Positions 1 to 42,940 of a stretch of DNA of 42,940 bases are shown here, in pieces. Both the position numbers and the translations under genes were made by a program. Where the stretch lies: IMG/VR virus record IMGVR_UViG_3300013101_000024, positions 1 through 42,940 of that record; one strand, 5' to 3'. Below the pieces are notes generated by a model, which was not told the origin of the DNA, searched no databases, and saw only the letters and a list, made by a program, of their open reading frames with translations. The stretch is from a virus. How positions within the stretch are numbered: position 1 is the stretch's first letter; each line of letters opens with the position of its first letter.

Positions 1-1
1 A

Positions 2-568
2 TGTAAAGTATTAGATTTTGTTAGTGTTGTAAAAGTATTAGCAACAGAATATGAAGGATTGATAGTTATAGAATCTAACTCATATGGAAATCAAGTTGTA
101 GAACAAATGAATAATAGTGAATACGCTACACAAGTATATAAAGAAAAACGAGGAAAAGAAATGTTATTTCCTGGTTTATCTAATAATAGTAAAACTAGAC
201 CATTAATGATTGATGCTTTATATTCTTATGTTTCAGAATACCCACATATGTTAAAATCAGAAAGATTAGCATTGGAACTAACTGGATTAGTTACTAAAAC
301 AAATGGTAGAGTAGAAGCTGATACAGGAGCACATGATGATTTAGCATTGGCTGCATCTTGTGCATATTATGTTAGAAAATATGATCCACCTTTAATGATA
401 AATACAAAAGAACATGCATCTATATTAAATGATATGTCTAATATTATAAATAGTAACACTCAAATTAGACAAGAATTTACTAGTGCTAGTATAATCAAAC
501 ATGCTAAAGAAAATATTAGTGAGATGGGCGGTTTTCAAGATATTTTAAAAATGTATGAAAAGCAATAA
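2..568 (+). CDS. Terminase large subunit, C-terminal nuclease part (5' truncated by window)
   Basis: The reading frame is open from base 2, so this is the 3' end of a gene that begins left of the window. Two hallmarks of the RNase H-fold nuclease domain of T4 gp17-type terminases are visible: a strand ending in an acidic residue followed by Asn and Gly (LIVIESNSYGNQVVEQM), and a late GAHDDLALAASCA motif that supplies the last metal-binding acidic residues. The enzyme packages DNA into the prohead and cuts the concatemer. The N-terminal ATPase half is not in view. It ends 12 bases before the next start, with AAGGAG between, so it is probably co-transcribed with the next three plus-strand genes. 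The family call is firm. The packaging strategy cannot be inferred from this part. Confidence 0.88.
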   Translation, partial: CKVLDFVSVVKVLATEYEGLIVIESNSYGNQVVEQMNNSEYATQVYKEKRGKEMLFPGLSNNSKTRPLMIDALYSYVSEYPHMLKSERLALELTGLVTKTNGRVEADTGAHDDLALAASCAYYVRKYDPPLMINTKEHASILNDMSNIINSNTQIRQEFTSASIIKHAKENISEMGGFQDILKMYEKQ

Positions 569-580
569 GGAGTTATATAA

Positions 581-1480
581 ATGTCTCAAGTAAATGAAAT
601 TTTTGCAGCACCTAGAGGTAATCTAAAATTAGTTGCTAACTTTGGTGGTGTTAAAATTTATACTTCTGAAACTTTAGTAAAACAATTTATTAAAGCAATG
701 AATAAAAATTCAAGAACAGCTCCTATTGCTCCTATATTATTAAAATTAATTTCACAACATGAATTTATGCCATGTTATTTAACCGATAAAATATTTAAAT
801 CAATATTAAAAAAACAACCACCAGAGTTTAAAGGTTATGTAGGAATGACTATGGGTAAATATATATTTGTATTTGTTGATAATGATACTAATATATTTGG
901 TTTTGCTTCTAATGAACAATTAGCTATTACTACACTACATGAGTTAATTCATAAAAGTTCAGGAAAATTCCCTCGTCAATTCTATCAAACTTTTAAAGAT
1001 GAACTTACAACATTTTATAAAAATTATTGGACTACTATTTTTAATTTACAAGAAGATAAAATAAATATAAAGGATATACACACCCTCATTCAATTCATAT
1101 ATTTTAATACAGAATCAGAAAAACGCAATAATAATTCTTTATCTCAATATCATAAACTTCTATTAAATTTATGTCTTAATACAACTACACTAAGTAATAA
1201 ACAAATACAAAAATTAATAAATGAGTATATTATATTAATTAAAATAGTTTGGAAAGGATTGGCTTCTCAAAATCCTATATTAATTGAAAAAATAGTAGAA
1301 GCTAAAAAACACTTAATTACTCCATTATATCATTCATATAAAAAATCTTTTGGATTGAATGTTAGACATATACAAGAATTATGTTATCAGGAATTATATG
1401 CTCCTTCGGAAGTGATTTCTTTACCAGCATTAATTAAACAACCCAACCCCAAAGTATATAACTTAATTAAAAAATTATAA
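581..1480 (+). CDS. HExxH zinc-metallopeptidase-like protein
   Basis: This is a 299-residue soluble protein, and its start is supported by AAGGAG nine bases upstream. Residues 120-124 read HELIH inside a predicted helix (ITTLHELIHKSS), the classic HExxH zinc-binding signature. A third ligand is not certain; an acidic residue further along the same helical region (DELTTFY) or later (YQELY) could serve. No signal peptide or membrane helix is visible. The gene sits between terminase and the tape-measure candidate, among late genes, so a role in virion maturation or as a virion-borne peptidase is possible. That role is inference only. HExxH can occur by chance, but its placement in a hydrophobic helix with flanking Thr/Leu is typical of real sites. 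The rest of the protein is not recognised. Confidence 0.6.
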   Translation: MSQVNEIFAAPRGNLKLVANFGGVKIYTSETLVKQFIKAMNKNSRTAPIAPILLKLISQHEFMPCYLTDKIFKSILKKQPPEFKGYVGMTMGKYIFVFVDNDTNIFGFASNEQLAITTLHELIHKSSGKFPRQFYQTFKDELTTFYKNYWTTIFNLQEDKINIKDIHTLIQFIYFNTESEKRNNNSLSQYHKLLLNLCLNTTTLSNKQIQKLINEYIILIKIVWKGLASQNPILIEKIVEAKKHLITPLYHSYKKSFGLNVRHIQELCYQELYAPSEVISLPALIKQPNPKVYNLIKKL

Positions 1481-1493
1481 TCGGAGAAAATAA

Positions 1494-4400
1494 ATGCCAG
1501 ATGATAAAAATGACAATCTAAATGATATGGCTAAATCTTCAGATAGTCTAAGGGCAAGAAAGATTAATAGTTTACATCGGTCTGTTGAAGATATAGTGCA
1601 TCAACAAAACAGACGTAGAATACAAACTGATAATCAAATAAAAGAAGCTGGATTATCCTCCGAAACAGAAAAAAATTATGATAGTATATTAAAAAGTTTG
1701 GGTCGTACTATAAGTAACTTAGCAACTGGTGTTAAAACTATTACAACTGAAACAGGAAAAGCAACAACAGATGCTATTGGACAATATGGTCGAGCAGTTG
1801 GTGAAGATATAAGTATTAATAAAACTAATACTGTAGCTATGGCTCTTTCTAAATCAACTCCATTATTTGGTTACTTCGCTGCTAAATTTATGGAAACAGA
1901 TGTATTTAAAGATGCAACTACTAGAATAAAAAATAATATTGGTTCTGCATTATCTGAAGGAATGTCTAAAGCTGGAAGTGGTATATCAAGTATATTTCAT
2001 AAAGGAAAACAATTTTCAGATGAACATCAACCAGCAACATCATCCGACTTAGAAAAATTACGAGCTTCAATTGATCAATCTCCTCCCAAATTACAGACAG
2101 GAGGATATGTAAGACAAGGTGGTTTAGCAGAATTACATGCAGCAGAAGTAGTAACTCCAATAGATAAACTATTAAAACAAATTGATGAAGCAAAAAGCGC
2201 TGATATTTCTAGAAAGTTAAATTCTACATTAGAAATTATGTCAGATAATGTAGGTGGATTAGAGGATGTTATACTCCATCAACAAAAACAACAACAAAGT
2301 GTTTTACAAACTTTTGTTACTGAATTTAAAAAAAATAAAGAATCTGAAGAATCTGGAACAGAACAATTATTAAATTCTATTAATGAACTAAAAGCAGGAT
2401 TAATAGGTTCAGCTGATAGAACAAGAGTAGCTTGGCAACAAACTTTATTAGATCATCCAACATTTCGTAATCTTAAAATGGCTTATGAAATATTATCGAG
2501 TGCAATGCTTAGTCCTATTAAATATTTATTTGGTATAAGAGGTGGTTATGCTGGTGATGTTAATAGAGCTATGTCATCTTCTAATATGTTTTTGAAACAA
2601 GCTAATTTGTTAGCATTAATTTACACCACAATGATGCCAAAGTTGGATAATATATCTCAATACACTAAAGCTGCAGCCGAAGGTATAACAGGTGAAAAAA
2701 TAGTACCTGGTAATATTAATAAGACCTATACTATGTTTGAAAAAATTAGAGCAAAATTAACTTCTCGTACTTTACCAGGACAAGAAGAAACATCTTGGAT
2801 GCATCGGTTCGCTAAACAATTTGGTTTAGATGAAGATGTAATGAAAGAAGCTGGTATAGGTGGATTAAAAGATTTTCTTAGACCACAAGATATTATGGGT
2901 AAGATGGGAGCTTCTCGTGAAAATATAAAAAGTAAATTTATGGAAGATGAAGAATGGGATACTCTTCGTTCATTTATAGGTAAATTTTCTAAAAGAATGC
3001 GAGAAACAGAAGGTTATGCTGCAGGAAAAAGTAGAGACAAAAAAAGATGGGATCAACAAGAAAAACAAGAGAGTTTTTTTACAAGTGTTAAAGAATACTT
3101 AAGAAAATTGACTAAAATGAAATCTGATCAAGAAGAAAGAGAAGGACCTCATTCACCAAGTATGGCTGAAAACATAGCTAGTACTACTAGAATGACAGAT
3201 GATCATTTTAAAGAAAATATGCAGAACGAAAAAGAGAAAAAAGGTATATTTCAAAAAATAAAAGAAAGTAGTTTTATGCAGTTAGATTTTATGAATAAAT
3301 TAACCGCCCAAGTTAAAAAATTAAGATCTTGGTTTTGGGATGCATTATTATTTGCTGGTGGATTTATTAAAAATATTTTCTTTAGTGGTTTAGGATCTCT
3401 GAAAAATTGGATCAAAGCTGGTTTGGGAGCTATTGGTTTAGGTGGTCTTGTTAAAAATTTAAAAGGATTTCTTGGTAAAGGTGGATCAAAACTTAAAGGT
3501 TTATTTGGTTTGGGTGCATCCGCTAATCCTTATGCTGCTGCAGTAGAAGGAGCAACAGCAAAAAAAGGAATTTTAGGTGTTGCAGGTAGAATGGGTGCTA
3601 AAGTAGCTGGTATTGGAGCTGGTGGTATTATGGGCGTAGGTATGGGTCTATGGGATATGGCTCGTGCTATTATTAGTGGAGATGAAGTTGGGTTCGTTGG
3701 TAATTTTATAACACGTGGATTAGCTGGTTTTCTTGGGGGTAGAGATTCTGGTCTTAGTGGTGCTATTAGTGGTGCTATGAAAGGTGGAGGGTTAGGATTT
3801 GCAGCAGGAGCGGTTACTGGACCAGGTGCTTTCATAAGTGGAGCATTAGGTGCTGCTGCAGGTGGTATACTTGGTTTTGTTGGTGGAGCAAACTTATCAA
3901 AAGCTATAAATAAAACAATGGAAGGTATAAGTAACATAACAAGTGCTATTTGGAAAATGATTAAATTTCCTTTTCAACTTATTAGAGAAGGATTACAATC
4001 TTTCGGAATTTTATTAAAATATCAATGGAATAAAGCGACTGCAAGTTTTAGAGATTGGTGGGAAAAAGATGGTATTATACAAAAAGGTCTGCATTGGATT
4101 ACTGATAAAATATCTTTTATTCTTGGTTATATTAAAAAACCATTTGTTGGCGCTGCTAATATGATTAAATCTTTAATAGATGGTTTTAGTTTAAGAAAAG
4201 GATTTATAAATAATCTTAAAGCTTTTGGTAATGCTCTATTAAACTTCCCAAAATATTTATTACAAGATACATATGAAAAATTATCAAAAATTCCTGTTAT
4301 AGGAAAATATATTAAAAAATCAATGGATGCTTTAGGTGGTTTTGTTAAAGATGTCCAAACAGGTGAATTATCAGATAAATTAGGAGAATCTTTAGGACAA

Positions 4401-5195
4401 GAAACTAATATGTCTCGTAAAGCTCAAAAAATAAGAGATGAAAAAACAGCTCAATTAAGTAAACAATATACTCCTACTGGTACAGGAAGAATGTCACAAG
4501 AAGGTACTTATGGTAATTATAATATCAATTACCGTACTCGTGGAAAAGAAATGTATATGACCAAAGCAGATAAAAGAAAAAAAATACTTGTTCTAAATAA
4601 TGAAATAATGGGAGCTCGACGAGATATATATAAATATCGTGACAAAGATGCCTTTTTCAAAAGTGATAGGGAAGAAAAAAGACTCAATGCACACTTAAAT
4701 CAACTTTATCGTGACAAAGAAAAATATTCAAATACAAAACTTTTAAATGAAAAAGCACAAAAACAATTTCGTATTGATGATATAAAAAATAGATCAATAG
4801 AAAAACAATTAAATAGAATAAAAAATATACCTAAATATAGTTCTTATGTACCAGAAGATATTAAAAAACAATTAAATCAAAAACCAGTTAAAGATGCAAC
4901 AAATTTTGAAAATCGAACTGGTGGAATTTTAGTTAGAGATAATGTTGAGAAAACTGTTGATTTAAAATTAGAAAAACAACGAAATGAAGATCTTAAAAAA
5001 GAATTAGAAAATATTAAAGAAGGTACAAATGGAGTAACACAAGCAATGTTACAAAACCATAATACATCCGTAAATTCTTCCAATACTCAAACAAGTAATG
5101 TCGTAAACAACAATGGCGGTGGTGGACAACAAAAACTACCTTTCTCTGGAGCAAATATGATAGCTCATGAAATTGTTAGTTGTCACATAGATTAA
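1494..5195 (+). CDS. Tape-measure-like large tail protein
   Basis: This 1233-residue protein starts after TCGGAG and is the third largest gene here. About residues 200-230 carry a GGYVRQGGLAELHAAEVV element of the kind common in phage tape measure proteins (Gly-Gly-x-Val ... Gly-x-x-Glu-Val-Val/Ile-P). Residues about 640-805 form a long Gly/Ala-rich hydrophobic stretch with glycine-zipper spacing and several possible membrane-spanning helices, flanked by charged coiled-coil-like regions. This composition is usual for tape measures, which span the tube lumen and enter the host membrane during ejection. It lies just before the gp48/54-like gene, where T4 also places its tape measure (gene 29 before 48). 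The usual 1.5 angstrom per residue rule would give a tail near 185 nm. An alternative is an internal ejection protein. Confidence 0.62.
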   Translation: MPDDKNDNLNDMAKSSDSLRARKINSLHRSVEDIVHQQNRRRIQTDNQIKEAGLSSETEKNYDSILKSLGRTISNLATGVKTITTETGKATTDAIGQYGRAVGEDISINKTNTVAMALSKSTPLFGYFAAKFMETDVFKDATTRIKNNIGSALSEGMSKAGSGISSIFHKGKQFSDEHQPATSSDLEKLRASIDQSPPKLQTGGYVRQGGLAELHAAEVVTPIDKLLKQIDEAKSADISRKLNSTLEIMSDNVGGLEDVILHQQKQQQSVLQTFVTEFKKNKESEESGTEQLLNSINELKAGLIGSADRTRVAWQQTLLDHPTFRNLKMAYEILSSAMLSPIKYLFGIRGGYAGDVNRAMSSSNMFLKQANLLALIYTTMMPKLDNISQYTKAAAEGITGEKIVPGNINKTYTMFEKIRAKLTSRTLPGQEETSWMHRFAKQFGLDEDVMKEAGIGGLKDFLRPQDIMGKMGASRENIKSKFMEDEEWDTLRSFIGKFSKRMRETEGYAAGKSRDKKRWDQQEKQESFFTSVKEYLRKLTKMKSDQEEREGPHSPSMAENIASTTRMTDDHFKENMQNEKEKKGIFQKIKESSFMQLDFMNKLTAQVKKLRSWFWDALLFAGGFIKNIFFSGLGSLKNWIKAGLGAIGLGGLVKNLKGFLGKGGSKLKGLFGLGASANPYAAAVEGATAKKGILGVAGRMGAKVAGIGAGGIMGVGMGLWDMARAIISGDEVGFVGNFITRGLAGFLGGRDSGLSGAISGAMKGGGLGFAAGAVTGPGAFISGALGAAAGGILGFVGGANLSKAINKTMEGISNITSAIWKMIKFPFQLIREGLQSFGILLKYQWNKATASFRDWWEKDGIIQKGLHWITDKISFILGYIKKPFVGAANMIKSLIDGFSLRKGFINNLKAFGNALLNFPKYLLQDTYEKLSKIPVIGKYIKKSMDALGGFVKDVQTGELSDKLGESLGQETNMSRKAQKIRDEKTAQLSKQYTPTGTGRMSQEGTYGNYNINYRTRGKEMYMTKADKRKKILVLNNEIMGARRDIYKYRDKDAFFKSDREEKRLNAHLNQLYRDKEKYSNTKLLNEKAQKQFRIDDIKNRSIEKQLNRIKNIPKYSSYVPEDIKKQLNQKPVKDATNFENRTGGILVRDNVEKTVDLKLEKQRNEDLKKELENIKEGTNGVTQAMLQNHNTSVNSSNTQTSNVVNNNGGGGQQKLPFSGANMIAHEIVSCHID

Positions 5196-5208
5196 GGAGA
5201 CAAAATAT

Positions 5209-6423
5209 ATGAATATAGATCCTATTGGTGGTGCATTTGGGTTACCACCATCTAGTTATGTAAGCGATAGCATGATTGAAAATAGTATGCCAATTTTTGA
5301 AGTTATGCCATGTATCCCACAATTCAATAGTGGATTAAATTTATTTAAAGTTGTAAGAGCAGGAAAAGAATATCAAGACATATTATCTAATCATGGGTTT
5401 GATACTCAAGTACCATTAAAATTTGCTTTTATGGCTGATAATTTTCCAACTGATTCTTTTGTAAATGATTATGGAGAAACTTTTCTACAAAAATTTACAG
5501 ATGTGGCTTCTCAGGGTATGAGTCAAATTGCTCAAATGATGGGAGCACAAAAAGCTACAGATGCAGGAAAAGAAATTGGTCAAGCTATGCAAGCAACTGG
5601 AAAAGAAATGACAGGAGTTATGGGTGATATTTTATCAGGTATTGGTAGTGGAGTATCAGGTGTTTCTACGGGAATAGAACAAGCTGCAAATAGTAAAGCT
5701 GTGAGAGATCTAATTGGCGGTGGTGGAGAAGTAGTAAATAAAATGTTGGCAGGACATCGAGTTGATTTCCCTCAAGTTTGGAGAAATAGTAGTTATACTC
5801 CATCTTATACAGCAACTGTTCGACTTTATAATCCTAATCCTGCAAATCCAGCTTCCACTAAAAAATATATTATTGGACCTTTAGCTGCTTTATTATGTTT
5901 ATCTTTACCACATTCAGATGATGGAAGTACATACAATTGGCCATTTTTTCATAAAATTAAATCAAAAGGAATTTATAATTTAGATCCTGCTGTTATTACT
6001 AATATCACAGTAGTTAAAGGTGGAGATCAACAACAAATTGCCTTTAATCAAAACCTAAGTATGGTTGATGTAAGAGTAGATTTTACAAGTTTATATAACA
6101 GTTTAATTGTCGAAGAAAAAGGAGCAATCTCAACTAACAGACCTACCTTAAGAACATATTTAGATGCTCTATCTAAACAAGGTACTGTCCATTCTAGAAA
6201 TGTAATGAATCAACAGGCGAGTAGTTTAGCTGGGAGAGGAACTATTCAACAAATTAAAAATAAACAATTAACTAAATTAGAAAGAAATTTGATTGTAAAA
6301 AATGAAATGGCTCGAAAAAGAAACGGACCAGGAATTATAGTAACAGAACCTGATAATCGTACAAATCCTATAGATAAATTAATACAAACCAAATTAGAGG
6401 AATTAGGTATAGGTTTTACTTAG
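5209..6423 (+). CDS. Baseplate/tail-tube initiator candidate (T4 gp48/gp54-like)
   Basis: This 404-residue protein has AAGGAG nine bases before the ATG. The C-terminal half has the arrangement seen in T4 gp48/gp54: a segment with conserved Pro/Trp and aromatic residues (SYTPSYTATVRLYNPNP), then alternating beta strands around AVITNITVVKGG and a final strand with the pattern VDVRVDFTSLYNSLIV, comparable to the gp48 terminus. A Gly/Ser/Ala-rich linker fills residues about 100-190. Proteins of this type cap the baseplate hub and nucleate tube polymerisation around the tape measure, and the tape-measure candidate is the gene immediately upstream. No alignment was possible, so the call rests on pattern and neighbourhood. 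Its stop overlaps the 3' end of the convergent gene at 6416 by eight bases. Confidence 0.5.
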   Translation: MNIDPIGGAFGLPPSSYVSDSMIENSMPIFEVMPCIPQFNSGLNLFKVVRAGKEYQDILSNHGFDTQVPLKFAFMADNFPTDSFVNDYGETFLQKFTDVASQGMSQIAQMMGAQKATDAGKEIGQAMQATGKEMTGVMGDILSGIGSGVSGVSTGIEQAANSKAVRDLIGGGGEVVNKMLAGHRVDFPQVWRNSSYTPSYTATVRLYNPNPANPASTKKYIIGPLAALLCLSLPHSDDGSTYNWPFFHKIKSKGIYNLDPAVITNITVVKGGDQQQIAFNQNLSMVDVRVDFTSLYNSLIVEEKGAISTNRPTLRTYLDALSKQGTVHSRNVMNQQASSLAGRGTIQQIKNKQLTKLERNLIVKNEMARKRNGPGIIVTEPDNRTNPIDKLIQTKLEELGIGFT

Positions 6424-7534
6424 AACAAATTGTATTTTTTAATATCATAGTTATATAAAAAGCTAAAAATAAATTAATTAAATATTGAGTTTGATTAGTT
6501 AATTTATCATATTGTTTTTTATAATTAAATTCTTTAATAAGTTTTAATATTAAAATATTAATTTGTTGTTTGAGGTATATCTTATCTGTAGTTCTTCTTA
6601 TAGACATTTTTTTACGAACATAAGTATAATAATCTTTCCCACAAATCTCTTTTACAGATTTAATATCTCTAAGGAATAGCTTATAGATAATTAGAATATT
6701 ATCTGAAAATTTTATATTATTCAATTTAGTTGTTAATTGGGTAGCAATAGATGTTTTTATTTTAGTTAATTTTCTTGCTTCAATTTGAGCTTTTCTATCA
6801 ACTAATCTATATACCACTATTTTTTTAGTTAATTCTTCAGCTAATTTATTTGTTTTAGTAGTTGTCAATTGTTTATAAGTATCTTCTGGATTATCAGATT
6901 CAGTATCACTTCTAAATCCTGTTCCTTGTTCTTCTGCTCTATAATAAGCTTCTGCAAAACTTTTTCTACTTTGTGATATACGAGTACGACTATCTTGCAT
7001 AAAACGAGATATATCATCTAAATTATTTTCTAACAATCCTTTAGTCCATAGACGCATCATATCTCTTGATATATGTTGTAAAGCATTTGCAATAGTTTTT
7101 TCTCTTACAAATAAATGAGTTTTAGCTATATTCTCTAATGCATATTTAAATACATCAGGATTACAATATTTTGGAAAAGACCCTCTCATAAGATTTGCAT
7201 AATAACGAATCATATAAAAAGACATTAAATATTTATATACAATATTATTTCTTTTCTTTAAAAAGTATTGCATTAAGAAAATATAAAAATTAGCAATAGG
7301 TTCTCGATGTATTAAAAAAGCAGCTTCCTTACGCCCTTTCCATCTTCTTTTGGTAAAAGCTCTAACATCCGATTCGGTTAAACCAGTCATTCTTAACATT
7401 TCATAATAATGTTTTTTAACTACAGGAAAATGACATGGTTCTGCAATAGCACTTATATTACGGGCAACAATACGAACTATATAAGATCTAAAAGTTGAAT
7501 CATTTATTTTAACTTTATTTAATAATTCTTGCAT
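6416..7534 (-). CDS. Unrecognised Lys/Arg-rich helical protein
   Basis: This 372-residue, strongly basic, mostly alpha-helical protein is not one I recognise. The N-terminal 130 residues are rich in Arg, Tyr and Phe (for example RRWKGRKEAAFLIHREP). A linker around residues 200-230 is acidic and polar (TESDNPEDTYKQ). The C-terminal part is Lys/Ile-rich and ends in a hydrophobic stretch. There is no signal peptide. The start follows AGGATAATTA, which overlaps the end of the gp6-like gene four bases away, so the two are translationally linked and this protein is probably a virion or tail-assembly component. It is the last gene of the minus-strand tail operon and overlaps the convergent plus-strand gene by eight bases. 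No hairpin terminator is visible in the overlap. Confidence 0.6.
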   Translation of the reverse strand: MQELLNKVKINDSTFRSYIVRIVARNISAIAEPCHFPVVKKHYYEMLRMTGLTESDVRAFTKRRWKGRKEAAFLIHREPIANFYIFLMQYFLKKRNNIVYKYLMSFYMIRYYANLMRGSFPKYCNPDVFKYALENIAKTHLFVREKTIANALQHISRDMMRLWTKGLLENNLDDISRFMQDSRTRISQSRKSFAEAYYRAEEQGTGFRSDTESDNPEDTYKQLTTTKTNKLAEELTKKIVVYRLVDRKAQIEARKLTKIKTSIATQLTTKLNNIKFSDNILIIYKLFLRDIKSVKEICGKDYYTYVRKKMSIRRTTDKIYLKQQINILILKLIKEFNYKKQYDKLTNQTQYLINLFLAFYITMILKNTICSK

Positions 7535-7537
7535 TAA

Positions 7538-10021
7538 TTATCCTACCCTTACCGTAATACTATCTTCTATAAAGTAAATATACTCAGGACCATATTCTAA
7601 TAATTGTTCTTCCGTTAAATCTTTTAAATCAAAATTAAAAAAGATACTAGTTTCTGGTTTTCTTAATCTACAATGACTAACACCTTCTATTTCTTGAACT
7701 ACATCTATAATTTCTGATCTATATATTTCTATACCAGTACCAAATCGATCTTTAAATTCTTCAATAATAGTCTCTCGTACTAACGTTTGTAAGCTCGCTA
7801 AATTACCGCTAAAGGTTAAATCTCTAAAAACTTCTATTTCAATTTCTAAAGGAATAGAATAAACCGGTAAAGGAATCCAACCACCTGCTGAGTATATATA
7901 ACGATTATCTAAATTAGTAACATATAATATAGTATCAGCAGAAGGTGTTTCATATATAAAAGTCATAGAAGTAGAATCTGTACAACGAATAATATTATCT
8001 TGATATTCATCATCTCTGGTATGAGGAGCATATATAAACCTATCTCCAGTATTACAAGTAACTGGTAATGTATTTACTATATCTACAACATCAGAGGAAG
8101 TCGATTGATTTAATAACATTGCTTGTAATAAACCATATGTATTTGTAAACTTAATATTTGAAAAGTCAGTTAACATTCTTCGATCAGTTAAATCAGAAGT
8201 ACTTATTAAACTTTGCATTACCTGTAATTCAAATGCTTCTTGGTCAATACTATCATAATATTCTTTTTCAATAACGGGAACATCGTAAACTATCATACTC
8301 GTTCCATCTATAACAAGATTGGATCTCATAAACGTACTCAAGTCTGCTCTAAATGTAACCTTATTGGAATATAAACTAATTTCTGCTCCGCCAGGTTCTT
8401 TTATAACAAATTCAAATGTTTGTTCACCTATTGGCATATTAATATATGGATCAAACGTATATATAAAATATTGATTAGTAGAGTCATTAATCATATTCTT
8501 AACTGAACCACTGGATTTAATAGTCATTTCACATGAAGTTAAATCAGAATCTATTTCATCCGACTTATAATGTAGTTTAAAAATCCCATCATCACCGACT
8601 CTTTGGACTTCAAGTAGATCTGCATATATAGCATATGTTGAAACATAACTCGATTCTAAAGCTGGTATTAACTTAATAGAAGATACTACATATTCATATT
8701 CACCAACAGTATTATGTTGTTTTAATTCTATTTCAAAAAGAGAATAATAATCATTATCTCCAATAGTAACAATTTCATCTCGATATAATCGTTCTGTAGT
8801 AGTAGGAATAGTAATTTTTGCATTACGAGTAGGAACTAAATTTTCAATTTCTGTAGTACCAGCTCCATATAATAAAGCACTGAATAATTCAATTTCATTA
8901 ACTTGTAAATCTGAACGTTTTAATATAGGTAGAGAATTTTGTGCAAAAGGCATATCTGGTACTATTACATTAATATCTTTATAATCACCATCAGAAACAA
9001 GGCGTTCTAAAGATTTAATAGAAGCAATCGAATTTCTTCTAATTTCTTCTAATGATTCTTCATCAACTCCTCCAAAAGCACTTGAATTATTAACAACCTC
9101 ATAATTAACAATTTGAGTTGCTCCAGATAATGTACTTAAATAAATTCTTTCACCATCTTTTATTGAACCAGCAATAACATTACCACCACTTCCATTAGTA
9201 GTTAATATATCAACAAATACTGTTGAACCAGGATCTGGTTGTTCACCCATTAAACCATTCCCAAATGTTAAAAGTCTGCCAGAATCAGTTCTTTTAGAAA
9301 CAAATCCTTTATCAGAAGCTGTCATTAAAAAGACTGAATCAAATTCAGTCCATGTAGTCTTAGTTGTACTACCAGGTTTCTGTATTTGAACTTGTATCTC
9401 TGCTACCTCACCAGTAATTGGTACTTCAAGAGTTACAAATTGAAATTCTCTTATATCAGAGTCTATTTGAAATTCTTGATTTTCTATTTGGGTTTGTTTT
9501 AAAGGAAGTACAAAACTAAAATCTTCGGTTGTAATATTTATAGGTAAATTATATCTTTTATTATCTTCTTGAACAACTATAGATGGGTTAGCATTATTAA
9601 GCACTTCTATTGTTGTATCATAATAAGTTACAAATTGAACTTCTCCACTAGCATTAAATTTAAAACCTTCGGAAATAACAAATTGTGTTATTGGATCTTC
9701 AAATCCAAAAGGAATAGTTATTAAAACATTAACGGTAGCTGGTGTAGCTTCTCTGGTATTATAACCAAGAAACGCGGATAAATTAAGAATTGATTCTGGT
9801 ATTTGAGCTTTAGTTAAAAAGAATTCTCTATAAACAGAAAGTTGATAGAATAATAAATTTCCGGTAATTGTAGAAATAGTATCAATTATGAAACTTAAAA
9901 AAGATGACTTAGTAAGATCCACATTTTCCAATTCTAAATAACGTTTAACTTCTGCACTTATGGTTTCACGAATAGAATCTCTAGATAAATATATCTGTTC
10001 TGATAATATTGTATCTGTCAT
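7538..10021 (-). CDS. Baseplate wedge protein, gp6/baseplate J-like
   Basis: This 827-residue protein starts after AAAGGAG. Several features match the T4 gp6/P2 gpJ family. The N-terminal helical part ends with an aromatic-rich YREFFLTKAQIPESILNLSA segment. An Asn-Thr-Arg-Glu-Ala turn (LGYNTREATPA) follows. A central element (EEIRRNSIASIKSLERLVSDGDYK) corresponds to the baseplate J core, in which the cross-wedge helices precede the conserved D-Y. The last 130 residues (VRETIIEEFKDRFGTGIEIYRSEIIDVVQEIEGV) are typical of gpJ/gp6 C-termini. gp6 forms the inner ring of the baseplate that changes diameter during contraction. Near 660 aa in T4, this copy is longer because of inserted beta-rich domains between residues about 400 and 640. 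The neighbouring gp25-like gene fits this assignment. Confidence 0.85.
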   Translation of the reverse strand: MTDTILSEQIYLSRDSIRETISAEVKRYLELENVDLTKSSFLSFIIDTISTITGNLLFYQLSVYREFFLTKAQIPESILNLSAFLGYNTREATPATVNVLITIPFGFEDPITQFVISEGFKFNASGEVQFVTYYDTTIEVLNNANPSIVVQEDNKRYNLPINITTEDFSFVLPLKQTQIENQEFQIDSDIREFQFVTLEVPITGEVAEIQVQIQKPGSTTKTTWTEFDSVFLMTASDKGFVSKRTDSGRLLTFGNGLMGEQPDPGSTVFVDILTTNGSGGNVIAGSIKDGERIYLSTLSGATQIVNYEVVNNSSAFGGVDEESLEEIRRNSIASIKSLERLVSDGDYKDINVIVPDMPFAQNSLPILKRSDLQVNEIELFSALLYGAGTTEIENLVPTRNAKITIPTTTERLYRDEIVTIGDNDYYSLFEIELKQHNTVGEYEYVVSSIKLIPALESSYVSTYAIYADLLEVQRVGDDGIFKLHYKSDEIDSDLTSCEMTIKSSGSVKNMINDSTNQYFIYTFDPYINMPIGEQTFEFVIKEPGGAEISLYSNKVTFRADLSTFMRSNLVIDGTSMIVYDVPVIEKEYYDSIDQEAFELQVMQSLISTSDLTDRRMLTDFSNIKFTNTYGLLQAMLLNQSTSSDVVDIVNTLPVTCNTGDRFIYAPHTRDDEYQDNIIRCTDSTSMTFIYETPSADTILYVTNLDNRYIYSAGGWIPLPVYSIPLEIEIEVFRDLTFSGNLASLQTLVRETIIEEFKDRFGTGIEIYRSEIIDVVQEIEGVSHCRLRKPETSIFFNFDLKDLTEEQLLEYGPEYIYFIEDSITVRVG

Positions 10022-10033
10022 CTGTTGACTCCT

Positions 10034-10696
10034 TTATCTTTCAGGATAATAAAATCCTGTTCTTTGATCAAATAGTTTATGGTTTAAAGCATCCCCTAAC
10101 AATGAACTTTTATATAATAATTTAGAAATAAATTGAGCATCCTCTAACCAATGTATTTGTTTATTATATTCTACAAAAGAATATGTATTAATAACTTGTT
10201 CATCCACTGCTTCTGTTGTAAGACTTTGAAACACTCTTAACTTTAATTTCCAAAATCTTTTATTTGTATTTGGATGAATTTCTATACCTGTTACTCGATA
10301 TAATGGATAAGTATCATTAACATAACTTAAATAATCCTGTTCAAATTTTATAATATCATTTGGATATGGTATAAATCCATGTTTACAAGGAATAACAATT
10401 GAAGTTTCAGTATTTTTTTGATAACCCTCTTCACTTCCTTCAAATAAAGTTGTTATTTCATCTGGAAAATAAATAGGTAATAAAAGAATTTTATTTCTTC
10501 TTATACCAGATAATTCACCTGTTGGTTGATAAGCTCCACCCATGATTTGATCATCATCCCAAACAGTTTCTTCAAAATTCATATTATAATAAGTAGTTAA
10601 AAAACGAGGAGCATGTTCGGCATAATAATCATATAACAGTTCTTGATATTCATGAACATAATCATATATCCTGTTATAATTTTGTGGGGATGCCAT
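10034..10696 (-). CDS. Unrecognised virion/tail protein
   Basis: This 220-residue soluble protein is rich in Tyr and acidic residues, with no membrane helix. It sits inside the wedge cluster, its ATG overlapping the stop of the upstream gene by one base (TAATG) and its stop lying 12 bases before gp6. The middle reads FIPYPNDIIKFEQDY followed by YRVTGIEIHPNTNKRFWKL, a beta-rich pattern distantly like the segment of T4 neck protein gp14 that has a PKEGDLIYFP element. That resemblance is weak and may be chance. The position makes a structural role in the baseplate or neck likely, but no family can be named from sequence alone. Confidence 0.6.
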   Translation of the reverse strand: MASPQNYNRIYDYVHEYQELLYDYYAEHAPRFLTTYYNMNFEETVWDDDQIMGGAYQPTGELSGIRRNKILLLPIYFPDEITTLFEGSEEGYQKNTETSIVIPCKHGFIPYPNDIIKFEQDYLSYVNDTYPLYRVTGIEIHPNTNKRFWKLKLRVFQSLTTEAVDEQVINTYSFVEYNKQIHWLEDAQFISKLLYKSSLLGDALNHKLFDQRTGFYYPER

Positions 10697-11859
10697 TATT
10701 TAGTTTCTCTCTTTTTAATTTGTCTTATTTCTTTATCTAATTGAAATTTATATTTTAATCTTGCTTCTGTCTCTCTAGAAGACCAATCCATTAATAGATT
10801 ATGAATTTTTTTCTTACATTTAACTGGATTTTTAGAATCTTTACATTTTGGTAATTCTTTCTTTAAAAATTTAATTGCTGATTGAGCTGATAAATAAGAA
10901 CATTGATTTCTACATAATTTTTGAGAGTACTTTAATTGTTTAATACATTTACCAAGACATTTAATATTAATTTTTTTAACATAATAATTAACAACATCAT
11001 TAAAAAAAGGAATCGGTACAACAAACAATCCAGCATAAAGTGCCCATCTTAATTTTTTTTCTCGTTCGGGATTAATTTTATGAGGTTTAACAATAGGATC
11101 ATCTTCTGAAAGATTTTTTATTAATTGATAGATTTTTAAATGTTCTTGAAAGGTAATATTTTTTCGTAGATGTTGATTTTCTGCTATCAGATTTATAAAT
11201 TGAGATTTGGGAAGTTGAAAACTTGCTTTTAAAGTTCTCATTCGAGCTTTCATAGCTTTGGTATTTGTTTTTCTTCTTTTAGCTTCTTCCCCTATTTTTG
11301 CTTTTGATAATTTAATTTTAAGCACTGAAACTCTTTTAGCCCATACAATATATTGTTTTTCTAATTTTTTTCGACACGATTCGGGTTTACTAACACTTGC
11401 ACACCGACTCATCTCTGTACGAATCTGAGAAGCAACTTTTATTGCTGCTTGTAATTGACAACTATAATTACATATTTTTTTTTGGGTTGACAGTGGCCAT
11501 TTTTCTTGACATTGTTTATGACAAGTATCTGTTAATTTTCTATAAGTAAATAAAATAAACATAGCTAATGGTGGAGCTGCAAGGGTGCCAGTAAAATTAT
11601 CAGTTAGTTTTAAACTAGCTACAGCTGCAAAACCATATTTTAAGAATTTAGTAAATCGTCCTTCAAATGAGCGGATGTCTTCATTAAATATTGTTTGTAT
11701 TACTTCAGGATAGGAAAGTTCAGATATAATCTGACAAAAATTAATATGTTCTTTAAAAGTTAATTTATTTTTAACTAACGGACTATTAAAAGCTATATTC
11801 AATAATTGTTTTTTACCAATATCTTGTAGAATAATTTTATCTTTTTGACTTATCATCAT
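10696..11859 (-). CDS. Duplicated twin-CX3C cysteine protein with hydrophobic segments
   Basis: This 387-residue basic protein is built from two homologous halves. Each half has a TF(K/Q)EH element, a hydrophobic segment (about residues 80-108 and 273-290), then six cysteines. The first set is C113-x3-C117-x12-C130-x3-C134-x18-C153-x8-C162. The second is C301-x3-C305-x10-C316-x3-C320-x18-C339-x8-C348. Paired CX3C motifs 10-12 residues apart are the arrangement of helical-hairpin disulfide proteins such as the small Tim chaperones; the similarity here is in pattern only. Each Cys block is followed by a Lys/Arg-rich helix. The protein could be a membrane-associated virion component with disulfide-clamped hairpins. 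Two adjacent ATGs are possible (11859 and 11856); AGAGG is better spaced for the second. The function is unknown. Confidence 0.6.
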   Translation of the reverse strand: MMISQKDKIILQDIGKKQLLNIAFNSPLVKNKLTFKEHINFCQIISELSYPEVIQTIFNEDIRSFEGRFTKFLKYGFAAVASLKLTDNFTGTLAAPPLAMFILFTYRKLTDTCHKQCQEKWPLSTQKKICNYSCQLQAAIKVASQIRTEMSRCASVSKPESCRKKLEKQYIVWAKRVSVLKIKLSKAKIGEEAKRRKTNTKAMKARMRTLKASFQLPKSQFINLIAENQHLRKNITFQEHLKIYQLIKNLSEDDPIVKPHKINPEREKKLRWALYAGLFVVPIPFFNDVVNYYVKKINIKCLGKCIKQLKYSQKLCRNQCSYLSAQSAIKFLKKELPKCKDSKNPVKCKKKIHNLLMDWSSRETEARLKYKFQLDKEIRQIKKRETK

Positions 11860-11865
11860 TAACCT

Positions 11866-12309
11866 CTAAGTTCCATCAACAGCTTCAAAAAATTTAAAAT
11901 AACTAGTTTCATCAAGGATAACTTCAAGTTGTTGAGTATTTCCATCATAATTAACATCTATCGTTAATGAAAATCCTTTTTGATTTGTAAAAAAAACAAC
12001 TGCTACATTTTTAATAATAGCACGATTATCATAACGCATTAAAGTATCTGTTACTTCTTCTATTACTAGTTCAAGAGTTTGTTCATCTGCAGGTTCGAAT
12101 ACTAACTTATATAAATCACTCCCATATTCAGGATCAAATTGATAACTTCTTCTGGGAGTGATTAGTATATTATTCCAAGAACTTAAAATTACTTCTAAAT
12201 CTTCTATTCTTTTAAAATCACCAGTTACAGCAACCTTAGAGAGATAATCAGCTATCTTAGAATTCGATCCAGATACACTTTCATTAAATCGTTTTAAAAG
12301 ATTAGCCAT
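11866..12309 (-). CDS. Baseplate wedge protein, gp25/GPW family
   Basis: This 147-residue protein has the size and layout of T4 gp25 (132 aa). The diagnostic region is ILITPRRSYQFDPEYGSDL followed by KLVFEPADEQTLELVIEEV and an RYDNRA element; this Pro-Arg ... Asp-x-x-(F/Y)-G-(S/T)-D-L pattern defines the GPW/gp25 family. gp25 is the wedge subunit next to gp6 that also contacts the first sheath ring, and triggers sheath assembly. It overlaps the end of the upstream extension frame by eight bases (ATGGCTAA), and its GAGGAAAG ribosome-binding site lies inside that frame. This supports the upstream frame being translated. Confidence 0.88.
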   Translation of the reverse strand: MANLLKRFNESVSGSNSKIADYLSKVAVTGDFKRIEDLEVILSSWNNILITPRRSYQFDPEYGSDLYKLVFEPADEQTLELVIEEVTDTLMRYDNRAIIKNVAVVFFTNQKGFSLTIDVNYDGNTQQLEVILDETSYFKFFEAVDGT

Positions 12310-12511
12310 ATTTTTTACTTTCCTCTAAGTATCGTTTTTGTTTATCTTCTTCCAGAGCTACTTTCCATTTAAGATAATTCAAAAATCTTTGAACTGGCAT
12401 AAATGTCACATCTATATAAGATTGTTTACTTAAGTCCATACACGAGAATATGTTCTCAGCTAGATCGTCTTTAAATTTAACGACTTCATCAGGCTGAGAA
12501 CAATGCGCGAA
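12302..12511 (-). CDS. Frameshift extension of the zinc-ribbon tail-assembly protein
   Basis: This frame is open from 12616 down to 12302 and overlaps the last 128 bases of the gene at 12489-13280 in the +1 (equivalently -2) frame. Its non-overlapping 62 residues look like real protein: charged, helical, ending KWKVALEEDKQKRYLEE, and they fill an otherwise gene-free 180 bases before gp25. No ribosome-binding site precedes its internal ATGs. In the overlap, minus-strand TTTTTT followed by C (12510-12515) lets a Phe tRNA re-pair after a +1 or -2 slip, giving ...VESF-FAHCSQPDE... and a fusion of about 325 residues. Tail-assembly chaperone pairs made by frameshifting are widespread in tailed phages (lambda G/GT, P2 E/E', Mu gp41/42 by -2). 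The exact slip site is inferred. Confidence 0.5.
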   Translation of the reverse strand, partial: FAHCSQPDEVVKFKDDLAENIFSCMDLSKQSYIDVTFMPVQRFLNYLKWKVALEEDKQKRYLEESKKYG

Positions 12512-13280
12512 AAAAGCTTTCCACAAGGTCAATAGTATGAGTGTCTTGTTGTCCACAACTAACACAACTGCTTGCCATTTTAAGTTCAATCCCATAGTCA
12601 CCAAAGGCATCTGCATAAGCTTTATAAATAGCTCGCTTATCTTTAGATGTCATCTGTAAATATGCATCCATTATATCAGCTCGATCATGATAAATAACTG
12701 GTTCTTTAGTTGATTCCCGAAGAACTGATATGCTTTCAATAATTAGAGTTTCAGTTATTAATTCTAATGTATTACCTGGTCGGTTCGATAATACTTTAAT
12801 ATTATTAATTTCATCAAAAAGAGTTGGTTGACGAACAATTACTGTAACTCCTTTTAATGCAGGTAATGGAACTTCCTTTCGATCTTTTAGAATATCACTA
12901 TCTGATGGATAACCATTAAAATTAAAAGTACTTGATGCTTTAACAGTAACAGGATATTCTTTACCGCAACTATTACATTTAATTTGATAGTTTCTAATTT
13001 CTTCATATGAAATATGATATAAACCATATAGAAGAGCATCTCTATCTTTTAAAGTATTACCACGCAAAAAAGAATCAATATCTGTAATTTCATCTGGTTT
13101 GTTTACTATAGAATTAAACAGACAACTATTAAGATGTTCAGCAACCTTAGTTGGAGTTATCAAACTTCCTTTTAATTTTTCTTCTTCTTGTACATTTAAA
13201 GATCTTACAGTATAAGATTTATTAGTCTGAGGAGTTATAACCTCATATTCGGGGTATGGTATTTCAAATCCTTTAAACAT
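12489..13280 (-). CDS. Zinc-ribbon tail/baseplate-hub assembly protein (T4 gp26/gp51-like role)
   Basis: This is a 263-residue protein. Two Cys pairs, CNSCGKEY near residue 102 and SCVSCGQQDTHTI near residue 237, could bind one zinc and join two distant strands. The N-terminus (MFKGFEIPYPEYEVITPQT) followed by a long helical region and a beta segment with ALKGVTVIVRQPT resembles the zinc-ribbon hub-assembly proteins that myophages encode near gp25 (T4 gene order 25-26-51). Such proteins are usually absent from the virion and act as chaperones. This is a pattern-based inference. The start has a GGAAAAGAG purine stretch close upstream. The 3' end carries the likely frameshift site at 12509-12516, so this is probably the short product of a two-product gene. 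Confidence 0.62.
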   Translation of the reverse strand: MFKGFEIPYPEYEVITPQTNKSYTVRSLNVQEEEKLKGSLITPTKVAEHLNSCLFNSIVNKPDEITDIDSFLRGNTLKDRDALLYGLYHISYEEIRNYQIKCNSCGKEYPVTVKASSTFNFNGYPSDSDILKDRKEVPLPALKGVTVIVRQPTLFDEINNIKVLSNRPGNTLELITETLIIESISVLRESTKEPVIYHDRADIMDAYLQMTSKDKRAIYKAYADAFGDYGIELKMASSCVSCGQQDTHTIDLVESFFRALFSA

Positions 13281-13301
13281 TTTTCTCTTTTCCTTTCTTT
13301 T

Positions 13302-13466
13302 TTATTTATTCATACAATTGTTGTATTTTGCTCTATCATTAGGAAACTGTCTTTTACATTTAGATTTTTTATAAGCCTGTAACGCTTTATAACCCATATA
13401 AGAAGCTGTAGCACCAGCAGTTGTTGCGTAAGCGATATCAAGCTTTCTTTTTGTTTTTGGATCCAT
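13302..13466 (-). CDS. Small basic Cys-pair protein (54 aa)
   Basis: This 54-residue open frame fills the gap between two same-strand genes, ending 21 bases before the zinc-ribbon gene start and beginning 8 bases after the upstream stop. The residues form a short Lys/Arg-rich N-terminus, then a moderately hydrophobic helix (IAYATTAGATASYMGYKAL) that may touch a membrane, then a basic tail with C37 and C51 (KSKCKRQF ... NNCMNK). The Shine-Dalgarno is weak (AAAGAA), so translation may be coupled to the upstream gene. The Cys pair 13 residues apart with surrounding Lys/Asn recalls the style of the cysteine protein at 10696-11859, but homology cannot be shown. The function is unknown. Confidence 0.55.
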   Translation of the reverse strand: MDPKTKRKLDIAYATTAGATASYMGYKALQAYKKSKCKRQFPNDRAKYNNCMNK

Positions 13467-13474
13467 TTCTTTAA

Positions 13475-13756
13475 TTAGCGACTTTTTTTTAAATCTACAA
13501 GTTCTTTAAGCCCTTGTAAAGCACCTTTTTTGATTTTACCTATTACTTCAAAATTTTCATTGAATCTTACATTGATAATTTTTCTTGCTTCTTTTGTAAG
13601 ATCAGCATGAATATCACCATCTAAAGCAAGTAACCTTAATTGCTCCATATCTGCAGCTTCAATATAACTTAAAACTTGTTTTTTAGTAGCATTATCTATT
13701 TTCGTATTTTCATAAAAAATATAAGATAATCCAAGTCTTATTTTATTAATATCCAT
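13475..13756 (-). CDS. Unrecognised small helical tail-operon protein
   Basis: This is a 93-residue charged, helical protein with no Cys-rich motif, signal peptide or membrane helix. The start is supported by AAAGGAG. The N-terminal 55 residues suggest a helical bundle (NATKKQVLSYIEAADMEQL), and the C-terminus is Lys-rich. It lies directly downstream of the tail tube gene (28-base gap) in the same orientation. In many phages the gene after the tube or tape encodes an assembly factor, but I see no recognisable family signature. Confidence 0.6.
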   Translation of the reverse strand: MDINKIRLGLSYIFYENTKIDNATKKQVLSYIEAADMEQLRLLALDGDIHADLTKEARKIINVRFNENFEVIGKIKKGALQGLKELVDLKKSR

Positions 13757-13784
13757 TTTTTAGACTCCTTTATCCATTTTAGTT

Positions 13785-14519
13785 TTAACCACCACTTTGT
13801 ACTGCTCCATAATTTTTTACTTGATCTAACATAGTTTTAGAGAAATTATTAGCAAAACCCTGACATTTTTCAAAAACCCAAGGTTCACGCCAAGCATAAT
13901 CTACATTAAATTCAATTTCTAAATCTACTCTACCTACAGTTTCAACATCACTGGTAAATAAATCTTGTGGATCTTTTCCTGGAAATATACCATCATAACA
14001 AGCATAATATTCTACTGTTCTTGCATCTGGTGCTGTAGTCCAATAATACATTAAACCTGCATAAGTTTTTTTAGTATACCCTTCTCCATCTTCTCCATCC
14101 AATAAATCAGTTGTACCAGTTCTATAATCACGAATTAATTTAACCCATCCATGCATAATATCAAGTAATGGTGTTTTATTAAATTCTAAAAATTTAACCG
14201 ATACTGTATTACCATAATCAATATTACCAGGTACCGCCCATTTAACACCACCAAGACCTGTAAACTCAATTTTATTTAATGTCCCACCCGGAGGTGTAAC
14301 TGATAAACATGAAGCAGCAAGTACATTTTGTATTTCATTATTAGCTGAAAGTCCCGATATACCAACTGATGTATATGTTGGTAAAGACGGAGGTAGTTTA
14401 TCAAACCATATAAAATGATAACCACTAGTATAAGGATCAGCGACACCTACTGTAGTACCACCAAACTTTCTAGTAATTATATTCTGTCCTAATTCAGCAA
14501 AAGAATATTTCATACCCAT
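13785..14519 (-). CDS. Tail tube protein (T4 gp19-like)
   Basis: This 244-residue protein is recognisable as a myovirus tube subunit by the element GNIDYGNTVSVKFLEF followed by the helix LLDIMHGWVKLIRDYR, the standard beta-strand plus alpha-helix of gp19-type tubes. An N-terminal section has alternating hydrophobic residues, and a final acidic DLEIEFNVDYAW strand ends with a Phe/Asn-rich helix. It is slightly longer than T4 gp19 (163 aa), with inserted loops such as DLLDGEDGEGYTKK. Hexameric rings of this protein stack inside the sheath. The ATG at 14519 follows AAGGAG with a nine-base spacer. A candidate late-promoter motif sits at 14562-14571. The sheath gene is on the same strand about 1.1 kb upstream. 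Confidence 0.8.
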   Translation of the reverse strand: MGMKYSFAELGQNIITRKFGGTTVGVADPYTSGYHFIWFDKLPPSLPTYTSVGISGLSANNEIQNVLAASCLSVTPPGGTLNKIEFTGLGGVKWAVPGNIDYGNTVSVKFLEFNKTPLLDIMHGWVKLIRDYRTGTTDLLDGEDGEGYTKKTYAGLMYYWTTAPDARTVEYYACYDGIFPGKDPQDLFTSDVETVGRVDLEIEFNVDYAWREPWVFEKCQGFANNFSKTMLDQVKNYGAVQSGG

Positions 14520-14561
14520 TGTTTTAATCTCCTTAATTAAGAATTAACTATTCCTTTTTTA

Positions 14562-14571
14562 TTTTGTTCTA
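14562..14571 (-). promoter_or_regulatory. Candidate late promoter motif before tail tube gene
   Basis: On the minus strand this reads TAGAACAAAA followed by an A/T-rich stretch, 43 bases before the tube ATG. The same core occurs in five other intergenic gaps of the window, always close to a minus-strand start or in a divergent gap. Promoter function is inferred from recurrence and position. Confidence 0.4.
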
Positions 14572-14592
14572 TTTTTTTAAGTATAACTAAGG

Positions 14593-15099
14593 CTATTTTA
14601 AATATTTATCACGTTTTTTAATAACATTTAAAACACTACTCCAATTACCCTTAATTATTTGAATTGCTCTATCATCAATATAAAATTGTGCAGCTAATTT
14701 TTCTGCAGTAATTTTATCAAAATATATATCATATTTTTTTAACCATTTAATAACATTTTTAATATTTTCTTTAAAATCACCACCCAATTCTTCTGAATTT
14801 GTTTTCGAAGCTCTAGCTGTAAAAATAACAATTTCATAATTTTTTCTTTTTAACCAATTAATAACTTCTTTTGCTCCATCAAACGGTTCGTCATACATAG
14901 ACCCATCTTTATAACCTTGTGAATATTTATGTATAGTCCCGTCAAGATCAATCATTGCTCGTCTTGGTAGTGATGCTTCAGTAATTTCCGGATAAACAGT
15001 TCGAATTATATCTTTTTTCTTTTTTCTTTTAGATGAAGTGAATGAATCCATAGCAAAACCACCGACTGCTTCATTATCATCTTTTATAATTTTAGTCAT
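14593..15099 (-). CDS. HAD-superfamily phosphatase
   Basis: This is a 168-residue protein. All the main HAD motifs are present: motif I DLDGT at residues 51-55 (nucleophile D51, acid/base D53), motif II in IVIFTAR near residues 92-98, a Lys in the helix before motif III, and motif III FYIDDRAI with the acidic pair binding magnesium. The protein has no large cap, so a small phosphorylated substrate or a protein or nucleic acid end is possible. The short, single-domain form resembles phage-encoded 5'-nucleotidase-like or kinase-associated HAD proteins. Its first 30 residues are a Lys-rich extension. AGGAG precedes the start by six bases. It sits between tube and sheath genes, divergent from 15192. 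The substrate cannot be deduced. Confidence 0.75.
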   Translation of the reverse strand: MTKIIKDDNEAVGGFAMDSFTSSKRKKKKDIIRTVYPEITEASLPRRAMIDLDGTIHKYSQGYKDGSMYDEPFDGAKEVINWLKRKNYEIVIFTARASKTNSEELGGDFKENIKNVIKWLKKYDIYFDKITAEKLAAQFYIDDRAIQIIKGNWSSVLNVIKKRDKYLK

Positions 15100-15122
15100 T
15101 AAATTCTCCTATATAGTTTATT

Positions 15123-15132
15123 TTTTGTTCTA
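15123..15132 (-). promoter_or_regulatory. Candidate promoter motif in divergent gap (minus direction)
   Basis: On the minus strand this reads TAGAACAAAA, 23 bases before the HAD phosphatase start at 15099. On the plus strand the neighbouring bases form part of the 37-base block listed for 15123-15159. It belongs to the same recurring motif as the sites at 14562, 18387, 34873 and 40881. Confidence 0.4.
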
Positions 15133-15159
15133 TTTTATTATATATATTACTTAATGAAA
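15123..15159 (+). promoter_or_regulatory. Candidate plus-strand promoter block, nearly repeated at 40881-40917
   Basis: The 37-base block starts TTTTGTTCTA and ends TATATATTACTTAATGAAA. The same block recurs at 40881-40917 with the same length and only a few changes, and in both places a plus-strand gene starts 33-44 bases later behind AAGGAGAC. This is the strongest promoter evidence in the window, as two unrelated small genes share an upstream block but not coding sequence. The plus-strand start site and -10/-35 assignment are not clear. Confidence 0.5.
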
Positions 15160-15191
15160 ATAACTTATTATTTAATTTTAAAGGAGACAAT

Positions 15192-15569
15192 ATGACTAGA
15201 CATTTAGCAAGTAATAAAATGAAAAAAATTATCAATCCACCCTTTATTGATTTAAATTATCACTGTATAATAATTTGGGCACTTTTTATTTTAGATATAT
15301 TTAGTTATAAATTTAATCAATCAATCATCCATCTATCTTATAACTATATAATTGGAGGTATATTTATTGGAGTATTATTTTTAGTTATAAAAGGATATAG
15401 AGCTAAATGGAATACATCTTTATTAATTAGTATGAATATTCAAATAATATGGTGTATATTTACTGAACAGTTAATTCTTGTAGGAGGATGGATTCTTATT
15501 GAATTAGGTATAGTAATTTTAATTGAAAATTATAATACCTTTAGTAAGAAAAGAATACGTAAAAGATAG
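15192..15569 (+). CDS. Small membrane protein, about four helices
   Basis: This is a 125-residue, strongly hydrophobic protein with about four membrane-spanning segments (roughly residues 24-38, 48-66, 77-91 and 94-109) and a basic C-terminal tail. The start is supported by AAGGAG five bases upstream. The gene is alone on the plus strand inside the minus-strand late cluster, with its own promoter-like block and a hairpin terminator after the stop. Expression timing is therefore probably different from the tail genes; the shared block at 40881 suggests it is expressed with the small right-end genes. It could be an early host-membrane modifier or a superinfection factor, but no family is recognised. 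Confidence 0.62.
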   Translation: MTRHLASNKMKKIINPPFIDLNYHCIIIWALFILDIFSYKFNQSIIHLSYNYIIGGIFIGVLFLVIKGYRAKWNTSLLISMNIQIIWCIFTEQLILVGGWILIELGIVILIENYNTFSKKRIRKR

Positions 15570-15572
15570 GAG

Positions 15573-15614
15573 AAAGGGAATCATATAATAAGTTATATAT
15601 GACTCCCTTTTTTT
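15573..15614 (+). terminator. Hairpin terminator between convergent genes
   Basis: AAAGGGA with TCATATA on the left arm pairs with TATATGA and TCCCTTT on the right, interrupted by one mismatch, and is followed on the plus strand by a run of seven T. It lies between the stop of 15192-15569 and the 3' end of the sheath gene. Strength is greatest in the plus direction. On the minus strand a shorter T tract follows, so it may act both ways. Confidence 0.72.
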
Positions 15615-15625
15615 GTATTTATAAA

Positions 15626-17575
15626 TTAAACAATAAAGAAGTTTAATTCAATTTGTTCTACAACACGTGTTGGATCTAAAGTTACATTTACATGAAACTT
15701 TTTAGTTTTTCTTTCATATTCAGTTGCACCTACATCTACTGAATAACTATGAAGACCACGTTTCCTTTTTATAACTTCTAAGAACTCTATTAATTGACCA
15801 GAAACTTGAGACCAAGTAATTTCATCATTTTGCTCAAATATAAAGTAACGACAAAATTCTTCAAATGCTCTTTTAATATATAGAACTAAACGAACTATAT
15901 TTAAATCTTGAAGAGCACTAGCTCTTGCTTGAGAAGTTAATTGACCCCATACAACATACCCTGGATTAAACTTAACTATTGGATTTAATTGTTTAAGATA
16001 TAATTGATCTCTTTGACCTAATCTTGGATTATATCTCAATTCTTTAATAGTATCAATAGCACCTCTATTAAAACCAGCTGCAGCAAACCAAAGTTCAGCT
16101 ACATTATCATTTCTTGGTAATATATAAGACATATGATAAATTGGAGAGAACCAAGCATCCTGACCTGTAAATGGATCAAATATTTTATTATAAGATTCAT
16201 ACAGAGCAGTAAAATAGTTATTAAAAGTATTATCATTATTTCTAACAGATAACGCTAAATTAGCTGTAGGGTTATCACCATTATCCATAATAGCAACACA
16301 ATCACGTCTAGTTTGTACTAATGTACTAATAGCCGTTTTAACATCTCGTGGGTAACCACAATCAAATACCATAGAAAAATAAATATTTTCAGTATCTAAT
16401 ACATCTTCATCTATAATACCATTATAAGCTTGATTTAATAAAGTAGTAGCTTCATTAATATTTAAAGAACCATCTAGATTTAATAAATCTCCATCACTAC
16501 CTTTTCTAAAAGGAACAGGATCAGAAGAAATAAAAGCCTGTGTAACAGAACCATATGATTTTTTAATATGATATTCTATAATAGTAGTTGGATCAAAATC
16601 AGTTACATTACCATTACAAGATTGAGTGGTTAAAGCTCTATCATTAAATACTGTAACTTCTTCACCATCAGAACCTGCACTAGCACCACACCAACCCCAA
16701 ATTTCTTGACCTCTACCATCTTTAGCGATAATAACAAAGTCACCAGCTGGAGTACCTTCCCAATCAACAAAGTCTTGTTTAAGATCTGTTAAATCAGCTA
16801 AACCAGCAGTTAAAGTAACCCGAACATTAGTATCTAAATCTTTATCATAAACTTTAATATTTTCATCATAACCAGCTGAAAATCTATCATTGTCTTCATC
16901 AATGTACATTTGTGCTCTTAACATAGTAGAATATTTTGCTAATACATCAACAATCCAAATAGAATCTCCAGCAGTATCTTTAGCTTTCTTATCAAAAGAA
17001 ATAGCAAAAGATTCAATAATAGCATCTTGTCCGTCTGATTGTCTTTCATAAATATCTAGTATATATTGATCCCATAAAGTAGGATTAGCAACCTCAGTTA
17101 ATCTAACACCTATTTTATTATACCATTGACCTCTTCCTATTGGATTTAAAAAACAAATCGGATAAGCTGTGCCATCCTGTTGTAAATTACTTTCCATTTC
17201 TTCAACATCATACATACCTTCTACATATGTAATTTGCATACCAGCAGTTGAATCTCCTGGTACTACTGTAGCATCAATACGAATATTAGAGAAAGTCGCA
17301 TTATCCGGTAAAACTCTCATGTGAAATAAAGAACCTGATTCGCCTAAATAATTATAAGCACAATAAGGACCTTGACCAAAACTCTTTCCATAAGTTATAA
17401 TATTTGGTTCACCATATTCTCCAATATAATCTGATCTTGAACCAATAAATTTTAACTTATTGTCTTCACCTTTTTCTGTAAGGGTAGCCATAAAAGCAAT
17501 AGTAGAAGGAACTGCTTGAACGAACTGAGAAAGGTCTATAATTTTTGTATAAACACCTGGTGATACATTACTCAT
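15626..17575 (-). CDS. Tail sheath protein (gp18 family)
   Basis: This is a 649-residue protein with AGGAGG at a good distance from the ATG. The N-terminus SPGVYTKIIDLSQFV is the typical start of contractile sheath subunits (xPGVY). The C-terminal portion contains the other diagnostic patterns: APxGFNRG-like AAAGFNRGAIDT, GYVVWGQLTS near an LNIVRLVLYIKRAFEEF helix, and a last strand that closes the subunit. The size matches T4 gp18 (659 aa). Contraction of this protein drives the tube through the host envelope. The gene order with tube (same strand) and gp6/gp25/gp7-like wedges makes the contractile-tail assignment safe. Confidence 0.92.
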   Translation of the reverse strand: MSNVSPGVYTKIIDLSQFVQAVPSTIAFMATLTEKGEDNKLKFIGSRSDYIGEYGEPNIITYGKSFGQGPYCAYNYLGESGSLFHMRVLPDNATFSNIRIDATVVPGDSTAGMQITYVEGMYDVEEMESNLQQDGTAYPICFLNPIGRGQWYNKIGVRLTEVANPTLWDQYILDIYERQSDGQDAIIESFAISFDKKAKDTAGDSIWIVDVLAKYSTMLRAQMYIDEDNDRFSAGYDENIKVYDKDLDTNVRVTLTAGLADLTDLKQDFVDWEGTPAGDFVIIAKDGRGQEIWGWCGASAGSDGEEVTVFNDRALTTQSCNGNVTDFDPTTIIEYHIKKSYGSVTQAFISSDPVPFRKGSDGDLLNLDGSLNINEATTLLNQAYNGIIDEDVLDTENIYFSMVFDCGYPRDVKTAISTLVQTRRDCVAIMDNGDNPTANLALSVRNNDNTFNNYFTALYESYNKIFDPFTGQDAWFSPIYHMSYILPRNDNVAELWFAAAGFNRGAIDTIKELRYNPRLGQRDQLYLKQLNPIVKFNPGYVVWGQLTSQARASALQDLNIVRLVLYIKRAFEEFCRYFIFEQNDEITWSQVSGQLIEFLEVIKRKRGLHSYSVDVGATEYERKTKKFHVNVTLDPTRVVEQIELNFFIV

Positions 17576-17655
17576 TGTATAACCTCCTAAATTTCTTATT
17601 TAATTTAATTAATCTAACTATTCTATCTTCCTTTCTCACTAAAATCAATATATTT

Positions 17656-18348
17656 TTAAACATATAAAAACCATGAAAATACAAGGCGTCTATCTGTCGT
17701 TTTAACTAATGAAGGAAATGTTACTCTAGAAAACAATGTAAAATTTCCATTATAATTACCAACATCACTTTCAGCTGAATATAATCCAGCTTCACTTAAT
17801 TGTTTTCCATTAGCATAACCCACACCTACTGTTGTAGTTATTTTAACTATTAACCATCTATCATCATTTAAAGGATCTTGTTCAAACTCTATTGAATCAT
17901 ATGGTATCTTATAATATCCTTCTTCTGGATGATCAACATCTATTATATGATAATCTCCAGCTGAACTATCAGTTGCTGTTAACATTGCTTCAGCGGTTAA
18001 ATCATCATCAGTTAATACAGGTGGAGAAGGATTAAAAGGATCACCAAGAATAACACCACCAGTACCCAAACCAAACCAACTCAAAAATTCTTCTCGTGTT
18101 GAAGAAGCATTTGTATTTTGAAAATTCATCATACGTTGAGCTAACCATTCTCGACCTTGATAAAGTACTAAATTATGTTTTCCTAATAATTTTTTATTTC
18201 CATTATCATCAACATCATATATTTCTACATAACCAGTAGGCGGACTTTTTTCTCCTCTATTATCTCCAACATTCATTCTGTCTTTTAAACATTCTTCACC
18301 ATAAAAATCCCTTGCGAGAACCTCTATTGTTTTAACTTTTTTTGTCAT
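17656..18348 (-). CDS. Sheath-adjacent virion protein, unknown
   Basis: This 230-residue, acidic, beta-rich protein lies directly before the sheath (80-base gap). The N-terminus (GYVEIYDVDDNGNKKLLG then HNLVLYQGREWLAQRMM) and the C-terminal strand (TLFSRVTFPSLVKTTDRRLVFSWFLYV) resemble proteins annotated as virion structural in large environmental myophages. This is a recollection of style, not a search. A Gly-rich GLGTGG segment and LSEAGLYSA are visible mid-protein. AAGGAAA precedes the start, and a candidate promoter motif lies 39 bases further upstream. It could be a collar, terminator or fibre-attachment protein. No specific role can be supported. Confidence 0.6.
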   Translation of the reverse strand: MTKKVKTIEVLARDFYGEECLKDRMNVGDNRGEKSPPTGYVEIYDVDDNGNKKLLGKHNLVLYQGREWLAQRMMNFQNTNASSTREEFLSWFGLGTGGVILGDPFNPSPPVLTDDDLTAEAMLTATDSSAGDYHIIDVDHPEEGYYKIPYDSIEFEQDPLNDDRWLIVKITTTVGVGYANGKQLSEAGLYSAESDVGNYNGNFTLFSRVTFPSLVKTTDRRLVFSWFLYV

Positions 18349-18386
18349 TTTTTGTTTCCTTATAAACGTTGGGAATTTACTTTATA

Positions 18387-18396
18387 TTTTGTTCTA
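18387..18396 (-). promoter_or_regulatory. Candidate late promoter motif before 17656-18348 and sheath
   Basis: On the minus strand this reads TAGAACAAAA, then TATAAAG, 39 bases before the ATG at 18348, in a 57-base gap between two same-strand genes. It shares the core with the sites at 14562, 15123, 34873 and 40881. Confidence 0.4.
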
Positions 18397-18405
18397 AACT
18401 ATAGG

Positions 18406-21400
18406 TTATGTTGGTTGGATACAAAGTAACAATCTATCTCCATTCTCTTGTAATAAATAATCTTCAGTTTCTTGTAATATGTAAGCATTCAGATCTTCTA
18501 TTTCAATTTCTACTATATCTTGTCCATGAGTACAATCAAACAATCCTTGTGTTCCTTCGACATAAGCAAGACCGGTTGTATCGAGTGGAACACCATCAAA
18601 ATTAACGAATTCCCCTGTCTGATAAAACCTATATTCATCTGAATCTAAAGAAGCATTTAAGGGTCTTGACCACATTAATTTATAATTTAAAGAATCTATT
18701 GGTCTTTCAAATGCAACAGTAAAACCATCAGTTTGTTTATCAGTAACAATAAAAGGAATGATAGCTGTCGAATCACTTTCATTCAATAATTCTAAACTTA
18801 AACCATAATTATTATAAACTTCTCTTGGTTGTAATACTATTGTTGTAGATGTAATCCCTAAAGATAAATCTTCTACATCTTGTTTTTCATGGGTAATTAA
18901 AATCCATTCTAAATAATAATTATTAGAATCTATATTTCCAGAAAATTCTACTGTAAAATTAGTAGGGGTTCTTTCTATAATTGTATAGTGATAACAAGAA
19001 GGTATTATATCAATCATATTAGAAAGACTTATAGCGACTGTATAACCAGTACTATCTAAAAACTCTGGTGGTGGTGGTATATCTATAGTAATTCTATTTG
19101 TACCATCTGGTACATGAACAATACCTGAATTATTAGAATTATCATAATCACAAGATACATGATAATTATCAGAATCAGCTGCTCCAGAAATCATAGCTGT
19201 ATAACCACCTAAAGATTTTTCAGTTATTATATGACTATAGAATATTGGATTATTATCTACTGTATTAAATAAATTTAAAGTAAGAGCATAACCAGGAGTT
19301 TGTACATCTCTAAAACTACCATTTACTAAAATTTCACCATTATTAATTTGAGCTATATCATAATTCATAGGAATTCGATTTAATAAATTTGATGTAACTA
19401 TGGGTGCGTTTGGTGCATCTAAATTACTAGCATTATAAATAGCTGCTGTTCCATCTCCATAAAAAGCTGGACAATTTAACCTATCTGGAATACGATCAAA
19501 TATTTCTATAAATTCATTTTCTGGTTGATCTGTAACAGCACCAGTATCATGCCATGCACCACAATCATATGTTTCTCTTGAATAATATAAATTAGAAGTC
19601 CCATCTAAACAAACTAAAGGTTGATTTGTATAATCCATTTCCACATTAACAAATTGAGTACCTAATCCATGTTCTACTACCCAAACATTAGAAAGTTCTG
19701 TATGTCTATAACCAAATAAACCAGATTGACTACCATTTGTTATAGCAGCTTTACCAGTAATAGCTGCACTAAATGTAATAGTTAATTGAGAATCAGAATC
19801 AAATGAAATATTTGAAGGAGCAATTACATTATCACTTGAATTTATAACTTCAACATTTACATATTGATCATTTAATTGATGATTAATAACCCAAGTATTT
19901 GAAGTTATTGTTTGGTCATAAACAAAAGCATTTGTAGTATTAGGTTGATTTCCACTTGTTATTGCAGCATGCCCTTTTATAGCTGAACTAAATGTAATAG
20001 TTAATTGAGAATCTGAATCAAATAAAATATTAGAAGGTTGTATAGAATTATTACTTGAGTCTATAACTTCAACATTTACATATTGTTCACCTAAAGAATG
20101 ATTAATAATCCAAGTGTTAGAATCTACTATTTGATTATGTATAAATTTATCTGTATTGTTACCAGAAGTAATAGCTGCATATCCAATAATAGGACTAGTA
20201 AAAGAAATAGTTAATAAACCAGTAGAATCAAATGAAATGTTTGAAGGTTGTATAGAATTATTACTTGAGTCTATAACTTCAACATTTACATATTGTTCAC
20301 CTAAAGAATGATTAACATACCATGTATCAGATGCTATAATTTGTTCATATACAAAATGACCAGGATTAAGAACATTATTTCTAAAGGTAACATGACCAGT
20401 TACGGGAGTTTCAAAAAACAGTGTTGCTTGTATATCATTATCAAATATTATACTAGTAGGTTGTATAGTTTGTTCTAAATTCTTTTCACTACAACATGGA
20501 TGACTATCACCCGTAACAAAATCAAGAGCTTGTTGTTCAACATCTATAGTATCAAAAGTATCTTCAGTAACAATACTATTAAATAATCTATTTCTAAATT
20601 GTAATTGTTCAAGTGGTATTAATCTTGCTCTATAAGGTTTAAAAAACTCAACAACTTTACTCATTTGAGAAAAGAAGGAATCTAAACCAAAAAGAATATA
20701 ACTCATATTGATGAAACCAAAGCTAAGATTATTTCTTACCCACTCTCCCAGATCATTTAATAACGTTCCCACTACTTCAATATTACTGGATGCAAGATTA
20801 TCCAATTGATTTTTAATAGTAGGATTTAATTGTTCTAAAACTAAACCAGCATCAAAAGGCGTTTGTAAAAAATTACTTGAAATTACTCTTGTAAAAGTAT
20901 CAAGATATTGACTCCATCTATCTCTTTGTTGTTGACGAGATTCTAATTTACGACCAGTAATATATCTAAATTCATCTATAATATCTGTAGCAGTAATATT
21001 AGTACCATCATAACAAATAAAATCTGATGCAGGAGCACCTGTATAAAACTCTTTATTAAAAACATAAATACATGATAAATAAAGAGTTAGCATAGATGTA
21101 ATTTCACCAAGTATAGTTATTGCTGCATCTTGAGGTAATATAGCTATAACACCTTCATCTGGACTACCATTATTTTCCCATTCACTATGTTGATCTTGAA
21201 CTCTTCTAATTAATATACCTGTAGCTGCATCAATTGCTTCTTCATCAAATACAGGTTTAATAGCAAAATAAGGAGTTGTTGAAGGAAAGTTAATTTTATT
21301 ATCAGATAATAAATCTCTAATTTGTTCTTCTGTTTGCAACCAATGAGGATCAGAATCTGTTAGATATTTAAATGGTAAATAAACAGGTGAAGTATCACCA

Positions 21401-21939
21401 GAAGTTCCAGTTGTGATAATTCCTTTAAAAATTAAATCATTTGGGTTTTTTCTTATTCTCTCTTCTAATTGTAATGTAAATTCATATAAATCAACTTCAC
21501 CAACTCCATGATATCTAAAAACATCTAAAAGAGCTTGTGGTGTTCCCTTTCTTTTATATAAATTAACTAAATCTAAAAAGAAATTAATTTTATCTGTTGG
21601 TGGTTCATTTGTAGTTGAATCTTTTATTAAAGTAGAATAAGGATATCCAAAACTTCTAAATAACTCATCTAATTGATCATTTGGTAAAGTATTTATATCA
21701 CTAACATTAGCTTGATATGTAGATACTGTTCTATGGGAAGCATACCAATCTCTTAAAAAATCTTTAATTCTAATCCAATCTGGACTATTATAAGCAATTT
21801 GATCAACTACATTATTTAAAAAATTTTCAACAGTGGATTGTTCATTATGAGCTATAGCTTTAACAGGTGACGTAAGATCGGTAGTCTTTCCTTGAATTTC
21901 CTCAAGAATTTTCCAAAAATCTTCAATATTTCTAGCCAT
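18406..21939 (-). CDS. Baseplate wedge gp7-like protein with repeated beta domains
   Basis: This is a 1177-residue protein starting at the ATG at 21939, which overlaps the upstream stop (ATGGCTAG) behind GAGG; an in-frame upstream ATG at 21960 is less likely. Residues 1-180 contain LPNDQLDELFRSFGYPYS and YKRKGTPQALLDVFRYHG, a pattern of P2 gpI/T4 gp7 N-terminal wedge regions. About residues 490-766 hold four to five copies of a roughly 70-residue beta unit (W-x-(V/I)-x-H-x-L ... YVNVEVID ... PSNI ... LTI(T/S)F ... G-x-AAI). Two copies share a 73-base exact stretch at 20033 and 20243. Three further repeats (Y-x-L ... ID ... (F/Y)T ... DSxNY) follow. Such units occur in phage fibres and may bind carbohydrate. 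The gene joins wedge and receptor-binding functions by inference. Confidence 0.62.
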   Translation of the reverse strand: MARNIEDFWKILEEIQGKTTDLTSPVKAIAHNEQSTVENFLNNVVDQIAYNSPDWIRIKDFLRDWYASHRTVSTYQANVSDINTLPNDQLDELFRSFGYPYSTLIKDSTTNEPPTDKINFFLDLVNLYKRKGTPQALLDVFRYHGVGEVDLYEFTLQLEERIRKNPNDLIFKGIITTGTSGDTSPVYLPFKYLTDSDPHWLQTEEQIRDLLSDNKINFPSTTPYFAIKPVFDEEAIDAATGILIRRVQDQHSEWENNGSPDEGVIAILPQDAAITILGEITSMLTLYLSCIYVFNKEFYTGAPASDFICYDGTNITATDIIDEFRYITGRKLESRQQQRDRWSQYLDTFTRVISSNFLQTPFDAGLVLEQLNPTIKNQLDNLASSNIEVVGTLLNDLGEWVRNNLSFGFINMSYILFGLDSFFSQMSKVVEFFKPYRARLIPLEQLQFRNRLFNSIVTEDTFDTIDVEQQALDFVTGDSHPCCSEKNLEQTIQPTSIIFDNDIQATLFFETPVTGHVTFRNNVLNPGHFVYEQIIASDTWYVNHSLGEQYVNVEVIDSSNNSIQPSNISFDSTGLLTISFTSPIIGYAAITSGNNTDKFIHNQIVDSNTWIINHSLGEQYVNVEVIDSSNNSIQPSNILFDSDSQLTITFSSAIKGHAAITSGNQPNTTNAFVYDQTITSNTWVINHQLNDQYVNVEVINSSDNVIAPSNISFDSDSQLTITFSAAITGKAAITNGSQSGLFGYRHTELSNVWVVEHGLGTQFVNVEMDYTNQPLVCLDGTSNLYYSRETYDCGAWHDTGAVTDQPENEFIEIFDRIPDRLNCPAFYGDGTAAIYNASNLDAPNAPIVTSNLLNRIPMNYDIAQINNGEILVNGSFRDVQTPGYALTLNLFNTVDNNPIFYSHIITEKSLGGYTAMISGAADSDNYHVSCDYDNSNNSGIVHVPDGTNRITIDIPPPPEFLDSTGYTVAISLSNMIDIIPSCYHYTIIERTPTNFTVEFSGNIDSNNYYLEWILITHEKQDVEDLSLGITSTTIVLQPREVYNNYGLSLELLNESDSTAIIPFIVTDKQTDGFTVAFERPIDSLNYKLMWSRPLNASLDSDEYRFYQTGEFVNFDGVPLDTTGLAYVEGTQGLFDCTHGQDIVEIEIEDLNAYILQETEDYLLQENGDRLLLCIQPT
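20033..20315 (-). repeat. 73-base exact direct repeat inside the wedge gene, 210-base period
   Basis: Bases 20033-20105 recur unchanged at 20243-20315, exactly 210 bases (70 codons) away. This is the only long exact copy among the four to five diverged protein repeats, so the pair is probably the most recent duplication or is kept alike by gene conversion. Confidence 0.85.
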
Positions 21940-22609
21940 TAGGATCCTCACAATACTCATTATAATTAATCTTAAGATCGGGTTTATTTTGTAACATATA
22001 CCAATAGAACTGTTCAGTCAAATAAGCTTCATAACACGTTTCTAACATTGTTCCATGTGATACTATTTGCATATTATTATATCTTTCAAATCTATCATTA
22101 ATTTGTAAATCTAAATATAAATAAATTAATTTTGATAAAACAGTACCTAAATTATCATAGTCAGTAAATAGAACTGCTATATCACTAGTAGTATCAGTAA
22201 CCAAAGTTGTAGTTGTTGTCGTGTCAATCATAGTTAATGCAGTTGAATCATTTCTATAAACTAGAAGAGAATCTAACATTGTAAAATCATCTTGTTGTAA
22301 ATGAAAGATATTATCACCCGTTGAATCCATTATCAAATATTTAGAAGCCGCTGGATATATTTGGATTCTTGAATAAGCTATTCTTGGAATAAAGAATGGA
22401 TTGATTTCATCAACATATAAATAAGAATAATCTGGTTGATTATAATCATCCTTAAATAACATAGTTATAAAAGAATTTGGAGTTAAATATAAATCGGGTA
22501 TATCAACAGGGTTTGGTAATTGTTCCCTGTTCATTTCAGCATTTAATATAAATCGGCTAAAAGCGGATTGTAATTCAGGGACTAAAGAGTATGAAGTTAA
22601 AATCGCCAT
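21932..22609 (-). CDS. Unrecognised virion protein between wedge and HD genes
   Basis: This 225-residue soluble protein, rich in Asp, Tyr and Leu, has a Thr run near residues 129-134 (DTTTTTT). It starts seven bases after the HD-gene stop, with CGGAGTAA overlapping the end of that gene, and its stop overlaps the wedge gene start. This tight coupling implies a baseplate-related role. Alternating hydrophobic residues suggest mostly beta structure in the middle (PFFIPRIAYSRIQIYPA). I do not recognise the family. Confidence 0.6.
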   Translation of the reverse strand: MAILTSYSLVPELQSAFSRFILNAEMNREQLPNPVDIPDLYLTPNSFITMLFKDDYNQPDYSYLYVDEINPFFIPRIAYSRIQIYPAASKYLIMDSTGDNIFHLQQDDFTMLDSLLVYRNDSTALTMIDTTTTTTLVTDTTSDIAVLFTDYDNLGTVLSKLIYLYLDLQINDRFERYNNMQIVSHGTMLETCYEAYLTEQFYWYMLQNKPDLKINYNEYCEDPNG

Positions 22610-22616
22610 AATTGTT

Positions 22617-23183
22617 TTACTCCGAAATATCTGTTTGAATTAAATCAGCTGTTGAGAGCATATCTAATATATGTATAAATAATGTTTCAGGATTATAATC
22701 TTTAAAATCAAATTTTCCCATACTCGTAACATCTGTTGACCATTGTCCTGAATGAAATCTTATAGCTTCCTCCATAACAAAAAATTGTTCTTCAGTCATA
22801 ATTTTTTCAAATGTATTCTTATTTTGTGAAACCATATCCGCAGCATTTTTATCATGATACCTATCAGTATGTGGTCTATTACCCAATTGACCATATTTTA
22901 AAGAATCATGTAAAGCTGCTGCAAATAATAATTTATCTGCATCAGGAGTTTTCATTTTAATATTAAACATTCTGGATATTTTAGTTGTAGAATAAACTAA
23001 ATCATAGGTATGTTCTGATGTAGTTTGTACTTCACCATTCTTTTTCTTATGATATTTTAATGTTGATGCTGTAGGACGATTCCAAGAATCAGGTATTATC
23101 TTACAAATTTCACTGAATAATTTAAACCCTTTCGGGGTCATATTTTTTTCGAGAATTTCAAACAATTTCACTTTATAATTCAT
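22617..23183 (-). CDS. HD-domain phosphohydrolase
   Basis: This is a 188-residue protein. The metal-binding set is visible in order: H58 (TSEHTYDLV), H92-D93 (ALHDSLKYG), H110 (TDRYHDKNAADMV), H144 (IRFHSGQWS) and D174 (HILDMLSTADLI). The H...HD...H...H...D layout matches HD-superfamily hydrolases acting on nucleotides, including phage and host dNTP or (p)ppGpp-related enzymes. The substrate cannot be told. It sits in the structural cluster, between small virion genes and the gp7-like gene. AAAGGAT precedes the ATG. The role may be nucleotide-pool control or removal of alarmone-type signals during infection, which is inference. Confidence 0.78.
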   Translation of the reverse strand: MNYKVKLFEILEKNMTPKGFKLFSEICKIIPDSWNRPTASTLKYHKKKNGEVQTTSEHTYDLVYSTTKISRMFNIKMKTPDADKLLFAAALHDSLKYGQLGNRPHTDRYHDKNAADMVSQNKNTFEKIMTEEQFFVMEEAIRFHSGQWSTDVTSMGKFDFKDYNPETLFIHILDMLSTADLIQTDISE

Positions 23184-23210
23184 TTCTGAATCCTTTTTTT
23201 AAATTATATT

Positions 23211-23507
23211 TTATTCAAATTCCACAACAGTATAGCCTATGATTACCGGATCTTCCGTGCGACCTCTGTTTGCTTCTATTTGAGATGTATTTTTGAGATG
23301 CAACCGTACTACCACGGCACCTGCTGAAGAAGTACTATTACCTTCAACACCATTATTTAAAATAAAAGCTTTTGACAAATCTACAGGAACTATATTTTTT
23401 ATAGCGTTGTTAAATCCATTATTCATTTGTATTGTTCCTGTTTGAATATTTTTGAGTGTTAAACCACCACCACCACCACCGCTTACTAAAGTCATTAATG
23501 AACTCAT
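23211..23507 (-). CDS. Small Gly-rich virion protein
   Basis: This 98-residue protein starts at the ATG at 23507 (MSSLMTLVSGGGGGG), eight bases after GGAGG; a longer TTG-started frame from 23522 would run through this site. The poly-Gly stretch is followed by beta-rich sequence (TGTIQMNNGF, VVVRLHLKNTS, PVIIGYTVVEFE). Small proteins with an oligoglycine N-terminal arm and a beta domain occur among phage fibre and decoration proteins. The start overlaps the upstream stop by one base (TAATG), so translation is coupled. A paralog-like poly-Gly protein lies at 26642. The function is unknown. Confidence 0.58.
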   Translation of the reverse strand: MSSLMTLVSGGGGGGLTLKNIQTGTIQMNNGFNNAIKNIVPVDLSKAFILNNGVEGNSTSSAGAVVVRLHLKNTSQIEANRGRTEDPVIIGYTVVEFE

Positions 23508-23830
23508 TATGCAAACCTCCAATCACTATTTAAATCATCATAAACTAAAGAAAATGAAGTATTCGCATCCCAATCCATATCCTCTGATAACCCCATTATT
23601 TTGTTACCATCTCTTCCAATGGTTGTATTATTAGTAATCATATCACCTGCAGGAGAAAACCAAATTTGGTCTGTATCCTCTGGTGATACTGGTAAATTCA
23701 CTGTAAGATTACTATTGATTAAATATTTTTTATTTGATTCTAAAGTTGTATTACTAGTAATATGAGTCCAATCTGATTTCCACTCAGAACCCTCTATGGG
23801 ACCAATTCCCTCTATATTATGAATTTTCAT
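23507..23830 (-). CDS. Fibre-type small beta domain protein
   Basis: This is a 107-residue protein. The pattern is: W-T-x-I-T-S-N-T-T-L ... Y-L-I-N ... V-N-L-P-x-S-P-E-D-T-D ... TIGRDGNKIMG ... FSLVYDD. It is the small beta-sandwich unit found repeatedly in phage fibres and cyanophage virion proteins, where an L-P-x-S-P turn, a G-D/T-D-x-I-x-F strand and a final Y-D-x-x-x-x-W-R are conserved. It is probably a fibre or decoration subunit. A suboptimal AGAGGATA lies about 13 bases upstream of the ATG. It ends inside the start of the next gene. The match is from recollection of the family pattern. Confidence 0.6.
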   Translation of the reverse strand: MKIHNIEGIGPIEGSEWKSDWTHITSNTTLESNKKYLINSNLTVNLPVSPEDTDQIWFSPAGDMITNNTTIGRDGNKIMGLSEDMDWDANTSFSLVYDDLNSDWRFA

Positions 23831-23855
23831 AATTAATTATATCCTCTTTTATTTT

Positions 23856-24161
23856 TTATTTAACTTGACAAATCTCCCATTTTTGATATAAAAATCTAGT
23901 TATGGGTATTACTAAAAGATTACCACTTTCTTCTAACTGTATAAATATATATCGCCAGTTATAATGTTTAATAGTACCAATTTCATTATTTATTCTGACT
24001 CTAACATTTTTTCCTAAATCGGTATTAGTATGAAACATTAAATATGAGGCAATATTATCATATAATTTTTTAATAACTAGCGCTACAATTGCAACTACAG
24101 ATAATTGAAGATAAATTGTCCATGGAATTAATTGTATTGTACTTAATAGTTGTTCATTCAT
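23856..24161 (-). CDS. Mini membrane protein with MscS-like beta domain
   Basis: This is a 101-residue protein. One membrane helix spans about residues 15-31 (TIYLQLSVVAIVALVI), followed by a KKLYDN stretch. Residues 49-100 then read like the beta domain of mechanosensitive channel MscS: LGKNVRVRINNEIGTIKHYNW, IFIQLEESGNLLVIPITRFL. MscS proteins have the same order (G-x-x-V-x-(I/V) ... G-x-V ... I-x-L ... G ... (V/I)-(V/I)-I-P-N). The usual pore helix and alpha/beta domain are absent. The neighbours are a 3TM holin-like gene and small virion genes, so a lysis or membrane-tension role is conceivable. AGAGG precedes the start. The resemblance is a reading of pattern, not a computed match. Confidence 0.5.
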   Translation of the reverse strand: MNEQLLSTIQLIPWTIYLQLSVVAIVALVIKKLYDNIASYLMFHTNTDLGKNVRVRINNEIGTIKHYNWRYIFIQLEESGNLLVIPITRFLYQKWEICQVK

Positions 24162-24179
24162 AATATTGCCTCTTTATTT

Positions 24180-24824
24180 TTACCAGTTACTATTACCTTG
24201 AGAAGAACTAGCAATTTGTTTATTTTTACCTTGGTCTTGTAAAAACTTACTCATTGTTCTGTCACCAAACCACCACGTGACCGCAGAAACAGCTAAATAT
24301 ATAATTGTTGAAGTGACTTGTGTAAATATACCTACAGCTTGTTCAACAGAAAGTGATTCTATACCATTAGCTTTCATAATAGTCCAAGCTAAAAAAGTTA
24401 TGTAGGATGAAGTACCCATAAGATAAACAGTGAGACCTGGACGCATAAAACCATTTAACCAATCTACAAATGCAAATCCAGCTGCTATTAACAATCCAAG
24501 TAGTTTAAAGAACCAACCAGACCACTTAGAATCTCCAGCTTCCATAATCATATCTATCCATTTTTCACTAAACAATTGTTTTGATCCAACTTTTTGTGAA
24601 GTATCAAAAGCAGCAGCATCTGCTAATTCAACTTCTCCTTCAATACGAGCTTTAGTAACTTGAATTTGCATTCTAGCTTCTTCAATCATAGCACTTGTTT
24701 CAAGTTTAACCATACTTTGTTTATGCTCGTTATCCATTTTGGTAGTTTTATACTTTGTATAAGAAGTTATAGCATTACCAATTAATCCTGTTACACCACC
24801 GAGTATAATATCTAAACCAATCAT
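24180..24824 (-). CDS. 3TM holin-like protein
   Basis: This is a 214-residue protein. The first 100 residues hold a hydrophobic N-terminus and a polar helical stretch (HKQSMVKLETSAMIEEARMQ). Then come three membrane helices, roughly residues 104-121, 131-150 and 165-186. A W-L-N-G-F-M-R-P segment between helices 1 and 2 matches the (V/L)RP signature of the 3TM holin family from phages and gene-transfer agents. Holins disrupt the inner membrane at lysis time. The start is the ATG at 24824 after AAGGAG; an ATG three codons upstream is immediately stopped. Its neighbours include a small membrane protein and DUF5675 and HNH genes. Confidence 0.5.
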   Translation of the reverse strand: MIGLDIILGGVTGLIGNAITSYTKYKTTKMDNEHKQSMVKLETSAMIEEARMQIQVTKARIEGEVELADAAAFDTSQKVGSKQLFSEKWIDMIMEAGDSKWSGWFFKLLGLLIAAGFAFVDWLNGFMRPGLTVYLMGTSSYITFLAWTIMKANGIESLSVEQAVGIFTQVTSTIIYLAVSAVTWWFGDRTMSKFLQDQGKNKQIASSSQGNSNW

Positions 24825-24837
24825 TTCATTTTTCTCC

Positions 24838-25386
24838 TTAATAATTTCTTCTATATATTATCGCTTGATACCAAGATTTATGCCATTCTCTATTATAATT
24901 TGCTGTACTATTACAAGAATAACATAATGTTATTAAATTTCTTGGTTTACAATCTTTTTTATTATAATTAATATGATGAATACAAATATGTTTACTTATC
25001 ATATTACAACATGGATTTAAACATTGATAACCATCTCTTTCTTTAATAGAATTTTTATAATCTTGATCTAACCATTCTATACAATATGGATCACAACTTA
25101 TTCCACCTTTCCAATTATGATTATTTTTTCCTTTTAATTTAGCTCTAACTTCTGGTCTTTTAGCAGGATTTGTGTCTCCAAACATATTTAATCTATTTTT
25201 AGCTGCTATACTTAATTTTTTTCTTACTTCTAATTTTTTAGATGGATTTAATAAACCTTTTTTTGTTTGACTATTTTGCTTTTTTAAATTAGCACATTTG
25301 TTAGTTGTATCATTACAACACCATTTTTTAACATATGGAAAATAATGTTTAGCTTCTTCACCACAACCATATTCACATAGTTGCAC
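24838..25386 (-). CDS. HNH homing-type endonuclease with NUMOD3-like repeats
   Basis: This is a 182-residue protein starting with GTG at 25386 behind GGAGG. Its N-terminus is a Cys cluster (C4, C8, C23, C24, C31) likely to bind zinc. Two short NUMOD3-like helices follow (LLNPSKKLEVRKKL and TNPAKRPEVRAKL), then an HNH nuclease: HHIN at residues 137-140, N150 and zinc-type C155/C158 (LCYSCN), plus CLNPCC upstream. NUMOD3 repeats are typical DNA-binding parts of phage free-standing homing endonucleases. It interrupts the lysis/structural gene row and may have arrived by homing. No intron or split gene is visible around it. Its start overlaps the upstream stop by one base. Confidence 0.82.
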   Translation of the reverse strand: MQLCEYGCGEEAKHYFPYVKKWCCNDTTNKCANLKKQNSQTKKGLLNPSKKLEVRKKLSIAAKNRLNMFGDTNPAKRPEVRAKLKGKNNHNWKGGISCDPYCIEWLDQDYKNSIKERDGYQCLNPCCNMISKHICIHHINYNKKDCKPRNLITLCYSCNSTANYNREWHKSWYQAIIYRRNY

Positions 25387-25805
25387 TAAAACACCTCCTG
25401 TATTCTCAATTTAAACTTACCATATTCCATACTTTCCATAAATTGTCTAACTGTTACTCTTGAATTTAAAACTGCAATTTGTCCACCTAAAAATCCACTT
25501 TTCTGACCAAGCAATATACAACCAGCTACATGGGTTTTATAACCTTTATATTTATCTCCAGCATAATTGCCTGAATGTATTAATACATAAGTTCTATTTT
25601 CTACATGACGAACCCAGTAAATTCTACCATATTTATTAGACATTCGGATCTCAACATCATACACACCTGGGGGAATACATGAAATATTTTGTTGATTATC
25701 TCGCCATGGTAGTTCTAAAGTTCTACATCTAAAATCGGGGGTAACTAAAAGACCTTCTGTACCTTGATCACTTCTTCTGATCCGAAATATATTCACCTGG
25801 TCCAT
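25386..25805 (-). CDS. DUF5675 family protein
   Basis: This is a 139-residue protein. The strongly conserved patterns of the DUF5675 family are visible: RTLELPWRDNQQNISCIPPG-Y near residues 28-48, V-x-x-R-x-Y-(V/I)-L-I-H-S-G-N-Y near residues 68-80, and AGCILLGQKSG near residues 94-104. The Cys, His and Gly residues look like a catalytic or ligand site. The family is common in phages, often close to holins or lysins, and has no settled function, to my knowledge. The 3TM holin-like gene is two genes downstream, which fits. AAGGAA lies six bases before the ATG. Confidence 0.75.
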   Translation of the reverse strand: MDQVNIFRIRRSDQGTEGLLVTPDFRCRTLELPWRDNQQNISCIPPGVYDVEIRMSNKYGRIYWVRHVENRTYVLIHSGNYAGDKYKGYKTHVAGCILLGQKSGFLGGQIAVLNSRVTVRQFMESMEYGKFKLRIQEVF

Positions 25806-25906
25806 TTTAATTTCCTTATTAAATATTTACTTTTTTGAAAATTTTTACATCTTCTTATTTGCCATTTACGTCTTAATCTCCACATTATACGTACACAGTT
25901 ATTCAA
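25793..25906 (-). CDS. Possible TTG-started 37-residue basic peptide
   Basis: A perfect AAGGAGG stands at 25916-25922, right after the stop of the upstream gene and 120 bases before the next annotated ATG, so something is probably translated here. Nine bases later a TTG opens a 37-residue frame, MNNCVRIMWRLRRKWQIRRC and then a Lys/Arg-rich tail, whose stop overlaps the DUF5675 start. An internal ATG at 25885 is a second possible start. About 15 of 37 residues are basic and four are Trp, a composition of membrane-active or nucleic-acid-binding peptides. With so short a frame, chance cannot be excluded. Confidence 0.38.
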   Translation of the reverse strand: MNNCVRIMWRLRRKWQIRRCKNFQKSKYLIRKLKWTR

Positions 25907-25924
25907 AAATTATTTCCTCCTTAT

Positions 25925-26629
25925 CTATTTACCTTTTTTAAGAAGTTTAACAACCTGTTGTAATACCTTCACAGGTTTACCAGATTTAGCTGCTCCTATT
26001 GCTTGTTCATAGATAAGTTCTTGTATTTTTGGATTACTTGTGCCAGCTCGTGTCATATAATTATAAACTTCTGCTTCTGTAATATTTTTAATATTTAATT
26101 TTTTAGGAGTTTGTTTTTTTAGAACTTTAGATTCTTTTAAAGATTTTGATCTTTTATTTAGTACTGGCATTAATTTTTCAGCTAATTTATTAACAATAGC
26201 ATTAGTTAAATCTTCTTCAGATCGTTGAGTAGGTTGTTGTACAACTTCTTCAATTATTTTTTTAGTTTTAGGAGTTGTTTTTTCAACTAATTTTGCTTTT
26301 GGTTGATATTCTGAATTTATTATTTTAGCTTCAGCCATTAAAGGATTAGATAATGTAAAAGTATCTTCCCAAGGTTTTAAATAATAACCATCAACAATAA
26401 TATCAAGTTTGGCGTGTACCTCTTGACCTTCTTTTAATCGTTTTCTAGTTATATCTTTTAGAGCTGGAATATCAACAGTTACAGATTCACTTGCAATTTT
26501 TGCAGGAAATCCATATTCTACTCCATCTATTTCTAATCGAAGAAAACTATCAAGCTGATCAGTTTCAACTCCACCAATTTCTATTTCAAAATTGAGTTGT
26601 TTTTCTTGATTGACATTTAATTGTAACAT
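25925..26629 (-). CDS. Unrecognised two-part virion/scaffold-like protein
   Basis: This is a 234-residue protein. Residues 1-100 are a beta-rich domain (LNFEIEIGGVETDQLDSFL, VTVDIPALKD, VHAKLDIIVDGYYLKPW). Residues 105-175 are a Lys/Pro/Thr/Glu-rich linker. Residues 180-234 are a helical domain ending in a Lys-rich tail. The beta part followed by a charged helix has a look of scaffold or capsid-associated proteins, but I do not recognise it. The start uses GGGGATG upstream. The neighbouring genes are small structural ones, so a virion role is the simplest reading. Confidence 0.55.
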   Translation of the reverse strand: MLQLNVNQEKQLNFEIEIGGVETDQLDSFLRLEIDGVEYGFPAKIASESVTVDIPALKDITRKRLKEGQEVHAKLDIIVDGYYLKPWEDTFTLSNPLMAEAKIINSEYQPKAKLVEKTTPKTKKIIEEVVQQPTQRSEEDLTNAIVNKLAEKLMPVLNKRSKSLKESKVLKKQTPKKLNIKNITEAEVYNYMTRAGTSNPKIQELIYEQAIGAAKSGKPVKVLQQVVKLLKKGK

Positions 26630-26641
26630 ACTACATCCCCG

Positions 26642-26851
26642 TTAATTATTAATTAACTTTATTATAATTTGTTTACTTAATTCTTCTAACTTATTTGTTT
26701 CCACGACATCAACTCTTTTGATTGTAATATATGGTTTTACCTGTCCAACCTCTTTAGTCATAGGAGGACCACCGCCTCCACCAAGGAAAGCACTACTTTT
26801 ACTTAAAACTCCTTTGGTAGCAAGACTTGTACCACATGGTGCATAAGGCAT
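26642..26851 (-). CDS. Small poly-Gly protein, unknown
   Basis: This 69-residue protein has AAGGAG before its ATG. An N-terminal Pro/Cys/Ser stretch leads into AFLGGGGGPP, similar in flavour to the oligoglycine arm of the protein at 23211-23507. The remainder is charged and helical (VDVVETNKLEELSKQIII). It lies between two structural-type genes with 12-13-base gaps, so it is most likely real. The function is unknown. Confidence 0.55.
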   Translation of the reverse strand: MPYAPCGTSLATKGVLSKSSAFLGGGGGPPMTKEVGQVKPYITIKRVDVVETNKLEELSKQIIIKLINN

Positions 26852-26864
26852 ACTAATACTCCTT

Positions 26865-27377
26865 TTATGTTGTTACCTGATAAGAGGTTAATTGATTATC
26901 AGTATATATTGCTTCAATATTATAACTCTCTATAATATCATTATTAGTTCCTACACTTAAAGAGTTACTATAAGTTCTAATTCTTGCAGTTGTCATATTA
27001 CCATTTTCATCATATACAGTATTATCCATAAGAAAGTTTTCTTGAACTAATCCAAGAATTTTTTCTAATATAATATTTATACTATCAAAATCATTGGCAA
27101 ATACCTGTATAGTATTAGTTTTACCCCATGGAAAATATATTGAGTGATAAGCATCCATAAACCAATTACCCACTTGATTTGGGGTAAAATTAACTCTATA
27201 ATTACCATCACCCAGTTCAAAAAATGTTACTGTAGTGGAATCATAAATATCATTATTAGAAGGATCATATAAATGAGCACTAAATTCATTGATTGGAATA
27301 CCGCTAATACGATTTCTATTATTATCTAATACAGTAAATTCCTCAACAACTTTTATTCCAAGTTTACCAATTATCAT
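26865..27377 (-). CDS. Ig-like beta virion protein
   Basis: This is a 170-residue protein starting at the ATG at 27377 behind AAAGGAAAAG, one base after the upstream stop; the longer frame from 27425 would cross that gene. Residues 1-100 form a beta sandwich pattern (FTVLDNNRNRISGIPINEFSA ... YRVNFTPNQVGNWFMDAYHS) of the Ig-like type seen in phage virion and adhesion proteins: an L-Y-D-P-S, then G-D-G-N-Y-x-V-x-F-x-P-x-x-x-G-x-W. This pattern is usual in fibre-associated or capsid-decoration domains. A helical and then polar C-terminus follows. Its precise role is unknown. Confidence 0.55.
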   Translation of the reverse strand: MIIGKLGIKVVEEFTVLDNNRNRISGIPINEFSAHLYDPSNNDIYDSTTVTFFELGDGNYRVNFTPNQVGNWFMDAYHSIYFPWGKTNTIQVFANDFDSINIILEKILGLVQENFLMDNTVYDENGNMTTARIRTYSNSLSVGTNNDIIESYNIEAIYTDNQLTSYQVTT

Positions 27378-27378
27378 T

Positions 27379-27951
27379 TTATACTTTTCCTTTACTATAC
27401 GTAATTTTAAATAAAGATTTATCAAGAGTTAAAAAATCATCTGGTATTATATAGTTATCATTTTTCCTTTTTAAAGAAGGATTATTATATACATAAGAAA
27501 TAAATTCAGTACATGAAAATTTATTTTTATCTAAAAAATCAAAATCAAAATCATATTTTGTTTTCTTTTTAAATATTTTTCTTGCTTTTTTAATAGCTAT
27601 TTTAGATATTTGTTCATCATTACAATGGATAACTGTTACTGAATCACAACGACAGAATGTAAGGATATCTTGTTTATCTACTCCTTTACCTAACATATGA
27701 ACAATGTTATTAGATCCCATATAAATAGCTGAATGTGTATAATATCCAGGAATCATTAAACCACTAACATAATGATCATATCTTCTTAATAAAATATCAC
27801 CTGGTTGAATAGCATTTAAAACATCTCTAACATCTTCACCATTCATATGATATGAAGTTTTATTAAACATAATAAACATAGGATAAGGATAAATTAAAAT
27901 ATTACCAAACCACGACAAAGTTTTTTCTTTAATTTTATACCATAAATTCAT
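27379..27951 (-). CDS. NlpC/P60-type (YiiX-like) cysteine hydrolase
   Basis: This is a 190-residue protein. A PGDILLRR element (residues 50-57), then YTHSAIYMG with H73, and FSCTEFISYVY with C147 reproduce the permuted NlpC/P60-like order seen in YiiX/YebB proteins: P-G-D, H-x-x-(I/L)-Y-x-G, then Cys near the end. In this family the Cys-His pair hydrolyses amide or ester bonds, sometimes in peptidoglycan or lipids. The N-terminal 25 residues are hydrophobic with Trp/Tyr and could associate with membrane. The gene directly follows the phosphoesterase gene (10-base gap). A lysis, wall-degrading or lipid-modifying role is plausible, but the substrate is unknown. Confidence 0.68.
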   Translation of the reverse strand: MNLWYKIKEKTLSWFGNILIYPYPMFIMFNKTSYHMNGEDVRDVLNAIQPGDILLRRYDHYVSGLMIPGYYTHSAIYMGSNNIVHMLGKGVDKQDILTFCRCDSVTVIHCNDEQISKIAIKKARKIFKKKTKYDFDFDFLDKNKFSCTEFISYVYNNPSLKRKNDNYIIPDDFLTLDKSLFKITYSKGKV

Positions 27952-27961
27952 AATAGTTTCC

Positions 27962-28642
27962 TTAAATTTTTTTTATTGTAAAAGATTTATTATGTTCTAT
28001 AATTCCATATGTACCACTATGTATTATATCACCAAAATTAATATAATCACATTCTTTATATTCAACTATCTTTGGAACATGTGTGTGTCCCATTACTAAA
28101 TATCTACATTGATTTTTATAATATTTAATTGATTCCTTTTCAATATCTCCTACTAACTGATTAAAATATGTTTTATTTTTTTTATTTGAAATAGAATTAA
28201 ATAAATTTCTAGAAAATGATTTTATATTAATATGAAAAATTCTTTGACATATCCAATGAGGTATATATAATATTTTTGCAATCCAAGAATATTTAGTAAC
28301 TAAATTATCAAATTGATCACCATGAATAATTAATATATTATCCATTTTTAATTTATGAACTACTTTTATATCCGGAAAGATTTTTAAAATTTCATCAATA
28401 TTAGGATCATGATTTCCAATAACCCAATATATATCTTTAATTTTTGATTTATGTTTTAATGTTTTAACAATATAAGGATTATCACTTAAAATTCCTTCAA
28501 ATGATTCTTCCCAAATATCAAAAATATCTCCATTAAGAATTATAGTATCAAATTCATTAGATTTCAATAACTTAACAATTTCGAGTTTTTTATTCACAAG
28601 AGGACTTCCTAAATGTATATCTGAAAGTACTAATGTTTTCAT
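27962..28642 (-). CDS. Calcineurin-like metallophosphoesterase
   Basis: This is a 226-residue protein. The five metal-binding blocks are clear: LSDIHLG (6-12), NGDIFD (37-42), GNHD (76-79), IIHGDQFD (105-112) and GHTH (about residues 186-189). The insertion after HGDQFD with Trp/Pro and the MGHTHVPK end recall LpxH/UDP-diacylglucosamine pyrophosphohydrolase-type members more than the Mre11 group. Activity would be on a phosphoester or pyrophosphate substrate. If LpxH-like, it might act on envelope lipid precursors, but this is speculative. AAGGAG lies eight bases before the ATG, and the gene is followed by the NlpC/P60-like gene in the same operon. Confidence 0.82.
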   Translation of the reverse strand: MKTLVLSDIHLGSPLVNKKLEIVKLLKSNEFDTIILNGDIFDIWEESFEGILSDNPYIVKTLKHKSKIKDIYWVIGNHDPNIDEILKIFPDIKVVHKLKMDNILIIHGDQFDNLVTKYSWIAKILYIPHWICQRIFHINIKSFSRNLFNSISNKKNKTYFNQLVGDIEKESIKYYKNQCRYLVMGHTHVPKIVEYKECDYINFGDIIHSGTYGIIEHNKSFTIKKI

Positions 28643-28652
28643 AATAAACTCC

Positions 28653-29540
28653 TTATACTGATGCGTTTCTATGCATACACATTAAACAAGCAACCGCCCA
28701 CTTATGATCATCAACAGATTCATTTGTATTTGCAATCATTTTTAATCTCATTCCGTGTCCCATCTGATCTGTATCTGATGAATTTAATGCTAAAAAACCA
28801 CTACCTAATAATGGCATATGATTTAAGAATCTAGCAAATGTTATCTCAACTGAAAACATATTATATCTTCCATTACCAGAAGGAGCTGCTGTAATATTTT
28901 CATATAATTTAGTTGATGAATTATAATCAGCATTCCAGAAAGCGGTAGGAGCTTCTCCTAAATCATTATCTGGCATATAAATTAATCCAGCATTTGGATC
29001 TGTTATATCTGCTGTTATATCAAATGTACCATCACCTGCAGCAGGAATAATCATATACCCACCGTATAAATTATAATTAGTATTTGTTCCAGCTTGACCA
29101 GCAGTAATTCTTGGAACCATTTCAAGAGATAATCTATCCATATCACAATCTTTCCAAGTTATATAACCTTCATGTAACCAGGTTTCATTGTTAACTATAT
29201 TAAAATCAATATAAACAGATTCTGGGTCACCTTCTCCTAAATCATGTTGAATATCAAATGCAGCTCCACCACCTACTTTATGAACATCAGATGGGTCATC
29301 TCCTAAACCTATCCACATAATTCTAGTACCAAGTTTTCTAGATGTTTGATGAACTCTTGTTTTACCTGATCTATCTTGTGGTTGTAATATACCTTTTTTT
29401 CTGGTAACAGTTATCTTATTAGTATCAATCGTATGTGTATTATTATTTGGACAAACAGTTGGTTCATATTCTCCCCAAGTTCTTACCCATTTGCCTTCTG
29501 TTACACACCATATTCTATATTTGTATAAATTATTTCCCAT
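28653..29540 (-). CDS. Fibre/virion protein with Cys-box head domain (paralog set 1)
   Basis: This is a 295-residue protein. The first 45 residues form a small domain, YRIWCVTEGKWVRTW ... CPNNNTHTIDTNKI, with a Cys near the N-terminus and a second Cys before N-N. The next gene has the same box (YRVFCKTEGIWVYTD ... CPNSAGHTIDPDSI), so the two are related at their heads. The rest is a beta-rich domain with FDIQHDLGEGD, YGGYMIIPAAGDGTFDI and Gly/Asn loops. Virion surface proteins with such head boxes are common in large environmental phages. It overlaps the upstream gene's stop by one base. GGAG precedes the ATG. Confidence 0.6.
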   Translation of the reverse strand: MGNNLYKYRIWCVTEGKWVRTWGEYEPTVCPNNNTHTIDTNKITVTRKKGILQPQDRSGKTRVHQTSRKLGTRIMWIGLGDDPSDVHKVGGGAAFDIQHDLGEGDPESVYIDFNIVNNETWLHEGYITWKDCDMDRLSLEMVPRITAGQAGTNTNYNLYGGYMIIPAAGDGTFDITADITDPNAGLIYMPDNDLGEAPTAFWNADYNSSTKLYENITAAPSGNGRYNMFSVEITFARFLNHMPLLGSGFLALNSSDTDQMGHGMRLKMIANTNESVDDHKWAVACLMCMHRNASV

Positions 29541-30061
29541 TATAAAAACTCCATAAAAAATGTTGATATTTTAGTATGATTTCCAGACTCATAATCACCA
29601 CTTGATTTCCCTTGTATTTCAAACATAGCGGATTCTTCTGGAAGATCAATAGGTGTTAAATCCACATGAGTTTCGAATGTTTCAGTTGTGACAGTCCAAG
29701 AAGTAATAAATTTATCATTAGTAAAGTCATATAATCTAAACTCACCTGGATAAGCTGCAGCATGAACTTCAGCTATTATACTACATGATTTAACTTCTCC
29801 TAAAGTATGAGTTCCTCTGAATTGAAATTTTCTAATAACCTCCCAATAAGAACTATCACATTCATAATAATATTCTCCACTATTACCACCAATTGAAAGA
29901 AGAATATCTCTATCAGAAATACTACTAACAACTGCTATACTATCAGGATCAATTGTATGACCAGCACTATTTGGACATATGGTTGGTTCGGAATTTATCC
30001 AATCTGTATATACCCATATACCTTCTGTCTTACAAAATACTCTGTATTTATTTTCCATCAT
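29540..30061 (-). CDS. Fibre/virion protein with Cys-box (paralog set 2)
   Basis: This is a 173-residue protein. The head box matches the gene at 28653-29540 (FCKTEGIWV ... CPN ... HTIDP). The C-terminal beta domain, RLYDFTNDKFITSWTV ... LPEESAMFEIQGKSSG, is shared with the gene at 30548-31252 (RIYDYTNNKVIAQVTV ... LPTDRAIFEVQGKVQD). The protein therefore looks like a mosaic of two neighbouring genes, with the Cys-box from one and the beta domain from the other. Two ATGs three bases apart are possible (30061 and 30058); AGAGG favours the second. It overlaps the kinase stop by fourteen bases. Confidence 0.6.
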   Translation of the reverse strand: MMENKYRVFCKTEGIWVYTDWINSEPTICPNSAGHTIDPDSIAVVSSISDRDILLSIGGNSGEYYYECDSSYWEVIRKFQFRGTHTLGEVKSCSIIAEVHAAAYPGEFRLYDFTNDKFITSWTVTTETFETHVDLTPIDLPEESAMFEIQGKSSGDYESGNHTKISTFFMEFL

Positions 30062-30548
30062 TACCTCTTGTTATTAAGTCATATCTATTAACATCTATAT
30101 CATTAAATCTCCAAAGAATTCTATTCATTTTAACTTCAAGTAAAGAGATTAATTTTTCATTAAGAGATCTCATTGTTTCAATTTCAATTTCTCTTCTTTT
30201 AAAACATATCATAACACTTTCTCTTAATACAATAGCTTTCTTTTTATAGTTATATTTATCAGCTAAATCTAACCAGAAAGTGACTTTATCTTTATCTATA
30301 TTTAAAGCATCTATTACAATATTCTTTTTTCTTTTCATTAATGCTTCACACATAGTTTGCTCTACTGCTTCTATTGATGATTTATTTAAATCATAATCAT
30401 TTCCATTATGTTTCCAAGTTGTATAAAATTCTTGTCCTATTGTTTCTAAAATATCATCACTACATATTAATTGATAATCATTTAAATGTTTATCTATATA
30501 AGTACTTTTTCCAGAACCAGGTATTCCAATCATTAATACTAAATTCAT
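30048..30548 (-). CDS. Polynucleotide-kinase-like P-loop phosphotransferase
   Basis: This is a 166-residue protein. The Walker A loop GIPGSGKST spans residues 8-16, followed by CSDD at 29-32, as in the kinase part of T4 polynucleotide kinase and other AAA_33-type kinases. A lid-like CFKRRE segment near residue 110 and a helical C-terminus complete a single P-loop domain. No phosphatase or ligase half is present; the phage's HAD phosphatase at 14593 could in principle supply the phosphatase step, but they are not adjacent. The role may be nucleic-acid end repair or small-molecule phosphorylation. The ATG overlaps the upstream stop (TAATG). Confidence 0.72.
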   Translation of the reverse strand: MNLVLMIGIPGSGKSTYIDKHLNDYQLICSDDILETIGQEFYTTWKHNGNDYDLNKSSIEAVEQTMCEALMKRKKNIVIDALNIDKDKVTFWLDLADKYNYKKKAIVLRESVMICFKRREIEIETMRSLNEKLISLLEVKMNRILWRFNDIDVNRYDLITRGNDGK

Positions 30549-31252
30549 TATACACCCATAGCTATTGCTTGCACATATAAATATTTTTTACTATCTTGAA
30601 CTTTTCCTTGTACTTCAAATATAGCTCTGTCAGTTGGTAAATTTTCAATAGTATTATCAATCCATATTTGTCTAGTAGAATCATCTACAGTAACTTGAGC
30701 TATTACCTTATTATTAGTATAATCATATATTCTAACATAAGAAGTTGAACCATTTTTTGAATGACCTAATACTTTTAATTTTTCTGGGAGTCCTGCTAAA
30801 TCTGAACCATCATAAATAAATGAAGCAACGACAACCCAACTTTTAGTTTTAATTTTTAAACCATCAGCACTTTTAGTTCCATGACTATATGAGAAATTAA
30901 TATAATTACCATCTCCAGGTATATCAGCCCAAATAGTAGTAGTAGAATCAACACCTTTCAAAAATTTATCAGGTTCTATTGGCAGTATATTAGATAAATC
31001 CGTTAAATCAACATCATTTTCATCCTGAGGGCACTCACCATAATTAAAATCAACTACACATTCATCTAATGCTGTTTCTTCAGGTCCAGATAAATCAGAA
31101 ATAAATTCAATGTCAACATTATCTCCACCATTAATACTAATACCATTTAATTCTGTTGTTATTGTCGATTTTGAAATAATATCATTTTGTAAACAAGTAA
31201 GATCTATTAAATCTGCAAAATCATTTTGTAAAGAATAAGTATATATAGTCAT
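30548..31252 (-). CDS. Fibre/virion protein, paralog of C-terminal domain at 29540
   Basis: This is a 234-residue acidic protein placed between the fibre gene and the kinase gene. The last 95 residues (RIYDYTNNKVIAQVTV, NLPTDRAIFEVQGKV) are homologous to the C-terminus of the protein at 29540-30061. The N-terminal half has Asp/Asn-rich beta strands and a DECVVDFNYGECPQDENDVD stretch. It starts with GGAGGG seven bases upstream, at an ATG that overlaps the stop of the fibre gene. A co-assembled fibre or tip protein is the simplest explanation. Not identified further. Confidence 0.58.
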   Translation of the reverse strand: MTIYTYSLQNDFADLIDLTCLQNDIISKSTITTELNGISINGGDNVDIEFISDLSGPEETALDECVVDFNYGECPQDENDVDLTDLSNILPIEPDKFLKGVDSTTTIWADIPGDGNYINFSYSHGTKSADGLKIKTKSWVVVASFIYDGSDLAGLPEKLKVLGHSKNGSTSYVRIYDYTNNKVIAQVTVDDSTRQIWIDNTIENLPTDRAIFEVQGKVQDSKKYLYVQAIAMGV

Positions 31253-34200
31253 TAACTAACCCTCCATAACTCTATTCGAGCTTCCCAAATACTTGATTCA
31301 TCTCCAGAATTATCAGTTCTGTATTGTAGTGTGAAAGTTTGACTACCACTTAGAGTTTGATATAGAACTCTCGAAGAATAATATCTTTGAGTAGTACCTG
31401 TAGAACCGCCACCAGTATCATTATGTGGTTCTTGTTTATGTAATTCTCCTTGAGTTACTCCACCCTTTTGTATTCTACCTTCAAAATCATTTTTTTTGCT
31501 ATCATGATTCCAACCATATGAAACGCCAATTCTATAACTTCCACTTGGTAAATTAGATGTAACTAAAGTTACTTTAGTTTGAAAGCTTGTTGATGTTGTT
31601 GTACTTATACTTAAAGATTCTGATTGTTGAAACTCTGAACCAAATATATTTTGTATAGAAACTTGACTTGTAGAATCATCTGTAACTTCCATACCTTCAA
31701 AATTTAATACTTCAAAAGGAGTATTATCAACATAAGAATTATCTTCTTTTATATTAATTGTAGAACCAGAACCAACAGGACCTGGGGAACCATCTTCACC
31801 TTGAGGTCCTTTAGCTCTCATAATATTATAAGTGCTTTCTGGTATTAAAATATTAGTACCACCATCATCTTTACCTTGAAATGTAATATAATCACCTGAT
31901 GTCATATCACAATAAAACACATTTCCAGCATCATTAATTTCATCATCTTCACTGATGATTCTGAAACTCCCAGGTAATATATTATTACCATTTGATAAAA
32001 CTCGAAATTGAAATTCATTTTCACCACTATCTGCATTAACAGAAGCAGCATATGATATCATATATAAACCAGATTCTTTAATATAAATCCGTTCAGTATT
32101 ACTATTATCATGTTCTAAAACATTAGTATCATTCTCAACATCTGTAATATCAAAAACTATATCAGCCCATGATGTTGTTAAAGTATAATTTGTAGATCGA
32201 CGAACTTGTACGACAGATAAATCGTCTGGAATACCTGATATACCATCTATTCCACTAGTACCTGATGAACCACTAGTACCACTATCTCCAGAAGTACCAC
32301 TAGTACCTGAACTTCCTGATGTTCCATCTATTCCACTAGTACCTGAAGAACCACTTGTACCACTATCTCCAGCTATTCCACTAGTTCCAGAACTTCCTGA
32401 TGTTCCATCTATTCCACTAGTACCTGATGAACCACTAGTACCACTATCTCCAGAAGTACCACTAGTACCTGAACTTCCACTAGTACCACTATTTCCAGAA
32501 CTTCCCGATGTTCCACTAACTCCAGAACTACCTGATGTACCACTAGTTCCAGAACTTCCTGATGTTCCATCTATTCCACTAGTACCTGATGAACCACTTG
32601 TACCACTATTTCCACTTGTACCACTTGTACCTGATGAACCACTAGTACCACTGATTCCTGAACTACCAGATGTACCATCTATTCCACTTGTACCACTTGT
32701 ACCAGATGATCCACTTGTACCACTGATTCCTGAACTACCAGATGTACCAGATGTACCATCTATTCCACTTGTTCCAGATGATCCACTTGTTCCACTTGTT
32801 CCTGAATTTCCTGATGTACCTGAGCTTCCACTAGTACCGCTATTTCCACTTGTACCTGATGAACCACTTGTACCTGATGTACCACTATCTCCAGGTGGTC
32901 CTGCTGGACCAGCTGCACCACCTAAGTTAACATCCCATTGATTATATGTACCACTACCAGTAATTGTTTCTGGATTAACAATCATTTCACCAGTAATGGA
33001 ATTATATGAAATAATAGTTCCTTCTATTATATTATTTTCATCATGTACAACAACAACAGATTGACCAGTTGAATAAGCTAAACCTGAATCAGCTATTAAT
33101 GTAACATTTGATGTCGTGTCTAATGAAATAGTACTAGTTGAATCAGTTATATATGTATCTCCAGATTCCCCACTTGTACCTGAACTTCCTGAACTTCCTG
33201 ATGTACCTGTTAATCCACTTGATCCAGATGTTCCCGCAGTACCACTAGTACCACTTGATCCTGATGTACCACTATTTCCACTAGTACCTGATGAACCACT
33301 TGTACCTGAACTTCCTGATGAGCCAGATAAACCACTTGATCCAGATGTACCACTATTTCCACTAGTACCACTTGATCCAGATGTTCCAGTATTTCCACTT
33401 GATCCTGATGTACCACTTGTACCCGATGTTCCATCTATACCACTTGTACCTGATGAACCACTAGTTCCATCTATACCACTTGTACCTGATGAACCACTTG
33501 TACCTGAGCTACCTGATGAACCACTAGTTCCACTATCTCCAGAACTTCCTGATGAACCACTAGTACCTGAACTTCCACTAGTACCACTATTTCCAGAAGT
33601 ACCACTAGTACCTGATGAACCACTAGTTCCACTATCTCCAGAACTACCAGAAGAACCACTATCTCCAGAAGTACCAGATGAACCACTAGTTCCTGTTATT
33701 CCATCTATTCCACTTGTTCCAGAAGATCCAGAAGAACCACTATCTCCAGAACTACCAGAAGAACCACTAGAACCTGAACTTCCTGATGAACCACTAGTAC
33801 CACTATCTCCAGAAGTACCTGAACTTCCTGATGAACCACTAGTACCATCTATTCCACTAGTACCTGAAGAACCACTTGTTCCAGTTTGAATTAGATCATG
33901 AATAGCAGCAGCAGTTAAAATAGCTGAAGTACTATCTGTTATAGGGTTATTAGAAATTTCATTAATCGTATCACCATATTGTAATGAAAAACCATTTTCA
34001 TTGAAGTTTGCTTGTTCTATATTATTAATAGTAAAAGAAATTAAACCTGTTGATGTATCTATAGAAATAAAATCATCACCTGATGTTTCTAATCTTTTTT
34101 CATTATCATTCCACCAAGTAACTCTTGTATCTATTGGATTATCTTCTCGAGTAGCAACTGGTTGTAAATCACCATCTTCACCAATTTCAAATGTATCTGT

Positions 34201-34830
34201 TGTTTCATTAAATAAGAATTGATAATTGGTTAATGTTCCTCTGTCAATTTCTATTCCAGCTATTCCTGAAGTAACACCTGCTCCAGGTTCACCATCATTA
34301 AGAACTATAATATTATCAGAAGTAGATACTTCTTGATTATGTACCATAAATGTAGTACCATCAATAAATAAACTACCAAGAACTGATAAATTATTTACAC
34401 CACTAATATTATCATCATCATCTAAAATAATCCCAGAATCTTGAATAGCATCGGTTCCATCATATCTGGCTATTGTGTTATCAACACCAGAAGCTGTAAT
34501 TGATGAAGTTCCACTTGTACCTGAGCTTCCTGATGAACCACTAGTACCCGAGCTTCCAGATGAACCACTAGTACCACTATCTCCTGATGAACCTGAACTT
34601 CCAGACGTTCCATCTATTCCACTAGTACCTGAGCTTCCAGATGTTCCGTTAACACCACTTATTCCAGAAGACCCAGAACTTCCTGTTAATCCTGAACTAC
34701 CACTAGTACCTGAGAATCCTGAACTTCCTGATGAACCACTAGTACCTGAGATACCAGATGAACCGCTTGTGCCAGATATACCTCCTCCAGTACTATCAAA
34801 TGTACCTTGACCAGTAGCATCTCTTAACAT
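31252..34830 (-). CDS. Collagen-like Gly-X-Y tail fibre with C1q-like and fibre domains
   Basis: This is a 1192-residue protein with three long blocks of strict Gly-X-Y triplets, mostly GTS and GSS, with GID, GLS, GIS, GNS and GDS variants: residues about 15-110, 316-555 and 650-870. Between them lies a beta domain with VLGSLFIDGTTFMVHNQE and GIAGIEIDRGTLTNYQFLF, typical of phage fibres. After the last block comes a C1q/TNF-like jelly roll (YTLTTSWADIVFDI ... GLYMISYAASVNA), then short GPQGEDGSPGPVGSG and a final beta domain. The triplets almost lack proline, so a stable triple helix needs another source of stability; Ser and Thr dominate X and Y. It is probably a trimeric receptor-binding fibre. 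The adjacent giant glycosyltransferase is a candidate modifier of these Ser/Thr residues. Confidence 0.82.
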   Translation of the reverse strand: MLRDATGQGTFDSTGGGISGTSGSSGISGTSGSSGSSGFSGTSGSSGLTGSSGSSGISGVNGTSGSSGTSGIDGTSGSSGSSGDSGTSGSSGSSGTSGSSGSSGTSGTSSITASGVDNTIARYDGTDAIQDSGIILDDDDNISGVNNLSVLGSLFIDGTTFMVHNQEVSTSDNIIVLNDGEPGAGVTSGIAGIEIDRGTLTNYQFLFNETTDTFEIGEDGDLQPVATREDNPIDTRVTWWNDNEKRLETSGDDFISIDTSTGLISFTINNIEQANFNENGFSLQYGDTINEISNNPITDSTSAILTAAAIHDLIQTGTSGSSGTSGIDGTSGSSGSSGTSGDSGTSGSSGSSGSSGSSGSSGDSGSSGSSGTSGIDGITGTSGSSGTSGDSGSSGSSGDSGTSGSSGTSGTSGNSGTSGSSGTSGSSGSSGDSGTSGSSGSSGTSGSSGTSGIDGTSGSSGTSGIDGTSGTSGTSGSSGNTGTSGSSGTSGNSGTSGSSGLSGSSGSSGTSGSSGTSGNSGTSGSSGTSGTAGTSGSSGLTGTSGSSGSSGTSGESGDTYITDSTSTISLDTTSNVTLIADSGLAYSTGQSVVVVHDENNIIEGTIISYNSITGEMIVNPETITGSGTYNQWDVNLGGAAGPAGPPGDSGTSGTSGSSGTSGNSGTSGSSGTSGNSGTSGTSGSSGTSGIDGTSGTSGSSGISGTSGSSGTSGTSGIDGTSGSSGISGTSGSSGTSGTSGNSGTSGSSGTSGIDGTSGSSGTSGTSGSSGVSGTSGSSGNSGTSGSSGTSGTSGDSGTSGSSGTSGIDGTSGSSGTSGIAGDSGTSGSSGTSGIDGTSGSSGTSGTSGDSGTSGSSGTSGIDGISGIPDDLSVVQVRRSTNYTLTTSWADIVFDITDVENDTNVLEHDNSNTERIYIKESGLYMISYAASVNADSGENEFQFRVLSNGNNILPGSFRIISEDDEINDAGNVFYCDMTSGDYITFQGKDDGGTNILIPESTYNIMRAKGPQGEDGSPGPVGSGSTINIKEDNSYVDNTPFEVLNFEGMEVTDDSTSQVSIQNIFGSEFQQSESLSISTTTSTSFQTKVTLVTSNLPSGSYRIGVSYGWNHDSKKNDFEGRIQKGGVTQGELHKQEPHNDTGGGSTGTTQRYYSSRVLYQTLSGSQTFTLQYRTDNSGDESSIWEARIELWRVS
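32230..32890. repeat. Third GTS/GSS triplet repeat block (DNA level)
   Basis: The minus-strand gene encodes about 220 residues of Gly-Thr-Ser / Gly-Ser-Ser triplets here, giving a low-complexity tract of 9-base units such as ccactagta, with sharp copies and variants. It is prone to expansion and contraction by slippage or recombination. Confidence 0.85.
33170..33885. repeat. Second GTS/GSS triplet repeat block (DNA level)
   Basis: About 240 residues of strict Gly-X-Y triplets are encoded on the minus strand. The plus-strand reading shows a false open frame of VPELPDEPLVP repeats, which is only the antisense of this block. Confidence 0.85.
34500..34785. repeat. First GTS/GSS triplet repeat block (DNA level)
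   Basis: This N-terminal collagen-like block of the fibre gene encodes about 95 residues of Gly-X-Y triplets starting just after MLRDATGQGTFDSTGGG. Confidence 0.83.
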
Positions 34831-34872
34831 ATTATAGCCTCTATCTTTAGTTTGAATTACTTATTTTATTAA

Positions 34873-34881
34873 TTTGTTCTA
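34873..34881 (-). promoter_or_regulatory. Candidate late promoter motif before the fibre gene
   Basis: On the minus strand this reads TTTAGAACAAATTAATAAAA, 43 bases before the fibre ATG, in the 48-base gap between fibre and glycosyltransferase genes. It shares the core with sites at 14562, 15123, 18387 and 40881. It would let the fibre be expressed more strongly than the enzyme upstream. Confidence 0.42.
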
Positions 34882-37800
34882 AATTTCTTCATGGTTTAAA
34901 TGTTTCTTTATAGTATTCTGTATTGCTGTTTTAACCATACCAGGAGTTATTTTTAGAGTACATTCAAACTGTCTATGAGTTCCTTTTTGTCTTGGGCACC
35001 AGTTCCAGTCTCCCCTATCTATTGGAGCAATTGGATCATTAAAACAACCATGACATACATCTTCATTAATAACTCTCTCTATTTTATGCTGGTATTCACC
35101 CCATTTAGCGGAAAAACCAGAGATAAGAATAGTAGGTTTATTTAGTGTCCATGCTAACCATGTAGGACCAGCAGAGACACCCATATAAAATTCACAGTGT
35201 CTTATAGTACTAATAGTTGAGTGCATAGATCGATTTGTTCTATCAATTATATTTTTTAATTTAGTTGTTTCTTTACTTATAACTACAACTTTATACCCAA
35301 GATCATTTAAATAATCAACAATTTCTTGCCATCCACCTTTATAATTCCAGAATTTATTTTGAAAGGTTGAAAATTCAGAAATACAAACATACTTCTCTTT
35401 TATCTTTCTTCCTCTTTTAGTTTGAAGATCCATAGAAGGAACTATTTCTTTATATTCAAGACCCAAGAAGTCAGTACAAACTTGTTGTAAAGGAACAGAT
35501 CTCCAATGATTCTTATTTTTAGAAATATCATCATCAAAACATCCAACAGAATAAGAAGCATATAAATCATGTACTACTTCTCCAGGATATATAAATTTCA
35601 AATCCGAATATTGTTTCTGTGGTTCAAATAATCTATTCCAAAAAGTTGAAACCATTAATATACAATCATGTTTCTTTTTAAATTCTAACATATAAGGAAT
35701 CCAAGCTAAAGTATCCCCTAAAGACTTAGTATCAAAACTAATTAAAATTCTTCTACCTTTAGCATTAAATTCATGTTTGAAATCTAATTTACCATTTCTA
35801 TGAACTTCAATTAACCAATTAGTAAAATACTTTCTATGTGGTCTTGTCCAATAACCTATGTTCATTAATTCTTGATGAACACTTGAATTATTATCAGGAT
35901 CCAAAAAATCAGAAACAAAATAATTCTTAGTTGGTTCCCCATCTATTTGTAAATAAGGACCATCAACAAAATGACAAGTATAACGAGCAGGTTTTTGTTT
36001 TTCAGTTTCTAATTTAATTGCATGAGCTTCTACTTCATCTCCATGTCCAGTAACTTTTTCTTCTATACTAGTAACTTCAAAATCAAAAGACTCGAGAAAA
36101 TGTTTTAAACTACCTTTATTAAAACCACATAAATGAGAATTACCAGTATGAGTTTGACTTCCAAAGACAGCGCCAAGTTCTCTCCATTTATTTTCATCAG
36201 GAGCATTCAACCATTGTCTTATACCTTGTTCTAAATTTGGAATTCTAATAATTAGTTCTCCATTAGGTCTAAGAACTCTTCTCCATTCTTCCATAACACC
36301 ATACATATCATTAATACCAATATGTTCAAAAACATGGGAAGTATAAATTTCATCAACTCGACCATCTGGATATGACAAATCTCCTAAATCATCCTGACTA
36401 TCAACTAAACCAGTATTGTTATATTTATCAATATTAACATAACCTTTTTTAATATCATTTCCACAACCTAAATTTAATCTAATTGGTGTTGATTTGACTT
36501 TATAAGAAATAGCACAATATTTATAAAGATATGTAGTCCACATATAAGTTCTTTTTGAAGCAAGAAGGTCTTTACATTTAGAAAATAGTTTAAAATAATT
36601 TGAAGAATCCTTAACATTATAAAACTCTGGCGACCAATCAACATTAACAAAGAAAAATATAATTTCTGCTTTTCTCAATCCACTAGTCATCTGTTCATAT
36701 AATTCTATATCATCAGTATTAGTAACTTTAATAAATACATAATCTGTATGATAATCAACTTCATCAAAAATAACATCATGATCATAATACATTTCTTTAA
36801 TTAGATTTTGTCTATCAGAATTTATATTAAAACCAAAGCAAGATATTTTTTGTTTCTCACTTTCATTATTTAAATTACTATATAAAAAAGCAAACAATTC
36901 TTCATTTACTCTATCATAATTATGTAAATGTTTAAAACTTTTAGTTCTTCTTTTATCTGCTTGTTCTCTAATCTTTTCAAATTCTGTTTCTCTACCACCA
37001 AAATCTTTCCAACTACCAGAATTAGAACCACTTTCTCTCATACGAACTTTATAAAGAGTCCTATTTAAAAACAACGGAGTTCCTATTTCTTCTAATCTAA
37101 ATAATTTAACTAAGTCTTCATGTTTACCTAATTTAAAATCCCCATCATTAAAATCAAATAATGGACCAGGATTTCTATAAGAACGAATAACTCCAAACAT
37201 CATTCCTATTCTTTCTTCTCCGGATTTATTAGTTAAATAGATTTGATGTTTTTGTAATATACTATCATAGTTACCCATATTACAAAATGAAGAATTTTTA
37301 TAAGAACCAATACCTTTAAAATGTTCTAAGTGAAAATTAGCGTTAACATGTATACATTGTACTTGAGGATATTTATCATAAAAATGTGCTATAACTTCTC
37401 CGCATTTTGGAACAATAACATCATCAGCATCTATCGTACATATAATATCACCATTAGCATATTTATGAGGATTCCAATATATTTCTTGTTTTGATTCTTG
37501 ATCAATATATTTTATACGTCTATCTGTTTGAGCTAATTGTTTTATTTTTTCTTTAGTATTATCATCACTCCAATCATCAGTAATTATCCATTCCCAATCA
37601 TTCATTGTTTGTTCTAGTATACTATCTGCTAATTCATCCACATAAGCTTCTGTATTATAAAAAGAAGTAACAAAACTAATCTTCGGAGTTTTATTTCCAT
37701 ATTGTTTTGATTCAGTTTGAAGTAAATTATCATGCTTATCAAATAATTCAAAAGTAATACCATCTAATTCTTTTTCTGGAGTTCCAACACTTACCCAATA

Positions 37801-39156
37801 ATTAATAGATTTCTTTAAATCTCCAAAAACTGATTGATATAATATATTACCATCAAAGGATTTTACTATAACTTTAATATCATAATGTTTTAAATGGAAA
37901 GGATGAAATGTTATCTTTGGTTGGTTATCTTCTGTTAAACCAAATTCTACAAAAAATGTTTTTAATTGATTTTCCGGTTTTACAACGAAATGTTTTTTAG
38001 CTAATTCTTTAATATACTTTTCACCTTTTTTAGCTGCATTATCCCATGTATATTCTTCTCTTAAATCTTTAGATTGTTTTATAGCTTTTTGTTTATCTTC
38101 ATTATAATTATTATAAGAATCTCTCATGACTGATTTCAGATGATCAAAATCAGGTTCTCCCCAAACACCAAAGTCATGTTCATCTCCTAACATAAAAACT
38201 TCTTTTGGAGATTTTTCATTTGGAACATTTACTAACCGAGATATTCCATCAGCAAATTCTAATTGTCCACTCCAATTCGAACAGATAGTTGGAGTCCCAC
38301 AAGCTATAGCTTCCATTAAAGGAAGATTCCAACCTTCTGATCTTGAACATGAAAGAAATACATGACCACATTGTAACCATTGAATATATTCTTTTCTATC
38401 AGGGAAGTGTAATATCTTTAATTTATCAGTATTTATTTTATGATGTTCTAATCTATTTTCAGTAGTTTTTAATTCATCAGTAGAGAATGGGTTATCAACA
38501 GATAGTACTAACATAACCTTTTCATCATTCTTAAACTCTTCATTAAAAGCTTGAATCATTTCTGTAGTTGATTTTCTATAATCCCATCTACCGAAAACTG
38601 TAAATACAAAAGTATCTTCTGGAATATCATATTTTTGAAACAGTTCGTTTCTATTAATTTCTAGAAGATTTATTGGTTTGAAAATTTGACCATTAACACC
38701 TTCTGGTACGACTTTAATTCTATTTTCGGGATAACCTTGATCAATAGTACAATCTTTTTGCCATTGAGTTGGACACCAGAATTGATCAGCCTGTTTCATT
38801 CTTTCAAAAAATTCCGGAAACTGTCTGGTAGATTCCCAAACATTATAGAAAATTAAAGGACGTTCATATTGATCATAAAAGAAATAATGATGACTTTCAT
38901 TAAGCACTATATTTACTTTTAAATCATTTGGATTATGATTAAAAGGTGTTCCTAATTTATAAGGAGGATCATTCCAATTTTGTTCAATAATCATATCTTT
39001 CTGAGCTTGAGTATATTGGTGAAGGTTATCACCATATGAATAATTTCTAACTCGTACTGGAATATAATTATTTAAAGATGTAAAAAAATTTTTAGAATGA
39101 TTGTTATATCCTGTGTTACCACAAAACGACGTGTTTGCTATTACTTGAATTCCCAT
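34879..39156 (-). CDS. Four-module giant glycosyltransferase/methyltransferase with TibC-like C-terminus
   Basis: This is a 1425-residue protein. (1) Residues about 1-390: a GT4-type glycosyltransferase with VFTVFGRWDYRKS and EGWNLPLMEAIACGTP (E-x7-E at about 275-285). (2) About 490-760: a GT2 domain with ISFVTSFYNTEAYVDELADS and a DADD nucleotide-sugar metal motif near 580. (3) About 890-1050: a class I SAM methyltransferase (LNLGCGNDIKKGYVNID, VFEHI, RVLRPNGELIIRIPN). (4) About 1055-1400: a heptosyltransferase-like domain (FVDGPYLQIDGEPTKNYFV, SFDTKSLGDTLAWIPY) ending in CHGC ... WCP ... FEC, four cysteines like the iron-binding finger of TibC/Aah autotransporter heptosyltransferases. That family O-glycosylates Ser in surface repeats. 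It lies 48 bases before the Ser/Thr-rich fibre gene. Its target is inferred. Confidence 0.82.
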   Translation of the reverse strand: MGIQVIANTSFCGNTGYNNHSKNFFTSLNNYIPVRVRNYSYGDNLHQYTQAQKDMIIEQNWNDPPYKLGTPFNHNPNDLKVNIVLNESHHYFFYDQYERPLIFYNVWESTRQFPEFFERMKQADQFWCPTQWQKDCTIDQGYPENRIKVVPEGVNGQIFKPINLLEINRNELFQKYDIPEDTFVFTVFGRWDYRKSTTEMIQAFNEEFKNDEKVMLVLSVDNPFSTDELKTTENRLEHHKINTDKLKILHFPDRKEYIQWLQCGHVFLSCSRSEGWNLPLMEAIACGTPTICSNWSGQLEFADGISRLVNVPNEKSPKEVFMLGDEHDFGVWGEPDFDHLKSVMRDSYNNYNEDKQKAIKQSKDLREEYTWDNAAKKGEKYIKELAKKHFVVKPENQLKTFFVEFGLTEDNQPKITFHPFHLKHYDIKVIVKSFDGNILYQSVFGDLKKSINYWVSVGTPEKELDGITFELFDKHDNLLQTESKQYGNKTPKISFVTSFYNTEAYVDELADSILEQTMNDWEWIITDDWSDDNTKEKIKQLAQTDRRIKYIDQESKQEIYWNPHKYANGDIICTIDADDVIVPKCGEVIAHFYDKYPQVQCIHVNANFHLEHFKGIGSYKNSSFCNMGNYDSILQKHQIYLTNKSGEERIGMMFGVIRSYRNPGPLFDFNDGDFKLGKHEDLVKLFRLEEIGTPLFLNRTLYKVRMRESGSNSGSWKDFGGRETEFEKIREQADKRRTKSFKHLHNYDRVNEELFAFLYSNLNNESEKQKISCFGFNINSDRQNLIKEMYYDHDVIFDEVDYHTDYVFIKVTNTDDIELYEQMTSGLRKAEIIFFFVNVDWSPEFYNVKDSSNYFKLFSKCKDLLASKRTYMWTTYLYKYCAISYKVKSTPIRLNLGCGNDIKKGYVNIDKYNNTGLVDSQDDLGDLSYPDGRVDEIYTSHVFEHIGINDMYGVMEEWRRVLRPNGELIIRIPNLEQGIRQWLNAPDENKWRELGAVFGSQTHTGNSHLCGFNKGSLKHFLESFDFEVTSIEEKVTGHGDEVEAHAIKLETEKQKPARYTCHFVDGPYLQIDGEPTKNYFVSDFLDPDNNSSVHQELMNIGYWTRPHRKYFTNWLIEVHRNGKLDFKHEFNAKGRRILISFDTKSLGDTLAWIPYMLEFKKKHDCILMVSTFWNRLFEPQKQYSDLKFIYPGEVVHDLYASYSVGCFDDDISKNKNHWRSVPLQQVCTDFLGLEYKEIVPSMDLQTKRGRKIKEKYVCISEFSTFQNKFWNYKGGWQEIVDYLNDLGYKVVVISKETTKLKNIIDRTNRSMHSTISTIRHCEFYMGVSAGPTWLAWTLNKPTILISGFSAKWGEYQHKIERVINEDVCHGCFNDPIAPIDRGDWNWCPRQKGTHRQFECTLKITPGMVKTAIQNTIKKHLNHEEI

Positions 39157-39182
39157 TTTATAACCTTTCTTATTAACTTAAA

Positions 39183-39671
39183 TTATTGTGTTAGATCAAA
39201 ATCTTTATCTTTTTGTTTACTGTCATGTAAACTTCTCATTAATTTTATAAGTTCAGTATTTTGGTTTTCATGTTCTTCTAAATTTTTTATAATTCTATTT
39301 ATTGATTTTCTATTTATTGTTTCTATATTTGATTCTCCTGATTTAAAAATAGTAAATGCACCCATTGTTATAGTAAATGCTACAATTACAATTACTGACA
39401 TGATTTTCATTTTTATTGATATTGAATCAATTTTTTTATTTAAATCTGTATCTTTTTTATTAATATTTTCAGTATTTTTTTCATGGTGGGATGTACATAA
39501 ACCACTATGTTCTTTTAATCTAGTATTTAAAACTTCAACGGGTAACTTTTGTATATGATTAACAAGTTCATGTTGTTGATTAATTAACTCTCTGGTTGTG
39601 ATTTCATGTTTATCGATAGATCCACGAAGAGTATCAAACAGTTTGAGAAGAGCAGTTATATTATCAGACAT
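39183..39671 (-). CDS. Single-helix membrane coiled-coil protein
   Basis: This is a 162-residue protein. A hydrophilic N-terminal coiled-coil-like part contains H-rich segments (HEKNTENINKKD, GLCTSHH). One membrane helix spans about residues 91-108 (MSVIVIVAFTITMGAFTIF). A charged coiled-coil tail follows (NRIIKNLEEHENQNTELIKL). The shape recalls i-spanin or membrane-tethered phage proteins, but there is no lipoprotein partner nearby. The AGGAAA Shine-Dalgarno is about 11 bases before the ATG. It lies between the glycosyltransferase and receiver-PAS genes, so it might localise or signal, but no function is established. Confidence 0.55.
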   Translation of the reverse strand: MSDNITALLKLFDTLRGSIDKHEITTRELINQQHELVNHIQKLPVEVLNTRLKEHSGLCTSHHEKNTENINKKDTDLNKKIDSISIKMKIMSVIVIVAFTITMGAFTIFKSGESNIETINRKSINRIIKNLEEHENQNTELIKLMRSLHDSKQKDKDFDLTQ

Positions 39672-39692
39672 TACAATAATTTCCTATGTGTT

Positions 39693-40616
39693 TTATAAAC
39701 TTAATATTTGTTGATTAATTGTTTGTAAAGTTTCAACTCTATCTTGAAATTTATTTTCTAGTTCTACTTCCCATTCTTTTATTTTATCACCAATATAGAG
39801 AAAAGCATCTGTTTCGTCTTGTTTTAATAGATTAATCGCATCAACTTTTTTAGTAATATCAATACCAACACCTGCTATATATTTAATATTATGATTACGA
39901 TCTTCTATAAATTTACTAGTATTAAGTATCCATATTGTTGAACCATCTTTACATAATGCTTCATATTCTATATTATGATTTATATGTTCTCCATTTTTTA
40001 ATTTTTTTATTCTATCTTTATACATAACTAAACTTTTCTTTGTTAAAAATTTATCAATACTATTACTTAGTAATTCTTTTTTGCTCCATCCAGTCTTTTC
40101 TATTAAATTATCATTTACAAAACTAAACTTATTTTTCTTTATATCTACTTCATAAATAAAAGATTTTGTTGCTTTAATCAATTCTTTATATTTAGCTTTC
40201 GTTATAATCATTTCTTTTTTAATTTTTGATCGTTCAATAGCATATTTTAATGATCTATATAATAATCCAGAATTAAGATCTGTTTTTACTATATAATCTT
40301 GAGCGCCTAAACGCACACATTTACAAGCATTTTCTTGAAAACCAGATACTATTACTATAGGAATATCTATTCCTGTTATTTTATATAAAGCTTCAAAAGT
40401 GTGTAACCCTTTACTATTGGGTAAGTTCAAGTCAAGTAAAACAATATCCACCTCATTAAAATTTTCTTTAATATAATCAATACCCTCATTTAATCGTTTT
40501 TTTGCAACAGAATTAAATTCTGTAGATGTATGACTTAATAACTCAGGTATTAGATCTTGTAACTGATCCTCATCCTCTATGTAAAGTAAATTTACTTTAG
40601 GTGGCATTATACACAT
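39693..40616 (-). CDS. Receiver-PAS signalling protein
   Basis: This is a 307-residue protein. Residues 8-125 are a response-regulator receiver: acidic pair E14-D15, phospho-acceptor D62 in VLLDLNLP, S91 in VIVSG and K111 in YIVKTD. All the residues needed for phosphorylation are present. About residues 140-260 are a PAS domain (YKELIKATKSFIYEVDI, FSFVNDNLIEKTGWS, SIWILNTSKFIE with a final GVGIDIT). A C-terminal helix follows. No histidine kinase, DNA-binding or output enzyme domain is attached. In phage a receiver-PAS protein could intercept a host histidine kinase signal. GAGG lies seven bases before the ATG. The PAS ligand is unknown. Confidence 0.85.
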   Translation of the reverse strand: MCIMPPKVNLLYIEDEDQLQDLIPELLSHTSTEFNSVAKKRLNEGIDYIKENFNEVDIVLLDLNLPNSKGLHTFEALYKITGIDIPIVIVSGFQENACKCVRLGAQDYIVKTDLNSGLLYRSLKYAIERSKIKKEMIITKAKYKELIKATKSFIYEVDIKKNKFSFVNDNLIEKTGWSKKELLSNSIDKFLTKKSLVMYKDRIKKLKNGEHINHNIEYEALCKDGSTIWILNTSKFIEDRNHNIKYIAGVGIDITKKVDAINLLKQDETDAFLYIGDKIKEWEVELENKFQDRVETLQTINQQILSL

Positions 40617-40719
40617 TTCTAATCCTCTTTTTATTAATTAACTAAATTTCTTTTTAAATAAAAACGTCTATATATATTAATTTATGAAAGATGGTTATTA
40701 TTTCTTCCTTTTTGTTAGC

Positions 40720-40871
40720 TAACATACGGCGACCATTATTTTTAAATGTATGTTATCCCATGTCATCGCCCTGGTATATGGCGTTATTAAAAAATCATAT
40801 ACTATAGTAGTTCTCCTTCTTAGGGGGCGGGATCTTTATTTAATAAATAAAGTGAACGCCCTTACTACTAC
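40720..40871. other. Structured intergenic region with nested inverted repeats
   Basis: Within the 344-base gap 40617-40960 several inverted repeats stand together: TAACATAC/GTATGTTA (40720-40727 with 40748-40755), GGCGA/TCGCC (40728-40732 with 40766-40770), a perfect CTTTATTTA-A-TAAATAAAG palindrome (40834-40852) inside GGGGGCGG ... CGCCC, and TAGTAG/CTACTA outside it (40805-40810 with 40866-40871). A transcript from the minus-strand motif at 40881 would carry this as a 5' leader of the receiver-PAS gene. A structured leader, regulatory RNA, origin or two-way terminator are all possible. The open frame 40750-40938 across it is probably spurious. Confidence 0.42.
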
Positions 40872-40880
40872 TCTTTTATT

Positions 40881-40917
40881 TTTTGTTCTAAATTACTATA
40901 TATATTACTTAATGAAA
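40881..40917 (+). promoter_or_regulatory. Candidate bidirectional promoter block (twin of 15123-15159)
   Basis: The block starts TTTTGTTCTA and ends TATATATTACTTAATGAAA, nearly identical to 15123-15159. The plus-strand gene at 40961 starts 44 bases later behind AAGGAGAC. On the minus strand the first ten bases read TAGAACAAAA, the candidate late motif, directed towards the receiver-PAS gene 265 bases away. Confidence 0.5.
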
Positions 40918-40960
40918 GTAGGAGAATTATTTATTTAATTATTTAAAAAGGAGACTAATT

Positions 40961-41317
40961 ATGATTGTTGAATTTGTAACTGTTCAACCTGTTCAAGACA
41001 AGTATGATAATTATAAATTGTCCGATAATGGTCAATTTATAACAGAAAACAAAATTACAGGAGTGTGGTACAATAAAATAATCATGACAGAAGATCTTCA
41101 TGATTATCCTATTAAAAATGTCAATTATCTTGAGCAAGATAATTTTAAGAAACACACTCAGATTCTTGTAGATGATTTAAAAACAAAATTTGATGTTCTT
41201 TCCAAAACCAGAATTTATGTTTCTGATGGAAGTAATGTCGAGTTATTTGAGATTTCATTAGATGTTGATGGAATCAATGAGCACATATTTGAAACTTTAA
41301 AACATTATAAGTTTTAA
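40961..41317 (+). CDS. Unrecognised 118-residue small acidic protein
   Basis: AAGGAG lies eight bases before the ATG. The protein is soluble and mixed alpha/beta (IVEFVTVQPVQDKYDNY, LVDDLKTKFDVL, ELFEISLDVDGI) with no recognised motif. It has its own promoter block and a 3' end that overlaps the convergent SET-domain gene by four bases. It looks like a phage early or delayed-early gene. The function is unknown. Confidence 0.6.
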   Translation: MIVEFVTVQPVQDKYDNYKLSDNGQFITENKITGVWYNKIIMTEDLHDYPIKNVNYLEQDNFKKHTQILVDDLKTKFDVLSKTRIYVSDGSNVELFEISLDVDGINEHIFETLKHYKF

Positions 41318-41649
41318 TTCCAATCTTCCTGGGGTTGTTCTAACTCTTGATTTACAGTATAATCAAGAGTTATTTCATCTCCAGGTTTGATATCTTTCTG
41401 TGCATGAGACATATATGAACCATCTGAATTTTTTATTGATTGCGCATTAGGGTCATCAGAATGATTTAGATATTTACCAAATTTGGTGATAGTAGTTCCA
41501 GGGGTCATATGAGTATTTATAAAGTCGCCTTTTTTAACACGGTTTTGTGAAAACACTCCATTCCCATGTATAGGAGAAGGTCGTACTTCAAAATTATTAC
41601 TAAGAGGATTACCTTGTAATTCTTCAAGATATTGAGCGATTAAATTCAT
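41314..41649 (-). CDS. Minimal SET-domain protein
   Basis: This is a 111-residue protein. The SET motifs are present: I-H-G-N-G-V-F at 27-33, L-N-H-S at 61-64 (the substrate/cofactor loop with Asn-His), and G-D-E-I-T-L-D-Y at 90-97 (catalytic Tyr and the SAM-binding turn). The length is close to that of the chlorella-virus vSET (about 119 aa), a minimal SET lysine methyltransferase. Its target could be a host protein; SET enzymes methylate lysine side chains. Whether the fold is complete is not certain because the middle loops are short. AGGAT precedes the ATG, and the gene overlaps the 3' end of 40961-41317. Confidence 0.75.
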   Translation of the reverse strand: MNLIAQYLEELQGNPLSNNFEVRPSPIHGNGVFSQNRVKKGDFINTHMTPGTTITKFGKYLNHSDDPNAQSIKNSDGSYMSHAQKDIKPGDEITLDYTVNQELEQPQEDWN

Positions 41650-41671
41650 AATAAATTATCCTATATAAGTT

Positions 41672-41700
41672 TTATTATTTGTTCATAAGATTTATATAGA
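41672..41700. promoter_or_regulatory. Weaker member of the promoter motif family in a divergent gap
   Basis: TTATTATTTGTTCATAAGAT is followed by TTATATAGA in the 62-base divergent gap between 41649 (minus) and 41712 (plus). It differs from the core by an A for the T after GTTC. Direction is uncertain; it is suitable for either gene. Confidence 0.3.
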
Positions 41701-41711
41701 AAGGAGAAAAA

Positions 41712-41870
41712 ATGACTAACTTTTTTAATTGGTTTAAACAAGTATTTACAAAACATTTTTGGATTCAAGAATTTCCAAAAGAATGGCCACCAGAATGTTT
41801 TGATTGTAATTTAACTTATGATGGTTGTTGTAAAGAATGTGATATATTAATTAATTATAAAGAGAAATAA
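41712..41870 (+). CDS. Small Cys-rich protein (52 aa)
   Basis: A strong AAAGGAG lies six bases before the ATG. The 52 residues contain an aromatic N-terminus (MTNFFNWFKQVFTKHFWIQE) and five Cys in the second half (CFDCN ... DGCCKECD), a possible zinc-binding knuckle with pairs C-x2-C and C-C-x2-C. Its stop lies three bases before the helicase ATG, so the two are co-translated. Small zinc proteins next to phage helicases are often regulators, but here the role is unknown. Confidence 0.62.
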   Translation: MTNFFNWFKQVFTKHFWIQEFPKEWPPECFDCNLTYDGCCKECDILINYKEK

Positions 41871-41873
41871 ATT

Positions 41874-42940
41874 ATGTCAATCTTAAGTGGGTTTGAAGTT
41901 AGCAAACCAGAAGGTAGTTTTACTGAGTTTGATGAAATTGTAAATTTGGATTTTGGTATTCATAAAATGAAACCTAATCAAAAACTTGTTTATAGTTACA
42001 TAAACGAAAGATGGTTTATTCTTTCAGAACCACCAGGTGCTGGAAAGTCAACAAGTATTAAATTTGTTGTAAGTGAACTTCTTAGAAAAAATCCAAAATT
42101 AAAAGTTATTATTGCTGTTCCTCAAACATTAATTTCTAAATCTTTTGGTAGTATTATATTAGAATATCCAAATGGTAATAAAGTTGAGTGGGATATATCT
42201 AATAACTTATGTGAAAGAATTGGAAATCTTGATAAAATTGGTGAACTTAATAATTTCATTAATCAAGATGAATTTGGAAATAACCCTGCTGATAGAATAG
42301 CTATAGTTACTCATATAACATTATCAAAATTAAATACTGAAGGAGAAAATTTTAATGATGTAATGTTTATTATTGATGAGGGTCATCATGTTCTTTATCC
42401 AGAAAATGGTGGAACAGAATCAGCAAATAAAATTGGTGTATTAGTTCATTATATAATGAATCAGAAAAAATCAAATGTTAAAATTTGGTTTGCAACAGCA
42501 ACATTTTATCGTGGTGATAAAAGTAACATTATACCTCCAGAAGAAATGGAGAAATTCACTACTTATCATTTACCTTTAGATGAATATTGGAGTAAGTATA
42601 TAAAACATATTCAATCTTTTTCTTATGATTTTGTAATGTATAAAAACAGAGATGTTTTTAGTGAAATCAAAGAAATCTTTAAACAAAAAGGTAAAAGAAA
42701 AACAATCATCTTTTGTCCATACATTGGTTATTTAGTCAATGATATGAATAAACTTCAATTTCGTGATAAAATTATTGAAGTAATTAAAGAAGTATGGGAA
42801 GATTGTAAGTTTTTGGATTTGATTGAAATTGAGAATCGTTATGATAAGAAACAGATTGTTATTAATGATTCAGAAGATTTTGATGTTGTTCTTTCAGTTA
42901 AATTGTTTGATGAAGGAACTGACTGGGTTCAAGCAGAAAG
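41874..42940 (+). CDS. SF2 DEAD/DEAH-type helicase (3' truncated by window)
   Basis: This frame of at least 355 residues is open to the window's right edge. Walker A PPGAGKST spans 53-60. Motif II is DEGH at 168-171 (IIDEGHH), a DEAH variant. Motif III is FATAT near 206-210, and a later VLSVKLFDEGTDW segment has the pattern of motif V. The first 40 residues include a Q-motif-like KPNQKLVYSYI. It is an ATP-dependent nucleic-acid remodelling enzyme, perhaps a T4 UvsW-like branch-migration or replication helicase. The start has only AAAGAGAAAT upstream, so translation probably continues from the Cys-rich gene ending three bases earlier. The C-terminal RecA-like domain is incomplete. Confidence 0.82.
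   Translation, partial: MSILSGFEVSKPEGSFTEFDEIVNLDFGIHKMKPNQKLVYSYINERWFILSEPPGAGKSTSIKFVVSELLRKNPKLKVIIAVPQTLISKSFGSIILEYPNGNKVEWDISNNLCERIGNLDKIGELNNFINQDEFGNNPADRIAIVTHITLSKLNTEGENFNDVMFIIDEGHHVLYPENGGTESANKIGVLVHYIMNQKKSNVKIWFATATFYRGDKSNIIPPEEMEKFTTYHLPLDEYWSKYIKHIQSFSYDFVMYKNRDVFSEIKEIFKQKGKRKTIIFCPYIGYLVNDMNKLQFRDKIIEVIKEVWEDCKFLDLIEIENRYDKKQIVINDSEDFDVVLSVKLFDEGTDWVQAE

Follow-up and report, generated by a model that had tools for sequence, protein, structure and literature searches.

A TibC-like multi-domain enzyme predicted to O-glycosylate a neighbouring Ser/Thr-rich collagen-like fibre in a tailed phage

We propose, with a probability of about 0.78, that the multi-domain enzyme encoded beside a collagen-like fibre in a tailed-phage genome fragment serves as a protein O-glycosyltransferase of the virus, with the Ser/Thr-rich Gly-X-Y tracts of that fibre as its dedicated substrate. 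Because the C-terminal domain of the enzyme closely matches TibC, and because the pairing of such an enzyme with such tracts recurs in many unrelated viruses and in some bacteria, the repeats are very probably sugar-coated by a dedicated enzyme. The fragment, an AT-rich IMG/VR record (IMGVR_UViG_3300013101_000024), was analysed over its full 42,940 bases, referred to below as the window.

The enzyme and fibre genes are adjacent near the right end of the window, the enzyme lying upstream with a gap of 48 bp (Table 1). The initial annotation had described a 1425-residue enzyme 48 bases ahead of a 1192-residue fibre, and both open reading frames were confirmed at the coordinates in Table 1. The fibre is probably co-translated with the small protein that follows it, since the start codon of the latter overlaps the fibre stop codon; this 234-residue protein has no match in Pfam or PHROG. 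Third-position GC is 0.126 in the enzyme gene and 0.06 in the fibre gene, compared with 0.08–0.11 in the other late genes examined, and thus neither gene appears to have been recently imported. Judging from its gene context, the fibre is likely to be a component of the virion.

Table 1. Features of the enzyme–fibre locus and of the tail genes in the same window
Feature	Position	Strand	Evidence or remark
Baseplate wedge gene	7538–10021	-	
Hub gene	12489–13280	-	
Contractile-tail sheath gene	15626–17575	-	
234-aa protein, no assigned function	30548–31252	-	ATG overlaps fibre stop (TAATG)
Collagen-like (Gly-Ser/Thr-Ser) fibre, 1192 aa, presumed substrate	31252–34830	-	PF01391, tail fibre PHROGs
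Triplet tract 3, 77 triplets, residues 638–868	32227–32919	-	starts GAAGPAGPPG
Triplet tract 2, 81 triplets, residues 317–559	33154–33882	-	
Triplet tract 1, 31 triplets, residues 17–109	34504–34782	-	
GT4-GT2-methyltransferase-TibC-like multi-domain protein glycosyltransferase (predicted), 1425 aa	34879–39156	-	
TibC/Aah-like O-heptosyltransferase domain, residues 1053–1418	34903–36000	-	TIGR04414 (hepto_Aah_TibC)
SAM methyltransferase module, residues ~887–1050	36007–36498	-	PF08241 3.4e-8; motif I LNLGCG 894–899
GT2 module, residues ~491–770 (boundary past ~residue 607 is an estimate)	36847–37686	-	PF00535 1.9e-19; DAD 576–578
GT4 module, residues ~1–385	38002–39156	-	PF00534 4.6e-14; phrog_2170 1.6e-35; EX7E 274–282

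All four of the domains that had been read into the enzyme (GT4, GT2, SAM methyltransferase and TibC/Aah) were found by Pfam and NCBIfam profiles, and on inspection of the sequence the signature and catalytic motifs appear intact in every module. The C-terminal domain scores 260.5 bits (2.2e-77; 263.9 bits in the genome search) against TIGR04414, a profile with a curated NCBI cut-off of 200 and the NCBIfam title 'autotransporter strand-loop-strand O-heptosyltransferase', and it matches E. coli TibC at 3e-50. Amongst 37 related fused enzymes, the GT9/TibC module is present in 35, GT4 in 27, an FkbM methyltransferase in 12 and GT2 in five: what stays constant in these proteins is the TibC-type domain, with companion modules that vary.

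Whether the C-terminal domain would adopt the TibC fold had been set beforehand as a test of the proposal. An AlphaFold model built from an alignment of 39 viral sequences (pLDDT 92.9, pTM 0.89) fits TibC, with both the beta-barrel and the GT-B fold of that protein present. The best 21 PDB matches to the model are all TibC chains (TM 0.85–0.90, identity 30–32%), with the lipopolysaccharide heptosyltransferases WaaC and WaaF far behind at a TM of ~0.5, so that, as far as the predicted model goes, TibC is the sole strong structural relative of the domain. This comparison bears on one alternative, that the enzyme alters the surface glycans (LPS or capsule) of the infected host, for example to block superinfection, and that its place near the fibre reflects no more than a chance arrangement of the structural genes in their cluster. 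WaaC/WaaF-type heptosyltransferases do share the GT-B fold, and phage glycosyltransferases often serve serotype conversion (PMC12619734), but the domain resembles the protein-specific TibC far more than it resembles LPS heptosyltransferases, and a membrane Gtr partner was not seen in the 42,940-base window. With the associations described below, which also tell against it, we regard this alternative as very improbable.

The residues known to be essential in TibC (PMC4358343; structures PDB 4rap and 4rb4) were mapped onto the enzyme by counting along the HMMER alignment. The catalytic Asp110 is kept as D1148, the phosphate-binding Thr226 and Lys230 as T1264 and K1268, and the heptose-contacting Trp305 as W1333, whilst all four cysteines of the iron finger are retained (C1368, C1371, C1387 and C1399). 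Across the 39 viral domains, D110, T226, K230, W305 and three of the iron-finger cysteines are invariant, and the fourth cysteine is found in 37. Two features depart from TibC. Arg286, which contacts the adenine of ADP-heptose and is essential in TibC (PMC4358343), is replaced by T1314, and Thr or Val occupies this position in 32 of the 39 viral domains. The long beta-hairpin thumb, which joins TibC dimers into a dodecamer (PMC4358343), is missing, the region spanning 22 residues against ~32 in TibC and being shortened in all 39 viral domains (21–28 residues). A further substitution, Ser at the position of TibC Pro300, is shared with AAH.

Given its shortened thumb, the domain must differ from TibC in its oligomer and in its handling of substrate, and would be predicted to form dimers instead of rings. 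Both thumb and Arg286 are present in TibC and in three bacterial copies, one of which (L490) adjoins an apparent strand-loop-strand repeat gene, likely the classical pairing (the repeat type was judged by eye); no triplet tracts were found near the other two (L099 and L095). Several triplet-associated bacterial copies have the arginine without the thumb, and thus loss of the thumb tracks the triplet partner better than loss of the arginine does. A FastTree tree places the TibC-type copies outside the remainder, with weak support (0.74) at the separating node, and interleaves the triplet-associated viral and bacterial copies. Since thumb and Arg286 are absent and the partner is unusual, we file the enzyme, from its sequence, as a putative BAHT-family variant that lacks the thumb and goes with triplet partners, and not as a standard member.

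The fibre has four tracts of Gly-X-Y triplets (31, 81, 77 and 5), whose 194 triplets make up 49% of the protein, and PHROGs assign it to tail fibre families. Glycine occupies every third position without interruption in runs of 31, 81 and 77 triplets (PF01391, 2.4e-75); the longest has 81, whereas 2000 shuffles gave no run longer than 8. GTS (78) and GSS (61) account for 72% of the triplets and the tracts hold 313 Ser/Thr residues, whilst only 7 of the 388 X and Y positions (~2%) are proline, so that the imino-acid richness of collagens is absent. The description of an almost proline-free GTS/GSS fibre therefore holds for the composition of the tracts but not for the protein as a whole, about half of which consists of non-collagen domains that separate the tracts and form the C-terminal part. 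Codons for Gly, Ser and Thr are highly mixed, indicating that the triplet period is maintained by selection on the protein and not by recent slippage of the DNA.

Searches of viral contigs with the whole 1425-residue enzyme found no related loci; an alignment of the C-terminal domain alone found more than 550, of which 80 were fetched, forming 38 clusters at 85% identity. Ser/Thr-rich GXX runs of at least 8 lie within 10 kb of the enzyme at 57 of these 80 loci, though many of the contigs are cut, and the same enzyme-then-fibre order is seen in two close relatives at 59% identity, L007 and L008, where the fibre follows 143 bp downstream. The strict pattern (G[ST][ST])x6 occurs in 32 of 41 whole enzyme-bearing viral records, the backwards control pattern in none of the 41. 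Under the less stringent G[ST]X x7, five more records qualify, including that of Microcystis phage Mel-JY01, to give 37/41. This figure is partly circular, since it was by way of their own tracts that 14 of the 41 records were located; leaving these aside, the tract is present in 23/27 (19 strict, four loose). No tract was found in the enzyme-bearing records G102, G123 and W03. By comparison, even the easier (G[ST][ST])x5 pattern matches just one of 50 random viral records drawn by a neutral DNA pattern.

The association also holds in the opposite direction. When GTSGSSGTSG alone was used to select 50 records, 21 of them had TIGR04414 above cut-off; the corresponding count is zero both for 50 records selected by Gly-Pro-X collagen and for the 50 random records (Fisher p 7e-8). 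Many tract-bearing records lack the enzyme, most of them being fragments. That the enzyme goes with Ser/Thr triplets and not with proline-type phage collagen argues against a role on host glycans. These figures might instead reflect life style alone, if large aquatic phages tend to be rich in glycosyltransferases and also to have long Ser/Thr tracts: most of the matches are large environmental phage contigs, record length differs between the groups and the random control contigs are smaller. The contrast persists, however, in records of at least 60 kb (15/22 against 0/12, p 1.4e-4), and in records longer than 50 kb the tract lies within 10 kb of the enzyme in 15 of 18 clusters, beyond the 3.8 expected from random placement of one tract per record or the 8.7 expected with three. 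We consider an explanation by life style unlikely, a judgement to which the bacterial data below also contribute.

In bacteria of several gammaproteobacterial groups, Methylococcaceae among them, the same domain occurs alone (370–440 aa) and adjoins genes for secreted proteins or lipoproteins with GTSGTSG or GSSGSS tracts. A family-matched comparison, which is independent of the phages, used 121 genomes of a single methanotroph family, that of Methylomicrobium sp. RS1. Nine of the 121 encode the enzyme above cut-off; strict tracts are present in five of the nine and true tracts in none of the other 112 (p 6e-7). One pattern match in a genome without the enzyme (G240) was rejected as a true tract, being out of frame with a stop. 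Seven of the nine enzyme genes adjoin a gene for a secreted triplet protein, and the neighbour of an eighth is degenerate but apparently belongs to that secreted family too. The remaining gene encodes a classical TibC (654 bits), and next to it lies a repeat gene of autotransporter type that appears to be strand-loop-strand.

As the family-matched comparison owes nothing to phages, it counts against an association through phage life style, and the recurrence of the pairing beside secreted triplet proteins in bacteria is a further point against modification of host glycans. It also bears on the idea that the enzyme glycosylates another virion protein, such as the capsid or tail tube, with the fibre a mere neighbour. 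Mycobacteriophage enzymes are described, in passages of PMC12619734, as modifying the C-termini of capsid and tail-tube proteins, which lends this idea some plausibility. A neighbour conserved across unrelated phages and bacteria is nevertheless the triplet tract itself, and in the bacterial cases the neighbours are secreted proteins with no virion involved; we thus think a different virion target quite unlikely. Phage and bacterial partners differ in everything visible except the triplet tract, and this points to the tract as the substrate. The co-occurrence of enzyme and Ser/Thr-triplet fibre expected by the initial annotation in related genomes has accordingly held up, with the two genes close together, in many divergent viruses and, independently, in bacteria.

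If the fibre tracts are the substrate, as we favour, the TibC-like domain would act first, placing the initial sugar (probably heptose) on the hydroxyl groups of Ser and/or Thr throughout the tracts. Lengthening of the glycan would then fall to the fused GT4 and GT2 modules and its methylation to the methyltransferase module, giving a virion with a sugar-coated, mucin-like, extended fibre shaft. Priming by the TibC-type domain is the simplest reading because this domain is constant whilst its companions vary. We infer catalysis on the tract, the respective priming and extension roles and the glycan structure from these features. The benefit to the phage may be shaft stiffness, protease resistance, shielding or adsorption, and the glycan might be short and methyl-capped and alter receptor use, as first suggested. 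The sugars might also stabilise a collagen helix, if such proline-poor triplets form one. More broadly, we hold with moderate confidence that Gly-Ser/Thr-Ser triplets, in phage fibres as in bacterial secreted proteins, are the code by which a widespread and previously unrecognised TibC subfamily without the thumb recognises its substrates, the phage fusions, with their exchangeable modules (GT4, GT2, FkbM and other methyltransferases), giving each phage its own glycan coat over a proline-free collagen-like shaft.

The donor is probably a nucleotide-heptose, ADP-heptose, supplied by the host. With Arg286 replaced by Thr, ADP-heptose is likely but not certain, and other donors are possible. No sugar-nucleotide pathway is visible in the 42,940-base window; gmhA was found in only two of 42 enzyme-bearing records searched (LR756504 being one), and a few relatives have weak rfaE-like genes, all rfaE_dom_II matches among the records searched being below cut-off. 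An HAD gene at 14593–15099 was considered as GmhB and rejected, a capsule phosphatase of the EcbF type fitting better, and that weakly. Of the original idea of a self-contained O-glycosylation system for a Ser/Thr fibre, the pairing of a dedicated enzyme with the fibre is thus supported, by the TibC fold, co-occurrence and proximity, whilst 'self-contained' is not.

The closest characterised relatives, TibC and AAH (BAHT), act on autotransporters (PMC4358343). The phage enzyme resembles them in fold, catalytic Asp, phosphate-binding Thr/Lys, heptose-contacting Trp and four-Cys iron finger, and, just as the surface proteins that they glycosylate are Ser-rich, repetitive and specified by adjacent genes, it adjoins its presumed substrate. 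It differs in having a thumb some 10 residues shorter, in lacking the adenine-contacting Arg and in being fused to GT4, GT2 and methyltransferase modules, and its partner is a Gly-Ser/Thr-Ser triplet fibre instead of a strand-loop-strand autotransporter.

Three other systems invite comparison: glycosylation of mycobacteriophage virions (Freeman et al. 2023, as cited in PMC12619734), hydroxylation and glycosylation of mimivirus collagen (Luther et al. 2011, as mentioned in PMC8968730) and glycosylation of the Bacillus spore collagen BclA (PMC8968730). The predicted system would share with the first a phage-encoded glycosyltransferase for virion structural proteins, although the targets described there are capsid and tail-tube C-termini and not a collagen-like fibre; with the second, a virus that puts sugar on its own collagen-like proteins, here predicted to proceed by Ser/Thr O-glycosylation with a GT-B, TibC-like enzyme; and with the third, a glycosylated collagen-like stalk, bacterial in BclA and predicted here for a phage fibre. 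The mimivirus system reportedly targets hydroxylysine with an unrelated bifunctional enzyme, BclA has GPT triplets and rhamnose-based glycans, and we know of no TibC-type enzyme involved in the glycosylation of either BclA or mycobacteriophage virions.

BFVD contains two viral proteins that closely match the C-terminal domain, one of them automatically named Aah/TibC. The same domain is found in the large phage fusion proteins UniProt A0A6J5SVC1 ('Glycosyltransferase Aah/TibC') and A0A7S9XE01, whose names are automatic only and for which open-licence papers yielded no substrate proposal; nor did a search of the open-licence literature find a paper linking TibC-type enzymes to phage fibres or GTS triplets. 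Should the proposal be correct, the common GTSGSSG-type 'collagens' of phages would be glycosylation scaffolds, which would explain both their purpose and why proline is dispensable; a protein O-glycosyltransferase family so far known from autotransporters would gain a new class of substrate, and phage virion glycosylation would extend to fibres. The isolated Microcystis phage Mel-JY01 carries the fibre–enzyme pair and, like cultured methanotrophs, is accessible for tests.

The heptose-pathway gene gmhA, sought as a source of donor sugar, scores above its curated cut-off in the 636-kb phage LR756504.1 (locus L453; 430182-430640), about 27 kb from that phage's gene of the bacterial autotransporter heptosyltransferase (BAHT) family, hinting at heptose supply under phage control. 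In the window, the best profile for the HAD-type phosphatase is PHROG 1238 'phosphoheptose isomerase' (1e-21), and the protein also matches the NCBIfam capsule phosphatase EcbF/BcbF (2e-9). The calcineurin-type phosphoesterase is similar to LpxH. The gene for the receiver and PAS protein is placed in a phage structural region.

Other genes in the window
Product	Position	Strand	Setting
HAD-type phosphatase	14593-15099	-	between tail-tube-like and sheath genes
Permuted papain-like amidase (C92 family)	27379-27951	-	adjacent to phosphoesterase
Calcineurin-type phosphoesterase	27962-28642	-	adjacent to amidase
Response-regulator receiver + PAS protein	39693-40616	-	immediately upstream of the enzyme gene, from which a single small gene separates it

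Microcystis phage Mel-JY01 (PP395634.1) carries a GTS-type collagen fibre frame of ~202 triplets (L001:2-3049) that is largely without annotation in the record, where an opposite-strand ORF (739-2298) and a short ORF (2519-3052) are called instead. A short way downstream lies a TibC-type fusion enzyme, labelled solely as 'methyltransferase FkbM'. In five loci (L028, L029, L030, L032 and L073) the domain order is reversed, the TibC-type domain being N-terminal and followed by ~540-1030 residues of other modules, and in some viral records (G018, G025, G035 and G048) BAHT occurs twice, with scores over the cut-off or close to it.

In methanotrophs and other Gammaproteobacteria, a stand-alone BAHT gene adjoins one encoding a bacterial secreted protein or lipoprotein that contains tracts of (GTS)n or (GSS)n (L093, L096, L098, L089 and L487-L491). 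BAHT genes are also found on two contigs binned as archaeal, from a Nitrosotalea MAG (L086) and a Pacearchaeota MAG (L095). The former gene resembles a phage-type fusion, and its contig may be a misbinned viral one; in the latter, the iron-finger cysteines are absent within the aligned part.
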